55,134 bases of DNA from Spirochaetota bacterium. GTDB lineage: Bacteria > Spirochaetota > UBA4802 > UBA5550. The stretch spans positions 1-55,134 of the forward strand of contig QKCL01000065.1 in NCBI GenBank assembly GCA_003246895.1. Direction: 5' to 3'. Both the position numbers and the translations under genes were made by a program. The notes below the pieces were generated by a model. That model was not told where the DNA came from. It worked only from the letters and a program-made list of their open reading frames with translations, and searched no databases. How positions within the stretch are numbered: position 1 is the stretch's first letter; each line of letters starts with the position of its first letter. Below, one piece after another: positions 1 to 55,134 of this stretch.

Positions 1-840
1 AGATTAATCCGGCACCGGTTAAATATTGGATTTGGAGCTAATTACTTAAGAGCTGTTGAACTTTCAAAATCTGAGTATACATGGATTATATGCGATGATG
101 ATTTGTATGATTTTTCTTCAGCATTTGAACTGTTTAAGGTTCTTGAAGAAGGAAAACACGATATTATTTCTGTAACTGGCGGGAATTACCAATTCAGCCA
201 AAGAGGTCTTTCTACAACGGTACAGGAATTATTGGAAAATGGTGAAATGTATTATACCATACACTCCTTTGTTCCGGCTACTATTTTTAGAACATCTTTA
301 TTTGATTCAGAAACACTTTTCGATGCTTATTTTCTTATTTCTGATATTTATCCACAATTTGCTATCATAAATAAATCAGCTAATATCAATAGTCAGTTTT
401 ATATTACTAAGAATGCAATAGTTGAAAGAGCACCCGATAATGCTACCTCCAATCTAAATCCTTTTTTTCAATTTTCGTGTTGGGTTAACAATTGTTTAAA
501 AATTAATAATAAAAAAATTAGAAAACATGTTATTTATGAATACTTTAATCATAGTTTTAAAAAGTTTCTTCTTAAACTTGCCTATTACCTGATATTTGAT
601 AAAGTTTTTAGCAGGCAAAATAGATTATCTGCTGGAAAAGAAGGGGTTTTGAAGAAGTACATAATTGTTTTAAATGCATTTCAGGGAGAACAAAAATTAG
701 TCTTATTTTTCTTAACTCCTCTTCTTTTCTTCCCGGGGTTTTTTCTTAAATTTTGTATGTATCTGTTCTTGTTGGTTTACTATAAAGGCAATATACCGGA
801 TGATAAAAAATTTAATTCTAAAATCGATCAGAGAAAATAG
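1..840 (+). CDS. Family 2 glycosyltransferase, 5'-truncated
   Basis: The reading frame is open from the first base, so the gene starts upstream of the window and this is its C-terminal part (about 279 residues). Early in the fragment, after a stretch typical of GT-A glycosyltransferases (RHRLNIGFGANYLRAVE), comes WIICDDD (codons at about 82-102), the metal/nucleotide-sugar binding DxD motif of family GT2. The remainder is poorly conserved and has a hydrophobic, Phe/Leu-rich end that may associate with the membrane. It probably adds one sugar to a surface polysaccharide or O-antigen, since it faces a flippase and heptose genes. The acceptor and donor cannot be read from the sequence. Codon use is strongly AT-rich, as in the flippase next door. 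A TTG inside the frame at 103 could be mistaken for the start, but the DDD motif lies before it. Confidence 0.75.
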   Translation, partial: RLIRHRLNIGFGANYLRAVELSKSEYTWIICDDDLYDFSSAFELFKVLEEGKHDIISVTGGNYQFSQRGLSTTVQELLENGEMYYTIHSFVPATIFRTSLFDSETLFDAYFLISDIYPQFAIINKSANINSQFYITKNAIVERAPDNATSNLNPFFQFSCWVNNCLKINNKKIRKHVIYEYFNHSFKKFLLKLAYYLIFDKVFSRQNRLSAGKEGVLKKYIIVLNAFQGEQKLVLFFLTPLLFFPGFFLKFCMYLFLLVYYKGNIPDDKKFNSKIDQRK

Positions 841-906
841 ATCGTAAAAAAGTTTTTCTAGAATTGATTTGTTAAATTAAGTCTCTTCTCCTTCATTCGA
901 ACATTT

Positions 907-2349
907 TTAAAACTGTGTTTTCTTCTTTTTAAGAGTGGAAACTAAATTCTTTTCATCTATAGAAAGAATTAGAAAATAAATTAGAGATAAGTATAAAAAT
1001 GATATTATGGCTGCAGGAATTATAAAAAATATACCATCAAAGGCATAGTAGTTTAATATTGCAAGACCAACTGAGAGAAAAAGTAGTTTTAGTCTAAAAA
1101 TGAAAATATTTCTGTATGAAAAACCTCTATGTAACAAGTACGTGTTTGATAATATATAGATAGTTATATATATAAGCACAATGGTTATTGCAGCACCTGT
1201 AACATTAAAGAATTTTATAAGTAAAATTGACAGCGGAATATTTATCATGAATACTGCTATGTCAATAATTGAATTTATCCTCTGTTTATTTATTGTTGGA
1301 ATTATAAATTGCGCAATATTAAATGCAAATGGAATTGCGAAAGCCATGATAGATAGTACAGGAATTGATTCAGTGTATTTTCTACCGAAAAATAAAATAA
1401 TTACATCTTTTGAGAAGCAAAATAACATAAGAACACAATAGTAAGATATAACAGAGAAAATTTTACCATAGTTATTCAGGAATTTTTGGTACACATCTTT
1501 ATGTGTGTAGAATTCAAATTTGTATAAATGTGGCATTATTACTTTACTTATGGCAGTCGGTATAAAAAGCAATGATGTGAAAAAGATATATGCATTTGTG
1601 TAAATTCCAGTGAAAACTGTATCATGGAAAAATGGAATCACTAGCGGTGCAAGATTTAGTGTCGTTGTGTTTAAGAGAACTGAAATGCTGAAAGGTATCG
1701 TTTCACGTGTAAAGGATTCAAGATTATCTAAATTAATTCTGGTAAAATTGTAATTCTTTAGTGTTGAAATGAAAGTTAATATGACAAAAAATGATAATAC
1801 AAATAATCTTACATGAACAATGTCAAAATAGTCACCTTTAAACATAATTATAACAACAGTTGAAGTCATGAATGAAAAGGCAAATAAGGTTAGATATATG
1901 GAGATAGTAATAAACCTTGATGCTGATTCAAGTAAAGAAAAAAGATATAACAGGTACTCATTTCCTATTCGAACTATTCCCAGGATTACTGTTAAGTATA
2001 TAATATTACTGTTGTAATCTGTTAACATAAGTGTAATGCACATTACAATATATGCCATAATTGAAATGGTTAATTTTACTATCTGGCTTGAGCTGAAATA
2101 TTTATTTTTTAGATCAAGGTTTCTGCTGATAAGTCTAACCGATGAAGACCCTATTCCCATGTTTGCAAATAGAGAAAAAAACGTAGCAAAGGAAAGAGCC
2201 GTTGCATATTCCCCAAATTGCTCTTTGGTCAAATAACGAGCTATTGCAATATTTATGATAAAAAAGAAGCCTTTTTCTGCAACGCTTGCGAGCATTAAAA
2301 AAAAAGAATTCTTCAGGAATTTTTTTCCCGTACTGTTATTTATTGCCAT
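907..2349 (-). CDS. Polysaccharide flippase (Wzx/MOP superfamily)
   Basis: A 480-residue polytopic protein with about 12-14 hydrophobic segments across its whole length. The N-terminus has the family signature of oligosaccharide flippases (FLMLASVAEKGFFFIINI, then RYLTKEQFGEYATA), with the YG-containing loop after TM1. Such proteins flip undecaprenyl-linked repeat units across the inner membrane for O-antigen or capsule assembly. It is encoded convergently to the truncated glycosyltransferase and 40 bp downstream of a family-9 glycosyltransferase on the same strand, consistent with an O-antigen/LPS locus. Very AT-rich codon use, typical of exchanged polysaccharide genes. A MATE or MurJ-type role is possible but less likely given the context. 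Confidence 0.8.
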   Translation of the reverse strand: MAINNSTGKKFLKNSFFLMLASVAEKGFFFIINIAIARYLTKEQFGEYATALSFATFFSLFANMGIGSSSVRLISRNLDLKNKYFSSSQIVKLTISIMAYIVMCITLMLTDYNSNIIYLTVILGIVRIGNEYLLYLFSLLESASRFITISIYLTLFAFSFMTSTVVIIMFKGDYFDIVHVRLFVLSFFVILTFISTLKNYNFTRINLDNLESFTRETIPFSISVLLNTTTLNLAPLVIPFFHDTVFTGIYTNAYIFFTSLLFIPTAISKVIMPHLYKFEFYTHKDVYQKFLNNYGKIFSVISYYCVLMLFCFSKDVIILFFGRKYTESIPVLSIMAFAIPFAFNIAQFIIPTINKQRINSIIDIAVFMINIPLSILLIKFFNVTGAAITIVLIYITIYILSNTYLLHRGFSYRNIFIFRLKLLFLSVGLAILNYYAFDGIFFIIPAAIISFLYLSLIYFLILSIDEKNLVSTLKKKKTQF

Positions 2350-2389
2350 TTTGATATCTCATTATTTAAATGCGTTTCGGATAGATAGT

Positions 2390-3388
2390 TTATAAATACT
2401 CATTCAAAGCATTCATTACTTCATCAATCGTAATTTCGTCCATACATTTGTATTTATTTTTGCAGTTTATCAGAACCTTGTTCTTTATGCATGGTGAACA
2501 GTCCTGTTTTTTGTATATTGTATGGTATTTCAATTTTTTTTCCATTGGTATTCTATCTTCAGGGTTTACTGGACCGAAAAGGGAAACTACTGGTGTATTA
2601 AGACAGTATGATAAATGAAAAAAGAATGTATCCATTGAAATAACTGCTGAGGCGTTGCTTATAAGATTAAGAAGTCCATTGAAGTTTGTTCTATTGACTA
2701 AATCCACAACTCCGGAGATTGTATTATGCGTGTTATTTATTCCAGCAAGGACTATCTTTTTATTTGTCTTTGTTTTTAGTTTATTGATAAGTTCATTGAA
2801 TTTATTCCACTGCCTTGGATCCCGGTCAGTGTATTGTGCATAGAGGTCTATGACTATATAATTTTTAGATTTTAAATTATGTTCTTTTAAAATAGAAGAA
2901 TCAATTGGTAGATCAACAGAATAGTCTATCTTAACCGGAATTTTTAAATATTCAAGAATAGCTGTAACTTCTTTAAATTTATGTATGTTTTGTTTATTGT
3001 ATACCTTACTTCTTGATGGTAAAAAGAAATAAAGTATATCCCGTAAAGGGTTGGGATGAATCAGAATTAATAGGTCAAATTTTTCTTTTCTGAATATTTT
3101 ACGGACTCTGCTGAGTTTGTGAACCAGAAAAAAGATGAGTCCTTTTAAAGAGAATTCTGCATCTATTTCTATAATATTATCTACATTCTTATTGTATGTT
3201 AAAAAGTCCCTGGACATTTTGTTATATGTTATAACAGATATATGTATATCTTTAATGTGCTCCTTTAGTGAAGCAAGCAGAGGAAAACACATAATCTGAT
3301 CACCCAGGCCGTGGGGCATGTCAACTGCTACTTTTTTAAATTCCCCGGGAGTCCCCTTTGTCCATAGTCTTTTTATAATTTTATTCAC
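2390..3388 (-). CDS. Family 9 glycosyltransferase (heptosyltransferase-like)
   Basis: 332 residues. The N-terminus reads DMPHGLGDQIMCFPLLASLK, the GT9 glycine-rich loop, and the second domain has SMDTFFFHLSYCLNTPVVSL followed by FGPVNPEDR, the ADP-heptose binding region of GT9 enzymes. The C-terminus carries a Cys cluster (CSPCIKN, then CKNKYKC) often seen in this family and possibly a metal site or disulfide. It would transfer heptose or a related sugar from ADP-heptose onto the LPS inner core at the cytoplasmic face. Its start overlaps the end of gmhB by 8 bp, so it is translationally coupled to the genes that make ADP-heptose, which supports the donor assignment. The acceptor position (WaaC, WaaF or other) cannot be told. 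Confidence 0.85.
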   Translation of the reverse strand: MNKIIKRLWTKGTPGEFKKVAVDMPHGLGDQIMCFPLLASLKEHIKDIHISVITYNKMSRDFLTYNKNVDNIIEIDAEFSLKGLIFFLVHKLSRVRKIFRKEKFDLLILIHPNPLRDILYFFLPSRSKVYNKQNIHKFKEVTAILEYLKIPVKIDYSVDLPIDSSILKEHNLKSKNYIVIDLYAQYTDRDPRQWNKFNELINKLKTKTNKKIVLAGINNTHNTISGVVDLVNRTNFNGLLNLISNASAVISMDTFFFHLSYCLNTPVVSLFGPVNPEDRIPMEKKLKYHTIYKKQDCSPCIKNKVLINCKNKYKCMDEITIDEVMNALNEYL

Positions 3389-3929
3389 CTTTTAAATGCC
3401 TTGCAAATTCGCTAAGTGATGGAAATACCATGTCCGCCAATGGAGTGTTTTCCATTCTTTCAGAAATGAAAATGTTCAGTTTGCATTTGCTTCTGCCCAT
3501 TTCCATATCGGGCTCTGTATCTCCCACCATGATCGATTTGCTGAAGTCGATATCATTAAAGTCAGCATAAGCCTGTAAAAGCATTCCATTATTAGGCTTT
3601 CTGCAATTGCAGTTATCATTTTTATCATGAGGGCAATGGTAGATTGAATCAACTCTCCCGCCATTATTCCTGATTTTTTCAACCATAAATCTATGAATAG
3701 ATTCAAGGTCTGATTGGTTCATCACATTCAGGGCAATGCCTCTCTGATTTGTAACTATAATTATCCGGTTGAATAACTCATTGAATATTCTGAATGATTC
3801 GAGCACTCCGTCCAGAAAAATGAATTCATTAATGTTTTTTACATAATCATCCATGAGTCTTTCATTTATTACACCGTCCCTGTCAAGAAAGAGTGTCCAT
3901 GATTTATCAATTGATATTTTTTCAGTCAT
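3381..3929 (-). CDS. gmhB: D-glycero-D-manno-heptose 1,7-bisphosphate phosphatase
   Basis: 182 residues, usual length for GmhB. HAD motif I is LFLDRDGVIN (nucleophile and acid aspartates near residues 16 and 18), motif II is VTNQRG, and motif IV is GDTEPD near 137. The CPH-x5-CNC segment (about 99-109) is the zinc-binding loop of GmhB, here shorter than in the E. coli enzyme. It removes the C7 phosphate from heptose bisphosphate between the two HldE reactions in ADP-heptose synthesis in the cytoplasm. It overlaps hldE by 8 bp upstream and the GT9 gene by 8 bp downstream, which marks a tight operon. The anomer preference (alpha or beta) is not determinable here. With LPS genes around it, the beta form is the natural guess. 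Confidence 0.9.
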   Translation of the reverse strand: MTEKISIDKSWTLFLDRDGVINERLMDDYVKNINEFIFLDGVLESFRIFNELFNRIIIVTNQRGIALNVMNQSDLESIHRFMVEKIRNNGGRVDSIYHCPHDKNDNCNCRKPNNGMLLQAYADFNDIDFSKSIMVGDTEPDMEMGRSKCKLNIFISERMENTPLADMVFPSLSEFARHLKGE

Positions 3930-5337
3930 TACTGTTTCTCAGTTTTTTAATTATCCTGGATGTGGAATAGCCTTCAACAAAATCAATAAGTACTACCTGA
4001 CCGGCAAATTCTCCGCCAATTACATTTTCAATTGTATAATCTCCACCTTTTACCAGAAAATCAGGTTTAATTGATTTGATAAGGTTTAGAGGTGTGTCAT
4101 CATCAAATTTTACAATATAATCTACCGATGAAAGACCAGCAAGGACAGCGGCTCTGTCATCTTCCTTGTTGACGGGGCGGTCTTCTCCTTTGAGGCGTCT
4201 TACTGAGTTATCAGTATTCAGTCCGAGAATCAGAATGTCTCCGAGTTCTTTTGCCTTTTCAAGGTATTTGACATGTCCTATATGCAGTATATCAAAGCAT
4301 CCGTTTGTGAAAACTATTTTTTTATTTTCTTTTTTAAGGCTTTCATTGACTGTCTTGATATCATCGGGGCTTATTATTTTATTGTAGGATAGATGTAAAT
4401 CTCTGTATAGATCACTTTTTTGTATGGGAACTGTTCCAATTTTGCCCACAACAATTCCTGCGGCAATATTTGCAAATTCTACTGCATCTCTCAGGGAATA
4501 GCCGGAAGCAATCCCCAGGGTTAATGCTGCAATGACCGTGTCTCCTGCTCCGGAGACATCATACACTTCTCTTGCCATTGTCGGAAAATGTTCAAGTGCC
4601 TGCCCATCGAATAATGACATGCCCTTTTCGGAACGTGTGATTAAAAGGTTTTCAAATCCCAGTTTTATAAAAAGGTCCGGAAGATGTTTTTCAAGAGAAG
4701 TATCATCATTCATTATTTCCATTTCTGTAAGATCATTCAACTCTTTCATGTTTGGAGTGACAAGTGTTGCCCCTCTGTATTTATCCCAGTTTTTTCCTTT
4801 CGGGTCTATTATCACAGGAATATTGTTACTCTTTGCAGAGGTTATTAAATGTCTGCAAATTTCAGGAGTACAGGTTCCTTTATTGTAATCTGACAAAACG
4901 ACAATATCATAGTTGTTTATATGTGTATTGATCTTATTTATTAGTGCATCTGTAAGATCGGCATCGGGAGGTGTGGTTTCTTCATAATCAAGCCTGATCA
5001 TCTGCTGCTTGTTTCCGATTATACGAATTTTTGAAATGGTCGGTTTTCCCGATGTTATAAGATCGTGTTTTATGGATCGTTCAGTAAGCAATGATTTTAA
5101 CTGTTGTCCGTTAATATCAGCTCCTATGAGCCCTAATAACATCACTTCTCCTTCCAGTGAAGCAACATTATTGGCAACGTTTGCAGCACCTCCCGGAACC
5201 ATTCTGGTTTCTGTTATATTAACAACAGGCACAGGAGCTTCCGGGGAAATTCTTCCCACGTTCCCCCAGAGATACTGGTCAAGCATTACATCTCCGACAA
5301 TTAGAACTTTTATTTTTGAAAAATCATATTTCTGCAT
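3922..5337 (-). CDS. hldE: Bifunctional heptose-7-P kinase / heptose-1-P adenylyltransferase
   Basis: 471 residues, the full HldE (RfaE) fusion. The N-terminal PfkB/ribokinase domain (about 1-315) opens with KVLIVGDVMLDQY and has the anion-hole/catalytic signature DVSGAGDTV near 261-268. The C-terminal nucleotidyltransferase domain starts near 335 and shows GCFDILHIGH (about 346-355), the HxGH active site. It phosphorylates heptose 7-phosphate at C1 and, after GmhB acts, adds AMP to give ADP-heptose. It lies in gmhA-hldE-gmhB-GT9 order with overlaps of 14 and 8 bp, so the pathway except the epimerase HldD is in one transcript. No hldD is in the window. Both catalytic halves look intact. Confidence 0.95.
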   Translation of the reverse strand: MQKYDFSKIKVLIVGDVMLDQYLWGNVGRISPEAPVPVVNITETRMVPGGAANVANNVASLEGEVMLLGLIGADINGQQLKSLLTERSIKHDLITSGKPTISKIRIIGNKQQMIRLDYEETTPPDADLTDALINKINTHINNYDIVVLSDYNKGTCTPEICRHLITSAKSNNIPVIIDPKGKNWDKYRGATLVTPNMKELNDLTEMEIMNDDTSLEKHLPDLFIKLGFENLLITRSEKGMSLFDGQALEHFPTMAREVYDVSGAGDTVIAALTLGIASGYSLRDAVEFANIAAGIVVGKIGTVPIQKSDLYRDLHLSYNKIISPDDIKTVNESLKKENKKIVFTNGCFDILHIGHVKYLEKAKELGDILILGLNTDNSVRRLKGEDRPVNKEDDRAAVLAGLSSVDYIVKFDDDTPLNLIKSIKPDFLVKGGDYTIENVIGGEFAGQVVLIDFVEGYSTSRIIKKLRNSND

Positions 5338-5905
5338 TTTTCTTCAGTTCCTCTTCAAAAAGATCGCAAAGCAGATGTATTATCAGGATATGGCACTCCT
5401 GAATTCGGGCGGTATTTTCCGAAGGAATTATTATTGAGTGATCAGCGCAATTTTTAAGTATGCCTCCGTCTTTCCCCAGGAGGCCGATTGTATTGCAGTT
5501 TTTTCTTTTTGCGGATAGAAAACCCTCCTCGACATTTCTGCTGTTCCCGGAAGTGGATAGGCCGATTACAATATCCCCTTCCTGGCACAACGCTTCAATC
5601 TGTCTGGAGAAAATTTTCTCAAAGGAATAGTCATTTCCGATTGATGTCAATATTGAGGTATCTGTAGTAAGTGCAATGGCAGGGTAACCGGACCGTTCAA
5701 TTTTGTATCTTCCTACAATTTCTGCAGCAAAATGCTGTGAATCCGCCGCACTGCCCCCATTTCCCATTATGAGAAGCTTATTCCCTTTTAAAAGAGAATC
5801 GTTTATCAGAGCCGAAATCTCAAGCAGAGTTGGTTCTATTTCAGCTATATATTTTACAGTATTTATATGCTCATTTAGTATGTTATTTATCATGTGTGCC
5901 GCCAT
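5324..5905 (-). CDS. gmhA: Sedoheptulose-7-phosphate isomerase
   Basis: 193 residues with the SIS fold: MGNGGSAADSQHFAAEIVGR (about 47-66) and GLSTSGNSRNV (about 115-125) are the sugar-phosphate binding loops, and the C-terminal QECHILIIHLLCD helix holds the conserved His. It converts sedoheptulose 7-phosphate to heptose 7-phosphate, the first step of ADP-heptose synthesis, as a cytoplasmic homotetramer. First gene of the gmhA-hldE-gmhB-GT9 operon, overlapping hldE by 14 bp. The start could be the first ATG (position 5905) or the second (5893). Neither has a strong Shine-Dalgarno sequence. Confidence 0.93.
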   Translation of the reverse strand: MAAHMINNILNEHINTVKYIAEIEPTLLEISALINDSLLKGNKLLIMGNGGSAADSQHFAAEIVGRYKIERSGYPAIALTTDTSILTSIGNDYSFEKIFSRQIEALCQEGDIVIGLSTSGNSRNVEEGFLSAKRKNCNTIGLLGKDGGILKNCADHSIIIPSENTARIQECHILIIHLLCDLFEEELKKNAEI

Positions 5906-6465
5906 TGCTATAAAAAATTTTTTATTTATTCCTCAAATATTGGTAAATAAGTAAGAGACAGTAACCGTCATAACCCAAAAAAGGAATAATCGGTTTATTG
6001 TAAATTTGTTTGGTATAAAGTCAAACATCAAAATTATGTATTCTTTTTATATGAAATAATGTTGCAAGTATAATTATCAATGAATTTATTTTTTATTGTT
6101 TCTTAATTAATTATTTTTTGTTAACCAGTCAATTAAAATAGATTCACGTCTATATGAACACACTTCATATTCTGGCATCAAATTCATTAGAAACGATATA
6201 ATTTTCTTAATAAAGACAGCCATGGCCGGATACCTGTCCAAAGAATATTACAGTTAATATGCAACTGAAGAGGGCGTCTGCAAACTCATATTTATGGTTT
6301 CATTAAGAAAATATTGGATACTTTTTCATAGTATTCTGCAATGGCAGGGATGGACATTAAATTGATGTTGGTTTATTAATTGTCCAGACTGCACATAAAT
6401 CATTCCTTACTTGACAAAAAGACCCGGAGCCTGTCAAATTAGTAAAAAAACTGGCCAGGTTCCAC
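5906..6465. other. 560-bp AT-rich divergent intergenic region
   Basis: No gene is supported here on either strand. The region lies between the divergent gmhA operon and the aminotransferase/dehydratase pair, so it must carry promoters for both. It is AT-rich at its gmhA end and nearer average composition towards the aminotransferase. A TTGACA box at 6411 is the one clear promoter element. Base composition changes across this interval, from AT-rich surface genes on the left to more balanced genes on the right, so it may mark a junction of exchanged DNA. Confidence 0.6.
6411..6440 (+). promoter_or_regulatory. Candidate promoter for aminotransferase operon
   Basis: A perfect TTGACA (-35) at 6411-6416 is followed after 18 bp by CAAATT, a weak -10, 26 bp before the start codon at 6466. 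The -35 is convincing and the -10 is poor. Confidence 0.35.
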
Positions 6466-7620
6466 ATGAAAATACCATTCCATAAAGCCTGTCTCTCAGA
6501 GGAAGAATCAGACGCTGTTGCTGATGTAATAAAAAGCGGCTGGATCACAATGGGGGAGAGGACCTTCGAGTTCGAAAGAAAATTTGCCGACTATATTTCC
6601 TCGCCCAATGCCATAGCGGTTAACTCATGCACTGCGGCGCTTCACCTTGCACTTGCGGCAGCCGGGATAAAGGAAGGGGATGAGGTCATTCTGCCTGCCA
6701 CAACCTTTGTATCCACATGGGAGGTTGTGAAGTATTTTAATGCGGTCCCGGTCCTGGCTGACGTTGATAGAAATACTCATCTTATCTCAGTCAGTGAGAT
6801 TGAAAAACATATAACGTCAAAAACGAGGGCCATTCTGCCGGTTCATTATGCAGGGCAGGCCTGTGACATGGATTCTATTATGGATCTGGCGGAGAAGAAT
6901 AATCTTTTTGTCATTGATGATGCTGCGCACGCTTTCCCTTCAACATATCATGGAAGGCATGTCGGTACTCTTGCTCATGCTTCATGTTTCAGTTTCTATG
7001 CAACAAAGACAGTCACAACCGGTGAAGGCGGCATGGTCACAACATCAAATGATGAATGGGCCGAGCGTATAAGACGGCTGAGACTGCACGGCATCACCAA
7101 AGATGCCTGGAACCGTTATTCCGAAAAGGGCTCCTGGGTCTATGATGTTTCCGAACCCGGATATAAATACAATACAACAGATATTGCTTCAGCCATGGGG
7201 ATAGTGCAGCTTTCAAAGACTCCGCTCATGCAGAAGAGAAGGGAGGAGATAGCCGCTCGGTACACCGAAGCCTTCAGCAGCTCATGCCTTATTGAGCCCT
7301 ATGAAGTAACGGAGTATAATACTTCCGCGTGGCATATATATGCTCCGAAACTGAACCTTCACAGACTTAAAATTACAAGAGATGAACTGCTGGCTAAGCT
7401 CAATGAAAGGGGAATTGGAACCAGTGTTCATTTCATTCCGCTGTACAGATTCTCCTGCATGGGTACTGAAAATAAAAATTACTCTGAACTGTTCCCAAAT
7501 TCTGAAAATGTTTTTAACCGTACATTTTCTCTCCCCATATATCCATCCATGACAGATGCTGAAGTGGACTATGTCATAGACTCTGTGTTAACAATACTTC
7601 ACGAGGAATCATATGAGTGA
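6466..7620 (+). CDS. DegT/DnrJ/EryC1-family sugar aminotransferase
   Basis: 384 residues, fold type I PLP enzyme. The Schiff-base lysine is in SFYATKTVTTGEGGM (Lys about 181), with the PLP-contacting Asp in VIDDAAHA (about 149-156) and the phosphate-binding region AVNSCTAALHLALA (about 51-64). Family members transfer an amino group from glutamate to a 4-keto (or 3-keto) nucleotide sugar. Its end overlaps the following 4,6-dehydratase by 8 bp, and that enzyme would supply a UDP-4-keto-6-deoxy sugar, so the pair resembles PglE/PglF or WbpM-type modules making an amino-deoxy sugar for glycans. No N-acetyltransferase is adjacent. The start follows only a weak AGGT-type ribosome binding site. Confidence 0.85.
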   Translation: MKIPFHKACLSEEESDAVADVIKSGWITMGERTFEFERKFADYISSPNAIAVNSCTAALHLALAAAGIKEGDEVILPATTFVSTWEVVKYFNAVPVLADVDRNTHLISVSEIEKHITSKTRAILPVHYAGQACDMDSIMDLAEKNNLFVIDDAAHAFPSTYHGRHVGTLAHASCFSFYATKTVTTGEGGMVTTSNDEWAERIRRLRLHGITKDAWNRYSEKGSWVYDVSEPGYKYNTTDIASAMGIVQLSKTPLMQKRREEIAARYTEAFSSSCLIEPYEVTEYNTSAWHIYAPKLNLHRLKITRDELLAKLNERGIGTSVHFIPLYRFSCMGTENKNYSELFPNSENVFNRTFSLPIYPSMTDAEVDYVIDSVLTILHEESYE

Positions 7621-9064
7621 GTCTTCGGGAAGAAGGATAATTATTGTAGGTGCCGGTGACGCAGGAACAGCCCTTTCAAGGGAAATTCTAAGGGGAGGAG
7701 TCAGTGATATTCTTGCGGGTTTTGTTGACGATGATTTAAGAAAGAAAGGCATCACTGTAAATGACCTGCCGGTACTTGGTACTTCCGATGATATTGAATC
7801 GCTCTGTATGGAACATGGTGTAACCGATGTATTTATTGCCATACCATCGGCGGCACCGGAGTGGCTGAGCAGCCTTATCCTGAGGGTCAGAAAGTTCAGC
7901 AGATCCATAAACATAAGTATTGTACCGGTAGCTGAAAAGTTCTTCGACAATTTTCCCATTTACCCTTCTGTGAGAAAATTCAAGTACTCCGACCTTCTTG
8001 ACAGAAATGAATTCTCCATTGATCTGAAAAAAATTGAAAATTCATTTTCCGGCAAAACAGTTCTTATTACAGGCGCCGGAGGCAGTATCGGTTCTGAAAT
8101 ATGCAGGCAGCTTCTGAAGTTCAGTATCCGCAAAATTGTTGCTGCAGGGCGGGGAGAGAATTCCATATACAATCTTGAACAGTCAATCCGCAAGTACCAG
8201 AGATCTCTCGGGAATAATGGAATAGTTATTGAATACCCCATATGTGATGTCAAGGACATGGATGCAATGGAGAGGCTCTTTAAAATGCATGAGCCTGATA
8301 TTGTTATACACGCCGCTGCCCATAAGCATGTTCCAATTATGGAGAAAAATGAAGCCGAAGCCCTGAAGAACAATGTCATGGGTACGAAAAATATTCTTGA
8401 ACTTTCCCGGAAGTACAACGTAAAGAAATTTGTGCTCATCTCAACAGACAAGGCTGTGAGGCCCACAAGCGTCATGGGGGCAACCAAAAGAATCGCAGAA
8501 CTTGTAGCCGGCTATTTCTGCAGAGAGTGCCGGCTCAATACCGCAATTGTACGGTTCGGAAACGTCCTTGGAAGCAGAGGGTCTGTGATTCCGCTTTTTC
8601 ATGAACAGATAAGAAGCGGCGGGCCTGTAACAGTTACAGACCCTGAAATGACACGGTATTTCATGAGCATCGAAGAGGCATCTCTTCTTGTTATAAATGC
8701 GGCGTCACTTTCAAATGGGGGAGAGATCTTTGTCCTTGATATGGGGAAACAGTACAGGATAAGGGACATAGCCCGCCGGATGATTGAACTCAACGGGTAT
8801 ATTCCTGAAAAGGATATCGCTATTGAGTATATCGGGCTCAGGCCTGGTGAAAAACTCTATGAAGAGCTTTTTTACGATGTAAGAAACATAACCAGGACTG
8901 AGAACGACATGATATACAGGCTCGTTTCTGACAGCTCCTTGCTGACCAATGAAAAGCTGAATAAACTGTTAAATGATATAATTGAAAAAGTTCCATCAAT
9001 GAGTTTTCTTGAAATAAGAGAATTTATTAAGGAGTTTGTTCCGGAGTATGCCTATACTCCGTAG
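7613..9064 (+). CDS. NDP-sugar 4,6-dehydratase, soluble PglF/WbpM-type
   Basis: 483 residues. An N-terminal Rossmann segment (RIIIVGAGDAG, about 8-18) is followed by the SDR dehydratase domain with ITGAGGSIGSE (about 152-162), HAAAHKHVP, and LISTDKAVRP. The catalytic position reads SVMGATK, that is Met-x3-Lys in place of the usual Tyr-x3-Lys. This is the known variant of the large WbpM/PglF-type UDP-GlcNAc 4,6-dehydratases. Membrane-bound members have four N-terminal transmembrane helices. They are missing here, so the protein starts directly at the first nucleotide-binding domain and should be cytosolic or peripheral. A GAGGA ribosome binding site sits within the upstream aminotransferase gene, which it overlaps by 8 bp. 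Substrate is probably UDP-GlcNAc, by family. Confidence 0.88.
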   Translation: MSESSGRRIIIVGAGDAGTALSREILRGGVSDILAGFVDDDLRKKGITVNDLPVLGTSDDIESLCMEHGVTDVFIAIPSAAPEWLSSLILRVRKFSRSINISIVPVAEKFFDNFPIYPSVRKFKYSDLLDRNEFSIDLKKIENSFSGKTVLITGAGGSIGSEICRQLLKFSIRKIVAAGRGENSIYNLEQSIRKYQRSLGNNGIVIEYPICDVKDMDAMERLFKMHEPDIVIHAAAHKHVPIMEKNEAEALKNNVMGTKNILELSRKYNVKKFVLISTDKAVRPTSVMGATKRIAELVAGYFCRECRLNTAIVRFGNVLGSRGSVIPLFHEQIRSGGPVTVTDPEMTRYFMSIEEASLLVINAASLSNGGEIFVLDMGKQYRIRDIARRMIELNGYIPEKDIAIEYIGLRPGEKLYEELFYDVRNITRTENDMIYRLVSDSSLLTNEKLNKLLNDIIEKVPSMSFLEIREFIKEFVPEYAYTP

Positions 9065-9067
9065 TGA

Positions 9068-9081
9068 CAACCGGCCGGTTG
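9068..9081. terminator. Perfect palindrome, possible terminator
   Basis: CAACCGGCCGGTTG is a perfect 14-bp palindrome two bases after the dehydratase stop codon, followed by GATCATTTTT. The loop is not well formed and the T run is short, so terminator function is uncertain. Confidence 0.3.
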
Positions 9082-9111
9082 ATCATTTTTATAATAAAAG
9101 ATTAAAAGATG

Positions 9112-9211
9112 CACCACCGAGGTGAGGAGGGCACGGAGAAAGAAGAGTTTTTTAACCTTCCTTTTGTCTTTCTCTGTGTCTCCAACGAACCAAGAGAGTG
9201 GGTGGTTTTTT
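9112..9211. repeat. Degenerate long inverted repeat
   Basis: The left arm starts with CACCACCGAGG and contains GGCACGGAGAAAGA. The right arm contains TCTTTCTCTGTGTCTCC and ends GGGTGGTTTTTT. The arms pair imperfectly over about 100 bp in the 274-bp convergent gap between the dehydratase and malQ genes. The CACxGAGGCACxGAG / CTCTGTGTCTC word pattern is a common dispersed extragenic repeat in bacterial genomes. It could act as a bidirectional transcription stop. The rest of this gap holds nothing I can identify apart from short GTTGAAAG-type repeats next to malQ. Confidence 0.5.
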
Positions 9212-9338
9212 ATCTATGTTTAAGAATTATCACTAACATGTGATTGAAAGGTTCGATGATGTGGGGACTCTGATTTTTAAAATTTCAGGTGGTTGAATGC
9301 TGAAAGATGAAAATCAAAAATATAGAACACACAATCTT

Positions 9339-10883
9339 TCAACTTTCAACTTTCTCCTTTAGACTTTCCCTTCTGTATATATGATTCATCCTTTTCAGTT
9401 TATCCGCAATTTCGCTGTTAATCGCTCCGTTCCTGAGTTTCCATGTCCAGTTATTGTCGATAGTTGAAGGTTTGTTCATCCTGAATTCCCGTCCGTAACC
9501 GAGGATATCCTGGGCCGGGATCATGACCAGATTAGCCCTGCTTGACATTGCTGTCCGTATGAGTTTCCAGTGGAAACCGCTCCAGTCCTCGATGCCCATG
9601 TATTCCATGATGTATTTGCGGTCATCCTCGGACAGGTCCTGTCCGTAGAACCATCCGTTTGTAGTGTCATTGTCGTGTGTTCCTGTGTAAAGAATACAGT
9701 TCGGGTTGTCTATATTATGGGGGAGATATTCATTCTCATTGTTATGGTCAAAGGCAAACTGCAGTATCTTCATCCCCGGGAGTTCGTATGTATCCCGCAG
9801 CTCCTTCACTTCATCTGTTATTATTCCAAGGTCTTCCGCAAGTAGGGGAATATTCCCGAACTCTTTACTGACGGCCTCGAAGAATTCCTTTCCAGGGCCC
9901 TTGATCCATTTCCCGTATATTGCAGTATCTTGACCTGCATCCACTGACCAGTAGGATTCAATCCCCCTGAAATGGTCTATGCGTATGAAGTCAGCAAACT
10001 CAAGCATCACGGCTATTCTCTTCAGCCACCAGTCAATGGTTTCCTGGTTGAGTCTGCCTTTCTTCTCCCACCTGTAAAGGGGGTTTCCCCATAGCTGGCC
10101 CGTTGCGCTGAAATAGTCCGGCGGTACTCCGGCAACCGCAGAGGGTTTCAGTGTCTCTCTGTCTATCTGAAGTATGTGCTTCATTGACCATGCGTCTGCG
10201 CTGTTCATTGACATGTATATTGGGATGTCTCCGATTATCTTTATACCTTTCCTGTTTGCCTCGTCTTTCATGCGTGTCCACTGTCTGAGAAATATGAACT
10301 GTATAAATTCAATCTCCTCGATTTCCCTGGAATAGTCAGACATGAGTGCAGTGATCGCTGTATCATTCCGGTGTGCAAACGGGCTTTCCCACGATGTCCA
10401 CTCGTAGTTGCTGAAATTCCGTGCCAGTACCTCGTAGCAGGCATAGTCATTGAGCCAGAAACTGTTTTCCTCCCTGAATGAAACAAATTCACTCAGGTCT
10501 TCTGCACCGGCGAATTTTCTGAATGACCAGTATGCTCTCCTTAAAACTTCATTGTTTGTATTTTCAACTTCCTGGAAGTTTACGAAGTCATCGTCATGGA
10601 CATGTAGTTCAATATCGCTGCGGTCCCTGAACCATTCCTCATTCATTACATCGTCAATATTTATGAGCAGGCTGTTGCCGGCAAAGGCAGAGGTTGAGGA
10701 GTATGGAGAGTAGCACATGGACGAGGATACCGGTCCGGTGGGGAGTACCTGCCAGTATTCCATTTTTGCCTTAACAAGAAAGTCAATGAAATCCGATGCC
10801 TCTTTCCCCATGGTTCCGATACCGTATCTGCCGGGGAGACTGGATATGTGGAGCAGAATCCCCGATGACCTGTCAATCTGCAT
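9339..10883 (-). CDS. malQ: 4-alpha-glucanotransferase (amylomaltase)
   Basis: 514 residues, typical GH77 length. The N-terminus RSSGILLHISSLPGRYGIG is diagnostic. Catalytic residues of GH77 are visible: the nucleophile Asp in FIRIDHFRGIE, the acid/base Glu in LLAEDLGII and the transition-state Asp in YTGTHDNDT. It moves glucan segments between maltodextrins in the cytoplasm, in glycogen or maltodextrin metabolism. It overlaps the stop of the upstream UPF0182 gene by one base (TAATG), so the two are co-transcribed and translationally coupled. No other glycogen gene is nearby. Confidence 0.95.
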   Translation of the reverse strand: MQIDRSSGILLHISSLPGRYGIGTMGKEASDFIDFLVKAKMEYWQVLPTGPVSSSMCYSPYSSTSAFAGNSLLINIDDVMNEEWFRDRSDIELHVHDDDFVNFQEVENTNNEVLRRAYWSFRKFAGAEDLSEFVSFREENSFWLNDYACYEVLARNFSNYEWTSWESPFAHRNDTAITALMSDYSREIEEIEFIQFIFLRQWTRMKDEANRKGIKIIGDIPIYMSMNSADAWSMKHILQIDRETLKPSAVAGVPPDYFSATGQLWGNPLYRWEKKGRLNQETIDWWLKRIAVMLEFADFIRIDHFRGIESYWSVDAGQDTAIYGKWIKGPGKEFFEAVSKEFGNIPLLAEDLGIITDEVKELRDTYELPGMKILQFAFDHNNENEYLPHNIDNPNCILYTGTHDNDTTNGWFYGQDLSEDDRKYIMEYMGIEDWSGFHWKLIRTAMSSRANLVMIPAQDILGYGREFRMNKPSTIDNNWTWKLRNGAINSEIADKLKRMNHIYRRESLKEKVES

Positions 10884-13597
10884 TATTTGTTGACCCTTTT
10901 CATTTCGGTTAGGGTGTTCTTTAAGTTTTCAAGCTCCTGTCCGTACTGCTTCCAGTCACCCGCCTTCATGGAATCCTCGGCTCTTTTAAAATGTGACCAC
11001 GCCCTGTCAGCCAGCTGTTTCAGGGAGAGTTCTATTTTTTGGCCCGAATCATCCTTCTGTACGTATCCACCCTTGTAGAACACCTTTTCAAGGGCGCTTG
11101 GGAGATCGCTGTCCATGGCAATCCTGTCATCAAAGGCAACTATTACCTGTTTCAGCTCAGGCATTTCACTTGTTTCAGCCTTGAGGTAAAGGGGCTCAAT
11201 GAAAACGATTGATTCGTCAATTGGGATTGCCAGCATGTTGCCCCTTATTACACTGGACCCTTTCTGGCTCCAGAGTGTGAGCTGTTTGGATATTTCAGGG
11301 TCCTGGTTGATCCGTGCCTCAATCTGCATTGGACCGTAGCTTAATTTTTCCTTGGGCAGCTGGTAGAGCTGCAGTTCTCCGTAGTTTGGCATGTCGCATT
11401 TCGCAGTGAGGAATGCGATCATGTTGTTCTTCTTGTATGGAGTAAAGGGCAGTATGAGTATGAATTCGCTCCTCTTTTCATTGGGGAGTGTTGTTACCAT
11501 GTAGTAGCTGTGAACACGCTCCTCCCTGCTTTCATATATCTGTGTGGGTATATGCCACGCATCCTCATTGTTGTAGAAAACATTGGGGTTTGTCATGTGG
11601 TATTTCAGAAGCATGTGGCTCTGTACATTGAATATGTCCTCGGGGTAGCGTATATGTTTCTGAAGGTCTTTAGGCATCTCCTCCATGTTTTTGAAAATGC
11701 CTGGAAAAATCTTTGAATAAACCTTTGTGAGAGGATCTTTTGAATCTGAAATGTAGCACTGTATTGTGCCGTTATATGCATCTATTGTAATTTTTACCGA
11801 GTTTCTCATGTAGTTGAATCTGCTGCCCCCCATTTTGATGGGAGTGGAATAGGGGAACTGGTCCGTATAAGAGTATGCGTCTATGATCCAGTATAATTTT
11901 CCTTCCGAAATCACCAGGTATGGGTCGTTGTCAAGTTCAAGGAACGGGGTAAAGTACTCGGCAATTTCAGTTATATTTCTCCTTATCAGAAGACGGCTGT
12001 TGCTGTTTATGGTACCTGAAATGAGCAGGTTTATGTCATTGAATGTTAAGGCTGCCATGAGCCTCTTGAATACAGAGTCCAGTTTGATTCCGCCTGTGCC
12101 TGCATAGCTTGTGTACTTGTTCTTGTCCCCTGAAGGGTAATCGAATTCTCCCGGTTTTATGTCTGTATTTGTAACTACGTATGAATTTTTGTGTTCACCG
12201 TAGTAAACCTGAGGGGACTTAATGTCTATTTTTACAGAACTTTTCGGCGGAATATCCTTGATCAGCATGTGGGGAAGGCCTTCTGTTGTAACCCTGTCTA
12301 CACGGCTCATGACTGCGCCGTAACCGTGCGTGTATATGAGGTGGCTGTTCTGCCATGTACGGCTGCTTGCGCTGAGTCCGTCAATGGAAAGTTCCCTTGC
12401 TGAAAGGTTAACCGCAATTTTCTTGTTGTCTATGATATATCTGTCAACATCAACGTCATTAAAAAAGTAGTACGGTTTGAGCTCCTGGAGCTGTTTGTAT
12501 GTCTGCTTCAGAGGCCTCCAGTCCCAGAGCCTGACGCTTTCAACTGTGTCACGGTTTCTGGCTATATCCTTGAATGTAAGGTTCTTGCTGTTCTGGAATG
12601 GAATGGCTTTTACATTGTTTATGCCGTAGGCAATGCGTGTGAACTCAATATTGTTCTTTATGTAGGGCTGTTCCTTTGCAAGCTCATTTGGTTCAACTAT
12701 GAATCTCTGCTGCACTGCTGGGTAAATAACTCCAAGCAGAAAATAAACCGGTATAATTGTGATGAGAACAAGTACAGGGAGTTTGAAACTTCTTTTGAAT
12801 ACATTAAAGAGAAGAAGCCCGCCTGCGCAGAAGGAGATTATCTCCGCGGCCCTGTATGCAAAGAGTTTTGCATTGATTGCGGTGTATCCTGCACCGTAGA
12901 ATTTGCCTATCTCCGAAAAGAGAAGGTCAAATGATGCAAGTTCATAGCTCAGTCCGTAAAGGGTAACGATCATTGCCAGAAGTATTGAAATGTGAGCTCT
13001 TGCAAAGAGCGATACCTCTATTCTCATATTCCGCTGCTGTATTCCTCCATTAAGCAGATGAAATACGAAGGAGAATACTGTTACCATGAAGAGTGAACTC
13101 ATTAGCCAGCCGTAGATGAACTGGTAAAATGGCAGTGAAAATACATAGAAGCCTATGTCCTTTTTGAATACCGGATCCACAGGGAAGCCCTCAAATGGGA
13201 CCTGGTTTTTGAACATGAGGTATTCCTTCCAGTATGCCGAGGCGGTGCTTCCCATGACAAATCCGAAGAAAACTACACCTCCTGCAATAATGATAAGTAG
13301 AAGTTTCTTTGATGAACCCAGGGCCGGGATCTTTATGCGGTCCAGTATGTTCTGTGAAAAGAAGCGGCCCTTGCCGCCAAGAACCCTTATTAACAGAAAA
13401 TTCAGGAGAAAGAGCCCAATAAATATCAGGGAGAATGCTGCATGGACATTGAATTTTGTAAAAAACATGATCCAGAAAACGGGGAGCCCGCTGTTGACCC
13501 TGAACCATTCGTAATCTATGTAGAAACCGGAAATGAACTTCAGAACCGCAAAAGATATTATAAGAACCGATGCGAGCAGTATACCCCTTTTTTCCAT
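10883..13597 (-). CDS. UPF0182 family large membrane protein
   Basis: About 904 residues. The first 300 residues hold seven or so transmembrane helices, and the remainder is a large soluble, probably periplasmic, domain with conserved UPF0182 segments (VRLWDWRPLKQTYKQLQ, LIYTHGYGAVMSRVDRV, PQVYYGE). Function is unknown in the family. I chose the ATG at 13597 because AGAGGGTG lies 7 bp before it, while the upstream in-frame ATG at 13618 has no ribosome binding site. A TTGACT-17-TATTTT promoter lies just upstream. The C-terminal region (ALEKVFYKGGY, LADRAWSHFKRAEDSMKAGD) matches the usual family ending, so the protein seems full-length. Linkage to malQ is by one-base overlap. A functional link to glucan metabolism is not established. 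Confidence 0.88.
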   Translation of the reverse strand: MEKRGILLASVLIISFAVLKFISGFYIDYEWFRVNSGLPVFWIMFFTKFNVHAAFSLIFIGLFLLNFLLIRVLGGKGRFFSQNILDRIKIPALGSSKKLLLIIIAGGVVFFGFVMGSTASAYWKEYLMFKNQVPFEGFPVDPVFKKDIGFYVFSLPFYQFIYGWLMSSLFMVTVFSFVFHLLNGGIQQRNMRIEVSLFARAHISILLAMIVTLYGLSYELASFDLLFSEIGKFYGAGYTAINAKLFAYRAAEIISFCAGGLLLFNVFKRSFKLPVLVLITIIPVYFLLGVIYPAVQQRFIVEPNELAKEQPYIKNNIEFTRIAYGINNVKAIPFQNSKNLTFKDIARNRDTVESVRLWDWRPLKQTYKQLQELKPYYFFNDVDVDRYIIDNKKIAVNLSARELSIDGLSASSRTWQNSHLIYTHGYGAVMSRVDRVTTEGLPHMLIKDIPPKSSVKIDIKSPQVYYGEHKNSYVVTNTDIKPGEFDYPSGDKNKYTSYAGTGGIKLDSVFKRLMAALTFNDINLLISGTINSNSRLLIRRNITEIAEYFTPFLELDNDPYLVISEGKLYWIIDAYSYTDQFPYSTPIKMGGSRFNYMRNSVKITIDAYNGTIQCYISDSKDPLTKVYSKIFPGIFKNMEEMPKDLQKHIRYPEDIFNVQSHMLLKYHMTNPNVFYNNEDAWHIPTQIYESREERVHSYYMVTTLPNEKRSEFILILPFTPYKKNNMIAFLTAKCDMPNYGELQLYQLPKEKLSYGPMQIEARINQDPEISKQLTLWSQKGSSVIRGNMLAIPIDESIVFIEPLYLKAETSEMPELKQVIVAFDDRIAMDSDLPSALEKVFYKGGYVQKDDSGQKIELSLKQLADRAWSHFKRAEDSMKAGDWKQYGQELENLKNTLTEMKRVNK

Positions 13598-13633
13598 AAC
13601 AGAACACCCTCTTTGCATTGTTGTTGTGGGGAT

Positions 13634-13662
13634 AAAATAATATCTCGGGCGGAGGGAGTCAA
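13634..13662 (-). promoter_or_regulatory. Promoter candidate for UPF0182-malQ
   Basis: On the minus strand TTGACT and TATTTT are separated by exactly 17 bp, ending about 37 bp before the preferred start codon at 13597. Confidence 0.45.
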
Positions 13663-13683
13663 TACAGTTTTAGAAGAGGAGTC

Positions 13684-14580
13684 TCATGTCGTAAACCAGG
13701 CTATTCCGGTGATAATCAGTACAATACCGCCGGCCATCTGGAATATGCCGAAAACTGTCCGGGATATGTTTTTTCTACTGGCCATGCTGTCCCCTGTTTT
13801 TCTTGCGACAGAGACTGCCGCGGCAGTGATTCCTATTGTGAGGCCCATGCCGAGCGACATTGCAGTTACACAGATTATACCTATTATATAGAGGCCCATT
13901 GTGTAGGAGAAGATAAGGATTATGGCGGCACCCGGGCATGGGATTATTCCGGCTGAAATAATTACGGGCGCGGCGCTGAGTTTTGACAGCCTGGTATTTT
14001 TTTCTTCAGGGGCAGGGGGAGTATTGCGCGACAGGAGAAGCCTTATTGCTCCTGCCGCAAGGAATATTCCTATGGCACAAATTATGGCAAAGGATATATT
14101 TGTAAGATTATTCTGAACAGATTCAAAGTTCCGGACTATGGACTTTTCGAATATGAGTATAATTACTGAGATGACTATGAGTGAGGACATGGCATGTGAA
14201 AAACCGGAAAGGAATCCCATCCATACGGTTCTGCCCGTTGAAACAGCCTTTGCCATGACATATGATGACAGGGTGATCTTGCCATGACCCGGGCCTATGG
14301 CATGGAGTATTCCGTAGAGGAGAGATGCCATGATTGCATAAAAAATATAGTGGTAGTTTCTGTTTTTTATTTCATCAAAGTATCCGGAGATGTTTTCCCT
14401 TATCTCCTTCTGATAGAGCTTCATCTTTTCAGAAATCTCTCCACGTATGCCGGGAGACTCTGTCTTTGCTGTGATGTTCTGCTCTTTTGCCTTTGTATCA
14501 GGTTTGCCTGAAAAAAACGGGTTTCCGTACAGGGCTGTTGTAATGATGCACAGGGCTGCAATAATTGTAATTTTTTTCAT
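13684..14580 (-). CDS. NicO/ZevB-like nickel/cobalt/zinc transporter
   Basis: 298 residues with an N-terminal signal-like segment and about six transmembrane helices. LLYGILHAIGPGHGK (about 88-102) is the metal-binding HX4-6H-type signature of NicO/RcnA transporters, and FSHAMSS has the second conserved His. The gene overlaps the upstream DUF1007 gene by 4 bp. DUF1007 plus NicO is the composition of the ZevAB zinc uptake system of Haemophilus influenzae, so zinc is a reasonable cargo. Nickel or cobalt remain possible. A long periplasmic stretch (about 20-75) is rich in Lys/Glu. Regulation may involve the palindrome in the divergent region with feoC. Confidence 0.82.
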   Translation of the reverse strand: MKKITIIAALCIITTALYGNPFFSGKPDTKAKEQNITAKTESPGIRGEISEKMKLYQKEIRENISGYFDEIKNRNYHYIFYAIMASLLYGILHAIGPGHGKITLSSYVMAKAVSTGRTVWMGFLSGFSHAMSSLIVISVIILIFEKSIVRNFESVQNNLTNISFAIICAIGIFLAAGAIRLLLSRNTPPAPEEKNTRLSKLSAAPVIISAGIIPCPGAAIILIFSYTMGLYIIGIICVTAMSLGMGLTIGITAAAVSVARKTGDSMASRKNISRTVFGIFQMAGGIVLIITGIAWFTT

Positions 14581-15155
14581 GGTATTTGATACTTTATCCT
14601 TATTTCCTGTGGAGTAACATAGTCGAGTTTATAGCTCACCCTCTTAATCTGACTCTGAATCAGGATTTTTTCATCTTTTTTTATCGAAAGCGGACCGGTT
14701 TTGAAGAGCTGAAAATCGCAGAAAGATGTGCTGTCGTAAATGGCAATTGTTACTGTCCCGGAACCGGAAATGCTGCAGTTTACAGGTATACGGAACATGT
14801 AGGAGATCTTTTTGTTCCTATATTCTGCGCTGAATGACTCAACTTTTCTGATTCTGAATTTTTTGCCGTTTATCATCACATGACACATGTATCCGTATTC
14901 TCTGAGGTTGTCGAATGCCCCTTTCTTTACGAGAGGTATCTCTGCGCTGTCAATAGTTCCGTTTCTGTTTTTGTCAAACTGGCTGATTATTGTTGAACTG
15001 AACATTCTGTCAAATTCCCATTCGATTTCAATATACTGCAGAGACATGGTGTCTATTGCAATATTTACCCTTGCATCGATAAATACATGGGGATGAGCTG
15101 AAAGGGATAATGGCAGCAGGGTCAGGAAAAGAAGAAGTGAATATTTGATTTTCAT
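14577..15155 (-). CDS. DUF1007 periplasmic protein (ZevA-like) with EF-hand-like loop
   Basis: 192 residues. Signal peptide up to about LSLSA, then HPHVFID, the hallmark of DUF1007 proteins and a likely metal ligand at the mature N-terminus. The central segment DKNRNGTIDSAE (about 61-72) fits a calcium EF-hand loop (D-x-N-x-N-G-x-I-D-x-x-E). The C-terminal half is a beta domain. By analogy with ZevA it would bind metal in the periplasm and pass it to the NicO-type partner encoded 4 bp overlapping downstream. It diverges from the feo operon with about 109 bp between start codons. Confidence 0.82.
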   Translation of the reverse strand: MKIKYSLLLFLTLLPLSLSAHPHVFIDARVNIAIDTMSLQYIEIEWEFDRMFSSTIISQFDKNRNGTIDSAEIPLVKKGAFDNLREYGYMCHVMINGKKFRIRKVESFSAEYRNKKISYMFRIPVNCSISGSGTVTIAIYDSTSFCDFQLFKTGPLSIKKDEKILIQSQIKRVSYKLDYVTPQEIRIKYQIP

Positions 15156-15209
15156 GGATAAGAAGTAGCAGAGTGGCTGTTCATTTCAAGAAAAAAATAA
15201 AAAATAAGT

Positions 15210-15239
15210 TGACAATTGCTAACTATATTAGATATAGTT
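15210..15239 (+). promoter_or_regulatory. feo operon promoter
   Basis: A perfect TTGACA at 15210-15215 and TATAGT at 15234-15239 are separated by 18 bp, with the feoC start codon 26 bp further on. The palindrome at 15221-15241 overlaps the spacer and the -10 box. Confidence 0.6.
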
Positions 15240-15241
15240 AA
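15221..15241. promoter_or_regulatory. 21-bp perfect palindromic operator candidate
   Basis: TAACTATAT-TAG-ATATAGTTA is a perfect inverted repeat with 9-bp arms. It covers the -10 region of the feo promoter and lies in the shared region with the divergent zinc/nickel uptake pair. A protein bound here would block feo transcription. It does not match the Fur box seen upstream of fur at 25830, so a different regulator, for instance a DtxR/MntR-type metalloregulator or FeoC itself, would be needed. The identity is inference. Confidence 0.55.
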
Positions 15242-15264
15242 CATACGGTGTACGGGAGATACTT

Positions 15265-15501
15265 ATGATACTTTCTGAAATTAAAAAATATTTAACCGCC
15301 AATGGGGAGGCTTCTGTTGCAACAATGTCAAAGGAGCTTGGAGAAGATAAAAGCATGGTCCAGGCTGCAGTGGATTACTGGGTGGATAGGGGATCAGTGA
15401 CAGAAGTGGATGGGGAAGGAAGCTGCAGTTCATGCTGCAGCTGCAATTGCGGAAGCCGCCTTTCAAATCTTGAAGTTAAAAGATACCGTTGGAAAGGCTG
15501 A
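15265..15501 (+). CDS. feoC: FeoC-like winged-helix protein
   Basis: 78 residues. The first 50 residues predict a small winged helix (ILSEIKKYLTANGEASVATM, then KELGEDKSMVQAAVDYWVDR), followed by a Cys cluster CSSCCSCNCG, the iron-sulfur type loop of FeoC proteins, and a short basic tail. It stands first in the feoC-feoA-feoB operon, where in enterobacteria feoC is last. Proposed roles in the family are stabilising FeoB or sensing iron/oxygen through an Fe-S cluster. The start has GGGAGA about 7 bp upstream. Confidence 0.82.
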   Translation: MILSEIKKYLTANGEASVATMSKELGEDKSMVQAAVDYWVDRGSVTEVDGEGSCSSCCSCNCGSRLSNLEVKRYRWKG

Positions 15502-15587
15502 TTTTATGCTTAAAAAGTTAGTCTTTTCTAGTTTTATGATATGTATCTAATATTTGTAGTAAAGTAAATTATATAATGAGGAAACTT

Positions 15588-15821
15588 ATGGAAATCAGGT
15601 TTAGCGAATTGACGCCCGGTGACAGGGCAGAGGTTACAGGTTTTGATGATTCGGCGAGGGCCTATATAAACAGGCTTCTGTCCATGGGGATTACACCGGG
15701 GGTGGCAATTGAATTTATAAAGTCTGCCCCCATGGGGGATCCTGTGGAAATACTTGTCAGGGGCTATAGCCTTTCATTAAGAAAGGATGAGGCCTCTGTA
15801 GTAAAATTGAGGAGGATGTGA
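15588..15821 (+). CDS. feoA: Ferrous iron transport protein A
   Basis: 77 residues, an SH3-like beta-barrel protein. Recognised by LTPGDRAEVTGFDDSARAYI, LLSMGITPGVAIE, and GDPVEILVRGYSLSLRKDEA. It is a cytosolic partner needed for FeoB-mediated Fe(II) uptake. The ATG at 15588 is preferred over one at 15576 because GAGG lies 6 bp before the second, overlapping the first. Its stop codon overlaps the feoB start by one base (TGATG). Confidence 0.9.
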   Translation: MEIRFSELTPGDRAEVTGFDDSARAYINRLLSMGITPGVAIEFIKSAPMGDPVEILVRGYSLSLRKDEASVVKLRRM

Positions 15822-18145
15822 TGTCGGAGAAAAGACTGACCCTTGCCCTTGTGGGGAACCCGAACTGCGGCAAGACAACACTGTTTAACGGCCTCACGGG
15901 CAGCAACCATAAAATAGGTAACTGGCCCGGAGTAACTGTTGAGAAGAAAGAGGGTACCTGTACCCTGGGGGACAGGACTGTGAATGTGGTTGACCTGCCC
16001 GGAATCTATTCATTTTCTCTTGCAGGATCTGAAGATGAAAGGATAGCCTCCCACTATCTGATAAATGACAGGCCCGATGTTGTCCTGAATATAATAGACT
16101 CCACCAATCTTGCACGAAATCTTTATCTTACGACACAGCTCATTGAGATGGGGATGCCGGTTGTGTGCGCCCTGAACAGGATGGATGCAGCTGAGAAAAA
16201 GGATATCCGTATCGATATAAAGGGGCTTTCTGAAAAGCTGGGGTGTGAGGTAATAGACCTCAGTGCAATAAAAAAGAAAGAGGTAAAAAGGTTCAGGGAA
16301 AGGCTTGCGGAGAAACTTGATTCTGTAAGCCGCCCGGTGAAGAACATCGTTTATCCGGAGAAAATGGAAAGGGCCATAAGCTCAATTGGAGGCCTTCTGT
16401 CTTCGGTTTCTGAAAAGCTGAATATACCTGCCAGATGGAGTGCAATAAGAATTCTTGAGGGGGATCAGGAGGTTCAGAGGGAGTTCCGGAAGGAGAGCGG
16501 AATAGATTTCAACAGGATTTCTGAAGATGTTAAATCCCTTGAGAGTGAACTTTCGGAAGCTCTGGATATCATTGCCGCTGACAGCAGGTACAGGTTCATC
16601 GGAGATGTCGTTTCGGAAAATATTAGCACAGGCTCCGGCAGGGTTTCCATCACTGAAAAAATTGACCGTTTTGTCACAGGAAGATATCTCGGGATACCCA
16701 TATTCCTGGGAATAATGTATCTGATGTTCTGGTTTGCTGTGACCATTGGCGGTGCATTTATTGACTTCTTTGATATCGCCTTCGGTACCATATTTGTAGA
16801 CGGGCTGGCCCATCTGCTGGGATCAGTGGGAGCGCCCGAATGGGTCACTGCATTTCTGTCAGGAGGTATAGGTGCCGGTATTCAGACAGTGGCCACATTT
16901 ATTCCTGTGGTATTCTCCATGTTTTTTGCTCTTTCTGTTCTGGAGGATTCAGGTTATATGGCCAGGGCTGCCTTTGTTATGGACAGGCTCATGAGGAGTA
17001 TAGGCCTTCCGGGTAAGTCCTTTGTGCCAATGCTTGTGGGATTCGGCTGTTCTGTTCCGGCAATCGTGGGTACAAGAACCCTCGACTCGAAAAGGGACAG
17101 GTTCATGACAATATTCATGGCCCCGTTCATGTCGTGCGGGGCAAGGCTTCCTGTGTATGCGCTCTTCGGGGCAATATTCTTCGGCGCTTCAGCGGGGGTC
17201 ATGGTATTTTCAATATATGTGACAGGAATTGTTCTCGCCGTACTGACGGGCCTTCTCCTGAAAAAAACTCTTTTCAGAGGTGAGCCGTCATTTTTTATCA
17301 TGGAACTACCCGATTATAACTATCCCAGACTCGGCAGTATTCTGCGCAATACATGGGGCCGGCTGAAACTCTTTGTCCTGAAGGCAGGGAAGGTAATTGT
17401 CATGGTTGTAATGGTCCTTTCTCTCCTTAATTCAATTGGGAAGGACGGTTCATGGGGCAATGAGGACAGTGAAAATTCAGTCCTTTCGTCTATCGGAAAA
17501 ACGATTACCCCCATTTTTGAACCCATGGGAATTGATGAAAAAAACTGGCCCATAAGTGTTTCCATTTTTACTGGAATTTTTGCAAAAGAGGTAATCGTAG
17601 GTACACTTAACTCAATCTATACCCAGATTGACCAGAAGAATGGGGGGAAGAAAGATGGGGAGGAGAAGAAAGACAAACCCTTCAGTGTCAGGGCAGGCCT
17701 TGTTGAGGCACTTAATACAATTCCTGAAAATCTTTCAGGAGTATTTGGAGGCCTTTCCGACCCCCTTGGCCTTGAAGTCATAAAGACAGCCTCAACTGAC
17801 AGGAAAGCACTTGTCGAAGAACTCGAAGTCAACGAGGGAATATTTGATACAATGAAGGCAAATTTTCCGGGGGGTGCACTGCAGGTTTTTCCTTTTCTGC
17901 TCTTCGTCCTGGTTTACTTCCCATGTGTAGCAGCCTTCGGAGCCATGGTGCAGGAAACAGGCAGAAAACTGGGATTTTTAATCGTTGCCTATCTCACTAT
18001 GCTGGGATGGATAGTTGCAACTCTTTTTTATCAGATCACTCTCGGTCATGACCCGCTGTGGATCGCTGTTCCACTGGTAATGCTTGGCGGTATAGTTGCT
18101 CTCTTTAATTATCTGGGCAGAAGGAGTTTTGCTGCTGTTGAATAA
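15821..18145 (+). CDS. feoB: Ferrous iron transport protein B
   Basis: 774 residues. The N-terminal G domain shows GNPNCGKTTLFN (G1), VVDLPGIYS (G3) and ALNRMDAAE (G4), followed by a GDI-like helical region to about 270, then two gate regions with about 8-10 membrane helices, including the conserved Cys motif FGCSVPAIVGTRTL. It is the inner-membrane Fe(II) importer. A GGAGG sequence 5 bp before the ATG at 15821 decides the start over a GTG at 15818. A hydrophilic insertion rich in Lys/Glu/Gly (GGKKDGEEKKDKP) sits in the second half. A perfect 12-bp hairpin follows the stop. Probably repressed by iron through the operator upstream of feoC. Confidence 0.95.
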   Translation: MSEKRLTLALVGNPNCGKTTLFNGLTGSNHKIGNWPGVTVEKKEGTCTLGDRTVNVVDLPGIYSFSLAGSEDERIASHYLINDRPDVVLNIIDSTNLARNLYLTTQLIEMGMPVVCALNRMDAAEKKDIRIDIKGLSEKLGCEVIDLSAIKKKEVKRFRERLAEKLDSVSRPVKNIVYPEKMERAISSIGGLLSSVSEKLNIPARWSAIRILEGDQEVQREFRKESGIDFNRISEDVKSLESELSEALDIIAADSRYRFIGDVVSENISTGSGRVSITEKIDRFVTGRYLGIPIFLGIMYLMFWFAVTIGGAFIDFFDIAFGTIFVDGLAHLLGSVGAPEWVTAFLSGGIGAGIQTVATFIPVVFSMFFALSVLEDSGYMARAAFVMDRLMRSIGLPGKSFVPMLVGFGCSVPAIVGTRTLDSKRDRFMTIFMAPFMSCGARLPVYALFGAIFFGASAGVMVFSIYVTGIVLAVLTGLLLKKTLFRGEPSFFIMELPDYNYPRLGSILRNTWGRLKLFVLKAGKVIVMVVMVLSLLNSIGKDGSWGNEDSENSVLSSIGKTITPIFEPMGIDEKNWPISVSIFTGIFAKEVIVGTLNSIYTQIDQKNGGKKDGEEKKDKPFSVRAGLVEALNTIPENLSGVFGGLSDPLGLEVIKTASTDRKALVEELEVNEGIFDTMKANFPGGALQVFPFLLFVLVYFPCVAAFGAMVQETGRKLGFLIVAYLTMLGWIVATLFYQITLGHDPLWIAVPLVMLGGIVALFNYLGRRSFAAVE

Positions 18146-18153
18146 TGAACATG

Positions 18154-18185
18154 ATTCACTCCCGGAGATCATGCCGGGAGTGAAT
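18154..18185 (+). terminator. Strong hairpin after feoB
   Basis: ATTCACTCCCGG pairs perfectly with CCGGGAGTGAAT (12-bp stem) around the 8-base loop AGATCATG, 9 bp after the feoB stop. Only a weak pyrimidine tract (TCTCCTT) follows, so it may protect the mRNA or stop transcription with help. Confidence 0.6.
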
Positions 18186-18226
18186 TCTCCTTAAATAAGG
18201 GCAACAGCATTGAGTACAGGGTATAA

Positions 18227-18619
18227 CTATCTGGAAAGTGTCATTGCAATATCAATAGCTATGACTATGAATGAAAGAATGAAAATGAAAAAGTAGTTAA
18301 TATTTTCTCTTGATTTTACTATTGATTTCATGATATAGGCTGAAACTTCAATTTCCTCAGGTGTCAGAGTCTTACCTTCGGAAATTTTTTCAATGAGGCC
18401 ATATTCCTTTATGGCTTTTCTTCTTTTTTCGGAGATATAGTATCTGTACATGAAGAACAGAAAATAGCCAATCACCCCCGCGTACCATGTGGGCCTGACC
18501 CAGGACGGTTCAATGTTCTGAAAGAGTATTATTACACGGAACGATATTGATGATATTATTCCGATTATAAAAAAAAGATTTATTGTCCATGGAGATACAG
18601 GCCGGGGCTTGTTTGTCAT
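18227..18619 (-). CDS. Small membrane protein, unknown function
   Basis: About 130 residues with three hydrophobic segments: two near the N-terminus (INLFFIIGIISSISFRVIIL and YAGVIGYFLFFMYRYYI) and one at the C-terminus (YFFIFILSFIVIAIDIA). Between them is a charged cytoplasmic loop (SEKRRKAIKEYGLIEKISEG). I do not recognise the family. The ATG at 18619 is chosen because GGAAGG lies 5 bp upstream. An in-frame ATG at 18640 has no ribosome binding site. It is a lone gene convergent with feoB, with the feoB hairpin between them. Confidence 0.65.
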   Translation of the reverse strand: MTNKPRPVSPWTINLFFIIGIISSISFRVIILFQNIEPSWVRPTWYAGVIGYFLFFMYRYYISEKRRKAIKEYGLIEKISEGKTLTPEEIEVSAYIMKSIVKSRENINYFFIFILSFIVIAIDIAMTLSR

Positions 18620-18882
18620 TTTAACCTTCCAGATAGTCAAAGATTCATGCTTGCATTAAAAGTATCGGGTTCATTCAGGGGATTTGTCAATTTTTTTATC
18701 AGTTACATTCCCCGAAAATGGGGCATGAAGATGCAGGCTGTTCAGGTCTCTATGCATGTGTTGCATAATGAAATAATTATTACGGAATCCATTGGCAGAT
18801 TGCCTGCGTGGAATTTTATTATTTTCTTGACATTTATGACCTTAGGTTGTTTCCTTTTTTAAAAAAATGGATTTATGTATTT

Positions 18883-19254
18883 ATGAAAAAAATGGCCTCT
18901 CTTCCCATTCTGTTCTTGCTGTTTCTTGTTTCCACCGGATGTTCATCCTTCGTCAGGGATGCTGACAGTAGGTTCCTGACCAGATATGAGAAGCAGAATC
19001 AGTCGGATATTGAATATACCCTGCTGAAGGATGTGGAAATAAACAAAGATAAGCTGTCAAAGGGATCAGCGGTTAAGGTAATTGTAGTTGCAGATAATAA
19101 CTGGGTCAAGGTCTATGTATACAGGTCAAGCGAGAGTATACTGAAGTCCAGAAGATTTCTTGTTCTTTATCTTTTTGAAGATGACTTTCCGGAAAAGAAA
19201 TTCAGCAGGGATATTTTTGACAGGGAGTTCAGAAAGGTTCTTTTAGAAAAATAA
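18883..19254 (+). CDS. Small lipoprotein upstream of dapA
   Basis: About 123 residues from the ATG at 18883. The N-terminus (MKKMASLPILFLLFLVSTGC) is a lipoprotein signal with lipobox STGC, so it should be lipid-anchored by the Lgt/Lsp route. The mature part is charged and contains a predicted beta stretch (GSAVKVIVVADNNWVKVYVY). No known domain recognised. It ends 29 bp before dapA on the same strand, so it may be co-transcribed. A longer frame starting at 18808 lacks a signal peptide at its start and is not preferred. The roughly 240 bp before it, back to the divergent membrane gene, shows no feature I can support. Confidence 0.65.
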   Translation: MKKMASLPILFLLFLVSTGCSSFVRDADSRFLTRYEKQNQSDIEYTLLKDVEINKDKLSKGSAVKVIVVADNNWVKVYVYRSSESILKSRRFLVLYLFEDDFPEKKFSRDIFDREFRKVLLEK

Positions 19255-19283
19255 TTAGTGTTAGAATAGATAGGTGATGTTTT

Positions 19284-20165
19284 ATGTTTGAAGGATTATT
19301 TACGGCCCTCATCACTCCGTTTAAAGGTGACGAGATTGATTATGATGCACTGGAGGCGCTCCTTGAGAAGCAGATAGAGGACGGCGTTGACGGTGTGGTT
19401 CCCATGGGGACAACGGGAGAATCTCCTACTGTTTCATTTGAAGAGCATGAGGAGATAATAAAAAGGGTTGTTAAAATAGTAAACGGCAGGGTCTCTGTTA
19501 TTGCCGGAACCGGAGCAAATTCAACCAAGGAAGCCGTTTGGCTCACAAAGGTTGCCCAGGATTCGGGTGTTGACGGTGTGCTTTCGGTTAATCCATATTA
19601 CAATAAACCTACACAGAAGGGGCTTGTTGCACATTTTGAGGAGATCGCCAGGTTTGTAAATATTCCGGTAATCCTGTATAACATCCCCGGAAGATCCGGT
19701 GTTAATTTCCTTCCGGAAAGTATTGATGAGCTTTTGAAAAGGGTCGGCAATGTGAAGGCAGTAAAAGAGGCATCCGGTGATATCCCGCAGATAATGAGGC
19801 TCATTGAACTGTGCGGTGACAGGGTCAATATCCTGTCCGGTGACGATAATCTTCTCCTGCCAATTCTTGCAGTGGGAGGCAAGGGCATAATTTCCGTTCT
19901 TTCAAACCTGCTGCCTTCTGATATGAAGAGGGTAATTACTCTCCATAATGAAAATAAAATTGATGAGTCCAGAAAACTCTTTTACAGGCTTCTTCCTCTA
20001 TGCAGGGGGATGTTCCTTGAGACAAATCCCATTCCCATCAAATATGCCATGGAGATTACCGGCAGATGTTCAGGTGATGTGAGGCTGCCCCTTACAAGGC
20101 TTGCAGATGACAAACAGGAAGTTTTAAAAAAGACATTGGCACAATATGGAGTTAAATTCTCATGA
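19284..20165 (+). CDS. dapA: 4-hydroxy-tetrahydrodipicolinate synthase
   Basis: 293 residues, normal DapA length and a TIM barrel. Schiff-base Lys is in VKEASGD (Lys about 161). The catalytic Tyr is in ILYNIPGRSG (about 132), the Thr pair in MGTTGESPTV (about 43-44), and Tyr106 is in NPYYNKPT. It condenses pyruvate with aspartate semialdehyde in lysine and meso-diaminopimelate synthesis, in the cytoplasm. It overlaps dapB by 4 bp (ATGA), so the two consecutive enzymes are coupled. The FEGLFTALITPF start is preceded by AGGTGA. Confidence 0.95.
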   Translation: MFEGLFTALITPFKGDEIDYDALEALLEKQIEDGVDGVVPMGTTGESPTVSFEEHEEIIKRVVKIVNGRVSVIAGTGANSTKEAVWLTKVAQDSGVDGVLSVNPYYNKPTQKGLVAHFEEIARFVNIPVILYNIPGRSGVNFLPESIDELLKRVGNVKAVKEASGDIPQIMRLIELCGDRVNILSGDDNLLLPILAVGGKGIISVLSNLLPSDMKRVITLHNENKIDESRKLFYRLLPLCRGMFLETNPIPIKYAMEITGRCSGDVRLPLTRLADDKQEVLKKTLAQYGVKFS

Positions 20166-20956
20166 AAATAGGAATCTGCGGTATAGGAGGAAGAATGGGG
20201 GAAGCCATTCTTCGGATAATGACGGATTCATCACACACACTCACCGCTGCATTCGACAGTGAAATCTCCCCCATGCTGAACAAAAATGCCAGGAACGTGG
20301 TAGACCGCCAGGGAGCTGACTGTATTATTGAGAAAATAAATGCCAAGGCTCTTTCTGAAACAGAAGTAATAATAGATTTTTCAGCTCCCGTTGCAACAAT
20401 GGAGCTTCTTAAATCGGCCGTTGAGAGCGGGACTGCAGTAGTAATTGGAACAACCGGGCTCACTGATGTCCAGAGAGAGGAAGTCTCCCGGGCTGCATCT
20501 TCAATTCCCGTTCTTTTCTCTCCGAACATGTCTCTTGGAGTTAATCTTCTCTTTAAACTCACTGAAATCGCCTCAAAGGCCCTTTCAACCGAGTATGACC
20601 CTGAAATATTCGAAGCTCACCACAGGTTAAAGAAGGATTCCCCTTCCGGTACTGCTGTGAAGCTCATAGAAATTGTCAGGGACAATCTTAAGGGCCTTGA
20701 TAATCCGGAAATTGTCCATGGCCGTGAAGGTATTGTGGGTGAACGTACTTCAAATGAAATAGGTGTTCATGCAATGCGCGGAGGAAGCATAATCGGAGAT
20801 CATACTGTGTTTTTTACAGGAATAAATGACCGTATTGAGCTTACCCACAGGGCCCAGAATCGTGATGTATTTGCAGCCGGAGCAGTGAAGGCTGCGGAGT
20901 TTCTCGCAGGCAAAGAGCCCGGCTTGTATTCTATGTATGATGTGCTGGGATTCTAA
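20162..20956 (+). CDS. dapB: 4-hydroxy-tetrahydrodipicolinate reductase
   Basis: 264 residues. The N-terminal nucleotide-binding motif is GICGIGGRMGEAI, and the active-site His pair and Lys lie in EAHHRLKKDSPSGTA, the DapB signature. It reduces HTPA to tetrahydrodipicolinate with NAD(P)H, next after DapA in the meso-diaminopimelate route for peptidoglycan. The stop codon shares one base with the start of the following regulator gene (TAATG). Confidence 0.95.
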   Translation: MKIGICGIGGRMGEAILRIMTDSSHTLTAAFDSEISPMLNKNARNVVDRQGADCIIEKINAKALSETEVIIDFSAPVATMELLKSAVESGTAVVIGTTGLTDVQREEVSRAASSIPVLFSPNMSLGVNLLFKLTEIASKALSTEYDPEIFEAHHRLKKDSPSGTAVKLIEIVRDNLKGLDNPEIVHGREGIVGERTSNEIGVHAMRGGSIIGDHTVFFTGINDRIELTHRAQNRDVFAAGAVKAAEFLAGKEPGLYSMYDVLGF

Positions 20957-21888
20957 TGACAGAAACCGTAACAACAGGCAAAAAGGATTTTCAGGAGTTT
21001 GAAAGCAACCCCTATGATCATCATGACAAGAGGCCTGAAGATGTTGTGAGGCTTTTTTATCTCCATGATGTTCCAATTATTCCGGTTGTGTCCAAACGGG
21101 GAGTCCTTATAGGTATTCTCCGGAAGGAGACTGTAATTGCAGAACTCAGTGACATTGAACGTGTTGAAAAACTGAAAATAGACGAATTTATTACAAATAT
21201 CTCCAGCCGGATGAATTTTGAGGACCTTCTGCAGTACGGCAAAATCAGAGAGTTCACTGTAATAAATATTTTTGGAGAGATTCAGGGCAAATGGTCCAGG
21301 ATTCAGCTTTTCAATGCCTGTGAAACAGGGAACAAGATTGAAGTGGAATCTGAAGTGAAGCAGCAGAAAGAGGATGAAGTCATGGAATCTATGATATTCT
21401 CCATCCTCGAACATATTCCAAGGGCCCTCTATGCTGTAAATGAGAAGGGGAAGACTATTTTTTACAACGGCCACTTTGAAGAGCTCTATGAAGAGCGCTT
21501 TAAAAGTGAAGTGGAAGTGGAATTTGTTGAAAATCTGGTAAATGAACCAGGCTCCAACGAGCTTTTTTCCGATGTAAATGACGGAGATATATACTTTTTC
21601 AATTCAGAACTTGACGCTTATTACGAAAAAGTACCTATTTTGAGCGGTTCCAGAAAAAACGGATACCTTATATTCTTTGATAAGGGTAAAAATGGTACAG
21701 AGGGGCTCCGAATTCCGGGACTTGACCTGCAAAATATGCCGCTGCCTGATATCCTTCAGGCAGTAGAGAGGCAGCTCATTGTCGATACCCTTCACGGCGA
21801 GCCAGATCTCGGCAGATCTGCCGGGAAACTGAAAATAACCAGGCAGCAGCTTGCTGCAAAAATAAAAAAAATGGATATAAAGGCCTGA
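20956..21888 (+). CDS. CBS-PAS-Fis-type HTH regulator in the dap operon
   Basis: 310 residues. Residues about 25-120 resemble a CBS domain pair or half-pair (FYLHDVPIIPVVSKRGVLIG, then LRKETVIAEL). Residues about 145-255 resemble a PAS domain (ILEHIPRALYAVNEKGKTIF). The last 45 residues (LPDILQAVERQLIVDTL, then RSAGKLKITRQQLAAKIKKM) are a Fis/NtrC-type helix-turn-helix. No sigma-54 ATPase domain lies between PAS and HTH. It is coupled to dapB by a one-base overlap, so it is made with the lysine/DAP enzymes. It may sense an adenosyl or other small ligand and act on transcription. Target unknown. Confidence 0.65.
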   Translation: MTETVTTGKKDFQEFESNPYDHHDKRPEDVVRLFYLHDVPIIPVVSKRGVLIGILRKETVIAELSDIERVEKLKIDEFITNISSRMNFEDLLQYGKIREFTVINIFGEIQGKWSRIQLFNACETGNKIEVESEVKQQKEDEVMESMIFSILEHIPRALYAVNEKGKTIFYNGHFEELYEERFKSEVEVEFVENLVNEPGSNELFSDVNDGDIYFFNSELDAYYEKVPILSGSRKNGYLIFFDKGKNGTEGLRIPGLDLQNMPLPDILQAVERQLIVDTLHGEPDLGRSAGKLKITRQQLAAKIKKMDIKA

Positions 21889-22095
21889 TTTTTTAAAAAA
21901 AATCTGTTTTTTCTTGACTTTTACTATTCAGATAATAGCTTGTACATATAGTATTACCTATATTGCTCACTCCCCGGTCACAAAGACCATTTTTGAATAA
22001 TCGTACATTTTTAACTGAGGCCAATATAGAGAGTTAATATTTAATTCGAAAACAATTCTTGAAGTATATAAATAACAGTATTGAAAGGGATATTT

Positions 22096-23478
22096 ATGCC
22101 TAAGATAACAGAAAATGGTGAAGTGGAAGAAAAGAAATCCGCTCCGGCAAAAAGAACGAATACAGCCAGAAATGGCAGAAATGCCGGTAAAAAGGAAATG
22201 TCAGGATCAGGAGAATCTGAAAACAGGCTGGATCTTGCAGAACTTAAAAGTAAAACAATCAATGAACTCTATTCTCTTGCAAAGGAGATGAAGCTTGAAG
22301 GTGTTTCGGGCCTCAAAAAACAGGACCTTATTTTTGAACTACTAAAGGGCCAGACCGAAAGGGATGGTCTTATTTTTGCAAGTGGTGTACTGGAAATTCT
22401 GAGTGACGGTTACGGATTCCTCCGCTCCCCGAACTATAACTACCTTCCGGGACCCGATGATATTTATGTATCTCCTTCACAGATAAGGCTTTTCGGCCTG
22501 AAAACAGGAGATACAATTGCAGGCCAGATCAGGCCGCCGAAGGATAATGAAAGGTTCTTTGCTCTGCTTAGAATAGAAGCAATCAACTTTGAAAACCCTG
22601 ACCAGATAAGCAGAAGGGTAATGTTTGATGACCTCACACCTCTCTATCCCCAGGAAAGAATCAATCTGGAGACTTCCGGGGATGAAATTGAGATGAGGAT
22701 CATGAATCTCATGACACCCATCGGAAAGGGGCAGAGGGCGCTTATCGTTGCTCCGCCGAGAACCGGTAAAACAATGCTCCTTCAGAAAATAGCAAATTCC
22801 ATCACAGAAAACCACCCTGAAGTTTACCTGATTGTACTGCTCATTGATGAAAGACCTGAAGAGGTTACTGACATGCAGAGGTCAGTAAAGGGGGAGGTTG
22901 TTTCATCTACATTTGATGAACAGGCCACACGTCACGTACAGGTTTCAGAAATGGTAATTCAGAAGGCAAGAAGGCTTGTTGAAAGGGGAATAGATGTAGT
23001 AATTCTTCTGGATTCAATAACAAGGCTTGCAAGGGCATATAACCAGGTTGTTCCAACAAGCGGAAAGATCCTGTCGGGTGGTGTTGATTCAAACGCGCTT
23101 CATAAGCCTAAAAGGTTCTTTGGTGCCGCAAGGAATATTGAAGAGGGAGGAAGCCTTACAATTCTTGCAACAGCCCTTATTGACACAGGAAGCAGAATGG
23201 ATGAGGTTATTTTTGAGGAGTTCAAGGGTACAGGTAACAGTGAACTCCATCTGGACAGAAAACTCTCCGACAGAAGGATTTACCCTGCCATAGATATTAA
23301 TAAGTCCGGGACAAGAAAAGAAGAATTACTGCTTGACGAAGAGGAACTAAATAAATTATGGGTATTAAGAAAGGCTCTTGCTTCGATGAGTGCTACTGAG
23401 GCCATGGAACTTCTCGTTGAGAAAATGAAGGCCACAAAGAACAACAAGGCATTTTTCAAGGCAATGAATACAGCCTAG
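22096..23478 (+). CDS. rho: Transcription termination factor Rho
   Basis: 460 residues from ATG 22096 (AAAGGGA 5 bp before it). An in-frame TTG at 22081 is not needed. A basic, low-complexity N-terminal extension (about 1-45, Lys/Arg/Asn/Gly-rich) precedes the Rho-N domain ([20 protein letters not shown]) and the RNA-binding cold-shock-like domain ([20 protein letters not shown]). The ATPase domain has Walker [12 protein letters not shown] and Walker B-type [16 protein letters not shown]. It is a hexameric RNA-dependent helicase that ends untranslated transcripts. rpmE follows 47 bp downstream. The roughly 200-bp leader before it is AT-rich with no clear promoter and a weak A/T hairpin near 21893. 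Confidence 0.95.
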
Positions 23479-23525
23479 GAATTTGTATATTTAGAATAAA
23501 GTTATTAAAATACAGGAGAACCACA

Positions 23526-23729
23526 ATGAAGTCAGGAATTCATCCGGAATATACAGAAACAACCATTAAGTGCAACTGCGGTTTTGAGCTGAAAACAAGA
23601 TCTACAGTTGAAGATCTCAGGGTTGAGGTATGTTCAAACTGCCACCCATTCTATACCAAGAAGCAGAAACTTGTTGATACTGCCGGTAGGGTGGAAAAAT
23701 TCAAAAAGAAATACAATATCAAAGACTGA
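23526..23729 (+). CDS. rpmE: 50S ribosomal protein L31 (zinc-binding type)
   Basis: 67 residues. [19 protein letters not shown] is the L31 start, and the Cys pairs KCNCG and [14 protein letters not shown] are the zinc-binding ligands of the C+ form, which binds zinc rather than the cysteine-free form made under zinc limitation. Preceded by ACAGGAGAACCACA as ribosome binding site. It follows rho, as in many bacteria. A clear intrinsic terminator lies after it. Confidence 0.95.
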
Positions 23730-23765
23730 TTTTGTATTTAAATCCCTGTTTCCGAGGGAAAGTTC

Positions 23766-23803
23766 AAAAGCCGTTTCAGAAAATTTCTGTTGCGGCTTTT
23801 TTT
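23766..23803 (+). terminator. Rho-independent terminator after rpmE
   Basis: AAAAGCCG pairs with CGGCTTTT around an inner partly paired loop (CAGAAAATTTCTG), followed by a run of T. A classic terminator, closing the rho-rpmE unit. Confidence 0.85.
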
Positions 23804-23926
23804 GTGCCAGTTTTTATAATATTTGCTGTTGAAACTCTTTTGTATTGATTATTATTTTATCCTGTTCTAAAATTGACTGTTTCCGGAATTTTGCGGAAAA
23901 ACAAAATTTATTCATGAGGTTCTGTA

Positions 23927-25627
23927 ATGAAGCGAATAATGGTTTTACTGGCAATATTATTTCTTTCTTCAGCATCATATTCAAGGGAAAATACTGATTC
24001 CCTGGCATATATGTTTATTCCTGATCCTGCCAGCTTTTTTAATGGTGCAGAGGCAGCTGCAAAGATGCTTCGTCCCGGTAAAGTCAAGGGCGGAGAGCTT
24101 TCTATGTCCATGGGGATAATGCTTGGAGATCCCGGTTTCCATAATGTCAGAAAAGACAGGCCTGTCATGTGCCTTGTAATGAAACCTTCCGCAAAGGGGG
24201 GCAAACCGGGGCTTGCATATTTCCTTGAGGCAGCAAAGGATAATGCTGTAAGGTTCATTGAAAATCTCAAACAAATGAAATTTATATGCAAACAGTCCGG
24301 TAAACTCATTGTCTTTGCCAGGAGCGACGGTGAAGTAAGTGAAGCAATGAAGTCAGTATCATTATATAAATCTCTTTCGAGAACAAAAAAAGCAGATCAT
24401 CTCTACCTGTCTGTAAATATAAAAGGTTTCATGAATTTCTACCGGCCGGTTATTGAAATGTACCTTCAGAGAATAGCTCTTCAGATGCAGATAAAGCCAA
24501 TGGGTACTAAATATGGCGGAGATGCAGTAAATGATAAAAATAGTGAACGCCTCATTAAAATGGCAAAGGTTTATATATACGGGCTCTATGAGGTGATGAA
24601 TCAGTGTGACTCAATGGAGGTAGGTCTGAGTTTCAGCGGCGAGAGTGTACTTGCAAGTACAGAGTTTTTCGCATCGGCCGGCAGTCCCTTTGCCAGGTTT
24701 CTTTCCGGTGTGTCTCCGGGGAATCTGAAAGTGAACAACCACCTTCCTGAAAACGGAATTTATTCCATGATATACAGCTGCAATACCGAGAGTCTCATCT
24801 CCTTCTTTGACAGCCTTGTTCTTTCTGCTGAAAAACGCGACCCTGCCCTTAGCGGCATTTCCAAATCGCTTTACTACCAGTCATTTGCAAATCTGAGAAA
24901 CTGGTGGAACGGTGACATCGCATATACAATGGGAGCAACAGAAACCGGTAAAATAACTTTTTCATATGTACAGAGCATAAAAAACAGGGATGATGCACTG
25001 AAATATATAAAGGAATATGGAAGGATTTCAGCGCAGTATATGTCCATGCTCTCTCAAAACGGAAAAGGCGCCGCCAGACTTTCGCTTGCTGAAAATTCAA
25101 GAACTTACAGGGATATCAGTGTAAGCAGGTATGATATTGATATGGATTTCTCTTCAATGAGTGCAGAGGAGCAGAAGTCTGTTGAAAAACTGCTCGGGAA
25201 GAAGTTTTCCTATGAATTTGTGGTGACAGACAGGTTCTTTGCTTCATCAACAGAGCCTGAAAAGCTTAACAGAATGGTGGATTCCATTGCCGACGGTAAG
25301 GGGGGCACAGATTTTGTATCCATGAAGGAGTTCGGTGAAAACTATGATACCTATATGGATTATGATATCGCGGCCATATTCAGCAGATTAATTCCGGCTC
25401 TGGGGAAAGTGGGTGATGAAAATAGCGCAAGGATAAGAGAGGCCCTGTCCAAAATAAAGCGGGCTGACAGTACAATCCTATTTGTACAGAAGTCTGAATC
25501 AGGTTCTGCAAAGGGTAAACTGAAAGTTCCATTGAAATTCTTTTCGGAAGTCATGCCCATAATGTCTGAAATTGAACAGGGAAAGCCCATGAATGGCGGA
25601 AAAATGAAACAGGGCGGATTTAACTGA
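23927..25627 (+). CDS. Exported protein of unknown function, 566 residues
   Basis: A clear signal peptide (MKRIMVLLAILFLSSASYS, then RENTDS) indicates export, and no lipobox Cys is present. The mature protein has no domain I recognise. It contains many Met and Ser, with repeated alpha/beta elements that could resemble DUF3352-type periplasmic proteins. This is a guess. It ends in a Met/Gly/Lys-rich tail. It is a monocistronic gene, flanked by the rpmE terminator and a strong terminator at 25718. A weak TTGAAA-18-TATTTT promoter lies at 23829-23858. It directly precedes the fur operon but is separated from it by a terminator. Confidence 0.75.
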   Translation: MKRIMVLLAILFLSSASYSRENTDSLAYMFIPDPASFFNGAEAAAKMLRPGKVKGGELSMSMGIMLGDPGFHNVRKDRPVMCLVMKPSAKGGKPGLAYFLEAAKDNAVRFIENLKQMKFICKQSGKLIVFARSDGEVSEAMKSVSLYKSLSRTKKADHLYLSVNIKGFMNFYRPVIEMYLQRIALQMQIKPMGTKYGGDAVNDKNSERLIKMAKVYIYGLYEVMNQCDSMEVGLSFSGESVLASTEFFASAGSPFARFLSGVSPGNLKVNNHLPENGIYSMIYSCNTESLISFFDSLVLSAEKRDPALSGISKSLYYQSFANLRNWWNGDIAYTMGATETGKITFSYVQSIKNRDDALKYIKEYGRISAQYMSMLSQNGKGAARLSLAENSRTYRDISVSRYDIDMDFSSMSAEEQKSVEKLLGKKFSYEFVVTDRFFASSTEPEKLNRMVDSIADGKGGTDFVSMKEFGENYDTYMDYDIAAIFSRLIPALGKVGDENSARIREALSKIKRADSTILFVQKSESGSAKGKLKVPLKFFSEVMPIMSEIEQGKPMNGGKMKQGGFN

Positions 25628-25717
25628 TGCCTATTGCTTATGAATATGAGAATAATGCTGTGGAATAAGACAGTTATTGGCTGTTCATTTCGTTAAAACC
25701 TGAAAGATAATATTTTT

Positions 25718-25748
25718 AAAAAAGACTGCATTTGTGCAGTCTTTTTTT
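25718..25748 (+). terminator. Rho-independent terminator
   Basis: AAAAAAGACTGCA and TGCAGTCTTTTTTT form a perfect stem with a TTTG loop and a U-run, 90 bp after the exported-protein gene. Confidence 0.9.
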
Positions 25749-25800
25749 GTATAAGGATTAGTTGCAGCAAACTTTTTTCGAATAAAAAGTGGTTTGTGTA

Positions 25801-25829
25801 TTGACTAGAATATGCCTGATATGTATATT
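25801..25829 (+). promoter_or_regulatory. fur promoter
   Basis: TTGACT and TATATT with exact 17-bp spacing, immediately upstream of a Fur box. Confidence 0.7.
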
Positions 25830-25848
25830 GATAATGAAAATCATTTTC
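25830..25848. promoter_or_regulatory. Fur box
   Basis: GATAATGAAAATCATTTTC matches 17 of 19 positions of the classical Fur consensus. It begins at the base after the -10 of the fur promoter, so bound Fur would block transcription start. This suggests autoregulation of fur and iron control of the two DUF5320-type genes. Confidence 0.8.
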
Positions 25849-25879
25849 AATAAATAGGGAAGACTAATGGAGAGGTTGT

Positions 25880-26362
25880 ATGCACGGCAGGGGATGGTGG
25901 CACAGAAGATTCACTAATCATGGGATAAGGATGACACAGTCAAGAGAGGCCATAATAGATGTGCTCAACGGGGCGGATGGTCATCTTACTGCAGCTGAAA
26001 TATACCTGAAGGCCCATGAGCTGAACCCTGCGGTGGGACTCACAACTGTATACCGCACACTTGATATTCTCACAGAGATGGGGGTGGTGTATAAATTTGA
26101 GTTCGGCGAGGGAAAGGCCCGGTTCGAGCTCACAGGTGAATCCACAGACAGGGATCATCACCATCATCTGGTCTGTATGAAATGCAAACGAATAATAGAC
26201 TACAGTGACATGCTCGGTGAGGAGCGCGCATTTATAGAGAAGATTCAGGCAAAACTTGCGGAGCGCTATGATTTTGAAATAAGGGACCATTTTCTGCGAT
26301 TCAACGGAATCTGCGGGCAGTGCAGAAATGGCAGTAATAATATTAATTTTAAGGAGGATTGA
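25880..26362 (+). CDS. fur: Ferric uptake regulator family protein
   Basis: 160 residues. DNA-binding winged helix (QSREAIIDVLNGADGHLTA, then VGLTTVYRTLDILTEMGVV) and dimerisation domain with DRDHHHHLVCMKC and ICGQC, giving the two Cys-x2-Cys structural zinc pairs and the regulatory His cluster. The N-terminal extension MHGRGWWHRRFTNHG is unusual, basic and Trp/His-rich. GGAGAGG 4 bp before ATG 25880 supports the start. It has a Fur box in its own promoter. The start of the first DUF5320 gene is one base past its stop. PerR or Zur function cannot be excluded by sequence alone, but the Fur box favours iron. Confidence 0.88.
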   Translation: MHGRGWWHRRFTNHGIRMTQSREAIIDVLNGADGHLTAAEIYLKAHELNPAVGLTTVYRTLDILTEMGVVYKFEFGEGKARFELTGESTDRDHHHHLVCMKCKRIIDYSDMLGEERAFIEKIQAKLAERYDFEIRDHFLRFNGICGQCRNGSNNINFKED

Positions 26363-26363
26363 T

Positions 26364-26726
26364 ATGCCAAGAGGTAATGGAACAGGACCATCAGGATTCG
26401 GGCCAATGACAGGCCGTGGTGCAGGCTACTGCACAGGAAACAATGCGCCTGGATGCATGAACGGCTTTGTCGGAAGAGGCGGAGCAGGAATGCGGAGAGG
26501 CATGGGCTTTGGAGGAGGCGGCCGCGGTTTCCGCGGAGAGGGTTTCGGTTTAGGAGGCGGACGTTTTCAGGGCATAAACCACTATGGCCAGCAGGATTTT
26601 TCTCCTGAAATGGAAACAAACATGCTTAAAAACGAGGCCCGGTACATGGAGAATGAACTGAGGTTCATAAAGGAAAGAATCGCTGAACTTGAAGGCCTTG
26701 GTAAAGGAACAGCGGAAAATTTATAG
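26364..26726 (+). CDS. DUF5320 family Gly-rich protein
   Basis: 120 residues. The N-terminus MPRGNGTGPSGFGPMTGRG then GAGYCTGNNAPGC is typical of DUF5320. The middle is Gly/Arg/Phe-rich (AGMRRGMGFGGGGRGFRG), and the C-terminus (PEMETNMLKNEARYMENELR) is a predicted coiled coil. AAGGAGG lies before ATG 26364. A longer reading frame from 26328 overlaps fur and is not the start. Function is unknown. Homologues commonly sit beside NifX/NafY-type or ParA/MRP-type metal-cluster proteins. Its place behind fur suggests iron-responsive expression. Confidence 0.8.
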   Translation: MPRGNGTGPSGFGPMTGRGAGYCTGNNAPGCMNGFVGRGGAGMRRGMGFGGGGRGFRGEGFGLGGGRFQGINHYGQQDFSPEMETNMLKNEARYMENELRFIKERIAELEGLGKGTAENL

Positions 26727-26735
26727 GAGGTTAAC

Positions 26736-26999
26736 ATGCCGGGAAGAGACGGGAAAGGGCCTGAAGGTTTAGGGCCCAATACAGGACGGGGTGAAGGAAA
26801 CTGTTCAGGCGGAAACAACAGTAGTGGCCGGCCAGGTTCAGGGAGAGTATCCGGAATTATATCTTCGGTAAGAGACAGATTGTTCGGTACAGGCAGAGGA
26901 GGCCGGGGAAACCGTGGAGGCTGCGGCAGGCCCGGTACCGGCAGAGGTTCAGGCCGTGGGAGAGGGAAAGGCTGGAATTATTCCCGGCGAGAACAGTGA
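26736..26999 (+). CDS. Second DUF5320-like Gly/Arg-rich protein
   Basis: 87 residues starting MPGRDGKGPEGLGPNTGRG, the same opening as the preceding gene, followed by a Gly/Arg/Ser-rich low-complexity tail and no coiled coil. It has one Cys in ENCSGG-like context and one in GGCGRP. AGGAGG lies 5 bp before the ATG. Probably a diverged duplicate of its neighbour, made in the fur operon. Confidence 0.72.
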   Translation: MPGRDGKGPEGLGPNTGRGEGNCSGGNNSSGRPGSGRVSGIISSVRDRLFGTGRGGRGNRGGCGRPGTGRGSGRGRGKGWNYSRREQ

Positions 27000-27045
27000 G
27001 TTTTGTTTTTTAATGTTTTAATTAACATTCAGATAATAGGATATT

Positions 27046-28050
27046 CTACCAGGATATTTTTTTAACCTTACCGTTTCCATAATCGCATACGAGAAGGTTT
27101 CCGTCACCGTCAAGGGCAAGCCCCCTGGGTTTGTTAAACCGGGCGGTTTCCCCGTCACCGTCAGTATCTCCCTCTGTGCCGTCACCGGCAAAGGTTATGA
27201 CATTGCCAGAAGGTGTAATTAGCTGGATTCTGTTATTGTTCTCATCAGAAACAAACACAGAACCATTACCGTTTACTGTTATTCCATGGGGGCTGTTGAA
27301 CTGTGCATCGTCTACGGTTCCAGTGACGGTACCGCCTGTGCTGTCTGAGGTCAGTTCAGATACTATAACATCTACGATGTTTCCTGAAGCAGGTATATCT
27401 ATTTCGATAATGTTGTTGCTTGAATTGCCTGCATCTGTCGCGTAAAGGACAACAGAATTATCCTCATTGACAGAGATAGTCAGGCCGTGGGGATTTTCAA
27501 TGTCTACTCCAGCGTCCAGACTGCCGGTGAGATTTTCCGGTGTTCCAGCATTTCCGCTTCCGTCTATTGGAATTTTATATACATTACCTGAATACTCATC
27601 TGTTACATAAAGATTACCGTCATTATCCAGGGCAAGACCTGAAGGAGAGTCCAGGACAAGGGAGTTGACAAAACCCGTAGTGTCACTTACAGAACCGTCA
27701 TCTGAAACTTCCAGTTTTATTATGGAACCGTCAGTTGAACTGCCTCCGGCTGTTGATCCGGTGTCTGCAACATATACTATATCTGTGGTCCCGTTGGTAA
27801 CAGCAACTATTCCGTCCGGGTGTCCGCCGGAGACAGTATATATTGTGGATATACCTCCATCTTCTGTGATCTGAATGACATTACCGCTGTCTATGTCTGT
27901 TACGTAGATATTACCTGATTCTGCAACTGTCACTCCGTCAGGTGAGCCGCCGAGGTTTGCAATGGTCTCAACACTTGTGCTTCCCGAACCTGAACTGCAG
28001 GAAATTAAAGCGGAAAGTGTAAAGGCTAGAAAAATAATGTATATTTTCAT
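27046..28050 (-). CDS. NHL-repeat beta-propeller lipoprotein
   Basis: 334 residues. Lipoprotein signal with lipobox LISC, then a Ser/Gly linker and about six NHL-type blades, each with a D-G-x-N/G-(L/I)-x-V-(A/T)-D-x-x-(N/S) core (for example PRGLALDGDGNLLVCDYGNG and PHGITVNGNGSVFVSDENNN). It is Asp/Asn/Gly-rich and low in Lys, unlike neighbours. It should be anchored to an outer or inner membrane and may bind ligands or proteins. Ends convergent with the DUF5320 gene, with an AT-rich hairpin AATGTT-ttaatt-AACATT near 27013 between them. The 154 bp upstream, to the EamA gene, holds no identifiable feature. Confidence 0.8.
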   Translation of the reverse strand: MKIYIIFLAFTLSALISCSSGSGSTSVETIANLGGSPDGVTVAESGNIYVTDIDSGNVIQITEDGGISTIYTVSGGHPDGIVAVTNGTTDIVYVADTGSTAGGSSTDGSIIKLEVSDDGSVSDTTGFVNSLVLDSPSGLALDNDGNLYVTDEYSGNVYKIPIDGSGNAGTPENLTGSLDAGVDIENPHGLTISVNEDNSVVLYATDAGNSSNNIIEIDIPASGNIVDVIVSELTSDSTGGTVTGTVDDAQFNSPHGITVNGNGSVFVSDENNNRIQLITPSGNVITFAGDGTEGDTDGDGETARFNKPRGLALDGDGNLLVCDYGNGKVKKISW

Positions 28051-28204
28051 TTTTGTCCTCCAGGCAGATTAGTGACAGTATACTGACAATATACAAAAAA
28101 AACAGGGATTCCGGCAATGAAATTTTAATATTTTAAAATAAAATTAAATTCTGAAGAATTTATCTTTCTGTTACAAGAAATGATATGAAAAGGCAGGGAA
28201 GAAA

Positions 28205-29095
28205 TTATCTGGATCTGTATATGGGGGTGAATCTTTTTATAAGATAACTGTATATACCTGTAACACCAACGAGTGATATGGATATCAGTATGGTTCCCAT
28301 AAGCATTCTCTCTGTAAAGGGTTCGGAGAAGAAAACAATTCCAAGAATTATGGCAAAGAGAATTCTAGAGGCTGAGATGAGAGATCCGGGCGCAGCATCT
28401 ATGTATCTGTATCCAATGGTGATGAAAACCTGCCCCAGAAGAGAGAAAAATCCGACTCCGAAACAGTAGAGGATGTTTATGCCATGGGGCATGACAAAAT
28501 ATGGAACAACAATTACCGCGTTGAGAAGTGTGCCGAATCCCATGAGATAAATGAGAATGATATAGCTGTCGTTATCCTTCCGCGCTTCTCTGAGTGATGT
28601 TATTGCAAAACCCGCTGTTATTCCCGAAATGAGGGCAAAGATATCTCCTCCATTAATTGAAGAAAAGCCTTTTGGTGAATTTTCAGGTGACACTATCATG
28701 AATATTCCGCAGAGGCTGAGAACGAGATATAAAAAATAGCGGGGAGAGACCTTTTCGTCGTTCATGAATGGTGTTATGAGAAATACGAAAACTGGGTAGG
28801 TCATGTTCAGAAGATTGGCCTTGCTTACATTTGAATACTGCACACCCATGAAAAAGAAAATGACGGCAACAGTGTTGAAAAGTGCCCTGAGGTATACATA
28901 TTTTCTTTTTCCCGGCCTGAAACTCTTTTTCTTCCACAGTGTAACAGCAAGAACAGATATGAACCCGAATGAAAACCTTATAAATGAAAGTTCTATGGAG
29001 GGGATGTCGCTGCCGGATGTTATGAGTTTAACAAAAACTGTGGCAAGTGCAAAGAGAAAGGCTGAAAGAACAAGATATGTTACACCAATAAACAT
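28205..29095 (-). CDS. EamA/DMT family transporter
   Basis: 296 residues with ten hydrophobic segments in two five-helix halves, the DMT layout. The signature FALATVFVKLITSGSDIPSIE then LSFIRF near the N-terminus and LGQVFITIGYRYIDAAPGSL in the second half are typical. Probably exports a metabolite or amino acid across the inner membrane. Substrate unknown. Its upstream neighbour on the same strand is the Lgt-like gene, which ends one base beyond its start, so they may be co-transcribed. Confidence 0.85.
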   Translation of the reverse strand: MFIGVTYLVLSAFLFALATVFVKLITSGSDIPSIELSFIRFSFGFISVLAVTLWKKKSFRPGKRKYVYLRALFNTVAVIFFFMGVQYSNVSKANLLNMTYPVFVFLITPFMNDEKVSPRYFLYLVLSLCGIFMIVSPENSPKGFSSINGGDIFALISGITAGFAITSLREARKDNDSYIILIYLMGFGTLLNAVIVVPYFVMPHGINILYCFGVGFFSLLGQVFITIGYRYIDAAPGSLISASRILFAIILGIVFFSEPFTERMLMGTILISISLVGVTGIYSYLIKRFTPIYRSR

Positions 29096-29096
29096 G

Positions 29097-29846
29097 CTAT
29101 GCTCTCCGGATTCTGCTTATGTAAATGTGGCCTGATATCCCTGCTAAAATAAACCCCATTGCCACAAACTGCGCCTGTGTCAGTCCCAGCAGGATTTCAG
29201 GGTTGAGCCGTATGAACTCCACCGAAAATCTGGACAGTCCGTTGAGAATAAGATATGTGAATATGAGAAAACCCTTCCTGTGATCCCCTTTTCGCAGCTG
29301 CATGAGAATGTAGAAAAATATAAATGACAGCACCGATTCAAAAAGCGGAGTCGGGTAGACTGTAACCGAAACGGGAACAATACCGTTGGGATAGGCCATG
29401 CCGAATATTGAATCTGTAGGTATGCCGTAGCAGCCGTCACCTGAAACGTGGCATCCGAGCCTGCCGATTCCGTATCCAAGGGCCATTGGAGCCGCACTGA
29501 CGTCAAAGACTTTGAGAATATCTTCATTACTCTTTCTTATCAGGTAAAACGCGGTTATGAAGGAGAGAACAAATCCGCCGTAAACTGAAAGCCCGGCTCC
29601 TGAAAAGATCATATCCATGGGATCTTTTCTGAATGAACCCAAATTTTCCAGAATATGAAAGAGTTTTGCGCCGATAATAGCAGAAGGGATAACAGTGATC
29701 AGAATTCTGTAGGCCAGATCCGGGTCGATTCCGGTTCTTTTGTACTCCCTCTCCATGAAGAGAAAGGGGAGATAGAATGCAAGCCCAAGCAGAAGACCGT
29801 ATGATCCGATTGTTATGAATTTGTAATTGAATATTATGGGATACAT
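29097..29846 (-). CDS. Lgt-family prolipoprotein diacylglyceryl transferase-like protein
   Basis: 249 residues with about seven membrane helices, starting MYPIIFNYKFITIGSYGLLL. AGGAG lies 6 bp before ATG 29846, which is preferred over an in-frame ATG at 29921. The central motif ALGYGIGRLGCHVSGDGCYG replaces the classical Lgt GRxGNFxN-E motif, and GLSVYGGF replaces the HGG loop. It belongs to a divergent Lgt group with Cys/Asp residues at the active-site loop. Since lipobox proteins exist in the window, some Lgt activity is needed, but whether this protein is the true enzyme is uncertain. Inner-membrane protein. Confidence 0.75.
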   Translation of the reverse strand: MYPIIFNYKFITIGSYGLLLGLAFYLPFLFMEREYKRTGIDPDLAYRILITVIPSAIIGAKLFHILENLGSFRKDPMDMIFSGAGLSVYGGFVLSFITAFYLIRKSNEDILKVFDVSAAPMALGYGIGRLGCHVSGDGCYGIPTDSIFGMAYPNGIVPVSVTVYPTPLFESVLSFIFFYILMQLRKGDHRKGFLIFTYLILNGLSRFSVEFIRLNPEILLGLTQAQFVAMGFILAGISGHIYISRIRRA

Positions 29847-30023
29847 GTTATCTCCTGTAGTCCGTTGTTCTCCTGCGTAATAGACATGGGAATAATTTTC
29901 CTTTATGGGAACGGTTGTCAAGGTTTATTCTCACAGGAATATGAATACCCGGACAGGGCTCCGGTGCGGATAATTTATATTTAACAAATTGTGAATCACA
30001 GATACTAACAGGGATATTGATTT

Positions 30024-30380
30024 ATGGATAAAAGTGAAAAGGTTCAGCTAATACGCCGTGGGAACGAACTCTTCAATGAGGGTAATGTTTATCAGGCCAT
30101 GCAGATCTTTGTAAAAACCGGCTACAGAGACGGAATCCTCCGTGCGGCGGATTTTATATATTATGACAAGAAACAGCCCCTCATGGCCCTGAAGTTTTAC
30201 AAAATGATAAACCGCCAGGACAGGGTCGATGAGATATTCGCAAGAATGATGTTCGCCTTTTCAAGGCTTGTGAAGGATGATAAAAAAACTGAAAACAGTG
30301 ATGAAGATATTGAAGTAAAGGTGCACCCGAAACTCAAAATTTTAGCCGAGGAGATTATCAGGGAAGATGAGAAAAAGTAG
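30024..30380 (+). CDS. Small tetratricopeptide-like helical protein
   Basis: 118 residues, helix-rich. Residues about 8-75 read like two TPR-type hairpins (RRGNELFNEGNVYQAMQIFV, then DKKQPLMALKFYKMI), with a charged linker and helical tail. No catalytic feature. It overlaps the start of the M16 peptidase by 14 bp, so it is likely translated with it and could be an assembly partner. I do not know a named family for it. Confidence 0.7.
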   Translation: MDKSEKVQLIRRGNELFNEGNVYQAMQIFVKTGYRDGILRAADFIYYDKKQPLMALKFYKMINRQDRVDEIFARMMFAFSRLVKDDKKTENSDEDIEVKVHPKLKILAEEIIREDEKK

Positions 30381-31881
30381 TCTTTTTATTGCGGTACTGT
30401 TCATAGCGGTATCATATTGCGGTCACGTCCTTTTGGCCGGAGAGAATATTTCACTGAAGGATTATATTGAAAATAAAGTTGTGGAGAAAAAACTCGATAA
30501 CGGCATAACCGTTCTCCTCATGAACCGGGGTTTTGCCCCGACCCTTGCCATGAATATTTCATTCAGGGTCGGTTCAGTTGATGAGGAATACAGTACAATT
30601 GGAGCCGCCCATATACTTGAACATATGCTCTTCAAGGGAACCGATAAACTCGGTACGAAGGATTTTAAAAAGGAGAGTGAAATACTTAATAAAATTGAAG
30701 CCCTCGGAGAAACCATCACAAGGCTCAAACTTGAAGACAAGGGGAACAGCAGGCTCCCTGAACTTGAAAAGGAACTGAAAGAGCTTCAGAAAGAGCATTC
30801 CGCCTACACAACAGGTTCCCCCTACAGCAGAATCTATTCCGAAAACGGAGGAGTGGGATTCAACGCCGGGACATCTCGGGACACAACGGGATACTACATA
30901 CAGCTTCCTTCGGATAAACTGGAACTGTGGGCAAAACTTGAATCTGAAAAACTTAAAAAACCCGTATTCAGGGAGTACTACAGGGAAAGGGATAATATCA
31001 TGGAGGAGAGGCTCATGCGTTATGATTCAAACGCATCGGGTTTTCTTTATGAGAAGTTCTTTGCAGCGGCCTTTATTGCTCACCCCTACAGGCACCCAAC
31101 AATCGGATGGAAATCAAACATAGAGAACATGTCCCTTAAGGATATAAGGAAGTTCTTCGGAAAATACTATATCCCTTCCAGAATGACAATCGTGGTTGTG
31201 GGAAGGCAGGATGTAAACAGAACCTTTGATATAATAAAGAAGCATTTCGGAACACTGGAATACAGGCCTGAACCGGGTGAGGTGAAAACTATTGAACCCG
31301 GCCAGGACGGGGAACGCCGTGTTGAGGTGAACTTCAGGTCAAGGCCCTCACTCATTATAGGCTGGAAAAAACCCACATATCCGAAAAGGGAGGATTATAT
31401 TTTTGATGTAATGTCTTCCTCTCTCAGTGAAGGGAGAACCTCTTACCTTTACAGAACACTTGTTCTCGAGAAAAAGGTCGCAGCAGGCGTTGACGTGTGG
31501 AGCGGCGGGCCAGGTGCCCGTTATGAGAATCTTTTCATGATTATAGCCAGACCCGCTGAAGGGGTTACGCCGGAGAGACTGGAAAGCGAGATATATAAGG
31601 TACTTGATGAATTCCGTAAAACCGTCAGTGAAGAGACACTTCAGAAGGTCAAGAACATGACAGAGTCATCATACATATTCATGCTCGACAGCAATGAGAG
31701 AATAGCCTCAAACCTTGCCTATTACCAGTCTGTTTTCAGAAACTGGAGGTACATGTCAACTTATCTGGACAATATCAAAGATGTCACCATAGACGACATC
31801 AGGAAAACATATGACAGGTACATTGTTCCGTCAAACAGGACAGTTGCAATACTCAGGGACAGCAGGGGGGAAGGAAAGTGA
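30367..31881 (+). CDS. M16 zinc metallopeptidase, catalytic
   Basis: 504 residues. Signal-anchor-like N-terminus, then the inverted zinc motif HILEH in GAAHILEHMLFKG (His82, Glu85, His86), with the third ligand Glu expected in the NIMEERLM helix about 130 residues later. Between them lies a 45-residue coiled-coil insertion (LNKIEALGETITRLKLEDK and on). The C-terminal domain has the M16 RY-type substrate site EGRTSYLYRTLVLEKKVAAG. Predicted periplasmic. It should form a heterodimer with the degenerate M16 protein encoded immediately downstream (ATGs 3 bp past its stop). Confidence 0.9.
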   Translation: MRKSSLFIAVLFIAVSYCGHVLLAGENISLKDYIENKVVEKKLDNGITVLLMNRGFAPTLAMNISFRVGSVDEEYSTIGAAHILEHMLFKGTDKLGTKDFKKESEILNKIEALGETITRLKLEDKGNSRLPELEKELKELQKEHSAYTTGSPYSRIYSENGGVGFNAGTSRDTTGYYIQLPSDKLELWAKLESEKLKKPVFREYYRERDNIMEERLMRYDSNASGFLYEKFFAAAFIAHPYRHPTIGWKSNIENMSLKDIRKFFGKYYIPSRMTIVVVGRQDVNRTFDIIKKHFGTLEYRPEPGEVKTIEPGQDGERRVEVNFRSRPSLIIGWKKPTYPKREDYIFDVMSSSLSEGRTSYLYRTLVLEKKVAAGVDVWSGGPGARYENLFMIIARPAEGVTPERLESEIYKVLDEFRKTVSEETLQKVKNMTESSYIFMLDSNERIASNLAYYQSVFRNWRYMSTYLDNIKDVTIDDIRKTYDRYIVPSNRTVAILRDSRGEGK

Positions 31882-31883
31882 AA

Positions 31884-33260
31884 ATGTTCAGAAATATAAC
31901 AGCAGCGGTTTTCGCACTATGCCTCATTCCTGCCGGTATGGCCCTGGCTTCAGGCATGAACTTCAGTCTGCCGGAAGTGAAAAAGGCTGAAACAGGAAGC
32001 GGTGTAAAACTTTTTTATATTAAGGATGAGCTGCCCAAAACAGTAATTTATGTATCTGTGGGGTACGGAAGAATATATGAGAATTCGCAAAATGCAGGTA
32101 CAGGAGACATTCTGGCCGGTACCCTGAAGCACAGCGGATCAAAAAAATATCCCGGGCAGAAACTCTATTCGGTTCTTGAAAATATCGGCGGGGAGATAAG
32201 TATTTCATCGGGATGGGAGAACACGTATATAAGCATTGAGGTGCTGAGTAAATATACGGATCTTGCATATGACATACTGAAAGATCTCCTTCAAAACCCG
32301 CTTTTATCTGAGGAGAGCCTTGCCTTTTCAAAGAAATCCATGAAGGACAAACTTAAAAGAAATCTGGATGACCCGGAGTACAGAGCCTTTCTGAAGGTCC
32401 GGGAGATAATCTACGGCGGCAGCGGCTACGGGGCTGTGATGACAGACAGGTCCATTGAAGATGTGAAGGTGGAGAATCTGAAGTCTGTATGGAAACGATA
32501 TTTCGTGAGCGGAAACATGAATATAGCGGTTTCATCTTCGGAAGGTTTTGAATCTGTGGAAAAGGGAATCTCATCAGCCACTGAAAAAGTTCCCTCGGGC
32601 CCCAGAACATATTACACTGTGGATAACAAAAACATAAAAGAGAATATAGAGAGAAGCAGGGGGAAGATCTATCTCATACCAATGAAACTCAAACAGGCTA
32701 CCATCGTAAAGGGTACTGTTGCGCCCGATAACAGGTATGAGGGCAGGTATGCCCTTGATGTGATGAATTATATTCTCGGCGGAGGATCATTCACTTCAAG
32801 GCTCATGAGCGAGGTGAGGGTCAAGAGAGGATATGCATACAGTGTCTTTTCTCTGGTCAGAAACAGGTATAAGACAGGAATATTTCTATCCTTTGCCCAG
32901 ACCAGGAATTCAAATGTGGGAGATGTTCTCAAACTCTTTGATGATATTTTCCGTGACATGTATACGGCGGGAGTGTCCGATTCAGAGGTCAAAAGGGCTG
33001 TTGACAGTATAAAAAACAGTTATGTATTCAGTTTTGTAAAGACCTCACAGATCGTATCTAATTTTCTTGAACTTGAGTATAACGGATTTGATGAGACATA
33101 CTTCAATAGATACCTGAAGGGTATATCAGAAGTATCAGGAGGGAATGTGGCGGAGGAGTGCCGCAAACTTCTTTCAGGGGGAACAATCACTGTAATCGCA
33201 GGGGATGAGTCGCTTAAGGCTGAATTGTCAAAACTAGGCGATGTGGTCGTTGTAAAGTAA
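31884..33260 (+). CDS. M16 peptidase-like protein lacking zinc motif
   Basis: About 458 residues with a signal peptide (MFRNITAAVFALCLIPAGMA). The position equivalent to the HxxEH motif reads GTGDILAGTLKHSG, so the zinc ligands are lost and it should not cleave peptides itself. The second half keeps the conserved GGGSFTSRLMSEVRVKRGYAY segment that holds the substrate strand. Such pairs of one active and one inactive M16 subunit are common. It would close the chamber and bind peptide. A GTG at 31878 is an alternative start. Confidence 0.88.
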   Translation: MFRNITAAVFALCLIPAGMALASGMNFSLPEVKKAETGSGVKLFYIKDELPKTVIYVSVGYGRIYENSQNAGTGDILAGTLKHSGSKKYPGQKLYSVLENIGGEISISSGWENTYISIEVLSKYTDLAYDILKDLLQNPLLSEESLAFSKKSMKDKLKRNLDDPEYRAFLKVREIIYGGSGYGAVMTDRSIEDVKVENLKSVWKRYFVSGNMNIAVSSSEGFESVEKGISSATEKVPSGPRTYYTVDNKNIKENIERSRGKIYLIPMKLKQATIVKGTVAPDNRYEGRYALDVMNYILGGGSFTSRLMSEVRVKRGYAYSVFSLVRNRYKTGIFLSFAQTRNSNVGDVLKLFDDIFRDMYTAGVSDSEVKRAVDSIKNSYVFSFVKTSQIVSNFLELEYNGFDETYFNRYLKGISEVSGGNVAEECRKLLSGGTITVIAGDESLKAELSKLGDVVVVK

Positions 33261-33474
33261 TGGCAAAAAAAGAGCATATAAACCCTAAAAATTATTCTTT
33301 CATTGTCCGACACTTTTAGAAGGGGACTTTCTGGTCTATATTATTTTACACCACCATGGGTGTTTAAGAACTGCAAACGTGTACGGGATATAATGTCAAA
33401 AAACCGGTTTTGCGGAGTGCAATAAACAATCATGAAACGGATTTCATGAAATACAGAGTTCAAGGATGAACATT
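33261..33474. other. Intergenic region before small ORF and greA
   Basis: 214 bp without a gene. It contains a perfect TATAAT at 33389-33394, but the upstream -35 region is poor (TTTAAG at 20 bp). It probably carries the promoter for the small ORF and greA. No terminator is visible after the M16 gene. Confidence 0.35.
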
Positions 33475-33615
33475 ATGGCAAAAAAAGTAGTTGATTTAAT
33501 GACATTTAGAATTGAAAAAACATTACGGGAAAACGGCTTTGACCTCAAAAAGGACGACACAAGTATCGTCAAGCTGCTTATCAAGCTGAACAACACCGAA
33601 GAAGCAAAGCAATAG
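33475..33615 (+). CDS. 46-residue basic small protein before greA
   Basis: Starts MAKKVVDLMTFRIEKTLREN and continues with Lys/Asp-rich, helical sequence ending in LLIKLNNTEEAKQ. AAGGATG lies before the ATG and the stop is 16 bp before greA, on the same strand, so it could be translated from the greA message. No homology recognised. The frame has coding-like features (charged amphipathic helices, no rare stretches) but short length limits certainty. Confidence 0.55.
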   Translation: MAKKVVDLMTFRIEKTLRENGFDLKKDDTSIVKLLIKLNNTEEAKQ

Positions 33616-33631
33616 GAAACAGGAGATCTTA

Positions 33632-34123
33632 ATGACCAATACCAATATTGAAGAGAACAAACAGAAAATAAGAGATGAACTCGAGAAACTTAAATATGAA
33701 TTTAAAATAGAGCTGCCAAAAAAAATTGCCGAAGCAAGGGAGTACGGCGATTTGAAGGAGAATGCTGAATACCACGCAGCAAGGGAAAGGCAGGCGTTTG
33801 TAAAGGCGCGCATAGCCCAGCTCACAGACCAGCTGAACAAGCTCAATGACATGAAGATGGATGACATTCCCGAAGACAGGGTCGGGTACGGTTCTGTAGT
33901 TACTGTAACAGACCTTGACGGAGATGATGAGCAGGTCTTTACATTTGTTTCCCAGAATGAGGTGAACCCTTCTGAGGGAAAAATTTCACTGAATTCTCCA
34001 TTCGGTACTGCAATGCAGAACAGGACAGCCGGAGATGAGGTTCAGGTTCATGTTCCTGCAGGAGTAAGGGAGTTAAGGATAGTTAAACTTGTCACAATCC
34101 ACGGCAGGGAATTCACCGCATAG
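33632..34123 (+). CDS. greA: Transcript cleavage factor GreA
   Basis: 163 residues. The N-terminal coiled coil has the tip sequence AREYGDLKENAEYHAARERQ with the acidic residues (Asp, Glu) that coordinate the catalytic metal in the RNA polymerase secondary channel. The C-terminal FKBP-like domain has VTDLDGDDEQVFTFV and ISLNSPFGTAM, then GDEVQVHVPAG. It reactivates backtracked RNA polymerase. A GreB assignment is possible, but the length and C-terminus fit GreA. Confidence 0.92.
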   Translation: MTNTNIEENKQKIRDELEKLKYEFKIELPKKIAEAREYGDLKENAEYHAARERQAFVKARIAQLTDQLNKLNDMKMDDIPEDRVGYGSVVTVTDLDGDDEQVFTFVSQNEVNPSEGKISLNSPFGTAMQNRTAGDEVQVHVPAGVRELRIVKLVTIHGREFTA

Positions 34124-34240
34124 TATGCCCCCGGGGCCTGTCATCTCTGATGGGCCCATGTGAATTTTCCTTCAAAGAGCTGAATGCTGAAAATTTACTT
34201 TCCTACTAATATACATTATTGTGAGATTGTCTGAAAACAG

Positions 34241-34269
34241 TTGACGTAAATTTTAGATGCATAAATAAT
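34241..34269 (+). promoter_or_regulatory. Promoter candidate for signalling pair
   Basis: TTGACG and AATAAT separated by 17 bp, 29 bp before the start codon at 34299. Confidence 0.5.
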
Positions 34270-34298
34270 TTTTAAAAAAGACTATTTTTGGAAGATTC

Positions 34299-34853
34299 AT
34301 GCGATACAGGCGAGTACCCGTCGTTTTTACGGCAGGGTTATTATTAAATATATCCGGCTACTCCTTTAATGAATTATTAAAAGAGTATTTTCAGACTTAC
34401 CTGTTTATTGATTCCACGGGAACTCTTCTTTCCGCAGCAGTGCTGGGACCCTTTTACGGCGCAGTAACGGGGCTGGTGAGCAACCTGATTATGGGGCTCT
34501 TTTATAATCCGGTGAATATACCATTCGGTATTGTCAGTATCTTTATAGGGCTTACAGCAGGACTGGTCTATAAAAAATTCGGAATTCTTAATATCAGGGG
34601 ATTCCTTATATCCCTCTTTTCTATAGCTTTTGTAACTGCCATGACCGGTGCAGTTGTCGCATATCTTGTGTTTGACGGAGTCACAGGATCGAAGCTGGAT
34701 CTTAAAATAATCTCTCTGCTTCATTATGGGTATGAAGTATTAATAAGTTCATTTCTTGTGAGGTTTCCTGTAAACATAATAGACAAGGGTATCAGTCTCA
34801 TGATCGTTCTTATTATACTTTCAATGACTCCCAGGAGATTAGAGAATGATTAA
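34299..34853 (+). CDS. ECF-S-like small membrane protein, probable sensor partner
   Basis: 184 residues with about five membrane segments. STGTLLSAAVLGPFYGAVTG, VSNLIMGLFYNPVNIPFGIV and IFIGLTAGLVYKK resemble the substrate-binding (S) subunit-like membrane domains of ECF transporters and membrane sensor domains. No ATPase or T component is adjacent. It overlaps the hybrid histidine kinase gene by 8 bp. It probably acts as a separately encoded membrane sensor or accessory for that kinase, and a vitamin-uptake role is the alternative. Confidence 0.55.
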   Translation: MRYRRVPVVFTAGLLLNISGYSFNELLKEYFQTYLFIDSTGTLLSAAVLGPFYGAVTGLVSNLIMGLFYNPVNIPFGIVSIFIGLTAGLVYKKFGILNIRGFLISLFSIAFVTAMTGAVVAYLVFDGVTGSKLDLKIISLLHYGYEVLISSFLVRFPVNIIDKGISLMIVLIILSMTPRRLEND

Positions 34854-37371
34854 TAAGATAAAATTATTAATCATTCTGCTGCTCTTTGTCTCTTCTCTCT
34901 GTTCTGCTGTTGATCTTAAAAATGTTAAAACAATAATCGTTGCGGGAATTGCCGGATATGCACCGCTGGAATATGTGAATCTTTCCGGTAAACCCTCAGG
35001 ACTCTATGTGGATTTCTGGAACCAGTGGTCGAAAAAAACCGGGGTGCATGTTAATTATATTATTACCACCCAGGAGGATGCCCTGAGGGGGGTTTTGTCC
35101 GGGAAGTATGATGCTGTCATGGACTATGACAGGGCAGGTATGGAAGACAAACGGTTACTGCTCACTGCCACAATCTTTCATAAGGAAATATATATTTATC
35201 ATAACAGGAACATAAAATCAGCTGAAACGTACCATGATCTTGTGCCGTTAAAAGTCGGTGCCCTTCCCGGTGATGCAGAAATTATTGAACTCTCCGACAG
35301 CCGCATCTCCATCATAAAAAAAGAAAGCGTCCCCATGCTGTTTGACGAAGCAGAAAAAGGAAATATAAATGTTTTTGTTGCGGACTATGTCTCTGCCAGT
35401 CATGAGCTTTCAAGAAAAGGCAGATGGAAGAATTACTTCCAGTCATCTGAACCTCTTTTCAGAAAAAGAGTCAGGGCCATAGTCGGCCCCGGAAGGGAGG
35501 ACCTGAAAATCATTATCGATTCCGGTTTCAGAAAAATAACCAAAGAGGAGCAGTTTTTTCTCATAAAGACACATGCTGGAGGTAATTTCAGCTATACCAT
35601 GCCATGGGGTTATATTGCGGTCGTTTCCATTACTCTTGTGCTTTTGGCCAGTCTCCTGCTCTCCTGGGGCTGGAATATCCGTCTGAAAGTTACTGTGGAC
35701 AGGACCACTGCCGAACTGAAAAGGATGAAGGAGGCGGCCGAGGCCGCAAGTGAAGCCAAGACTCTATTCCTTGACAATATCTCCCACGAACTGAGAACCC
35801 CGCTTACACTTATTCTTGCACCCATCGAAAATGCCCTGAACGGGAAGCCTCTCGACAGCAGTACCCTCACCTTGATCAGGAGAAACGGGAGAAATCTGCT
35901 TGGACTGATTAATGATCTTCTTGATCTTTCAAAAATTGAGGCAGGAAGGACTGAACTTAATGTTTCAGAAACAGATATATGCCGGCTCATGGAACTTTAC
36001 TGCTGTGAGATCGAATCCGCTGTGCTATATAAGAATATCAGCATTACATGTACTGTCCCGGATAAACCGGTGCTTCTGTTTGTTGATCAGAAACAGCTGA
36101 TAACTGTTCTGTCTAATCTGTTTTCAAATTCCATGAAACATACAGACCCAGGGGGGAAGATTTCCATTTCACTTTCTGAAAAGGAAGATGATGCACTTGT
36201 CTGTTTCAGCGATACAGGAAAGGGAATAGAGGCGGACAGAATGGATACTGTTTTTGACAGGTTTACAATGGCCCATGAATCACCGGATAATAAAACAGGC
36301 GGAACCGGAATAGGGCTTTCACTTGTTAAGGGCATTATGGAACTTCATGGAGGCACTGTTGCTGTAGAAAGCAGGCATATAGACAGTTTCCCTGAAAATC
36401 ACGGTACAGATTTTTTCCTGACAATTCCCAAAGGCAGTGAACATTTTCATGAGAGGGACGATGTTAATTTTTCCATAGAGGATCTGCACGATGTAATCTC
36501 CTCATCTTTTATCTCATCTCATTCAGAACTTCCCGGTTATCTGAACGTGCCGGCGTCTGAAGACAGCCCTGAAGAAGGTGAAAAACCCGTAGTTCTTGTT
36601 GTGGATGATAACCATGATATGAGGAACTTCCTGAAGGATATCCTTTCTCCTTCATATGATGTAAAAACCGCAGTTGACGGATTCGACGCATTTGAGTTTC
36701 TTGAAGAGAATCCGGAAACTGATCTTGTACTTTCAGATATAATGATGCCGCGAATGGACGGCCATGAGCTTCTTGAAAAAATGAGGTCAGACGACAGCCT
36801 CCGTCATATACCTCTTCTCTTTCTTTCCGCAAGGGGAGATGATATTGTAAAACAGATGGGGCTTGAACACGGAGCCGTAGACTATGTAGTAAAACCCTTC
36901 AGTCCCAATGAACTTCTTCTGCGTATTCAGAAACAGATCGAAATGCAGCAGGCCCATAACATGCTTATGAAAATAAATGAAGAATTCTATTTGAAGTTAA
37001 AAGGGAAAGTCTCCTCAGACGGGGAAGGTACAGGCCTGAGCAGCACAATGAAGGAGAAGATGGAAAGGGTCTGTGAGTTTATAAATGAAAACTTCACACA
37101 TGATATAAACAGGGATCAGGTTTCTGAAATAATCCAGATAAATCCCGACAGCTTCAGCAGGGCCTTTAAAAAATATACAGGTAAAATTCTCTCTGATTAT
37201 ACAAATGAGCTGAGGCTGGAGGAGGCAAAAAAACTTCTCATGGAAACCGGACTTACCGTGACCAGAGTTTCCATTGTTTCAGGTTTTGAAAATCTCCGTA
37301 CATTCAACAGGATCTTCAGAAAATCTGTTGGTGTGAGCCCGAAGGAGTTCAGGGAAGAACATCAGGTATAG
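34846..37371 (+). CDS. Hybrid two-component protein: SBP_bac_3-TM-HisKA-HATPase-REC-AraC
   Basis: 841 residues. Signal peptide, then a periplasmic SBP_bac_3-like domain (about 25-245), one TM helix (about 254-273), HisKA with DNISHELRTPL (His about 314), HATPase with GTGIGLSLV (G2 box) and DTGKG, a receiver domain (acidic pair near 587-588, phospho-acceptor Asp631 in LSDIMMP, Lys683 in VVKPF), and a C-terminal AraC-type HTH. It would sense a solute and bind DNA directly, a whole pathway in one chain. Only the AraC domain gives this cluster a DNA-binding output. Target genes unknown. Confidence 0.92.
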   Translation: MINKIKLLIILLLFVSSLCSAVDLKNVKTIIVAGIAGYAPLEYVNLSGKPSGLYVDFWNQWSKKTGVHVNYIITTQEDALRGVLSGKYDAVMDYDRAGMEDKRLLLTATIFHKEIYIYHNRNIKSAETYHDLVPLKVGALPGDAEIIELSDSRISIIKKESVPMLFDEAEKGNINVFVADYVSASHELSRKGRWKNYFQSSEPLFRKRVRAIVGPGREDLKIIIDSGFRKITKEEQFFLIKTHAGGNFSYTMPWGYIAVVSITLVLLASLLLSWGWNIRLKVTVDRTTAELKRMKEAAEAASEAKTLFLDNISHELRTPLTLILAPIENALNGKPLDSSTLTLIRRNGRNLLGLINDLLDLSKIEAGRTELNVSETDICRLMELYCCEIESAVLYKNISITCTVPDKPVLLFVDQKQLITVLSNLFSNSMKHTDPGGKISISLSEKEDDALVCFSDTGKGIEADRMDTVFDRFTMAHESPDNKTGGTGIGLSLVKGIMELHGGTVAVESRHIDSFPENHGTDFFLTIPKGSEHFHERDDVNFSIEDLHDVISSSFISSHSELPGYLNVPASEDSPEEGEKPVVLVVDDNHDMRNFLKDILSPSYDVKTAVDGFDAFEFLEENPETDLVLSDIMMPRMDGHELLEKMRSDDSLRHIPLLFLSARGDDIVKQMGLEHGAVDYVVKPFSPNELLLRIQKQIEMQQAHNMLMKINEEFYLKLKGKVSSDGEGTGLSSTMKEKMERVCEFINENFTHDINRDQVSEIIQINPDSFSRAFKKYTGKILSDYTNELRLEEAKKLLMETGLTVTRVSIVSGFENLRTFNRIFRKSVGVSPKEFREEHQV

Positions 37372-37475
37372 TCAGGGCTCTCTCCTGTTTCTGAAAAGCG
37401 CATGGAACTGGTTTTGAATTCACAGTCCCGGCCGTACTTTCCCGTGATATTTAACCAAAGTGATGCAGAAAAGGA

Positions 37476-37847
37476 TCAGTCCTGAGACAGTACAGTGCCC
37501 CCGGCTTTTAGAATCAGTTTTTTATGGAAGGAGAATATTTCCAGTTTTTCCGATGAAATGGAACTGTTCAGGCTGCTCACTGTATAGAGTAGGGCTTTTC
37601 CCAATGGCAGTTCTAACTCCGTAAACATCATTTCCGACTGGGCAATTATCAGGAACGGACCCTCGGATGTGAATATCCATGCAGACCAGATATTAAGGCT
37701 TTCAAGATGTACCGAAACGGTTGTACTGCAGGGGGTTTCATGTTTCCTGCAGTGAATACCTTCAGTTTCACTGAATCTTTCCATTGATATAACACCGAAG
37801 TTTAAAATAGAATCTGTAATCTTTTTCATCCATATTACCGGAAGCAT
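37476..37847 (-). CDS. Hypothetical protein, 117-123 residues
   Basis: Weak ribosome binding site. Start may be at 37829 (MKKITDSILNFGVISMER) or 37847. It has Cys-containing HCRKHETPC near the middle and a beta-rich C-terminal half. Family not recognised. It lies between two kinase genes on the opposite strand. A promoter-like TTGTAT-17-TATAAT pair lies just upstream, inside the dispersed repeat described at 37889-37926. Might be real, but a random reading frame cannot be ruled out. Confidence 0.5.
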   Translation of the reverse strand: MLPVIWMKKITDSILNFGVISMERFSETEGIHCRKHETPCSTTVSVHLESLNIWSAWIFTSEGPFLIIAQSEMMFTELELPLGKALLYTVSSLNSSISSEKLEIFSFHKKLILKAGGTVLSQD

Positions 37848-38276
37848 TTATCTGTTTCTGTTTGATTATACTCCATGATGAAAGTCGATACAAGACAATA
37901 TCTGACCGGTCAGATTATGACCTATAAAAAACCGCTATTTTAAGAGTTTTTTCGTTTATTACAGTTTTTACAATATTCAATCCCTAAACAAACATGATGA
38001 ACAGCAGAATGTATTTGTCTATGGAGTTAATGAAGCCGCAGGGGGTAATGCCCTGTCTTTCAGTTACGGTCTGCATGCTGTCCTCTACATCTTTAAATTA
38101 TACTGCCCGCTGCTGATTAGATCCGGTTATTAAACCCGGATTTAAGTTTTCCAATACAGGATCTGTTTTTTAATGATTTGCGTTAGATGTTAAAAAATAA
38201 GTTGTTTTTTCAGTGACTCCTCATTATGATATTAGTGATTTGAATTCCCGCGGCCCTTTATTTGCAAGAGGAAACT
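37848..38276. other. 429-bp intergenic region with dispersed palindrome
   Basis: The intergenic space between the hypothetical protein and the kinase at 38277. It holds one copy of the TCTGACCGGTCAGA element (37889-37926) with an adjacent promoter-like box, and a weak stem ATCCGG/CCGGAT near 38120. Otherwise AT-rich with no feature I can support. Confidence 0.5.
37889..37926 (-). repeat. Dispersed TCTGACCGGTCAGA element, copy 1
   Basis: Reads on the minus strand TATAGGTCATAATCTGACC followed by GGTCAGATATTGTCTTGTA. It shares its core, and the flanking TATAGG...TGTCTTGTA, with the two copies at 49669 and 50410. On this strand TTGTAT and TATAAT are spaced 17 bp, in front of the hypothetical gene at 37847. 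Confidence 0.7.
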
Positions 38277-39995
38277 ATGACTGATGAACCCCTGTGTCAG
38301 GAACACTACTCTGATTTAAAAAAACGTTCAGGCATGTTCAGGTTTCTTTTTCTCCTTATTGTCTGCTATACATTATGCGGCAATGCACATCTGGAAGCAC
38401 GGGAGGTCCGTGTAGGTGTCTACGACAACCCACCCAAGGTAGAGATGGGCCCCGATGATACTCCCCGGGGACTATTCATAGATATTATTGAACATGTTGC
38501 CGGGAGGGAAGGCTGGGAACTGAGGTATGTCCATGGAACCTGGAAACAGTGCCTTCAGCGTCTTGACAGCGGTGATATTGATATAATGCCCGATGTGGCA
38601 TATTCCGAAGAAAGATGCAAACGTTACTCCTTTCACAAGATACCGGTTCAGACATCATGGCTTCAGGTTTTTTCATCAGCTAATGTTTCCATAAATGGAA
38701 TTTCAGACATCAACGGCAAGACCCTTGCCGTGCTCAAGGGGAGTGTTCAGGAGAGGATATGCCGGGACCTGAGAGAAGGGTTTCGCCTTAAATTCAGCAT
38801 TATTCTGTGCCCGGATTACAAAGAGACCATAAAACAGGTGGAATCCGGCAGGGCTGATGCTATTCTTGCGGGCAGGTTTTACGGATTCAACAGAGGGAGT
38901 TACGGGTCACTGAAACCGACTCCTGTCATACTGAGGCCCTCATCACTTTTTTTCGCAGTATCCAGAGGGCGCAACGGAGATCTCCTCCCTGCAATTGACA
39001 AACACCTGGCAGGACTTGTCAATGACCCCCATTCGGCATATTACGCAGCCATTGAGCGGTGGCTTGGAAAAGCTCCGAAGAAATTCATACCGGGCTATGT
39101 GTTATGGGGAGTAGTCTCAATCTCTGCAGTACTCCTCTTCTTTTTTGTCCTCAGTGTTGTTCTGAAGTTTCAGGTTGGTAAAAGAACAATGGAGCTTGAA
39201 AACAAGAACAACGCCCTTGAAGATGCATACAGCAAACTTGAAACTGCAAAGGACGATGCCGTAATGAAGGAACGTTTTTTTGCCTTCGGACAGCTCGCAA
39301 GCGGCACGGTCCATGACTTTAACAATATACTTCAGCCCATTCTCTGGCATGTCGACCTCATGCTTAAAAAGAAAGACCATGATGTTAACTTCAGCGAACT
39401 CATGAAGAAGCTGAAGATAATAAGGAAAGCCGTCAGGCATGGGACCGAAATAGTTGAACGGATGAGGCAGTTTTACAGCTCCACAGGATATTCGGAAGTC
39501 AGGAGCCCGGTTGATGTCAATGCCGTTGTACGTGATGTAATAGAGATCGGCGCCCATCACCTGAGGTCGGGGTACGGTCATGTGGATGTGGTTTTTCAGG
39601 ATGGAGAGGACTGTGAAATTTCAGGAAGGAGATCGAGCCTCTATGAAATGCTTCTGAACCTTGTAATAAACGCGGTTGACGCAATGCCTGATGGAGGGGA
39701 AATAGGAATATCAACTTCGAGAATGAACGGCACCGTAATCCTTGAAGTCAGGGACAGCGGTACAGGCATGACAGAAGAGGTCAGGAAGAAGTGCCTGGAG
39801 CCCTTCTTCACTTCAAAGGGTAACAGAGGTACCGGAATCGGCCTCATGATGGTGAACAATATTGTTCAGGATCACAGCGGAAAACTGGAAATAGAGAGTG
39901 CCCCCGGGAAGGGCACAACCTTCCGCATATCCCTGCCGGTATCACCGGAAGAAGAGGATAACCGGAGAGGGCAAAGTCTGGTGTCTGCCGGCTGA
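38277..39995 (+). CDS. Sensor histidine kinase with SBP_bac_3 sensor
   Basis: About 572 residues from ATG 38277 (GAGG 5 bp upstream). A TTG at 38262 is less likely. N-terminal signal anchor, periplasmic SBP_bac_3 domain (REVRVGVYDNPPKVEMGPDD, FIDIIEHVAGREGW, GDIDIMPDVAYSEERCKRYS), one TM helix (about 275-297), then a short coiled linker and kinase domains with phospho-acceptor His in ASGTVHDFNNILQP and HATPase G box RGTGIGLMMV. No receiver. It must phosphorelay to a partner outside itself, and no stand-alone response regulator is in the window. Ends convergent with the next kinase, with 137 bp between. Confidence 0.88.
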   Translation: MTDEPLCQEHYSDLKKRSGMFRFLFLLIVCYTLCGNAHLEAREVRVGVYDNPPKVEMGPDDTPRGLFIDIIEHVAGREGWELRYVHGTWKQCLQRLDSGDIDIMPDVAYSEERCKRYSFHKIPVQTSWLQVFSSANVSINGISDINGKTLAVLKGSVQERICRDLREGFRLKFSIILCPDYKETIKQVESGRADAILAGRFYGFNRGSYGSLKPTPVILRPSSLFFAVSRGRNGDLLPAIDKHLAGLVNDPHSAYYAAIERWLGKAPKKFIPGYVLWGVVSISAVLLFFFVLSVVLKFQVGKRTMELENKNNALEDAYSKLETAKDDAVMKERFFAFGQLASGTVHDFNNILQPILWHVDLMLKKKDHDVNFSELMKKLKIIRKAVRHGTEIVERMRQFYSSTGYSEVRSPVDVNAVVRDVIEIGAHHLRSGYGHVDVVFQDGEDCEISGRRSSLYEMLLNLVINAVDAMPDGGEIGISTSRMNGTVILEVRDSGTGMTEEVRKKCLEPFFTSKGNRGTGIGLMMVNNIVQDHSGKLEIESAPGKGTTFRISLPVSPEEEDNRRGQSLVSAG

Positions 39996-40132
39996 ACATG
40001 GGCAATGGCCTGAATTCCATATTAAAAAGCGACTCTCCCTGAACCGGCAGCTGAACGGGATAGTAATAAAGCCCTGTTCAATGTATTAAAACCGCAGCCT
40101 GTCTGAGTGCCCCAAAGGTCACCATGGATGCA

Positions 40133-42655
40133 TCACCGAATTTTATCAAGTACTCTGCGTATCTCCCTTGCAAGAACGCTGCTCTCAAGAGGTTTCATGA
40201 GCAAAGACCTTATGCCGATGTCCCACATTGCCTTTTCATCAAGCATTCCGCTGAAACCGGTGCAGATTATTACAGGAATATCCGGCCTGATCTTCATCGC
40301 TTCCCCGGCCATTACGTGTCCCAGTTCCTCGGGCATTATTTCGTCTGTCACAATAAGGTCAAAGCTGCCGGGGGCAGAGCGGAATACTTTTATTGCTTCA
40401 ATGGGTGATGTAAATTCGGTAACTGAATACCCCAGGGTTTCGAGATACTGTTTTCCAATATCAGTGATGAGCGGTTCGTCGTCTACAAACATTATCCTTT
40501 CATTGCCGCCGGCAACAGGAGAAGTGTCTTTGAAGGAGGGCGTTTCATCACATGTGCCCTCATGGAGCGGAAGAAGAACGTTCATGGTTGTACCTTCTCC
40601 CACTGTACTCTCCGGCCATATAAGACCATGATGTTTCTGTACGATTCCGTGAACCACTGCAAGGCCCATTCCTGTTCCTTTTCCAACCTTTCTGGTGGTG
40701 AAGAAGGGCTCAAATATCCTTTCCATAACTTCAGGAGTCATACCGTCGCCGGAATCGGAAACTCTCAGCAGTGCGTACATCCCTTCTTTTAAGCCGGTAT
40801 ATACCGAGGCTTTTTTCTCATCAATAAATACAGGTTCCAGCTTTATGGATACGGAACCGGAACTTTCAGATATTGCCTGATAGGCGTTGGTCACAAGGTT
40901 CATCACAACCTGATGGAGCTGTGTGGGGTTTGCAAGGACTGTTCCCGTCCTGTCGTCCAGGGAAAGATTAAGGGAAACAGACTCAGGAATAGCCTTTAAT
41001 ACAAGATCAGCAGCTTCCCTTACAAGGAGATAAATATTGACATGTTTACGGGACTCCTCGTCATTACGGCTGAAAAGGAGAATCTGCATAACCAGATCCT
41101 TTGCCCTTTTTATGGCAGCAAGAATATGTTCCAGATTTTTTCTGGTCTTCGGGTCACAGTCCGGGGACATTAAAGACAGTTCCGTGAACCCAAGCATGCC
41201 CGCAAGGATGTTGTTAAAGTCGTGGGCAATTCCTCCTGCCAGTGTACCCATTGCCTCCAGTTTCTGTGACTGCCTGTGCTGTTCCTCAATTTTTTTACGG
41301 CGGTTTATATCCCGTACTGCCACTACAAAACGGCCGGCATTTCCAATAACTGTAAAAGTGATTTTCATCTCAACCCAGAAGGTACGGCCGTCATAATGGC
41401 GTGCCATGCATTCAAAAGTCTGAGGTCCGGATTCTCCGGCATCACTTATCCGTTTTGACATTTTAACGGCAGGGAAGGGCTCCTTGCCGAAATCAATCTT
41501 CAGAAAATCGGCATCTATAATATCTTCGGGGGAATATCCGTACATCTGGAAAACACTCCGGTTCGCGTCCACTATCTTTTTCGTTTCCACGTCAACGATA
41601 ATGATGGAATCACCCGTTGAATCAAGTATTGCCTGAAGGTAGTCCTTGCTTTCACGGAGTTTCATGGCGTTTTCATTTAGTTCCCCCGTGCGCAGGGCTA
41701 CCTGTCTCTGCAGGTACCGGTTGAAGAGGAGAACTGCCAGAAACAGTATCACGATCAGTAAAGATACTGCTAAAATAATTTTAAGGTTCTTCTCAATAAA
41801 TGACGGCCTGAGGTTGATTTCGGATCCAACCCATTTTTTGTATATTGCCAGTTTCTCATCACTGCTCATCGAGTCCAGAACCTTGTCAAGAATAGGCTGG
41901 AGCTGTGATTTTCTTTTATTGACCGCAAAGCGCAGGTCCCAGTGAAAGTCAAGTTCACCGGCGTACTTTATGTTTGTTATACTGTATCTGTTTATGAGAT
42001 AGCTGGCCATCATATAGTCCACAATCCCCCCGTCTGCAGCTCCGGCAGACACTTTAAGCATTACCGTAAGGTCATCGTCGCATTCAATGATGCCTGCTCC
42101 GGGGTATTTTGACTTCACAAAGTCCAGACTGGTGTATCCTGCAATGCCGGCAATTTTCATGTAATTCAGTTCATTCAGGGACTTCAGGTCGGGCCTTCTG
42201 GTTCCGGTCAAAACAGCAAGGCGTGTTGTGAGAAACGGCCTGGTGAATACATAAATCTCCTTTCTTTTCTCATTGATCTGAAGGGCCCCGGCCAGATCAA
42301 GCTTTCCTGTCATTATGGCGGTGCGGAGGCCACGCCATTTTTTATAGTAGATGTATCTGAATTTAATACCCAGCTTCTGCTCGAATATTTTAATATAATC
42401 CGAGACTATACCCCTGTGAATGCCGTTCTCCACAAAATCGCCCGGGGGCCAGTTGGGGGTGGGAGCGTAAACAATATCATTTCCGTGTTCCCGGAGCCAC
42501 TCTGTTTCGTCTTCACTGAGTTTAAGTGAGGGGTCGGGTGTACCGGCCGTTGCAGTGCTTAACAGTGTGAATATCAGTAAACAGGGGATAAGAAGTCTTT
42601 TAAAAGTATTCAATGCTTCATTACCTCTGTGAAATAATATTGAATACTTCAGCAA
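40133..42655 (-). CDS. Hybrid histidine kinase: SBP_bac_3-TM-PAS-HisKA-HATPase-REC
   Basis: 840 residues as drawn. An alternative TTG start at 42613 has AGAGG about 10 bp upstream and begins closer to the signal peptide, so the N-terminus is uncertain. SBP_bac_3 periplasmic domain (about 45-285), TM (about 290-312), PAS (about 340-455), HisKA with GGIAHDFNNILAG (His about 478), HATPase with GKGTGMGLAVV, and a C-terminal receiver with the Asp in LIVTDEIMP. No DNA-binding domain, so it acts by phosphotransfer to another protein. Confidence 0.88.
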   Translation of the reverse strand: MLKYSILFHRGNEALNTFKRLLIPCLLIFTLLSTATAGTPDPSLKLSEDETEWLREHGNDIVYAPTPNWPPGDFVENGIHRGIVSDYIKIFEQKLGIKFRYIYYKKWRGLRTAIMTGKLDLAGALQINEKRKEIYVFTRPFLTTRLAVLTGTRRPDLKSLNELNYMKIAGIAGYTSLDFVKSKYPGAGIIECDDDLTVMLKVSAGAADGGIVDYMMASYLINRYSITNIKYAGELDFHWDLRFAVNKRKSQLQPILDKVLDSMSSDEKLAIYKKWVGSEINLRPSFIEKNLKIILAVSLLIVILFLAVLLFNRYLQRQVALRTGELNENAMKLRESKDYLQAILDSTGDSIIIVDVETKKIVDANRSVFQMYGYSPEDIIDADFLKIDFGKEPFPAVKMSKRISDAGESGPQTFECMARHYDGRTFWVEMKITFTVIGNAGRFVVAVRDINRRKKIEEQHRQSQKLEAMGTLAGGIAHDFNNILAGMLGFTELSLMSPDCDPKTRKNLEHILAAIKRAKDLVMQILLFSRNDEESRKHVNIYLLVREAADLVLKAIPESVSLNLSLDDRTGTVLANPTQLHQVVMNLVTNAYQAISESSGSVSIKLEPVFIDEKKASVYTGLKEGMYALLRVSDSGDGMTPEVMERIFEPFFTTRKVGKGTGMGLAVVHGIVQKHHGLIWPESTVGEGTTMNVLLPLHEGTCDETPSFKDTSPVAGGNERIMFVDDEPLITDIGKQYLETLGYSVTEFTSPIEAIKVFRSAPGSFDLIVTDEIMPEELGHVMAGEAMKIRPDIPVIICTGFSGMLDEKAMWDIGIRSLLMKPLESSVLAREIRRVLDKIR

Positions 42656-42721
42656 TATTCAAAAAAATTAGATGATATTTAAGGTAAGGTAATATTTTTC
42701 AAAGGCCGCAGGGCCGGGGTT

Positions 42722-45010
42722 TCATGAAATGTCATTGAGGCTATTGCGTTCAGTATCCATGTCTCTTTTATTCTCATGGATAATATCATGGACAGTACGG
42801 CTCAGTGCTGCAGTGAGAAAAGGCTTGCTGATAAACGCCCTGAGGCCCATCTGCTTCATTAAAGCAAGATCTTCGTCGCTGGAGAAACCTGATGTCATTA
42901 TCACAGGTGCATGGGGATCAATGGATCGTATCTGTTCGAAGCAGTCCATTCCATTCATGACAGGCATGGTCATGTCCAGTATTACAAGATCAATTTTTTC
43001 ATGGTCTCTGGTAAATATATCAAGGGCTTCCTGGCCGTTTTCGGCCATCTGTACCTCATAGCCCAGCTTTTCCAGAATGGCAGAGGCGGTATTTCTCATG
43101 ATTTCATCATCATCAGCGAGAAGAATCCGGCCGGTACCTGTTTTTATCTCCTCCATATCTGCAGGAGAGACCTGTTCCCCTGTGAGCGGTAAAAGCATCT
43201 GGAAAACAGTTCCTTTGCCGATTTCACTGTATACGGAAATGGCTCCGTCATGCTGCTTTATCGCTCCATAGACAGACGCCAGCCCCAGCCCGGTTCCATG
43301 GCCCTGTTCTTTTGTGGTGAAGAAGGGCTCAAAAATACGGGTCAGATTCTCTTTTGGAATTCCGATGCCGGTATCACTAACATCAATTTCAATGAAACAT
43401 CCGGCTTTGATGTCAAATGGAGAAGCCTCACATGCCCATTGGTCGATGCAGATTTCTCTGGTGGAGATTCTTATTGTGCCGCCTTCGGGCATGGCGTGTG
43501 ATGCATTGATGCAGAGATTAAGAAAAGAATTCTGCATGACAGAAGAGTCTCCAAGAATATTGCTGTGGACTGCACTGAAATCAGTTTCAATTTTTATTCT
43601 GGGGTCAATACTGCTTTTAACAAGGAAAAGGGTTTCGTTGATAATGTCATGTATGTTAAACGCTGCTGATACGCCTGTGGAATCGCGGGAAAATGTGAGC
43701 ATCTGTCTGGTGAGCTCCGCAGCCCGGCTTGCTGATGAGATGATTGTTTTGTGAATCCATTGCGCCTCAGAGTCGTCGGGGAGGTGATATTTAAGGAGCT
43801 CTGCCGCACCCATGATCCCCCCAAGCATGTTGTTGAAGTCATGGGCGATACCGCTTGCCAGTACCCCGATGGCTTCCATCTTCTTTGCTGAATTCATGCG
43901 CTCTTCTATTTTGTTGCGTTCGGTTGTATCCCTTATGACGAGAACCACACCGGAAATGCTTTCAGAATTCTCCCATATGACAGGAGCAGCACTTGTAATA
44001 ACCTCAATTGCCCGGCTGTCCTTCGTGATGAGGCTGATGTTTCTGTCTGTGCTGACAGCCCGGCCGGATGTAATAACTTCTTCAACTGGATTGAGAATAC
44101 TTGCCGGATTGTCAGTTGAAACAAATTTCAGCACACTGTCATGGGGCATGCCTTCGGCGTCAGGCATCTTCCATCCCGTAAGGGATTGTGCAGCAGGATT
44201 CATTTTGAAAACAAGCCCATGGGAATCGGTGACTATGACGCCGTCTCCTATTGAACGAAGGGTGGTTTCCATTCTGTTTCTGCTCTGAATGAGCTGGTTA
44301 TTCTTTGATTGAAGCTGCCGTCTGTGTCGCCTTGACCCGGCAATATAGAAAAAGCATAGTGGGGAAATTCCCAGAAGAAAAGCGGCAAGGCCTGCCATGA
44401 ACAGTATATTGCTCTTCGCAATCATGGCGTCAACATAGTCCACGGTAAATTCCGCACAGGCCAGGTATACTGAACCGTCGGGGTTTTTGACGGGAACAAA
44501 TACTGCCCTGAAATGTCCCCATGCATCCCTGAATGTGCCGTAGACAGGTGAGCTGCCTTTAAAGGCTTTCATTTCCGGCTCTGAAACACCGTTCTTATAG
44601 GGCATGAAATAGTAGATTTCTGTATCGGCAGTTGTGGGGTCGGCATTACTGTTGCAGGAGGTAAGAAAGACCCTGCCATTGATGAGAATGTCGGTCCAGA
44701 TGTATTTTGCGCCGGACTTGAGTGCAAGTCTGTTCAGCTTCTGCTCAATGGACCTGTATTCAGCTGAACTGATGGAATGGGGAGTTCTGGCTCTCATGTG
44801 GTAGTTTTCCGGAAGAATGAGGGGAACAGATTCCGCAACAGTGAGCAGCTGCCTGTCAATGTCCCTGTAAATATAGTCCCGGACCTGACCCCTGAACCAG
44901 AACAGAAACAGCAGGGTCAATACAATAAAAAATATTACTGCTATGAAGAGCAGTGAGAAATGACGTTTTGACCGGAACAGAGCTTGTGTCATCATACCGG
45001 TACAACACAC
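42722..45010 (-). CDS. Hybrid histidine kinase: TM-sensor-TM-PAS-HisKA-HATPase-REC
   Basis: 762 residues. Two TM helices (about 18-38 and 205-225) bracket an extracytoplasmic sensor region of the cache-like type (EMKAFKGSSPVYGTFRDAWG, HFRAVFVPV). Then PAS (about 245-370), HisKA SGIAHDFNNMLGGI, HATPase GHGTGLGLASV, and a C-terminal receiver with Asp in LVILDMTMPVM. It has no periplasmic binding-protein domain, unlike its neighbours. Encoded upstream of the 840-residue kinase on the same strand (66 bp apart), probably a diverged duplicate of a common kinase core. The start is uncertain among Met1, Met6 and Met7, with no clear ribosome binding site. Confidence 0.88.
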   Translation of the reverse strand: MCCTGMMTQALFRSKRHFSLLFIAVIFFIVLTLLFLFWFRGQVRDYIYRDIDRQLLTVAESVPLILPENYHMRARTPHSISSAEYRSIEQKLNRLALKSGAKYIWTDILINGRVFLTSCNSNADPTTADTEIYYFMPYKNGVSEPEMKAFKGSSPVYGTFRDAWGHFRAVFVPVKNPDGSVYLACAEFTVDYVDAMIAKSNILFMAGLAAFLLGISPLCFFYIAGSRRHRRQLQSKNNQLIQSRNRMETTLRSIGDGVIVTDSHGLVFKMNPAAQSLTGWKMPDAEGMPHDSVLKFVSTDNPASILNPVEEVITSGRAVSTDRNISLITKDSRAIEVITSAAPVIWENSESISGVVLVIRDTTERNKIEERMNSAKKMEAIGVLASGIAHDFNNMLGGIMGAAELLKYHLPDDSEAQWIHKTIISSASRAAELTRQMLTFSRDSTGVSAAFNIHDIINETLFLVKSSIDPRIKIETDFSAVHSNILGDSSVMQNSFLNLCINASHAMPEGGTIRISTREICIDQWACEASPFDIKAGCFIEIDVSDTGIGIPKENLTRIFEPFFTTKEQGHGTGLGLASVYGAIKQHDGAISVYSEIGKGTVFQMLLPLTGEQVSPADMEEIKTGTGRILLADDDEIMRNTASAILEKLGYEVQMAENGQEALDIFTRDHEKIDLVILDMTMPVMNGMDCFEQIRSIDPHAPVIMTSGFSSDEDLALMKQMGLRAFISKPFLTAALSRTVHDIIHENKRDMDTERNSLNDIS

Positions 45011-45398
45011 ATTATGTCTGTGTTTTTTTTAATTTTCGAAAATGAAATTGGAAATGAGACTGAATAAAAAACATGGGATGATGTGAAAGTGAATTGATGG
45101 ATCATTTTCTCCTCCATATCAGGAAATCAATTCTTTAAATGGCGATAAAACTGATTCTTTCATGATACAGCATCTCCTTATATTATGCCTTCCCGACAGG
45201 TATTAAAATGTTATTTAAAAATACAATTCGGTCAATGAATATTTTATGGTTTCTTTTTTTACTGAAGCGATTTAACATGTCTAAAGAGTGACATGTGATT
45301 ATTACTGTTCTGAAGGGCCGGAACCAGCAGTATATGTCATTAAAATGTAAAAGTATAAAGAAAAAATAAAGATAACCAATAAATAGAAAGAGGAAAGT
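45011..45398. other. 388-bp intergenic region
   Basis: AT-rich divergent region between the hybrid kinase and the ArsC-like gene. It must hold both promoters. I see no palindrome or clear promoter. An opposite-strand reading frame through 45183-45467 is low-complexity Phe/Leu-rich and is not supported. Confidence 0.4.
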
Positions 45399-45752
45399 AT
45401 GCTTAAAGTTTATATACACCCCAGATGCACAACCGTTAAAAGGGCTCTGAAATTTCTTGATGACCACAATGTTAAGTATGAAACATCAGATCTCACTGCT
45501 AAGCCAATATCAAAGAGCAATATCAAAAAGTATCACAAACTCTCGGGCCTTGACATTAAATACTTTTTCAATACAAGCGGCATGCTCTACCGTGAACTGG
45601 GCCTGAGCAAAAAACTTAAGGACATGACTCTCGATGAGAAATATGATCTTCTTGCCTCTGACGGCATGCTGGTAAAAAGGCCCCTCATCACTGATGGAGA
45701 GAAGGTTACTGTCGGATTCAAAGAGGATGAATTTTTAAATACATGGGTGTAG
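45399..45752 (+). CDS. ArsC/Spx-family thioredoxin-fold protein
   Basis: 117 residues. Opens MLKVYIHPRCTTVKRALKFL, with a single Cys (CTTV, not the CxxC of Spx proper) at the active site. The RPL-like segment LVKRPLITD then GEKVTVGF is the conserved ArsC-family anion loop. It is likely a YffB/ArsC-type reductase or a regulator. No ars genes are nearby, so arsenate reduction is unproven. Ribosome binding site AAGAGGAAAG precedes the start. Confidence 0.82.
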   Translation: MLKVYIHPRCTTVKRALKFLDDHNVKYETSDLTAKPISKSNIKKYHKLSGLDIKYFFNTSGMLYRELGLSKKLKDMTLDEKYDLLASDGMLVKRPLITDGEKVTVGFKEDEFLNTWV

Positions 45753-45788
45753 GGGAATAAAATACAAAATACAAAAAGGATGTTCATT

Positions 45789-46052
45789 ATGAAAATGTTA
45801 AAAATGTTAAGTCCCGTTCTGGTTATTATGCTCACAATGACCCTGGTTTCATGCGGGTCATGGGTTGACATGCCAAGCAGCGGAATGCTGAGCAACAAGT
45901 GCAGCAAAAAGGATGTTGAGAAGTATGAAAAGGCAAAGAACAAGTCATTTGCCAAAATGATTTTTTCAGGTATATGCAAAACCGCAGGCAAAGGGGAATT
46001 TGCAGACGATGTAAGATGTGAAAACGGCAAATTCCAGGTAAAGTGTAAATAA
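45789..46052 (+). CDS. Small Lys-rich lipoprotein
   Basis: About 87 residues from ATG 45789 (AAGGA 8 bp upstream), with a second in-frame ATG at 45780. Signal peptide ending LVSCGS gives a lipobox Cys. The mature part has three more Cys (KCSKK, GICKT, VRCEN, VKCK-like contexts) and many Lys. Not recognised. Immediately followed by a tandem repeat and hairpin array. Confidence 0.6.
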   Translation: MKMLKMLSPVLVIMLTMTLVSCGSWVDMPSSGMLSNKCSKKDVEKYEKAKNKSFAKMIFSGICKTAGKGEFADDVRCENGKFQVKCK

Positions 46053-46057
46053 CAGAT

Positions 46058-46154
46058 CCCGTGTAGGGAACGCAATCCCCGGTAGGGAACGCAATCCCCG
46101 TGTAGGGAACGCAATCCCCGGTAGGGAACGCAGATCTGCGTTCCCTACACGGGG
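46058..46154. repeat. Tandem GTAGGGAACGCA units ending in a hairpin
   Basis: Four copies of a roughly 20-bp unit (CCCC-G(T)G-TAGGGAACGC-AAT), the last running into AGATCTGCGTTCCCTACACGGGG so that the last unit forms a hairpin at 46116-46154 with stem GTAGGGAACGC. The same hairpin core occurs at 49607 and 50352. It is followed by a T-rich stretch and may serve as terminator for the lipoprotein and the convergent gene. Confidence 0.75.
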
Positions 46155-46171
46155 CGTTACTGCATGTTTTT

Positions 46172-46792
46172 TTAACCGCAGGTTGTTACGGTACCAATTG
46201 ATGCCGAGACCTGCTGCGCTTCATCGTACTTTCCGTCTGTTAGCACCGCATAGACCGCATATTCTGCGCCGGGTTCAAGGCCTGTGATGGTGAATGGAGA
46301 CTGGGTGTTCTTTCCTCCGTCGTGCATCTTGATCTCACCAGCGGAGAGCCCGTTCTCCCTTTTCTTTGTGAATAGGTATATATGTAATTCATTTCCGGTT
46401 TCACCGTGTGTAAATTCGCATCGGATTTCTCCGGAGCCACCGGGAGCTGCTGTGAAACTGTCAAGGACCAGATCTCCCATTGCCTTGCAAAGCTCGACCG
46501 GTTCACCGCTTCTCTGTTTTGCAAAGTTTTCACCGATGTAGACATTGTGCGCTCTCTTCCCCTTTTTCTCTGCCCACTGGTCCCATGACCTGCGCATGGG
46601 TCCCTTTATTGATTTCCAGTCTGAGTTCAGTTCCCTGAATACAATTCTGACTTTAATCTGTTCAGGGGTCGGAGTGTCTGTGTATTTCACCTTTTTTCTT
46701 GCATAGGTTCTGCCGTTCATACTGTAATAGACCATATCTCCAAGGGTGCCGCTTAACCCTTTAAATGCCGGATCCAGTTTTACAAGTGCCAT
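46172..46792 (-). CDS. Paralogue A: phage-like N-domain with Fn3-like C-domain
   Basis: 206 residues. The N-terminal half (LSGTLGDMVYYSMNGRTYAR, KKVKYTDTPTPEQ) resembles DUF6266-like or phage-tail-type domains in layout. The C-terminal third (SPFTITGLEPGAEYAVYAVL) is a fibronectin type III-like strand pattern. No signal peptide. It is clearly paralogous to the gene just upstream (46876-47499). GGAGA lies before the start, so translation is independent. Function unknown. A role as phage-like or extracellular structural protein is a guess. Confidence 0.7.
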   Translation of the reverse strand: MALVKLDPAFKGLSGTLGDMVYYSMNGRTYARKKVKYTDTPTPEQIKVRIVFRELNSDWKSIKGPMRRSWDQWAEKKGKRAHNVYIGENFAKQRSGEPVELCKAMGDLVLDSFTAAPGGSGEIRCEFTHGETGNELHIYLFTKKRENGLSAGEIKMHDGGKNTQSPFTITGLEPGAEYAVYAVLTDGKYDEAQQVSASIGTVTTCG

Positions 46793-46875
46793 AATGAGAT
46801 TCTCCTTTTTTATCTGGTTTTATTTACCTCAGGTACGGGCATCTGACCTGATACCCGTACTTGAGTGGTTTTGCC

Positions 46876-47499
46876 TCAGCTTCCTGCCTGGGCCATGATT
46901 GCATTTGACGCTGATACTTCCTTTGAAGCTGTGTATTCAGCATCTGTCAGTACTGCGTATATGAAGTATTCACCGCCGCTGTCAAGGCCAGTGAGCTTGA
47001 ATGGGGATGCTGCTCCCTTGCCTGCGCTGTATCTTCTGATCTCTCCTTCAGATACATTGTCCTTTTTCCCTTTCACAAAGAAGTGAAGGTGACGGGTGGA
47101 CGCGTTTGCAGGTATTGTGAATTCACAGTCTATCTCACCGGTTCCTGAGCCGGATGCTGTAAATTCAGGCGGTTCCGTGTCGCCGATCTGTCTGAAGAGT
47201 CTGATGGGCTCGCCGCTTTTTTCCTTTGAGAAGTTCTCCTTCATGTAGATATTGTAGCCGTTCATGTTCTTCTTCTCCCCGTAGCTGTACCATGAAGAGC
47301 GCATGATCTCTCCTGTTTCAGACCAGTCTGAACAGAGCCGTGCAAAGGTTTCCTGAATTTCAAGCTGCGCAGGAGAGGGGGCAGCCTTTCTCTTGCCCTT
47401 TACCCTTGTGTAGAGTTTGCCGTCCCTTTCATAGATTACGATGTCTCCCAGACTCCTGTTCATTCTGAGAAACATGGGGTTTAATTCGAATTCACTCAT
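46876..47499 (-). CDS. Paralogue B: phage-like N-domain with Fn3-like C-domain
   Basis: 207 residues, same order as its neighbour. NRSLGDIVIYERDGKLYTRV, KGKRKAAPSPAQL corresponds to the neighbour's GTLGDMVYY/PTPEQ region. The C-terminal SPFKLTGLDSGGEYFIYAVL again looks Fn3-like. It has its own GAGGAGG ribosome binding site. The two genes form a tandem duplication, diverged through most of the length while the signature positions remain. Codon use is similar to the other accessory genes nearby. Confidence 0.7.
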   Translation of the reverse strand: MSEFELNPMFLRMNRSLGDIVIYERDGKLYTRVKGKRKAAPSPAQLEIQETFARLCSDWSETGEIMRSSWYSYGEKKNMNGYNIYMKENFSKEKSGEPIRLFRQIGDTEPPEFTASGSGTGEIDCEFTIPANASTRHLHFFVKGKKDNVSEGEIRRYSAGKGAASPFKLTGLDSGGEYFIYAVLTDAEYTASKEVSASNAIMAQAGS

Positions 47500-47670
47500 T
47501 GTACTCCTCCTCTTTGAAATAGTGTTCTGATTTTAATCCGGGTCATCTGTGACCTCCCTGATTTTATTTCAGCAGGAATTGCTGCTGATATATTGAGAAC
47601 GAAGCCGCGGGGAATTAATTAAAAAAAATCTGAAATTTTTTTTAAAAAAGTTAAAAATATGCAGGTTCAT

Positions 47671-47732
47671 GGCCAGCTAAAGGCCGGCAAAGGCCGGCTG
47701 AAGGCCGGAGAAGGCCGGAGAAGGCCGGCAAT
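47671..47732. repeat. Tandem AAGGCCGG repeats
   Basis: Five perfect or near-perfect units of AGGCCGG followed by CAA, CTGA or AGA, after a diverged one (GGCCAGCTAA). Unit length 10-11 bp. Confidence 0.8.
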
Positions 47733-47770
47733 AGACCTGTTTTGGGGCGGAAATAGGGGAAAATTTTTAA

Positions 47771-47903
47771 AAAATCACCACGGATTTTCCGGCTTCGTGT
47801 CAGCCCCCGTCTCGTGATACCTGTTAAATTACCATAAACATCCATCTCGCCACCCCCTAAAGGGGGTTAAGTGACTTATTAAAAATCACCACGGATTTTC
47901 CGG
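47771..47903. repeat. Direct repeat of a 23-bp word
   Basis: AAAAATCACCACGGATTTTC plus CGG at 47771-47793 recurs exactly at 47881-47903. A related ACCACAG/ACACGGATGG word is at 50283-50335. Confidence 0.75.
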
Positions 47904-47998
47904 ATAAACACGGATGGTTTTGGGGGGCAAAGTATGCAGGTATTACATTCAGTTTAATCCTGAATCTGTTCCTCGCCACCCCTGAGAGGGGTTTGTGA
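47846..47998. repeat. Paired CTCGCCACCCC hairpins
   Basis: CTCGCCACCCCCTAAAGGGG (start 47846) and CTCGCCACCCCTGAGAGGGG (start 47972) form short GC-rich stems and share the flanking sequence. They are two copies of one dispersed hairpin unit. Confidence 0.65.
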
Positions 47999-48003
47999 AC
48001 ATT

Positions 48004-48102
48004 GTCATGCCGGATTCATGACTTGTCATTCCATGCCCCAGGGGCCTCGTCATTTTCTGCTCCAGGGCCTTGTCATTCCCGGCACCGACCGGGAATCCAT
48101 GT
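48004..48102. repeat. TGTCATTCC-type repeat region
   Basis: Contains repeated (T)GTCATTCC/TGTCATGCC words and the palindrome CCCGGCACCGACCGGG, followed by AATCCATG. This is the common extragenic 'GTCATTCCCGG' repeat type. Confidence 0.6.
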
Positions 48103-48180
48103 TCATCAAGCTTCATACTGTATATATAAAGGATTCCGTTTTCACTGGAATAAAGGATCGGATTGATACAGATGATTTTG

Positions 48181-48224
48181 CGGGAGGGGCGGGTTCAGAA
48201 ATTGTCCTGTAATCGGAAAAGTTA
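48181..48224 (+). repeat. Deleted copy of the dispersed palindrome element
   Basis: CGGGAGGGGC, the right arm of the hairpin type at 49607, is followed directly by GGTTCAGAAATTGTCCTG and then TAATCGGAAAAGTTA, matching the end of the copy at 50410. The middle of the element is absent. It lies 19 bp before the start of the membrane-protein gene at 48243. Confidence 0.6.
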
Positions 48225-48242
48225 TTTGATCTGATTTTTGGA

Positions 48243-49577
48243 ATGCTGTATTCTGGAAGTGCTAAAAATAATGATTATGTCTTAACTATTAAAAATTATT
48301 CAGGATTAAAGAACCTTATGAAATCTGGAAAACCCGGCCTTGTTGTTGCCGCTCTTATTTATTTTTCGATTATATCGGCCTTAGCTGCGGCAGCTACATT
48401 TTACCTACTTATTTTCGGTGATGATTTACGTCTATTTTCAGTACTGAGTATTATGGCACTTCTGCCAAACCTCATTGGAGTAATTGTTTTAATGAAAGAA
48501 CCCAGGCCCGTTTACCATACCTACTGTTCAATACTTGGAAATATCACAGCATTTGGTTCACTGTTTTTGAATGTTGTAATTATGTTAAATTCGGACTTTG
48601 TTTTCAAAAATACGACAGTAATAATTATTTCGATTCTTCTGATATATCTGTTTCTGAAGTTTGATTTCAGTCATGACAATCGTATATATTTCAGGAAAGT
48701 CAGAACAAGATCTAAATGGTTTTTAATCCCGGTGAAGGGTAAAGACAGGGAAAACCCGGGCTCAGATGAGAACAGTTCTCTCAAAGAATGGGAAAATTTC
48801 TCTATGGATTTTAAGCTGATCTTTGTCTATCACGGGTTCATTATGGCTCTTTTGCTGATTAGCCGTATTGTTCCTGTAGAAATTCAGCTTGCATTTGTGG
48901 TGTTACTTTTTCTGATTCTGGTCTACAGGTCTGTTAAACATCGAATAGAAAACAGGTGGTCATGGCCAGGCCTTGAAATAAAAAAGATTCCATTTACGGT
49001 ATTTTCTGCCTCAATGGTTTTATTCTTCTTTCTGCAAAACTATAATAGCTCACCGCCCTCTGACCCGACTTTCTTTCCATGGTATGCCGCCGGTCTTGTA
49101 ATGTTTTTTTATACGGTTATGATCGGGCTTAATATATCTACTCTATCGAGAAAAACTTTTGAATCACAGTGTGAGGGGAGAAAGGTTGTTGTAAAACCTG
49201 AACTTCAGAGAGAGGAAGGTATTATCTTAGAAAAACTGATTATAAAGATATATCATTTAGCATCTACTTCAGTAATAATAATGATGATAGCCTACGCCTG
49301 GCTTTCTGACCGGTCCACAGTAGAAGACAGAAACAGCGGTGTTACCAAGGCCATTATTGATTCTCTTGAGTTTCTTGCAGGGTTTATTGGAAAATCCATT
49401 GATAAGGGCCCTGAAAAATTTTTTGAGGGTATATTGTTATACTGGGCGCCTGTAGTCATTGCGGCAGGATTCATAATCCATTATATATTGGGGATTAAGG
49501 TTTTTGGGGATTCTCCAACATTGAAAGAGTTAATGAATAAATTCATAAATTGGAGAAAATCAGGTTCACGCAGATAG
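48243..49577 (+). CDS. Polytopic membrane protein of unknown function
   Basis: 444 residues with about ten hydrophobic segments. The N-terminal 40 residues are hydrophilic, and several charged cytoplasmic loops follow (GKDRENPGSDENSSLKEWEN near the middle). No motif I know. A weak TTTTTGGA before the start. The C-terminal end runs close to a repeat palindrome. It may be acquired with the repeats in this zone. Confidence 0.65.
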   Translation: MLYSGSAKNNDYVLTIKNYSGLKNLMKSGKPGLVVAALIYFSIISALAAAATFYLLIFGDDLRLFSVLSIMALLPNLIGVIVLMKEPRPVYHTYCSILGNITAFGSLFLNVVIMLNSDFVFKNTTVIIISILLIYLFLKFDFSHDNRIYFRKVRTRSKWFLIPVKGKDRENPGSDENSSLKEWENFSMDFKLIFVYHGFIMALLLISRIVPVEIQLAFVVLLFLILVYRSVKHRIENRWSWPGLEIKKIPFTVFSASMVLFFFLQNYNSSPPSDPTFFPWYAAGLVMFFYTVMIGLNISTLSRKTFESQCEGRKVVVKPELQREEGIILEKLIIKIYHLASTSVIIMMIAYAWLSDRSTVEDRNSGVTKAIIDSLEFLAGFIGKSIDKGPEKFFEGILLYWAPVVIAAGFIIHYILGIKVFGDSPTLKELMNKFINWRKSGSRR

Positions 49578-49606
49578 AAAGGGTGTATACACACAGGGGT
49601 GTTGTT

Positions 49607-49652
49607 GCCCCTCCCGTAGGGAACGCAGATCTGCGTTCCCTACGGGAGGGGC
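49607..49652. repeat. 46-bp perfect palindrome (BglII-centred hairpin)
   Basis: GCCCCTCCCGTAGGGAACGC-AGATCT-GCGTTCCCTACGGGAGGGGC is a perfect palindrome. Its arm matches the hairpin at 46116-46154 and differs from the palindrome at 50352 by a paired G-to-A/C-to-T change in each arm. Confidence 0.85.
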
Positions 49653-49668
49653 ATCTTTCTAAAAAAAA

Positions 49669-49710
49669 CATAGGACAAAATCTGACCGGTCAGAATCTGT
49701 CTTGTAATTA
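49669..49710 (+). repeat. Dispersed TCTGACCGGTCAGA element, copy 2
   Basis: CATAGGACAAAATCTGACC then GGTCAGAATCTGTCTTGTAA, 16 bp after the palindrome. It is followed by TTGTAA-16-TATGAT promoter-like boxes, in front of the nuclease gene. Confidence 0.75.
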
Positions 49711-49751
49711 TGAAAGTAAAAGTTATGATGTGTTTTGCTGGAAGGTTTGAG

Positions 49752-50246
49752 ATGAAAAAATTACTGATCCTTATTATCCTGTTTATCTCAGTTCCGGTTT
49801 TCGCCTCGGGCACTCACCGTGTGCTCCACGTCGTGGACGGCGACACCCTGCGCATCGACTACAACGGCAAACCTGAAAAGGTCCGGCTCATAGGTATAGA
49901 CACACCGGAGTCCGGTTATAACAATAAAACAATACGGGACTCAGAGAGGACCCATGAAGATATAGACTCGATTATAAAGAAGGGCAGGCTGGCTGCAGAC
50001 TTTGTGAAGTCCCTTGTGAAAATCGGCGACTTTATCAGACTTGAATTTGACGCCCAGGAGCGTGACAGATACGGCAGGCTTCTTGCCTATGTATTTCTCA
50101 AGGACGGCAGAATGCTCAATGATATGATTGTCCGGTCAGGCTATGCTTCTGTAATGACTATTCCGCCCAATGTAAAGTATGCCTCCCTTTTCCGGAAGTC
50201 ATACAGGTATGCCAGAGAGAAAAAGATTGGGCTGTGGGAGAGATGA
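49752..50246 (+). CDS. Secreted thermonuclease (SNase family)
   Basis: 164 residues from ATG 49752 (GGAAGG 6 bp upstream). A frame upstream from 49710 is not needed. Signal peptide (MKKLLILIILFISVPVFAS), then the SNase fold with VVDGDTLRIDY, RLIGIDTPESG and DRYGRLLAYVFLKDG. The Asp in VDGDT and the Arg/Glu of the active site are present. It would cut DNA/RNA outside the cell or in the periplasm with calcium. Possible role in nutrient recovery or defence. The upstream dispersed element carries its likely promoter. Confidence 0.85.
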   Translation: MKKLLILIILFISVPVFASGTHRVLHVVDGDTLRIDYNGKPEKVRLIGIDTPESGYNNKTIRDSERTHEDIDSIIKKGRLAADFVKSLVKIGDFIRLEFDAQERDRYGRLLAYVFLKDGRMLNDMIVRSGYASVMTIPPNVKYASLFRKSYRYAREKKIGLWER

Positions 50247-50351
50247 CCCGGCGGTTCGATAGGGGCCGGGAATTTTGAAAGGATTACCACAGATGGATGG
50301 GATAAAGGATCGGATGGACACGGATGGTTTTTGGGTTGTGGAGACGGATGA

Positions 50352-50395
50352 CCCCTCCCGTAAGGAACGCAGATCTGCGTTCCTTACGGGAGGGG
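50352..50395. repeat. 44-bp perfect palindrome
   Basis: CCCCTCCCGTAAGGAACGC-AGATCT-GCGTTCCTTACGGGAGGGG. A covarying copy of the palindrome at 49607. Confidence 0.85.
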
Positions 50396-50409
50396 CCTGT
50401 CCCAAAAAA

Positions 50410-50451
50410 TATAGGACAAAATCTGACCGGCCAGAAATTGTCTTGTATTAA
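50410..50451 (+). repeat. Dispersed TCTGACCGGTCAGA element, copy 3
   Basis: TATAGGACAAAATCTGACC then GGCCAGAAATTGTCTTGTAT. A further -10-like TATAAT lies about 35 bp on. Located upstream of the exported-protein gene at 50579. Confidence 0.75.
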
Positions 50452-50578
50452 CAAAAGTTACTTGCTGAAATAGAAAAGATATATAATGGTATTGGTATAA
50501 AAATTTTAGTATAATTTTGCTCTTTAAACCGGTTTATTGAATTCTGGATACAGGCAAATTATTAACAGGGGGGATGTG

Positions 50579-51028
50579 ATGAAAAAAAATGTCATTCTTA
50601 TTGCTCTGGTAATTCTTACATATGCTTCCGGGTTTGCCGAAGAAGAAATCAAGATGGTCAGGGTGATAGATTTTCCCAAGGCAAGTGGTAAAGCCATATA
50701 TGCTGAAACCATAAAGCTGCTGGCGGCAAAGTATTATCTGATAGATCAAAGAATTACGCATTATAAGTACCCTACGTTGATGTGCAACGTAACTATCCCG
50801 AATAGCCTCTCACAAACCTATATTGTTTACCTGTATTTACGTTTCGACTTCAAAAATAAAAAAGTAAGAGTTATTATTCAGAACGCAGAAATACATGGGG
50901 CTGATTTGGGTGATTTGAATCTCAAGAGTATTAATAAAGCCGATTATCAGGTACTTCGATCTGATATAGAGAGCTTTTTCGATGAATACAAGAAGTCACT
51001 GGATCGGGCATTTAATAGCAAATGGTAA
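50579..51028 (+). CDS. Small exported protein, DUF4468-like
   Basis: 149 residues from ATG 50579 (GGGGG then ATGTG before it). Signal peptide (MKKNVILIALVILTYASGFA). The mature part (FPKASGKAIYAETIKLLAAK, then YLYLRFDFKNKKVRVIIQNA) has a layout similar to DUF4468 TBP-like proteins, but similarity is weak. No catalytic motif. No known partner. Preceded by copy 3 of the dispersed element. Confidence 0.65.
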   Translation: MKKNVILIALVILTYASGFAEEEIKMVRVIDFPKASGKAIYAETIKLLAAKYYLIDQRITHYKYPTLMCNVTIPNSLSQTYIVYLYLRFDFKNKKVRVIIQNAEIHGADLGDLNLKSINKADYQVLRSDIESFFDEYKKSLDRAFNSKW

Positions 51029-51068
51029 CAGTTTTACAGCATGAATTTAATCAACAAAAGGAAACACC

Positions 51069-52526
51069 ATGTTTGAACAGACATTTAAAAATATAGACGA
51101 CATACTTTACAAGGATTCAGGTGCAGACAGTGAGCTGGACTATATAGGCCAGACCTCATGGGTGCTGTTTCTCAGATACCTTGACGAACTGGAACAGGAC
51201 AAGGCTGACCAGGCAGAACTTAAGGGTGAGGAATATCAGTATATTCTTGATGAAGAATACCGCTGGCCTAATTGGGCAATGCCAAAAGGTGAAGACGGTA
51301 AGGTTAATCACCATACAGCATTGACAGGCCCTGATCTAGTACAGTTTGTGGACGGCAAGCTTTTTCCTTATCTGGCAAATTTTAAGCAGAAAGCGGCTGA
51401 AACCCCAAAAAGTATTGAATACAAGATAGGTGAGATCTTCTCTGAACTGAAGAACCGCATACAGAGCGGTTATAATCTGAGAGAGATTCTTGAATACATA
51501 GATGAACTGGAATTCCGTACACAGAAAGAGAAGCATGAACTGAGCCATCTTTATGAAACAAAGATAAAGAACATGGGCAATGCAGGGAGAAACGGCGGGC
51601 AGTATTATACACCGAGACCTCTCATTCGTGCAATGATAAAGGTAACAGATCCGCAGATCGGTGAAAAGGTCTATGACGGTGCTGCAGGTTCATGCGGTTT
51701 TCTCTGTGAGGCGTTTGAGTATATGTATGAGCGTATGGAGAAGAATACCACTAACCTGAAAGCCATACAGGAAGATACCTTTTACGGAAAGGAGAAGAAG
51801 AACCTTGCCTATGTGATCGGTACAATGAACATGATACTCCACGGCATTGAGGCTCCAAACCTTGTGCATACAAATACACTCGGTGAAAACATCAGGGATA
51901 TACAGGAGAAGAACCGTTATCATGTGATCCTTGCCAACCCGCCATTCGGTGGAAAGGAGCGTACAGAGGTTCAGCAGAACTTTGATATAAAGACAGGGGA
52001 GACTGCCTTTCTGTTTCTGCAGCATTTTATAAAGATACTGAAAACGGGCGGACGTGCCGCCATTGTTATAAAGAATACATTTCTAAGCAATACTGACAAT
52101 GCCAGTGTGAGCCTTAGAAAGCACCTGCTCGAAAGCTGTAATCTTCATACTGTACTCGATATGCCCCAGGGCACATTCCTAGGTGCAGGAGTTAAGACTG
52201 TTGTTCTGTTCTTTCAGAAGGGAGAGCCCACAAAGAATATATGGTACTATCAGCTCGATGCTGGGCGCAACCTTGGTAAAACCAATCCATTGAATGATGC
52301 GGATATGGAGGAGTTTGTAAAGCTGCAGTCATTAAAGTCCGAAACTGAAAAGAGCTGGGTGCTGAAGGCTGCAGATATTGATGAGGCTACCTTCGACCTT
52401 TCCGTGAAGAATCCGAATACTCCTGATGAGGCTCCTCTTCGTTCTCCAAAGGAGATACTTGCTGAGATGAAGGCTCTGGATATTGAAACTGCGGAGATTC
52501 TTGAATCAATGGGGGAACTGTTATGA
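51069..52526 (+). CDS. hsdM: Type I restriction-modification methyltransferase
   Basis: 485 residues. N-terminal HsdM helical domain (MFEQTFKNIDDILYKDS, then DYIGQTSWVLFLRYLDELE), and an N6-adenine methyltransferase domain with motif I VYDGAAGSCGFL (usual DPACGTGGF) and motif IV ILANPPFGG. It methylates adenine in the site read by HsdS. It has a normal length and AAGGAAACACC as ribosome binding site. ATGA overlap couples it to the HEPN gene next in order. Confidence 0.93.
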   Translation: MFEQTFKNIDDILYKDSGADSELDYIGQTSWVLFLRYLDELEQDKADQAELKGEEYQYILDEEYRWPNWAMPKGEDGKVNHHTALTGPDLVQFVDGKLFPYLANFKQKAAETPKSIEYKIGEIFSELKNRIQSGYNLREILEYIDELEFRTQKEKHELSHLYETKIKNMGNAGRNGGQYYTPRPLIRAMIKVTDPQIGEKVYDGAAGSCGFLCEAFEYMYERMEKNTTNLKAIQEDTFYGKEKKNLAYVIGTMNMILHGIEAPNLVHTNTLGENIRDIQEKNRYHVILANPPFGGKERTEVQQNFDIKTGETAFLFLQHFIKILKTGGRAAIVIKNTFLSNTDNASVSLRKHLLESCNLHTVLDMPQGTFLGAGVKTVVLFFQKGEPTKNIWYYQLDAGRNLGKTNPLNDADMEEFVKLQSLKSETEKSWVLKAADIDEATFDLSVKNPNTPDEAPLRSPKEILAEMKALDIETAEILESMGELL

Positions 52527-52951
52527 CAGATGATATCAGATGGATTCAGAGACTTGATAATTACATAAAGGCACTTGCAAGGCTTGAAGAGGCTGTGCAG
52601 CTCGCATCGGAACGTGAGCTTTCAGAGCTTGAGAATCAGGGGCTTGTGAAGGCCTTTGAGTTTACACATGAGTTGGCATGGAAAACTTTGAAAGATTTTT
52701 TCTATGAGCAGGGGCAGCAGCAGTTATACGGATCAAAGGACACGACACGACTGGCATTTCAAAATGGACTCATTGAAAATGGTTCAGTCTGGATGGATAT
52801 GATAAAAAGCAGAAATGAGTCTGTACATACATATAACAGGGAAACAGCAGATGAAATAGCCCGCAAGATATGTGAAGAGTACTTTGATGAGTTTGAAGCA
52901 ATAAGGCAGAAGCTCATTTCTGAGAAAGAACGTCTGGAAAAGGGGCTTTGA
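52523..52951 (+). CDS. HEPN toxin / NTase-substrate-binding protein
   Basis: 142 residues, the HI0074-type helical (HEPN) fold. It shows the HEPN RNase motif R-x4-H in IKSRNESVHTY. The partner MNT overlaps it by 4 bp (ATGA). In such pairs HEPN is an RNase toxin whose activity is blocked by MNT-catalysed AMPylation. It is also coupled by 4 bp to hsdM, so it is made from the same transcript. The name 'nucleotidyltransferase substrate binding protein' is used in databases. Confidence 0.85.
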   Translation: MTDDIRWIQRLDNYIKALARLEEAVQLASERELSELENQGLVKAFEFTHELAWKTLKDFFYEQGQQQLYGSKDTTRLAFQNGLIENGSVWMDMIKSRNESVHTYNRETADEIARKICEEYFDEFEAIRQKLISEKERLEKGL

Positions 52952-53253
52952 TGTACGGGCTTGACGATGAAATAATCGGGAAGCTAAAGACAATCTTTGC
53001 CCGGTATGAAAATATAGAGAGGGTAATACTCTACGGTTCACGTGCAAAGGGGAATTATAAAACCGGTTCAGACATAGACCTGACTTTGCATGGAGAGGGA
53101 CTGACGCTCCATAATTCGGTTCATCCTGTTATGGATGAGATAGAAGAACTGCTGCTTCCCTATACCTTTGATATTTCTGTATATTCACAGATAGATAATG
53201 AAGGTTTGATTGAGCATATCAAGAGGGTAGGTAAGGTTTTTTATGAGAGGTGA
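52948..53253 (+). CDS. MNT-type minimal nucleotidyltransferase antitoxin
   Basis: 101 residues, GSRAKGNYKTGSDIDLTL with the Gly-Ser, and Asp-x-Asp metal-binding pair of the polymerase-beta family. A further acidic position in FDISVYSQ matches the third carboxylate. It pairs with the preceding HEPN protein. Its location between hsdM and hsdS is described as a finding. Confidence 0.87.
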   Translation: MMYGLDDEIIGKLKTIFARYENIERVILYGSRAKGNYKTGSDIDLTLHGEGLTLHNSVHPVMDEIEELLLPYTFDISVYSQIDNEGLIEHIKRVGKVFYER

Positions 53254-53407
53254 AGGCTTTTTCTATATACCTACTTCATTGGTACTTGATGGGAATATTT
53301 GTCAAGAGGTACGGTTGCCGAGTGATGAACGGCATGTCAATACTTGCAATGAAGGTGAATTCAGAATGGCCGATCATCGTATCGAGGCAAAGGGTGGAGT
53401 TGAGTGA
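53243..53407 (+). CDS. Possible 54-residue ORF between MNT and HsdS
   Basis: Begins MRGEGFFYIPTSLVLDGNIC and ends overlapping the hsdS start by 4 bp. Weak ribosome binding site, no homology recognised, and codon bias is not distinct. It may be a relic of a rearranged gene between MNT and hsdS. Confidence 0.3.
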   Translation: MRGEGFFYIPTSLVLDGNICQEVRLPSDERHVNTCNEGEFRMADHRIEAKGGVE

Positions 53408-54684
53408 ATAGTAAGAGGAATGAGGGAGTGGTGAGTTTAGAAGACGAGTCCATACTTAATGATCCGGCGGGCTCAGTGCCTAAGCTGCCGGTGGGCTGGG
53501 AATTGAAAAAACTTAGAGAAGTATGCTACAAAATAACAGATGGTACTCATCAGACTCCAAAATATTTTGATAATGGTGTAATCTTTTTATCTTCTAAAAA
53601 TGTTACTACAGGAAAAATTGATTGGAATGATGTTAAGTATATTGATGAAAAACAACATATTGAAATGCATAAGCGTGTTGCGCCACAAATTGGAGATATA
53701 TTATTAGCAAAAAATGGAACAACAGGAGTTGCTGCAATTGTAGATCGAGACGAAGTTTTTGATATTTATGTAAGCCTTGCTCATATTAGAAGTTTAGGTG
53801 AGATATTACCGGAGTATATGCTACATTTCATTAATTCACCTGTTGCAAAGTCTCAATTTAATAAAAGATTAAAAGGTGTAGGTGTACCGAATCTGCATTT
53901 ACAAGAAATACGGGAAGTTGAGATAACTTTTCCTAAATCACTTGCTGAACAGAAACGAATAGTTGCCATTCTCGACAAGGCCTTTGAGGCCATAGATCAG
54001 GCCAGGGCCAATATAGAACGCAATATTGAAAATGCTAAAGAGTTGTTTCAGAGTAAACTCAATGAGATTTTCAGTCAGAAAGGTGAAGGTTGGGAAGAGA
54101 AGAAGTTGGGGGAATTGGGTACTCTTACATCAAGTAAGAGAATATTTAAAAAAGAATATGTAACAGAGGGGATTCCTTTTTATCGTTCAAAAGAAATTAA
54201 GGAGCTTGCTCATAATAGAGATATATCATTAGAATTATTTATTACAGAAGAAAGGTATGATGAAATTAAATCCAAATTTGGAATACCCCAGGCCGGTGAT
54301 ATTCTCTTAACCGCTGTAGGGACTATTGGTGAGATGTACGTTGTTAAAGAAAATGAAAAGTTTTATTTTAAGGACGGGAATATAATGTGGCTCAAAGATT
54401 TTAACACATTAAATACATACTATTTAAAATATGCCTTAACATCTTATGTTGAACAATTAAAAGCAATGTCGAGAGGATCGGCATATAGTGCATTGACTAT
54501 TGAAAAGCTGAAAGAATATTATGTGCCTGTACCTCCTAAGGAAGAGCAGGTTAAAATTGTTGGTAAATTAGATGCATTGATGAATAATATAAATGAATGC
54601 ATTTCGATGTATCGCAGTAGGTGTAATATACTGGAAGAATTGAAAAAATCTATTCTTCAAAAAGCGTTTCGGGGGGAGTTGTAG
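53404..54684 (+). CDS. hsdS: Type I restriction specificity subunit
   Basis: 426 residues, two target recognition domains (about 28-185 and about 230-390) separated by conserved helices (ILDKAFEAIDQARANIERNI). Each begins with the usual W-E-x-K-K-L-x-E motif (GWELKKLREVCY; GWEEKKLGELGT). The TRDs are clearly more AT-rich than hsdM and the inter-domain helices, pointing to domain exchange. The start may be this GTG or a GTG at 53431. HsdR is not encoded between hsdM and hsdS and is not visible downstream in the window. Confidence 0.9.
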   Translation: MNSKRNEGVVSLEDESILNDPAGSVPKLPVGWELKKLREVCYKITDGTHQTPKYFDNGVIFLSSKNVTTGKIDWNDVKYIDEKQHIEMHKRVAPQIGDILLAKNGTTGVAAIVDRDEVFDIYVSLAHIRSLGEILPEYMLHFINSPVAKSQFNKRLKGVGVPNLHLQEIREVEITFPKSLAEQKRIVAILDKAFEAIDQARANIERNIENAKELFQSKLNEIFSQKGEGWEEKKLGELGTLTSSKRIFKKEYVTEGIPFYRSKEIKELAHNRDISLELFITEERYDEIKSKFGIPQAGDILLTAVGTIGEMYVVKENEKFYFKDGNIMWLKDFNTLNTYYLKYALTSYVEQLKAMSRGSAYSALTIEKLKEYYVPVPPKEEQVKIVGKLDALMNNINECISMYRSRCNILEELKKSILQKAFRGEL

Positions 54685-54687
54685 GGA

Positions 54688-55134
54688 ATGGCTGATTATT
54701 CTAGTATTGTAGATTTGCCGGAAGTTCCAACTCCAATTATTGAGGCCGTTAATAATAATAAACTTGTTGTTTTTATTGGAGCTGGTGTTTCAAGGATTAT
54801 TGGTTGTATGGGGTGGGACCAGCTTGCTTCAAATTTAATTTCTATTTGCTATACAACACCGAATTCGAAAAATACTGGGAACTGTATCAGTTTTAAAGAA
54901 AAGGAAAGTTTAGAAAAAGAAAGAAATCATAAAAAAGTTATTACTATCTGCCATCACATTCTTTGTGAGAAAAATGATTTAAAAGATGTATTTTATGGTG
55001 AGTTTAATAAATCATTAATATTGAATGAAGAGAAATTGAATCAATATAATATCTATAAGGAAATATTTGGCTTAAGAGGAATTAATATAACCACAAATGC
55101 AGATAAGCATTTTGATAATAAATTTTTGGCAGCT
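54688..55134 (+). CDS. SIR2-like protein, 3'-truncated at window end
   Basis: 149 residues of the N-terminal region. VVFIGAGVSRIIGCMGWDQL is the NAD-binding GAGxS motif, and NITTNADKHFDNK matches the SIR2-type TTN-x-D segment. The gene continues past the window. SIR2-domain proteins are effectors in several anti-phage systems that deplete NAD when activated, and this one sits behind hsdS with only 3 bp between. It is AT-rich like the hsdS TRDs, indicating acquired DNA. Its C-terminal partner domain is not visible. Confidence 0.78.
   Translation, partial: MADYSSIVDLPEVPTPIIEAVNNNKLVVFIGAGVSRIIGCMGWDQLASNLISICYTTPNSKNTGNCISFKEKESLEKERNHKKVITICHHILCEKNDLKDVFYGEFNKSLILNEEKLNQYNIYKEIFGLRGINITTNADKHFDNKFLAA

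Follow-up and report, generated by a model that had tools for sequence, protein, structure and literature searches.

A conserved predicted operator/promoter in a Spirochaetota bacterium, with an AraC-type hybrid sensor kinase as its most likely binder

The window analyzed here is a 55,134-nucleotide stretch of DNA from a Spirochaetota bacterium (assembly GCA_003246895.1, contig QKCL01000065.1). Between positions 34846 and 45010 it carries a run of four sensor kinases, three of which have SBP_bac_3 sensor domains. The kinase encoded at 34846–37371 on the plus strand is a hybrid in which Pfam recognizes SBP_bac_3, HisKA, HATPase_c, Response_reg, and HTH_18 domains in one chain, with the DNA-binding domain encoded at 37024–37368. 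Next to it on the minus strand is a 123-aa ORF (37476–37847) that belongs to no known family and has coding-like codon usage. Two adjacent genes (46172–46792 and 46876–47499, minus strand) encode similar proteins of 206 and 207 aa with no Pfam match. They are followed on the plus strand by the genes of a 444-aa membrane protein of no known family (48243–49577), a secreted staphylococcal-nuclease homologue (SNase; PF00565, E = 2.4e-20; 49752–50246), and a 149-aa protein of no known family with a signal-peptide-like N-terminus (50579–51028). The region at 51069–54684 (plus strand) resembles, by eye, a type I restriction-modification locus with methylase and specificity subunits, and a nucleotidyltransferase-substrate-binding/HepT-like gene paired with a nucleotidyltransferase gene is located between the methylase and specificity genes.

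An earlier, sequence-only reading of the window had described three full copies of a palindromic element and a fourth, deleted one, each pointing at the start of the next gene, and the description holds. We scanned the window with a profile (R1) built from the four copies of this genome only. The predicted operator copies 1, 2, and 3 lie at 37888–37930 (minus strand, 49.6 bits), 49663–49707 (plus strand, 50.7 bits), and 50404–50448 (plus strand, 53.1 bits), respectively. The next distinct match is copy 4, a genuine remnant at 48195–48212 (plus strand, 9.1 bits), which retains the right half only (TCAGAAATTGTCCTGTAA) and is probably non-functional. The starts at which the copies point, 37847, 48243, 49752, and 50579, all belong to real ORFs. 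The predicted targets of copies 1, 2, and 3 are the 123-aa ORF, the SNase gene, and the gene of the 149-aa protein, respectively, and the membrane protein gene stands behind the remnant. In the 3.57-Mb genome, a pattern scan allowing up to two mismatches finds four full copies, the three in the window and one on another contig (G000:C71:15908–15952, minus strand) with a 192-aa protein as predicted target; a BLAST scan finds these four, the remnant, and nothing else convincing. All full copies are intergenic and oriented towards the next gene, and the placement noticed in the window thus extends to the whole genome. An exact TCTGACCGGYCAGA is expected by chance about 0.03 times per genome and 0.0004 times per window. 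The alignment of the three window copies with the C71 copy has 30 invariant positions in 46 columns, and the 38 bp at its core form an inverted repeat that is not perfect. Besides the SNase gene in the window, the genome has just one more, on C71 (L028, 9965–10486); the two are 68% identical in protein, and an operator copy adjoins both. None of the SNase genes of related genomes has the element, and the SNase link is therefore local.

We then compared the flanks of the copies. Copies 2, 3, and 4 have a common upstream flank, a long hairpin (GCCCCTCCCGTAGGGAACGCAGATCTGCGTTCCCTACGGGAGGGGC) of which only the end is left at copy 4, and AAAAGTTAYTTG is found downstream of copies 3 and 4. Because of these common flanks, the three copies do not represent three independent events and look like local duplicates. 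Copy 1 and the C71 copy have unrelated flanks and are independent events; their similarity is bounded by the A/T tract and by TTGTA, which gives the true borders of the element. The dispersed REP-like hairpins before copy 2 (49607–49652, a perfect palindrome) and before copy 3 (50352–50396) are not part of the operator. This hairpin (GGGAACGCAGATCTGCGTTCCC) occurs six times in the genome, on C91 and C50 only, with sites in the window at 46118–46157, 49607–49652, and 50352–50396 and on C50 at about 2511, 3943, and 10468 of L072. One C50 copy is inside a reading frame that looks, by eye, like a RAYT-type transposase, and the hairpin is probably a REP/RAYT-type repeat. Other short dispersed repeats, CACGGATNNNCNGGATAAACACGGATGG-like, occur in the same intergenic stretches (47765–47925, 48146–48183, and 50298–50335).

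Symmetry was inspected in 26 elements, taken from this genome and its relatives. Pairing between the arms holds in 77% of cells, as opposed to 28–45% when the register is slid, a figure that leans towards symmetry because the elements were picked partly by likeness to a symmetric site. Changes on both sides occur at 7 of 11 pairs and are still informative despite this selection; the clearest are TCTGA..TCAG versus TCTGT..ACAG and ACC/GGT versus ATC/GAT. Inverted symmetry reaches 0.74, whereas direct-repeat identity is only 0.32 at 20 bp and 0.22 at 21 bp. The single-strand hairpin is weak (−3.8 to −6.2 kcal/mol with DNA parameters), which makes a DNA site likelier than an RNA structure, and a scan of 36000–55134 against Rfam 15 gave no match over the gathering score.

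The geometry following the palindrome is that of a promoter. In all elements, a hexamer starts 14 bp from the palindrome center; it reads TTGTAT, TTGCAT, TTGCCA, and the like, or GAGACA or TAGACA in more distant members. The promoter-side ends of copies 1, 2, and 3 are the predicted −35 hexamers TTGTAT (37888–37893), TTGTAA (49702–49707), and TTGTAT (50443–50448), respectively. The predicted −10 hexamers are TATAAT at 37865–37870 (minus strand), 17 bp from the −35 of copy 1, and TATGAT at 49724–49729 (plus strand), 16 bp from that of copy 2, the same spacings as had been proposed before; copy 3 has only a poor one (TGAAAT) at 17 bp. A TATAAT-like −10 with at most one mismatch is present at 16–17 bp in 6 of the 13 TGTCTTG-type elements, compared with 0.5 expected when these sequences are tested at other offsets (P = 3e-6), and a good one is missing in the other seven and at copy 3. 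As neither R1 nor the second model, R2, included the −10 stretch, this enrichment supports the promoter reading, which is upheld as a prediction for copies 1, 2, and C71.

Relatives of the element were sought in the 45 other genomes of the order. In four of them (G001, G018, G015, and G016), R1 detects matches that are intergenic and share the layout of the element, and R2 was built from the R1 copies plus these four matches. R2 finds strong members outside the model on G016:C20, G015:C15, and G018:C98 (E between 1e-9 and 4e-8) as well as weaker members in other families of the order (G028 and G039). The diverged versions that R1 detects are from other genera of the same family, and they are intergenic with the same geometry. 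The family-form consensus is A/T tract–ATRGGWCA–N3–TCTGAYMNRTCAGCNGATGTC–TTGNNN. The diverged forms are reached by profile models only; a DNA BLAST with the element as query gave no match in the other genomes of the family, in plasmids, or in phages. In G015, G016, and G018, the element is followed by a STAS-domain gene (75% and 34–36% identity), and further genes in this position in relatives encode lipoprotein-like, outer-membrane, and PAS proteins. At the phylum level (247 genomes), strong matches do not extend beyond this genome and the four relatives with R1 matches; the small remainder is weak or located in reading frames. We regard the hits in G140 and G222, which are inside reading frames, as chance, and likewise those in G005:C244, G018:C86, and G018:C287. 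Matches to GNCANNNTCTGACCGGYCAGNNNNTGNC in the GTDB collection and IMG/VR are also chance-like and mostly in coding sequence. G018, of the same family, has in addition a FliI/FliJ-like gene pair, as read from translations; this pair and the TATAAT-type promoters would speak against a Bacteroidota affiliation.

In several other genomes, a palindrome with the same core (GCAAATTCTGATTAATCAGATATTGCGTAGACA and variants) follows an AraC gene at a short distance and precedes a gene that encodes an FGGY carbohydrate-kinase domain. The AraC gene, the palindrome (TCTGAT-N-ATCAGA type), and the FGGY gene form a recurring unit (L143, L147, L151, L154, L155, L161, L163, and L164), and the ligand of its AraC regulators is probably a sugar. 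The center of these palindromes has the same distance to TAGACA/GAGACA as that of the element has to the −35. Hence, the design seems to reach a wider group of the AraC regulators of the order.

To connect the element with a regulator, the AraC domain of the window hybrid was searched in all 46 genomes. Outside its own genome it has about 270 matches (45 genomes), which together with a 500-bp margin take up 0.2% of 165 Mb. An AraC-domain gene is found no more than 500 bp away for 3 of the 36 R1 hits versus 0.08 expected (P = 8e-5) and for 7 of the 28 R2 hits versus 0.06 expected (P = 6e-13), the latter counted with the own genome left out and otherwise in genomes not used in building R2; the margin was set after the first cases had been seen, which renders these figures somewhat optimistic. 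The element is directly behind a gene for a hybrid kinase with receiver and AraC domains on G001:C78, G016:C255 (a fragment), G028:C11, G039:C353, and G039:C191. In the window, copy 1 is 517 bp past the regulator's stop codon and on the opposite strand, whereas the elements of the relatives are directly behind the regulator. The hybrid closest to that of the window (G015:C33:357351) has no element directly downstream, and strong elements away from any AraC gene also exist (L075 and L087). The TGTCTTG form occurs in four other genomes, and these are precisely the ones that best match the window AraC domain (G015, G016, G001, and G018; 133–114 bits), a coincidence of 1 in 149,000 if the genomes were independent, although shared ancestry weakens this figure. 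G014, a congener of G015/G016, and G019, a congener of G018, have neither the domain nor the element, G019 being only 73% complete. The domain alignment reveals that the second helix-turn-helix (GF-[ED]-x-x-x-[TS]-FN) is conserved across the wider group of AraC regulators.

The sequence, the two-fold symmetry, the promoter geometry, the conservation across genera, and the association with AraC regulators together provide computational support for an operator. The unit of operator plus promoter, one of two possibilities raised by the sequence-only reading, is accordingly favored by the conservation of the element before genes in different genera, its fixed −35/−10 geometry, and its co-localization and co-occurrence with AraC hybrids. 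We consider it likely that the element is an operator/promoter with a built-in −35 and that its regulator, most likely the hybrid encoded at 34846–37371, activates scattered genes. MarA/AraC-type domains have two helix-turn-helix motifs, which need contacts about one helical turn apart. Each half of the element, GGWCA-N3-TCTGAYC, may accommodate one AraC-type DNA-binding domain, and its two contacts, GGWCA and TCTG, would be about one helical turn apart and suit both motifs. As the halves face each other, a dimer of the regulator would bind the inverted repeat; its two facing domains would cover 38 bp, with the promoter-side half abutting the −35 (TTGNNN) and the −10 following 16–17 bp on. In the proposed mechanism, the periplasmic SBP_bac_3 domain would sense a ligand, upon which the hybrid would autophosphorylate and its own receiver would be phosphorylated. 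The phosphorylated receiver would then lead to dimerization of the hybrid on its sites and to activation of promoters with a poor −35. The predicted targets would be the secreted nuclease, the exported 149-aa protein, the 123-aa ORF beside the regulator, and the 192-aa gene on C71. We infer ligand sensing, autophosphorylation, receiver-driven dimerization, and binding from the domain content, and the poor −35 hexamers make activation the likelier mode. The hybrid as binder, the assignment of half-sites, activation over repression, and control by a ligand are deduced features of the model.

The same operator/promoter might be bound by another regulator, of AraC type or of another family, or serve as a repressor site, which we regard as a clearly less likely alternative. 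AraC-type domains are indeed common, as the number of matches in the order illustrates, and two weaker ones occur in the own genome; furthermore, the right arm touches the −35 or extends into it, an arrangement often seen at repressor sites. On the other hand, the remaining AraC domains of the own genome are distant (28% identity for the one listed), the hybrids that carry this form of the element are matched best by the window hybrid, and domain and element are present or absent together even within genera. These observations favor the hybrid as the regulator. The other possibility raised earlier, a mobile palindromic element that inserts upstream of genes, here by happenstance as a REP/MITE-like repeat, finds some backing in the common flanks of copies 2–4 and the nearby multi-copy hairpin, and REP/RAYT repeats are likewise short intergenic palindromes in several copies. 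The TCTGACCGGTCAGA element differs from these repeats in its rarity, its orientation, its conservation across genera, and its link to promoters. With no more than four full copies in the 3.57-Mb genome, all of them between genes and in a single orientation, with diverged forms in other genera that keep the −35/−10 geometry and precede homologous STAS genes, and with no associated transposase, mobility is very improbable as an explanation.

Two further explanations are even less probable than mobility, and about equally so. An integron attC-like recombination site of gene cassettes would be in line with the element following both SNase genes of the genome, with different genes thereafter, and with the gene-element-gene-element order at 48–51 kb. 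However, no protein exceeds the integron-integrase cut-off (the best reaches 216 bits versus 265), the GTTRRRY/RYYYAAC core boxes are absent from the element alignment, copy 1 is not behind a gene of the same orientation, and the elements of relatives are behind regulators and not in cassette arrays. The best-scoring protein is a tyrosine recombinase with an extra N-terminal part (G000:C69:21437–22525, L071), which scores 218.6 of the 220 bits required by the XerA/integron-integrase model, and it has no element beside it. An intrinsic terminator or a structured RNA element after the upstream gene could account for the palindromes of relatives often lying just past a stop codon and for the flanking A/T runs, but the stems are weak and their 3′ arm is not followed by a T run, conservation (TGTCTTG) continues past the inner stem, and the element has no Rfam match and is absent from the terminator-scan list.

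We next compared the predicted operator with known systems. RhaS/RhaR of E. coli are cytoplasmic sugar-binding proteins that recognize two inverted AraC-type half-sites of about 17 bp, set about 16–17 bp apart and next to the −35. The element would also consist of two inverted AraC-type half-sites of about 17 bp next to a −35, but they are contiguous, and the proposed regulator is a membrane hybrid kinase. With respect to the order of its parts, periplasmic sensor, kinase, receiver, and AraC domain, this regulator resembles the hybrid two-component systems (HTCS) of Bacteroides, an AraC-type family that has been called unique to Bacteroidetes (PMC3878776). Among plasmid-borne proteins, its closest homologues come from Bacteroidota and are of HTCS type, with about 31% identity, and in both systems a pair of AraC half-sites, predicted ones in the case of the element, precedes genes for exported or surface proteins. 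The Bacteroides HTCS motifs are direct repeats of 12–16 bp sites with 5–9 bp spacers (PMC3878776), whereas the halves of the element are inverted and abutting. Since it lacks direct repeats of 12–16 bp sites about 20–21 bp apart, we do not class the element as a Bacteroides-type HTCS operator. The sensors also differ, being SBP_bac_3 or 7TMR-DISM instead of propeller-type, and the targets are not polysaccharide-utilization loci. We found no described DNA targets of such AraC hybrids outside Bacteroides, and nothing usable in the literature on AraC hybrids in spirochaetes or on RhaS half-sites.

Taken together, the element is predicted to be a real, conserved operator/promoter. It seems somewhat more probable than otherwise that a whole clade of AraC regulators within the order, made up of membrane HK-RR-AraC hybrids as well as shorter relatives, relies on a single operator design, in which two abutting inverted sites are centered 14 bp from the −35. 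If true, this order-wide design would differ from the direct repeats of the Bacteroides HTCS and would mean that membrane-bound AraC hybrids can use inverted sites in place of direct repeats. A readable operator of fixed geometry would link regulators with their targets by sequence alone, and regulons would become predictable genome by genome, including a scattered regulon that comprises a secreted nuclease, exported proteins, and STAS signaling proteins.
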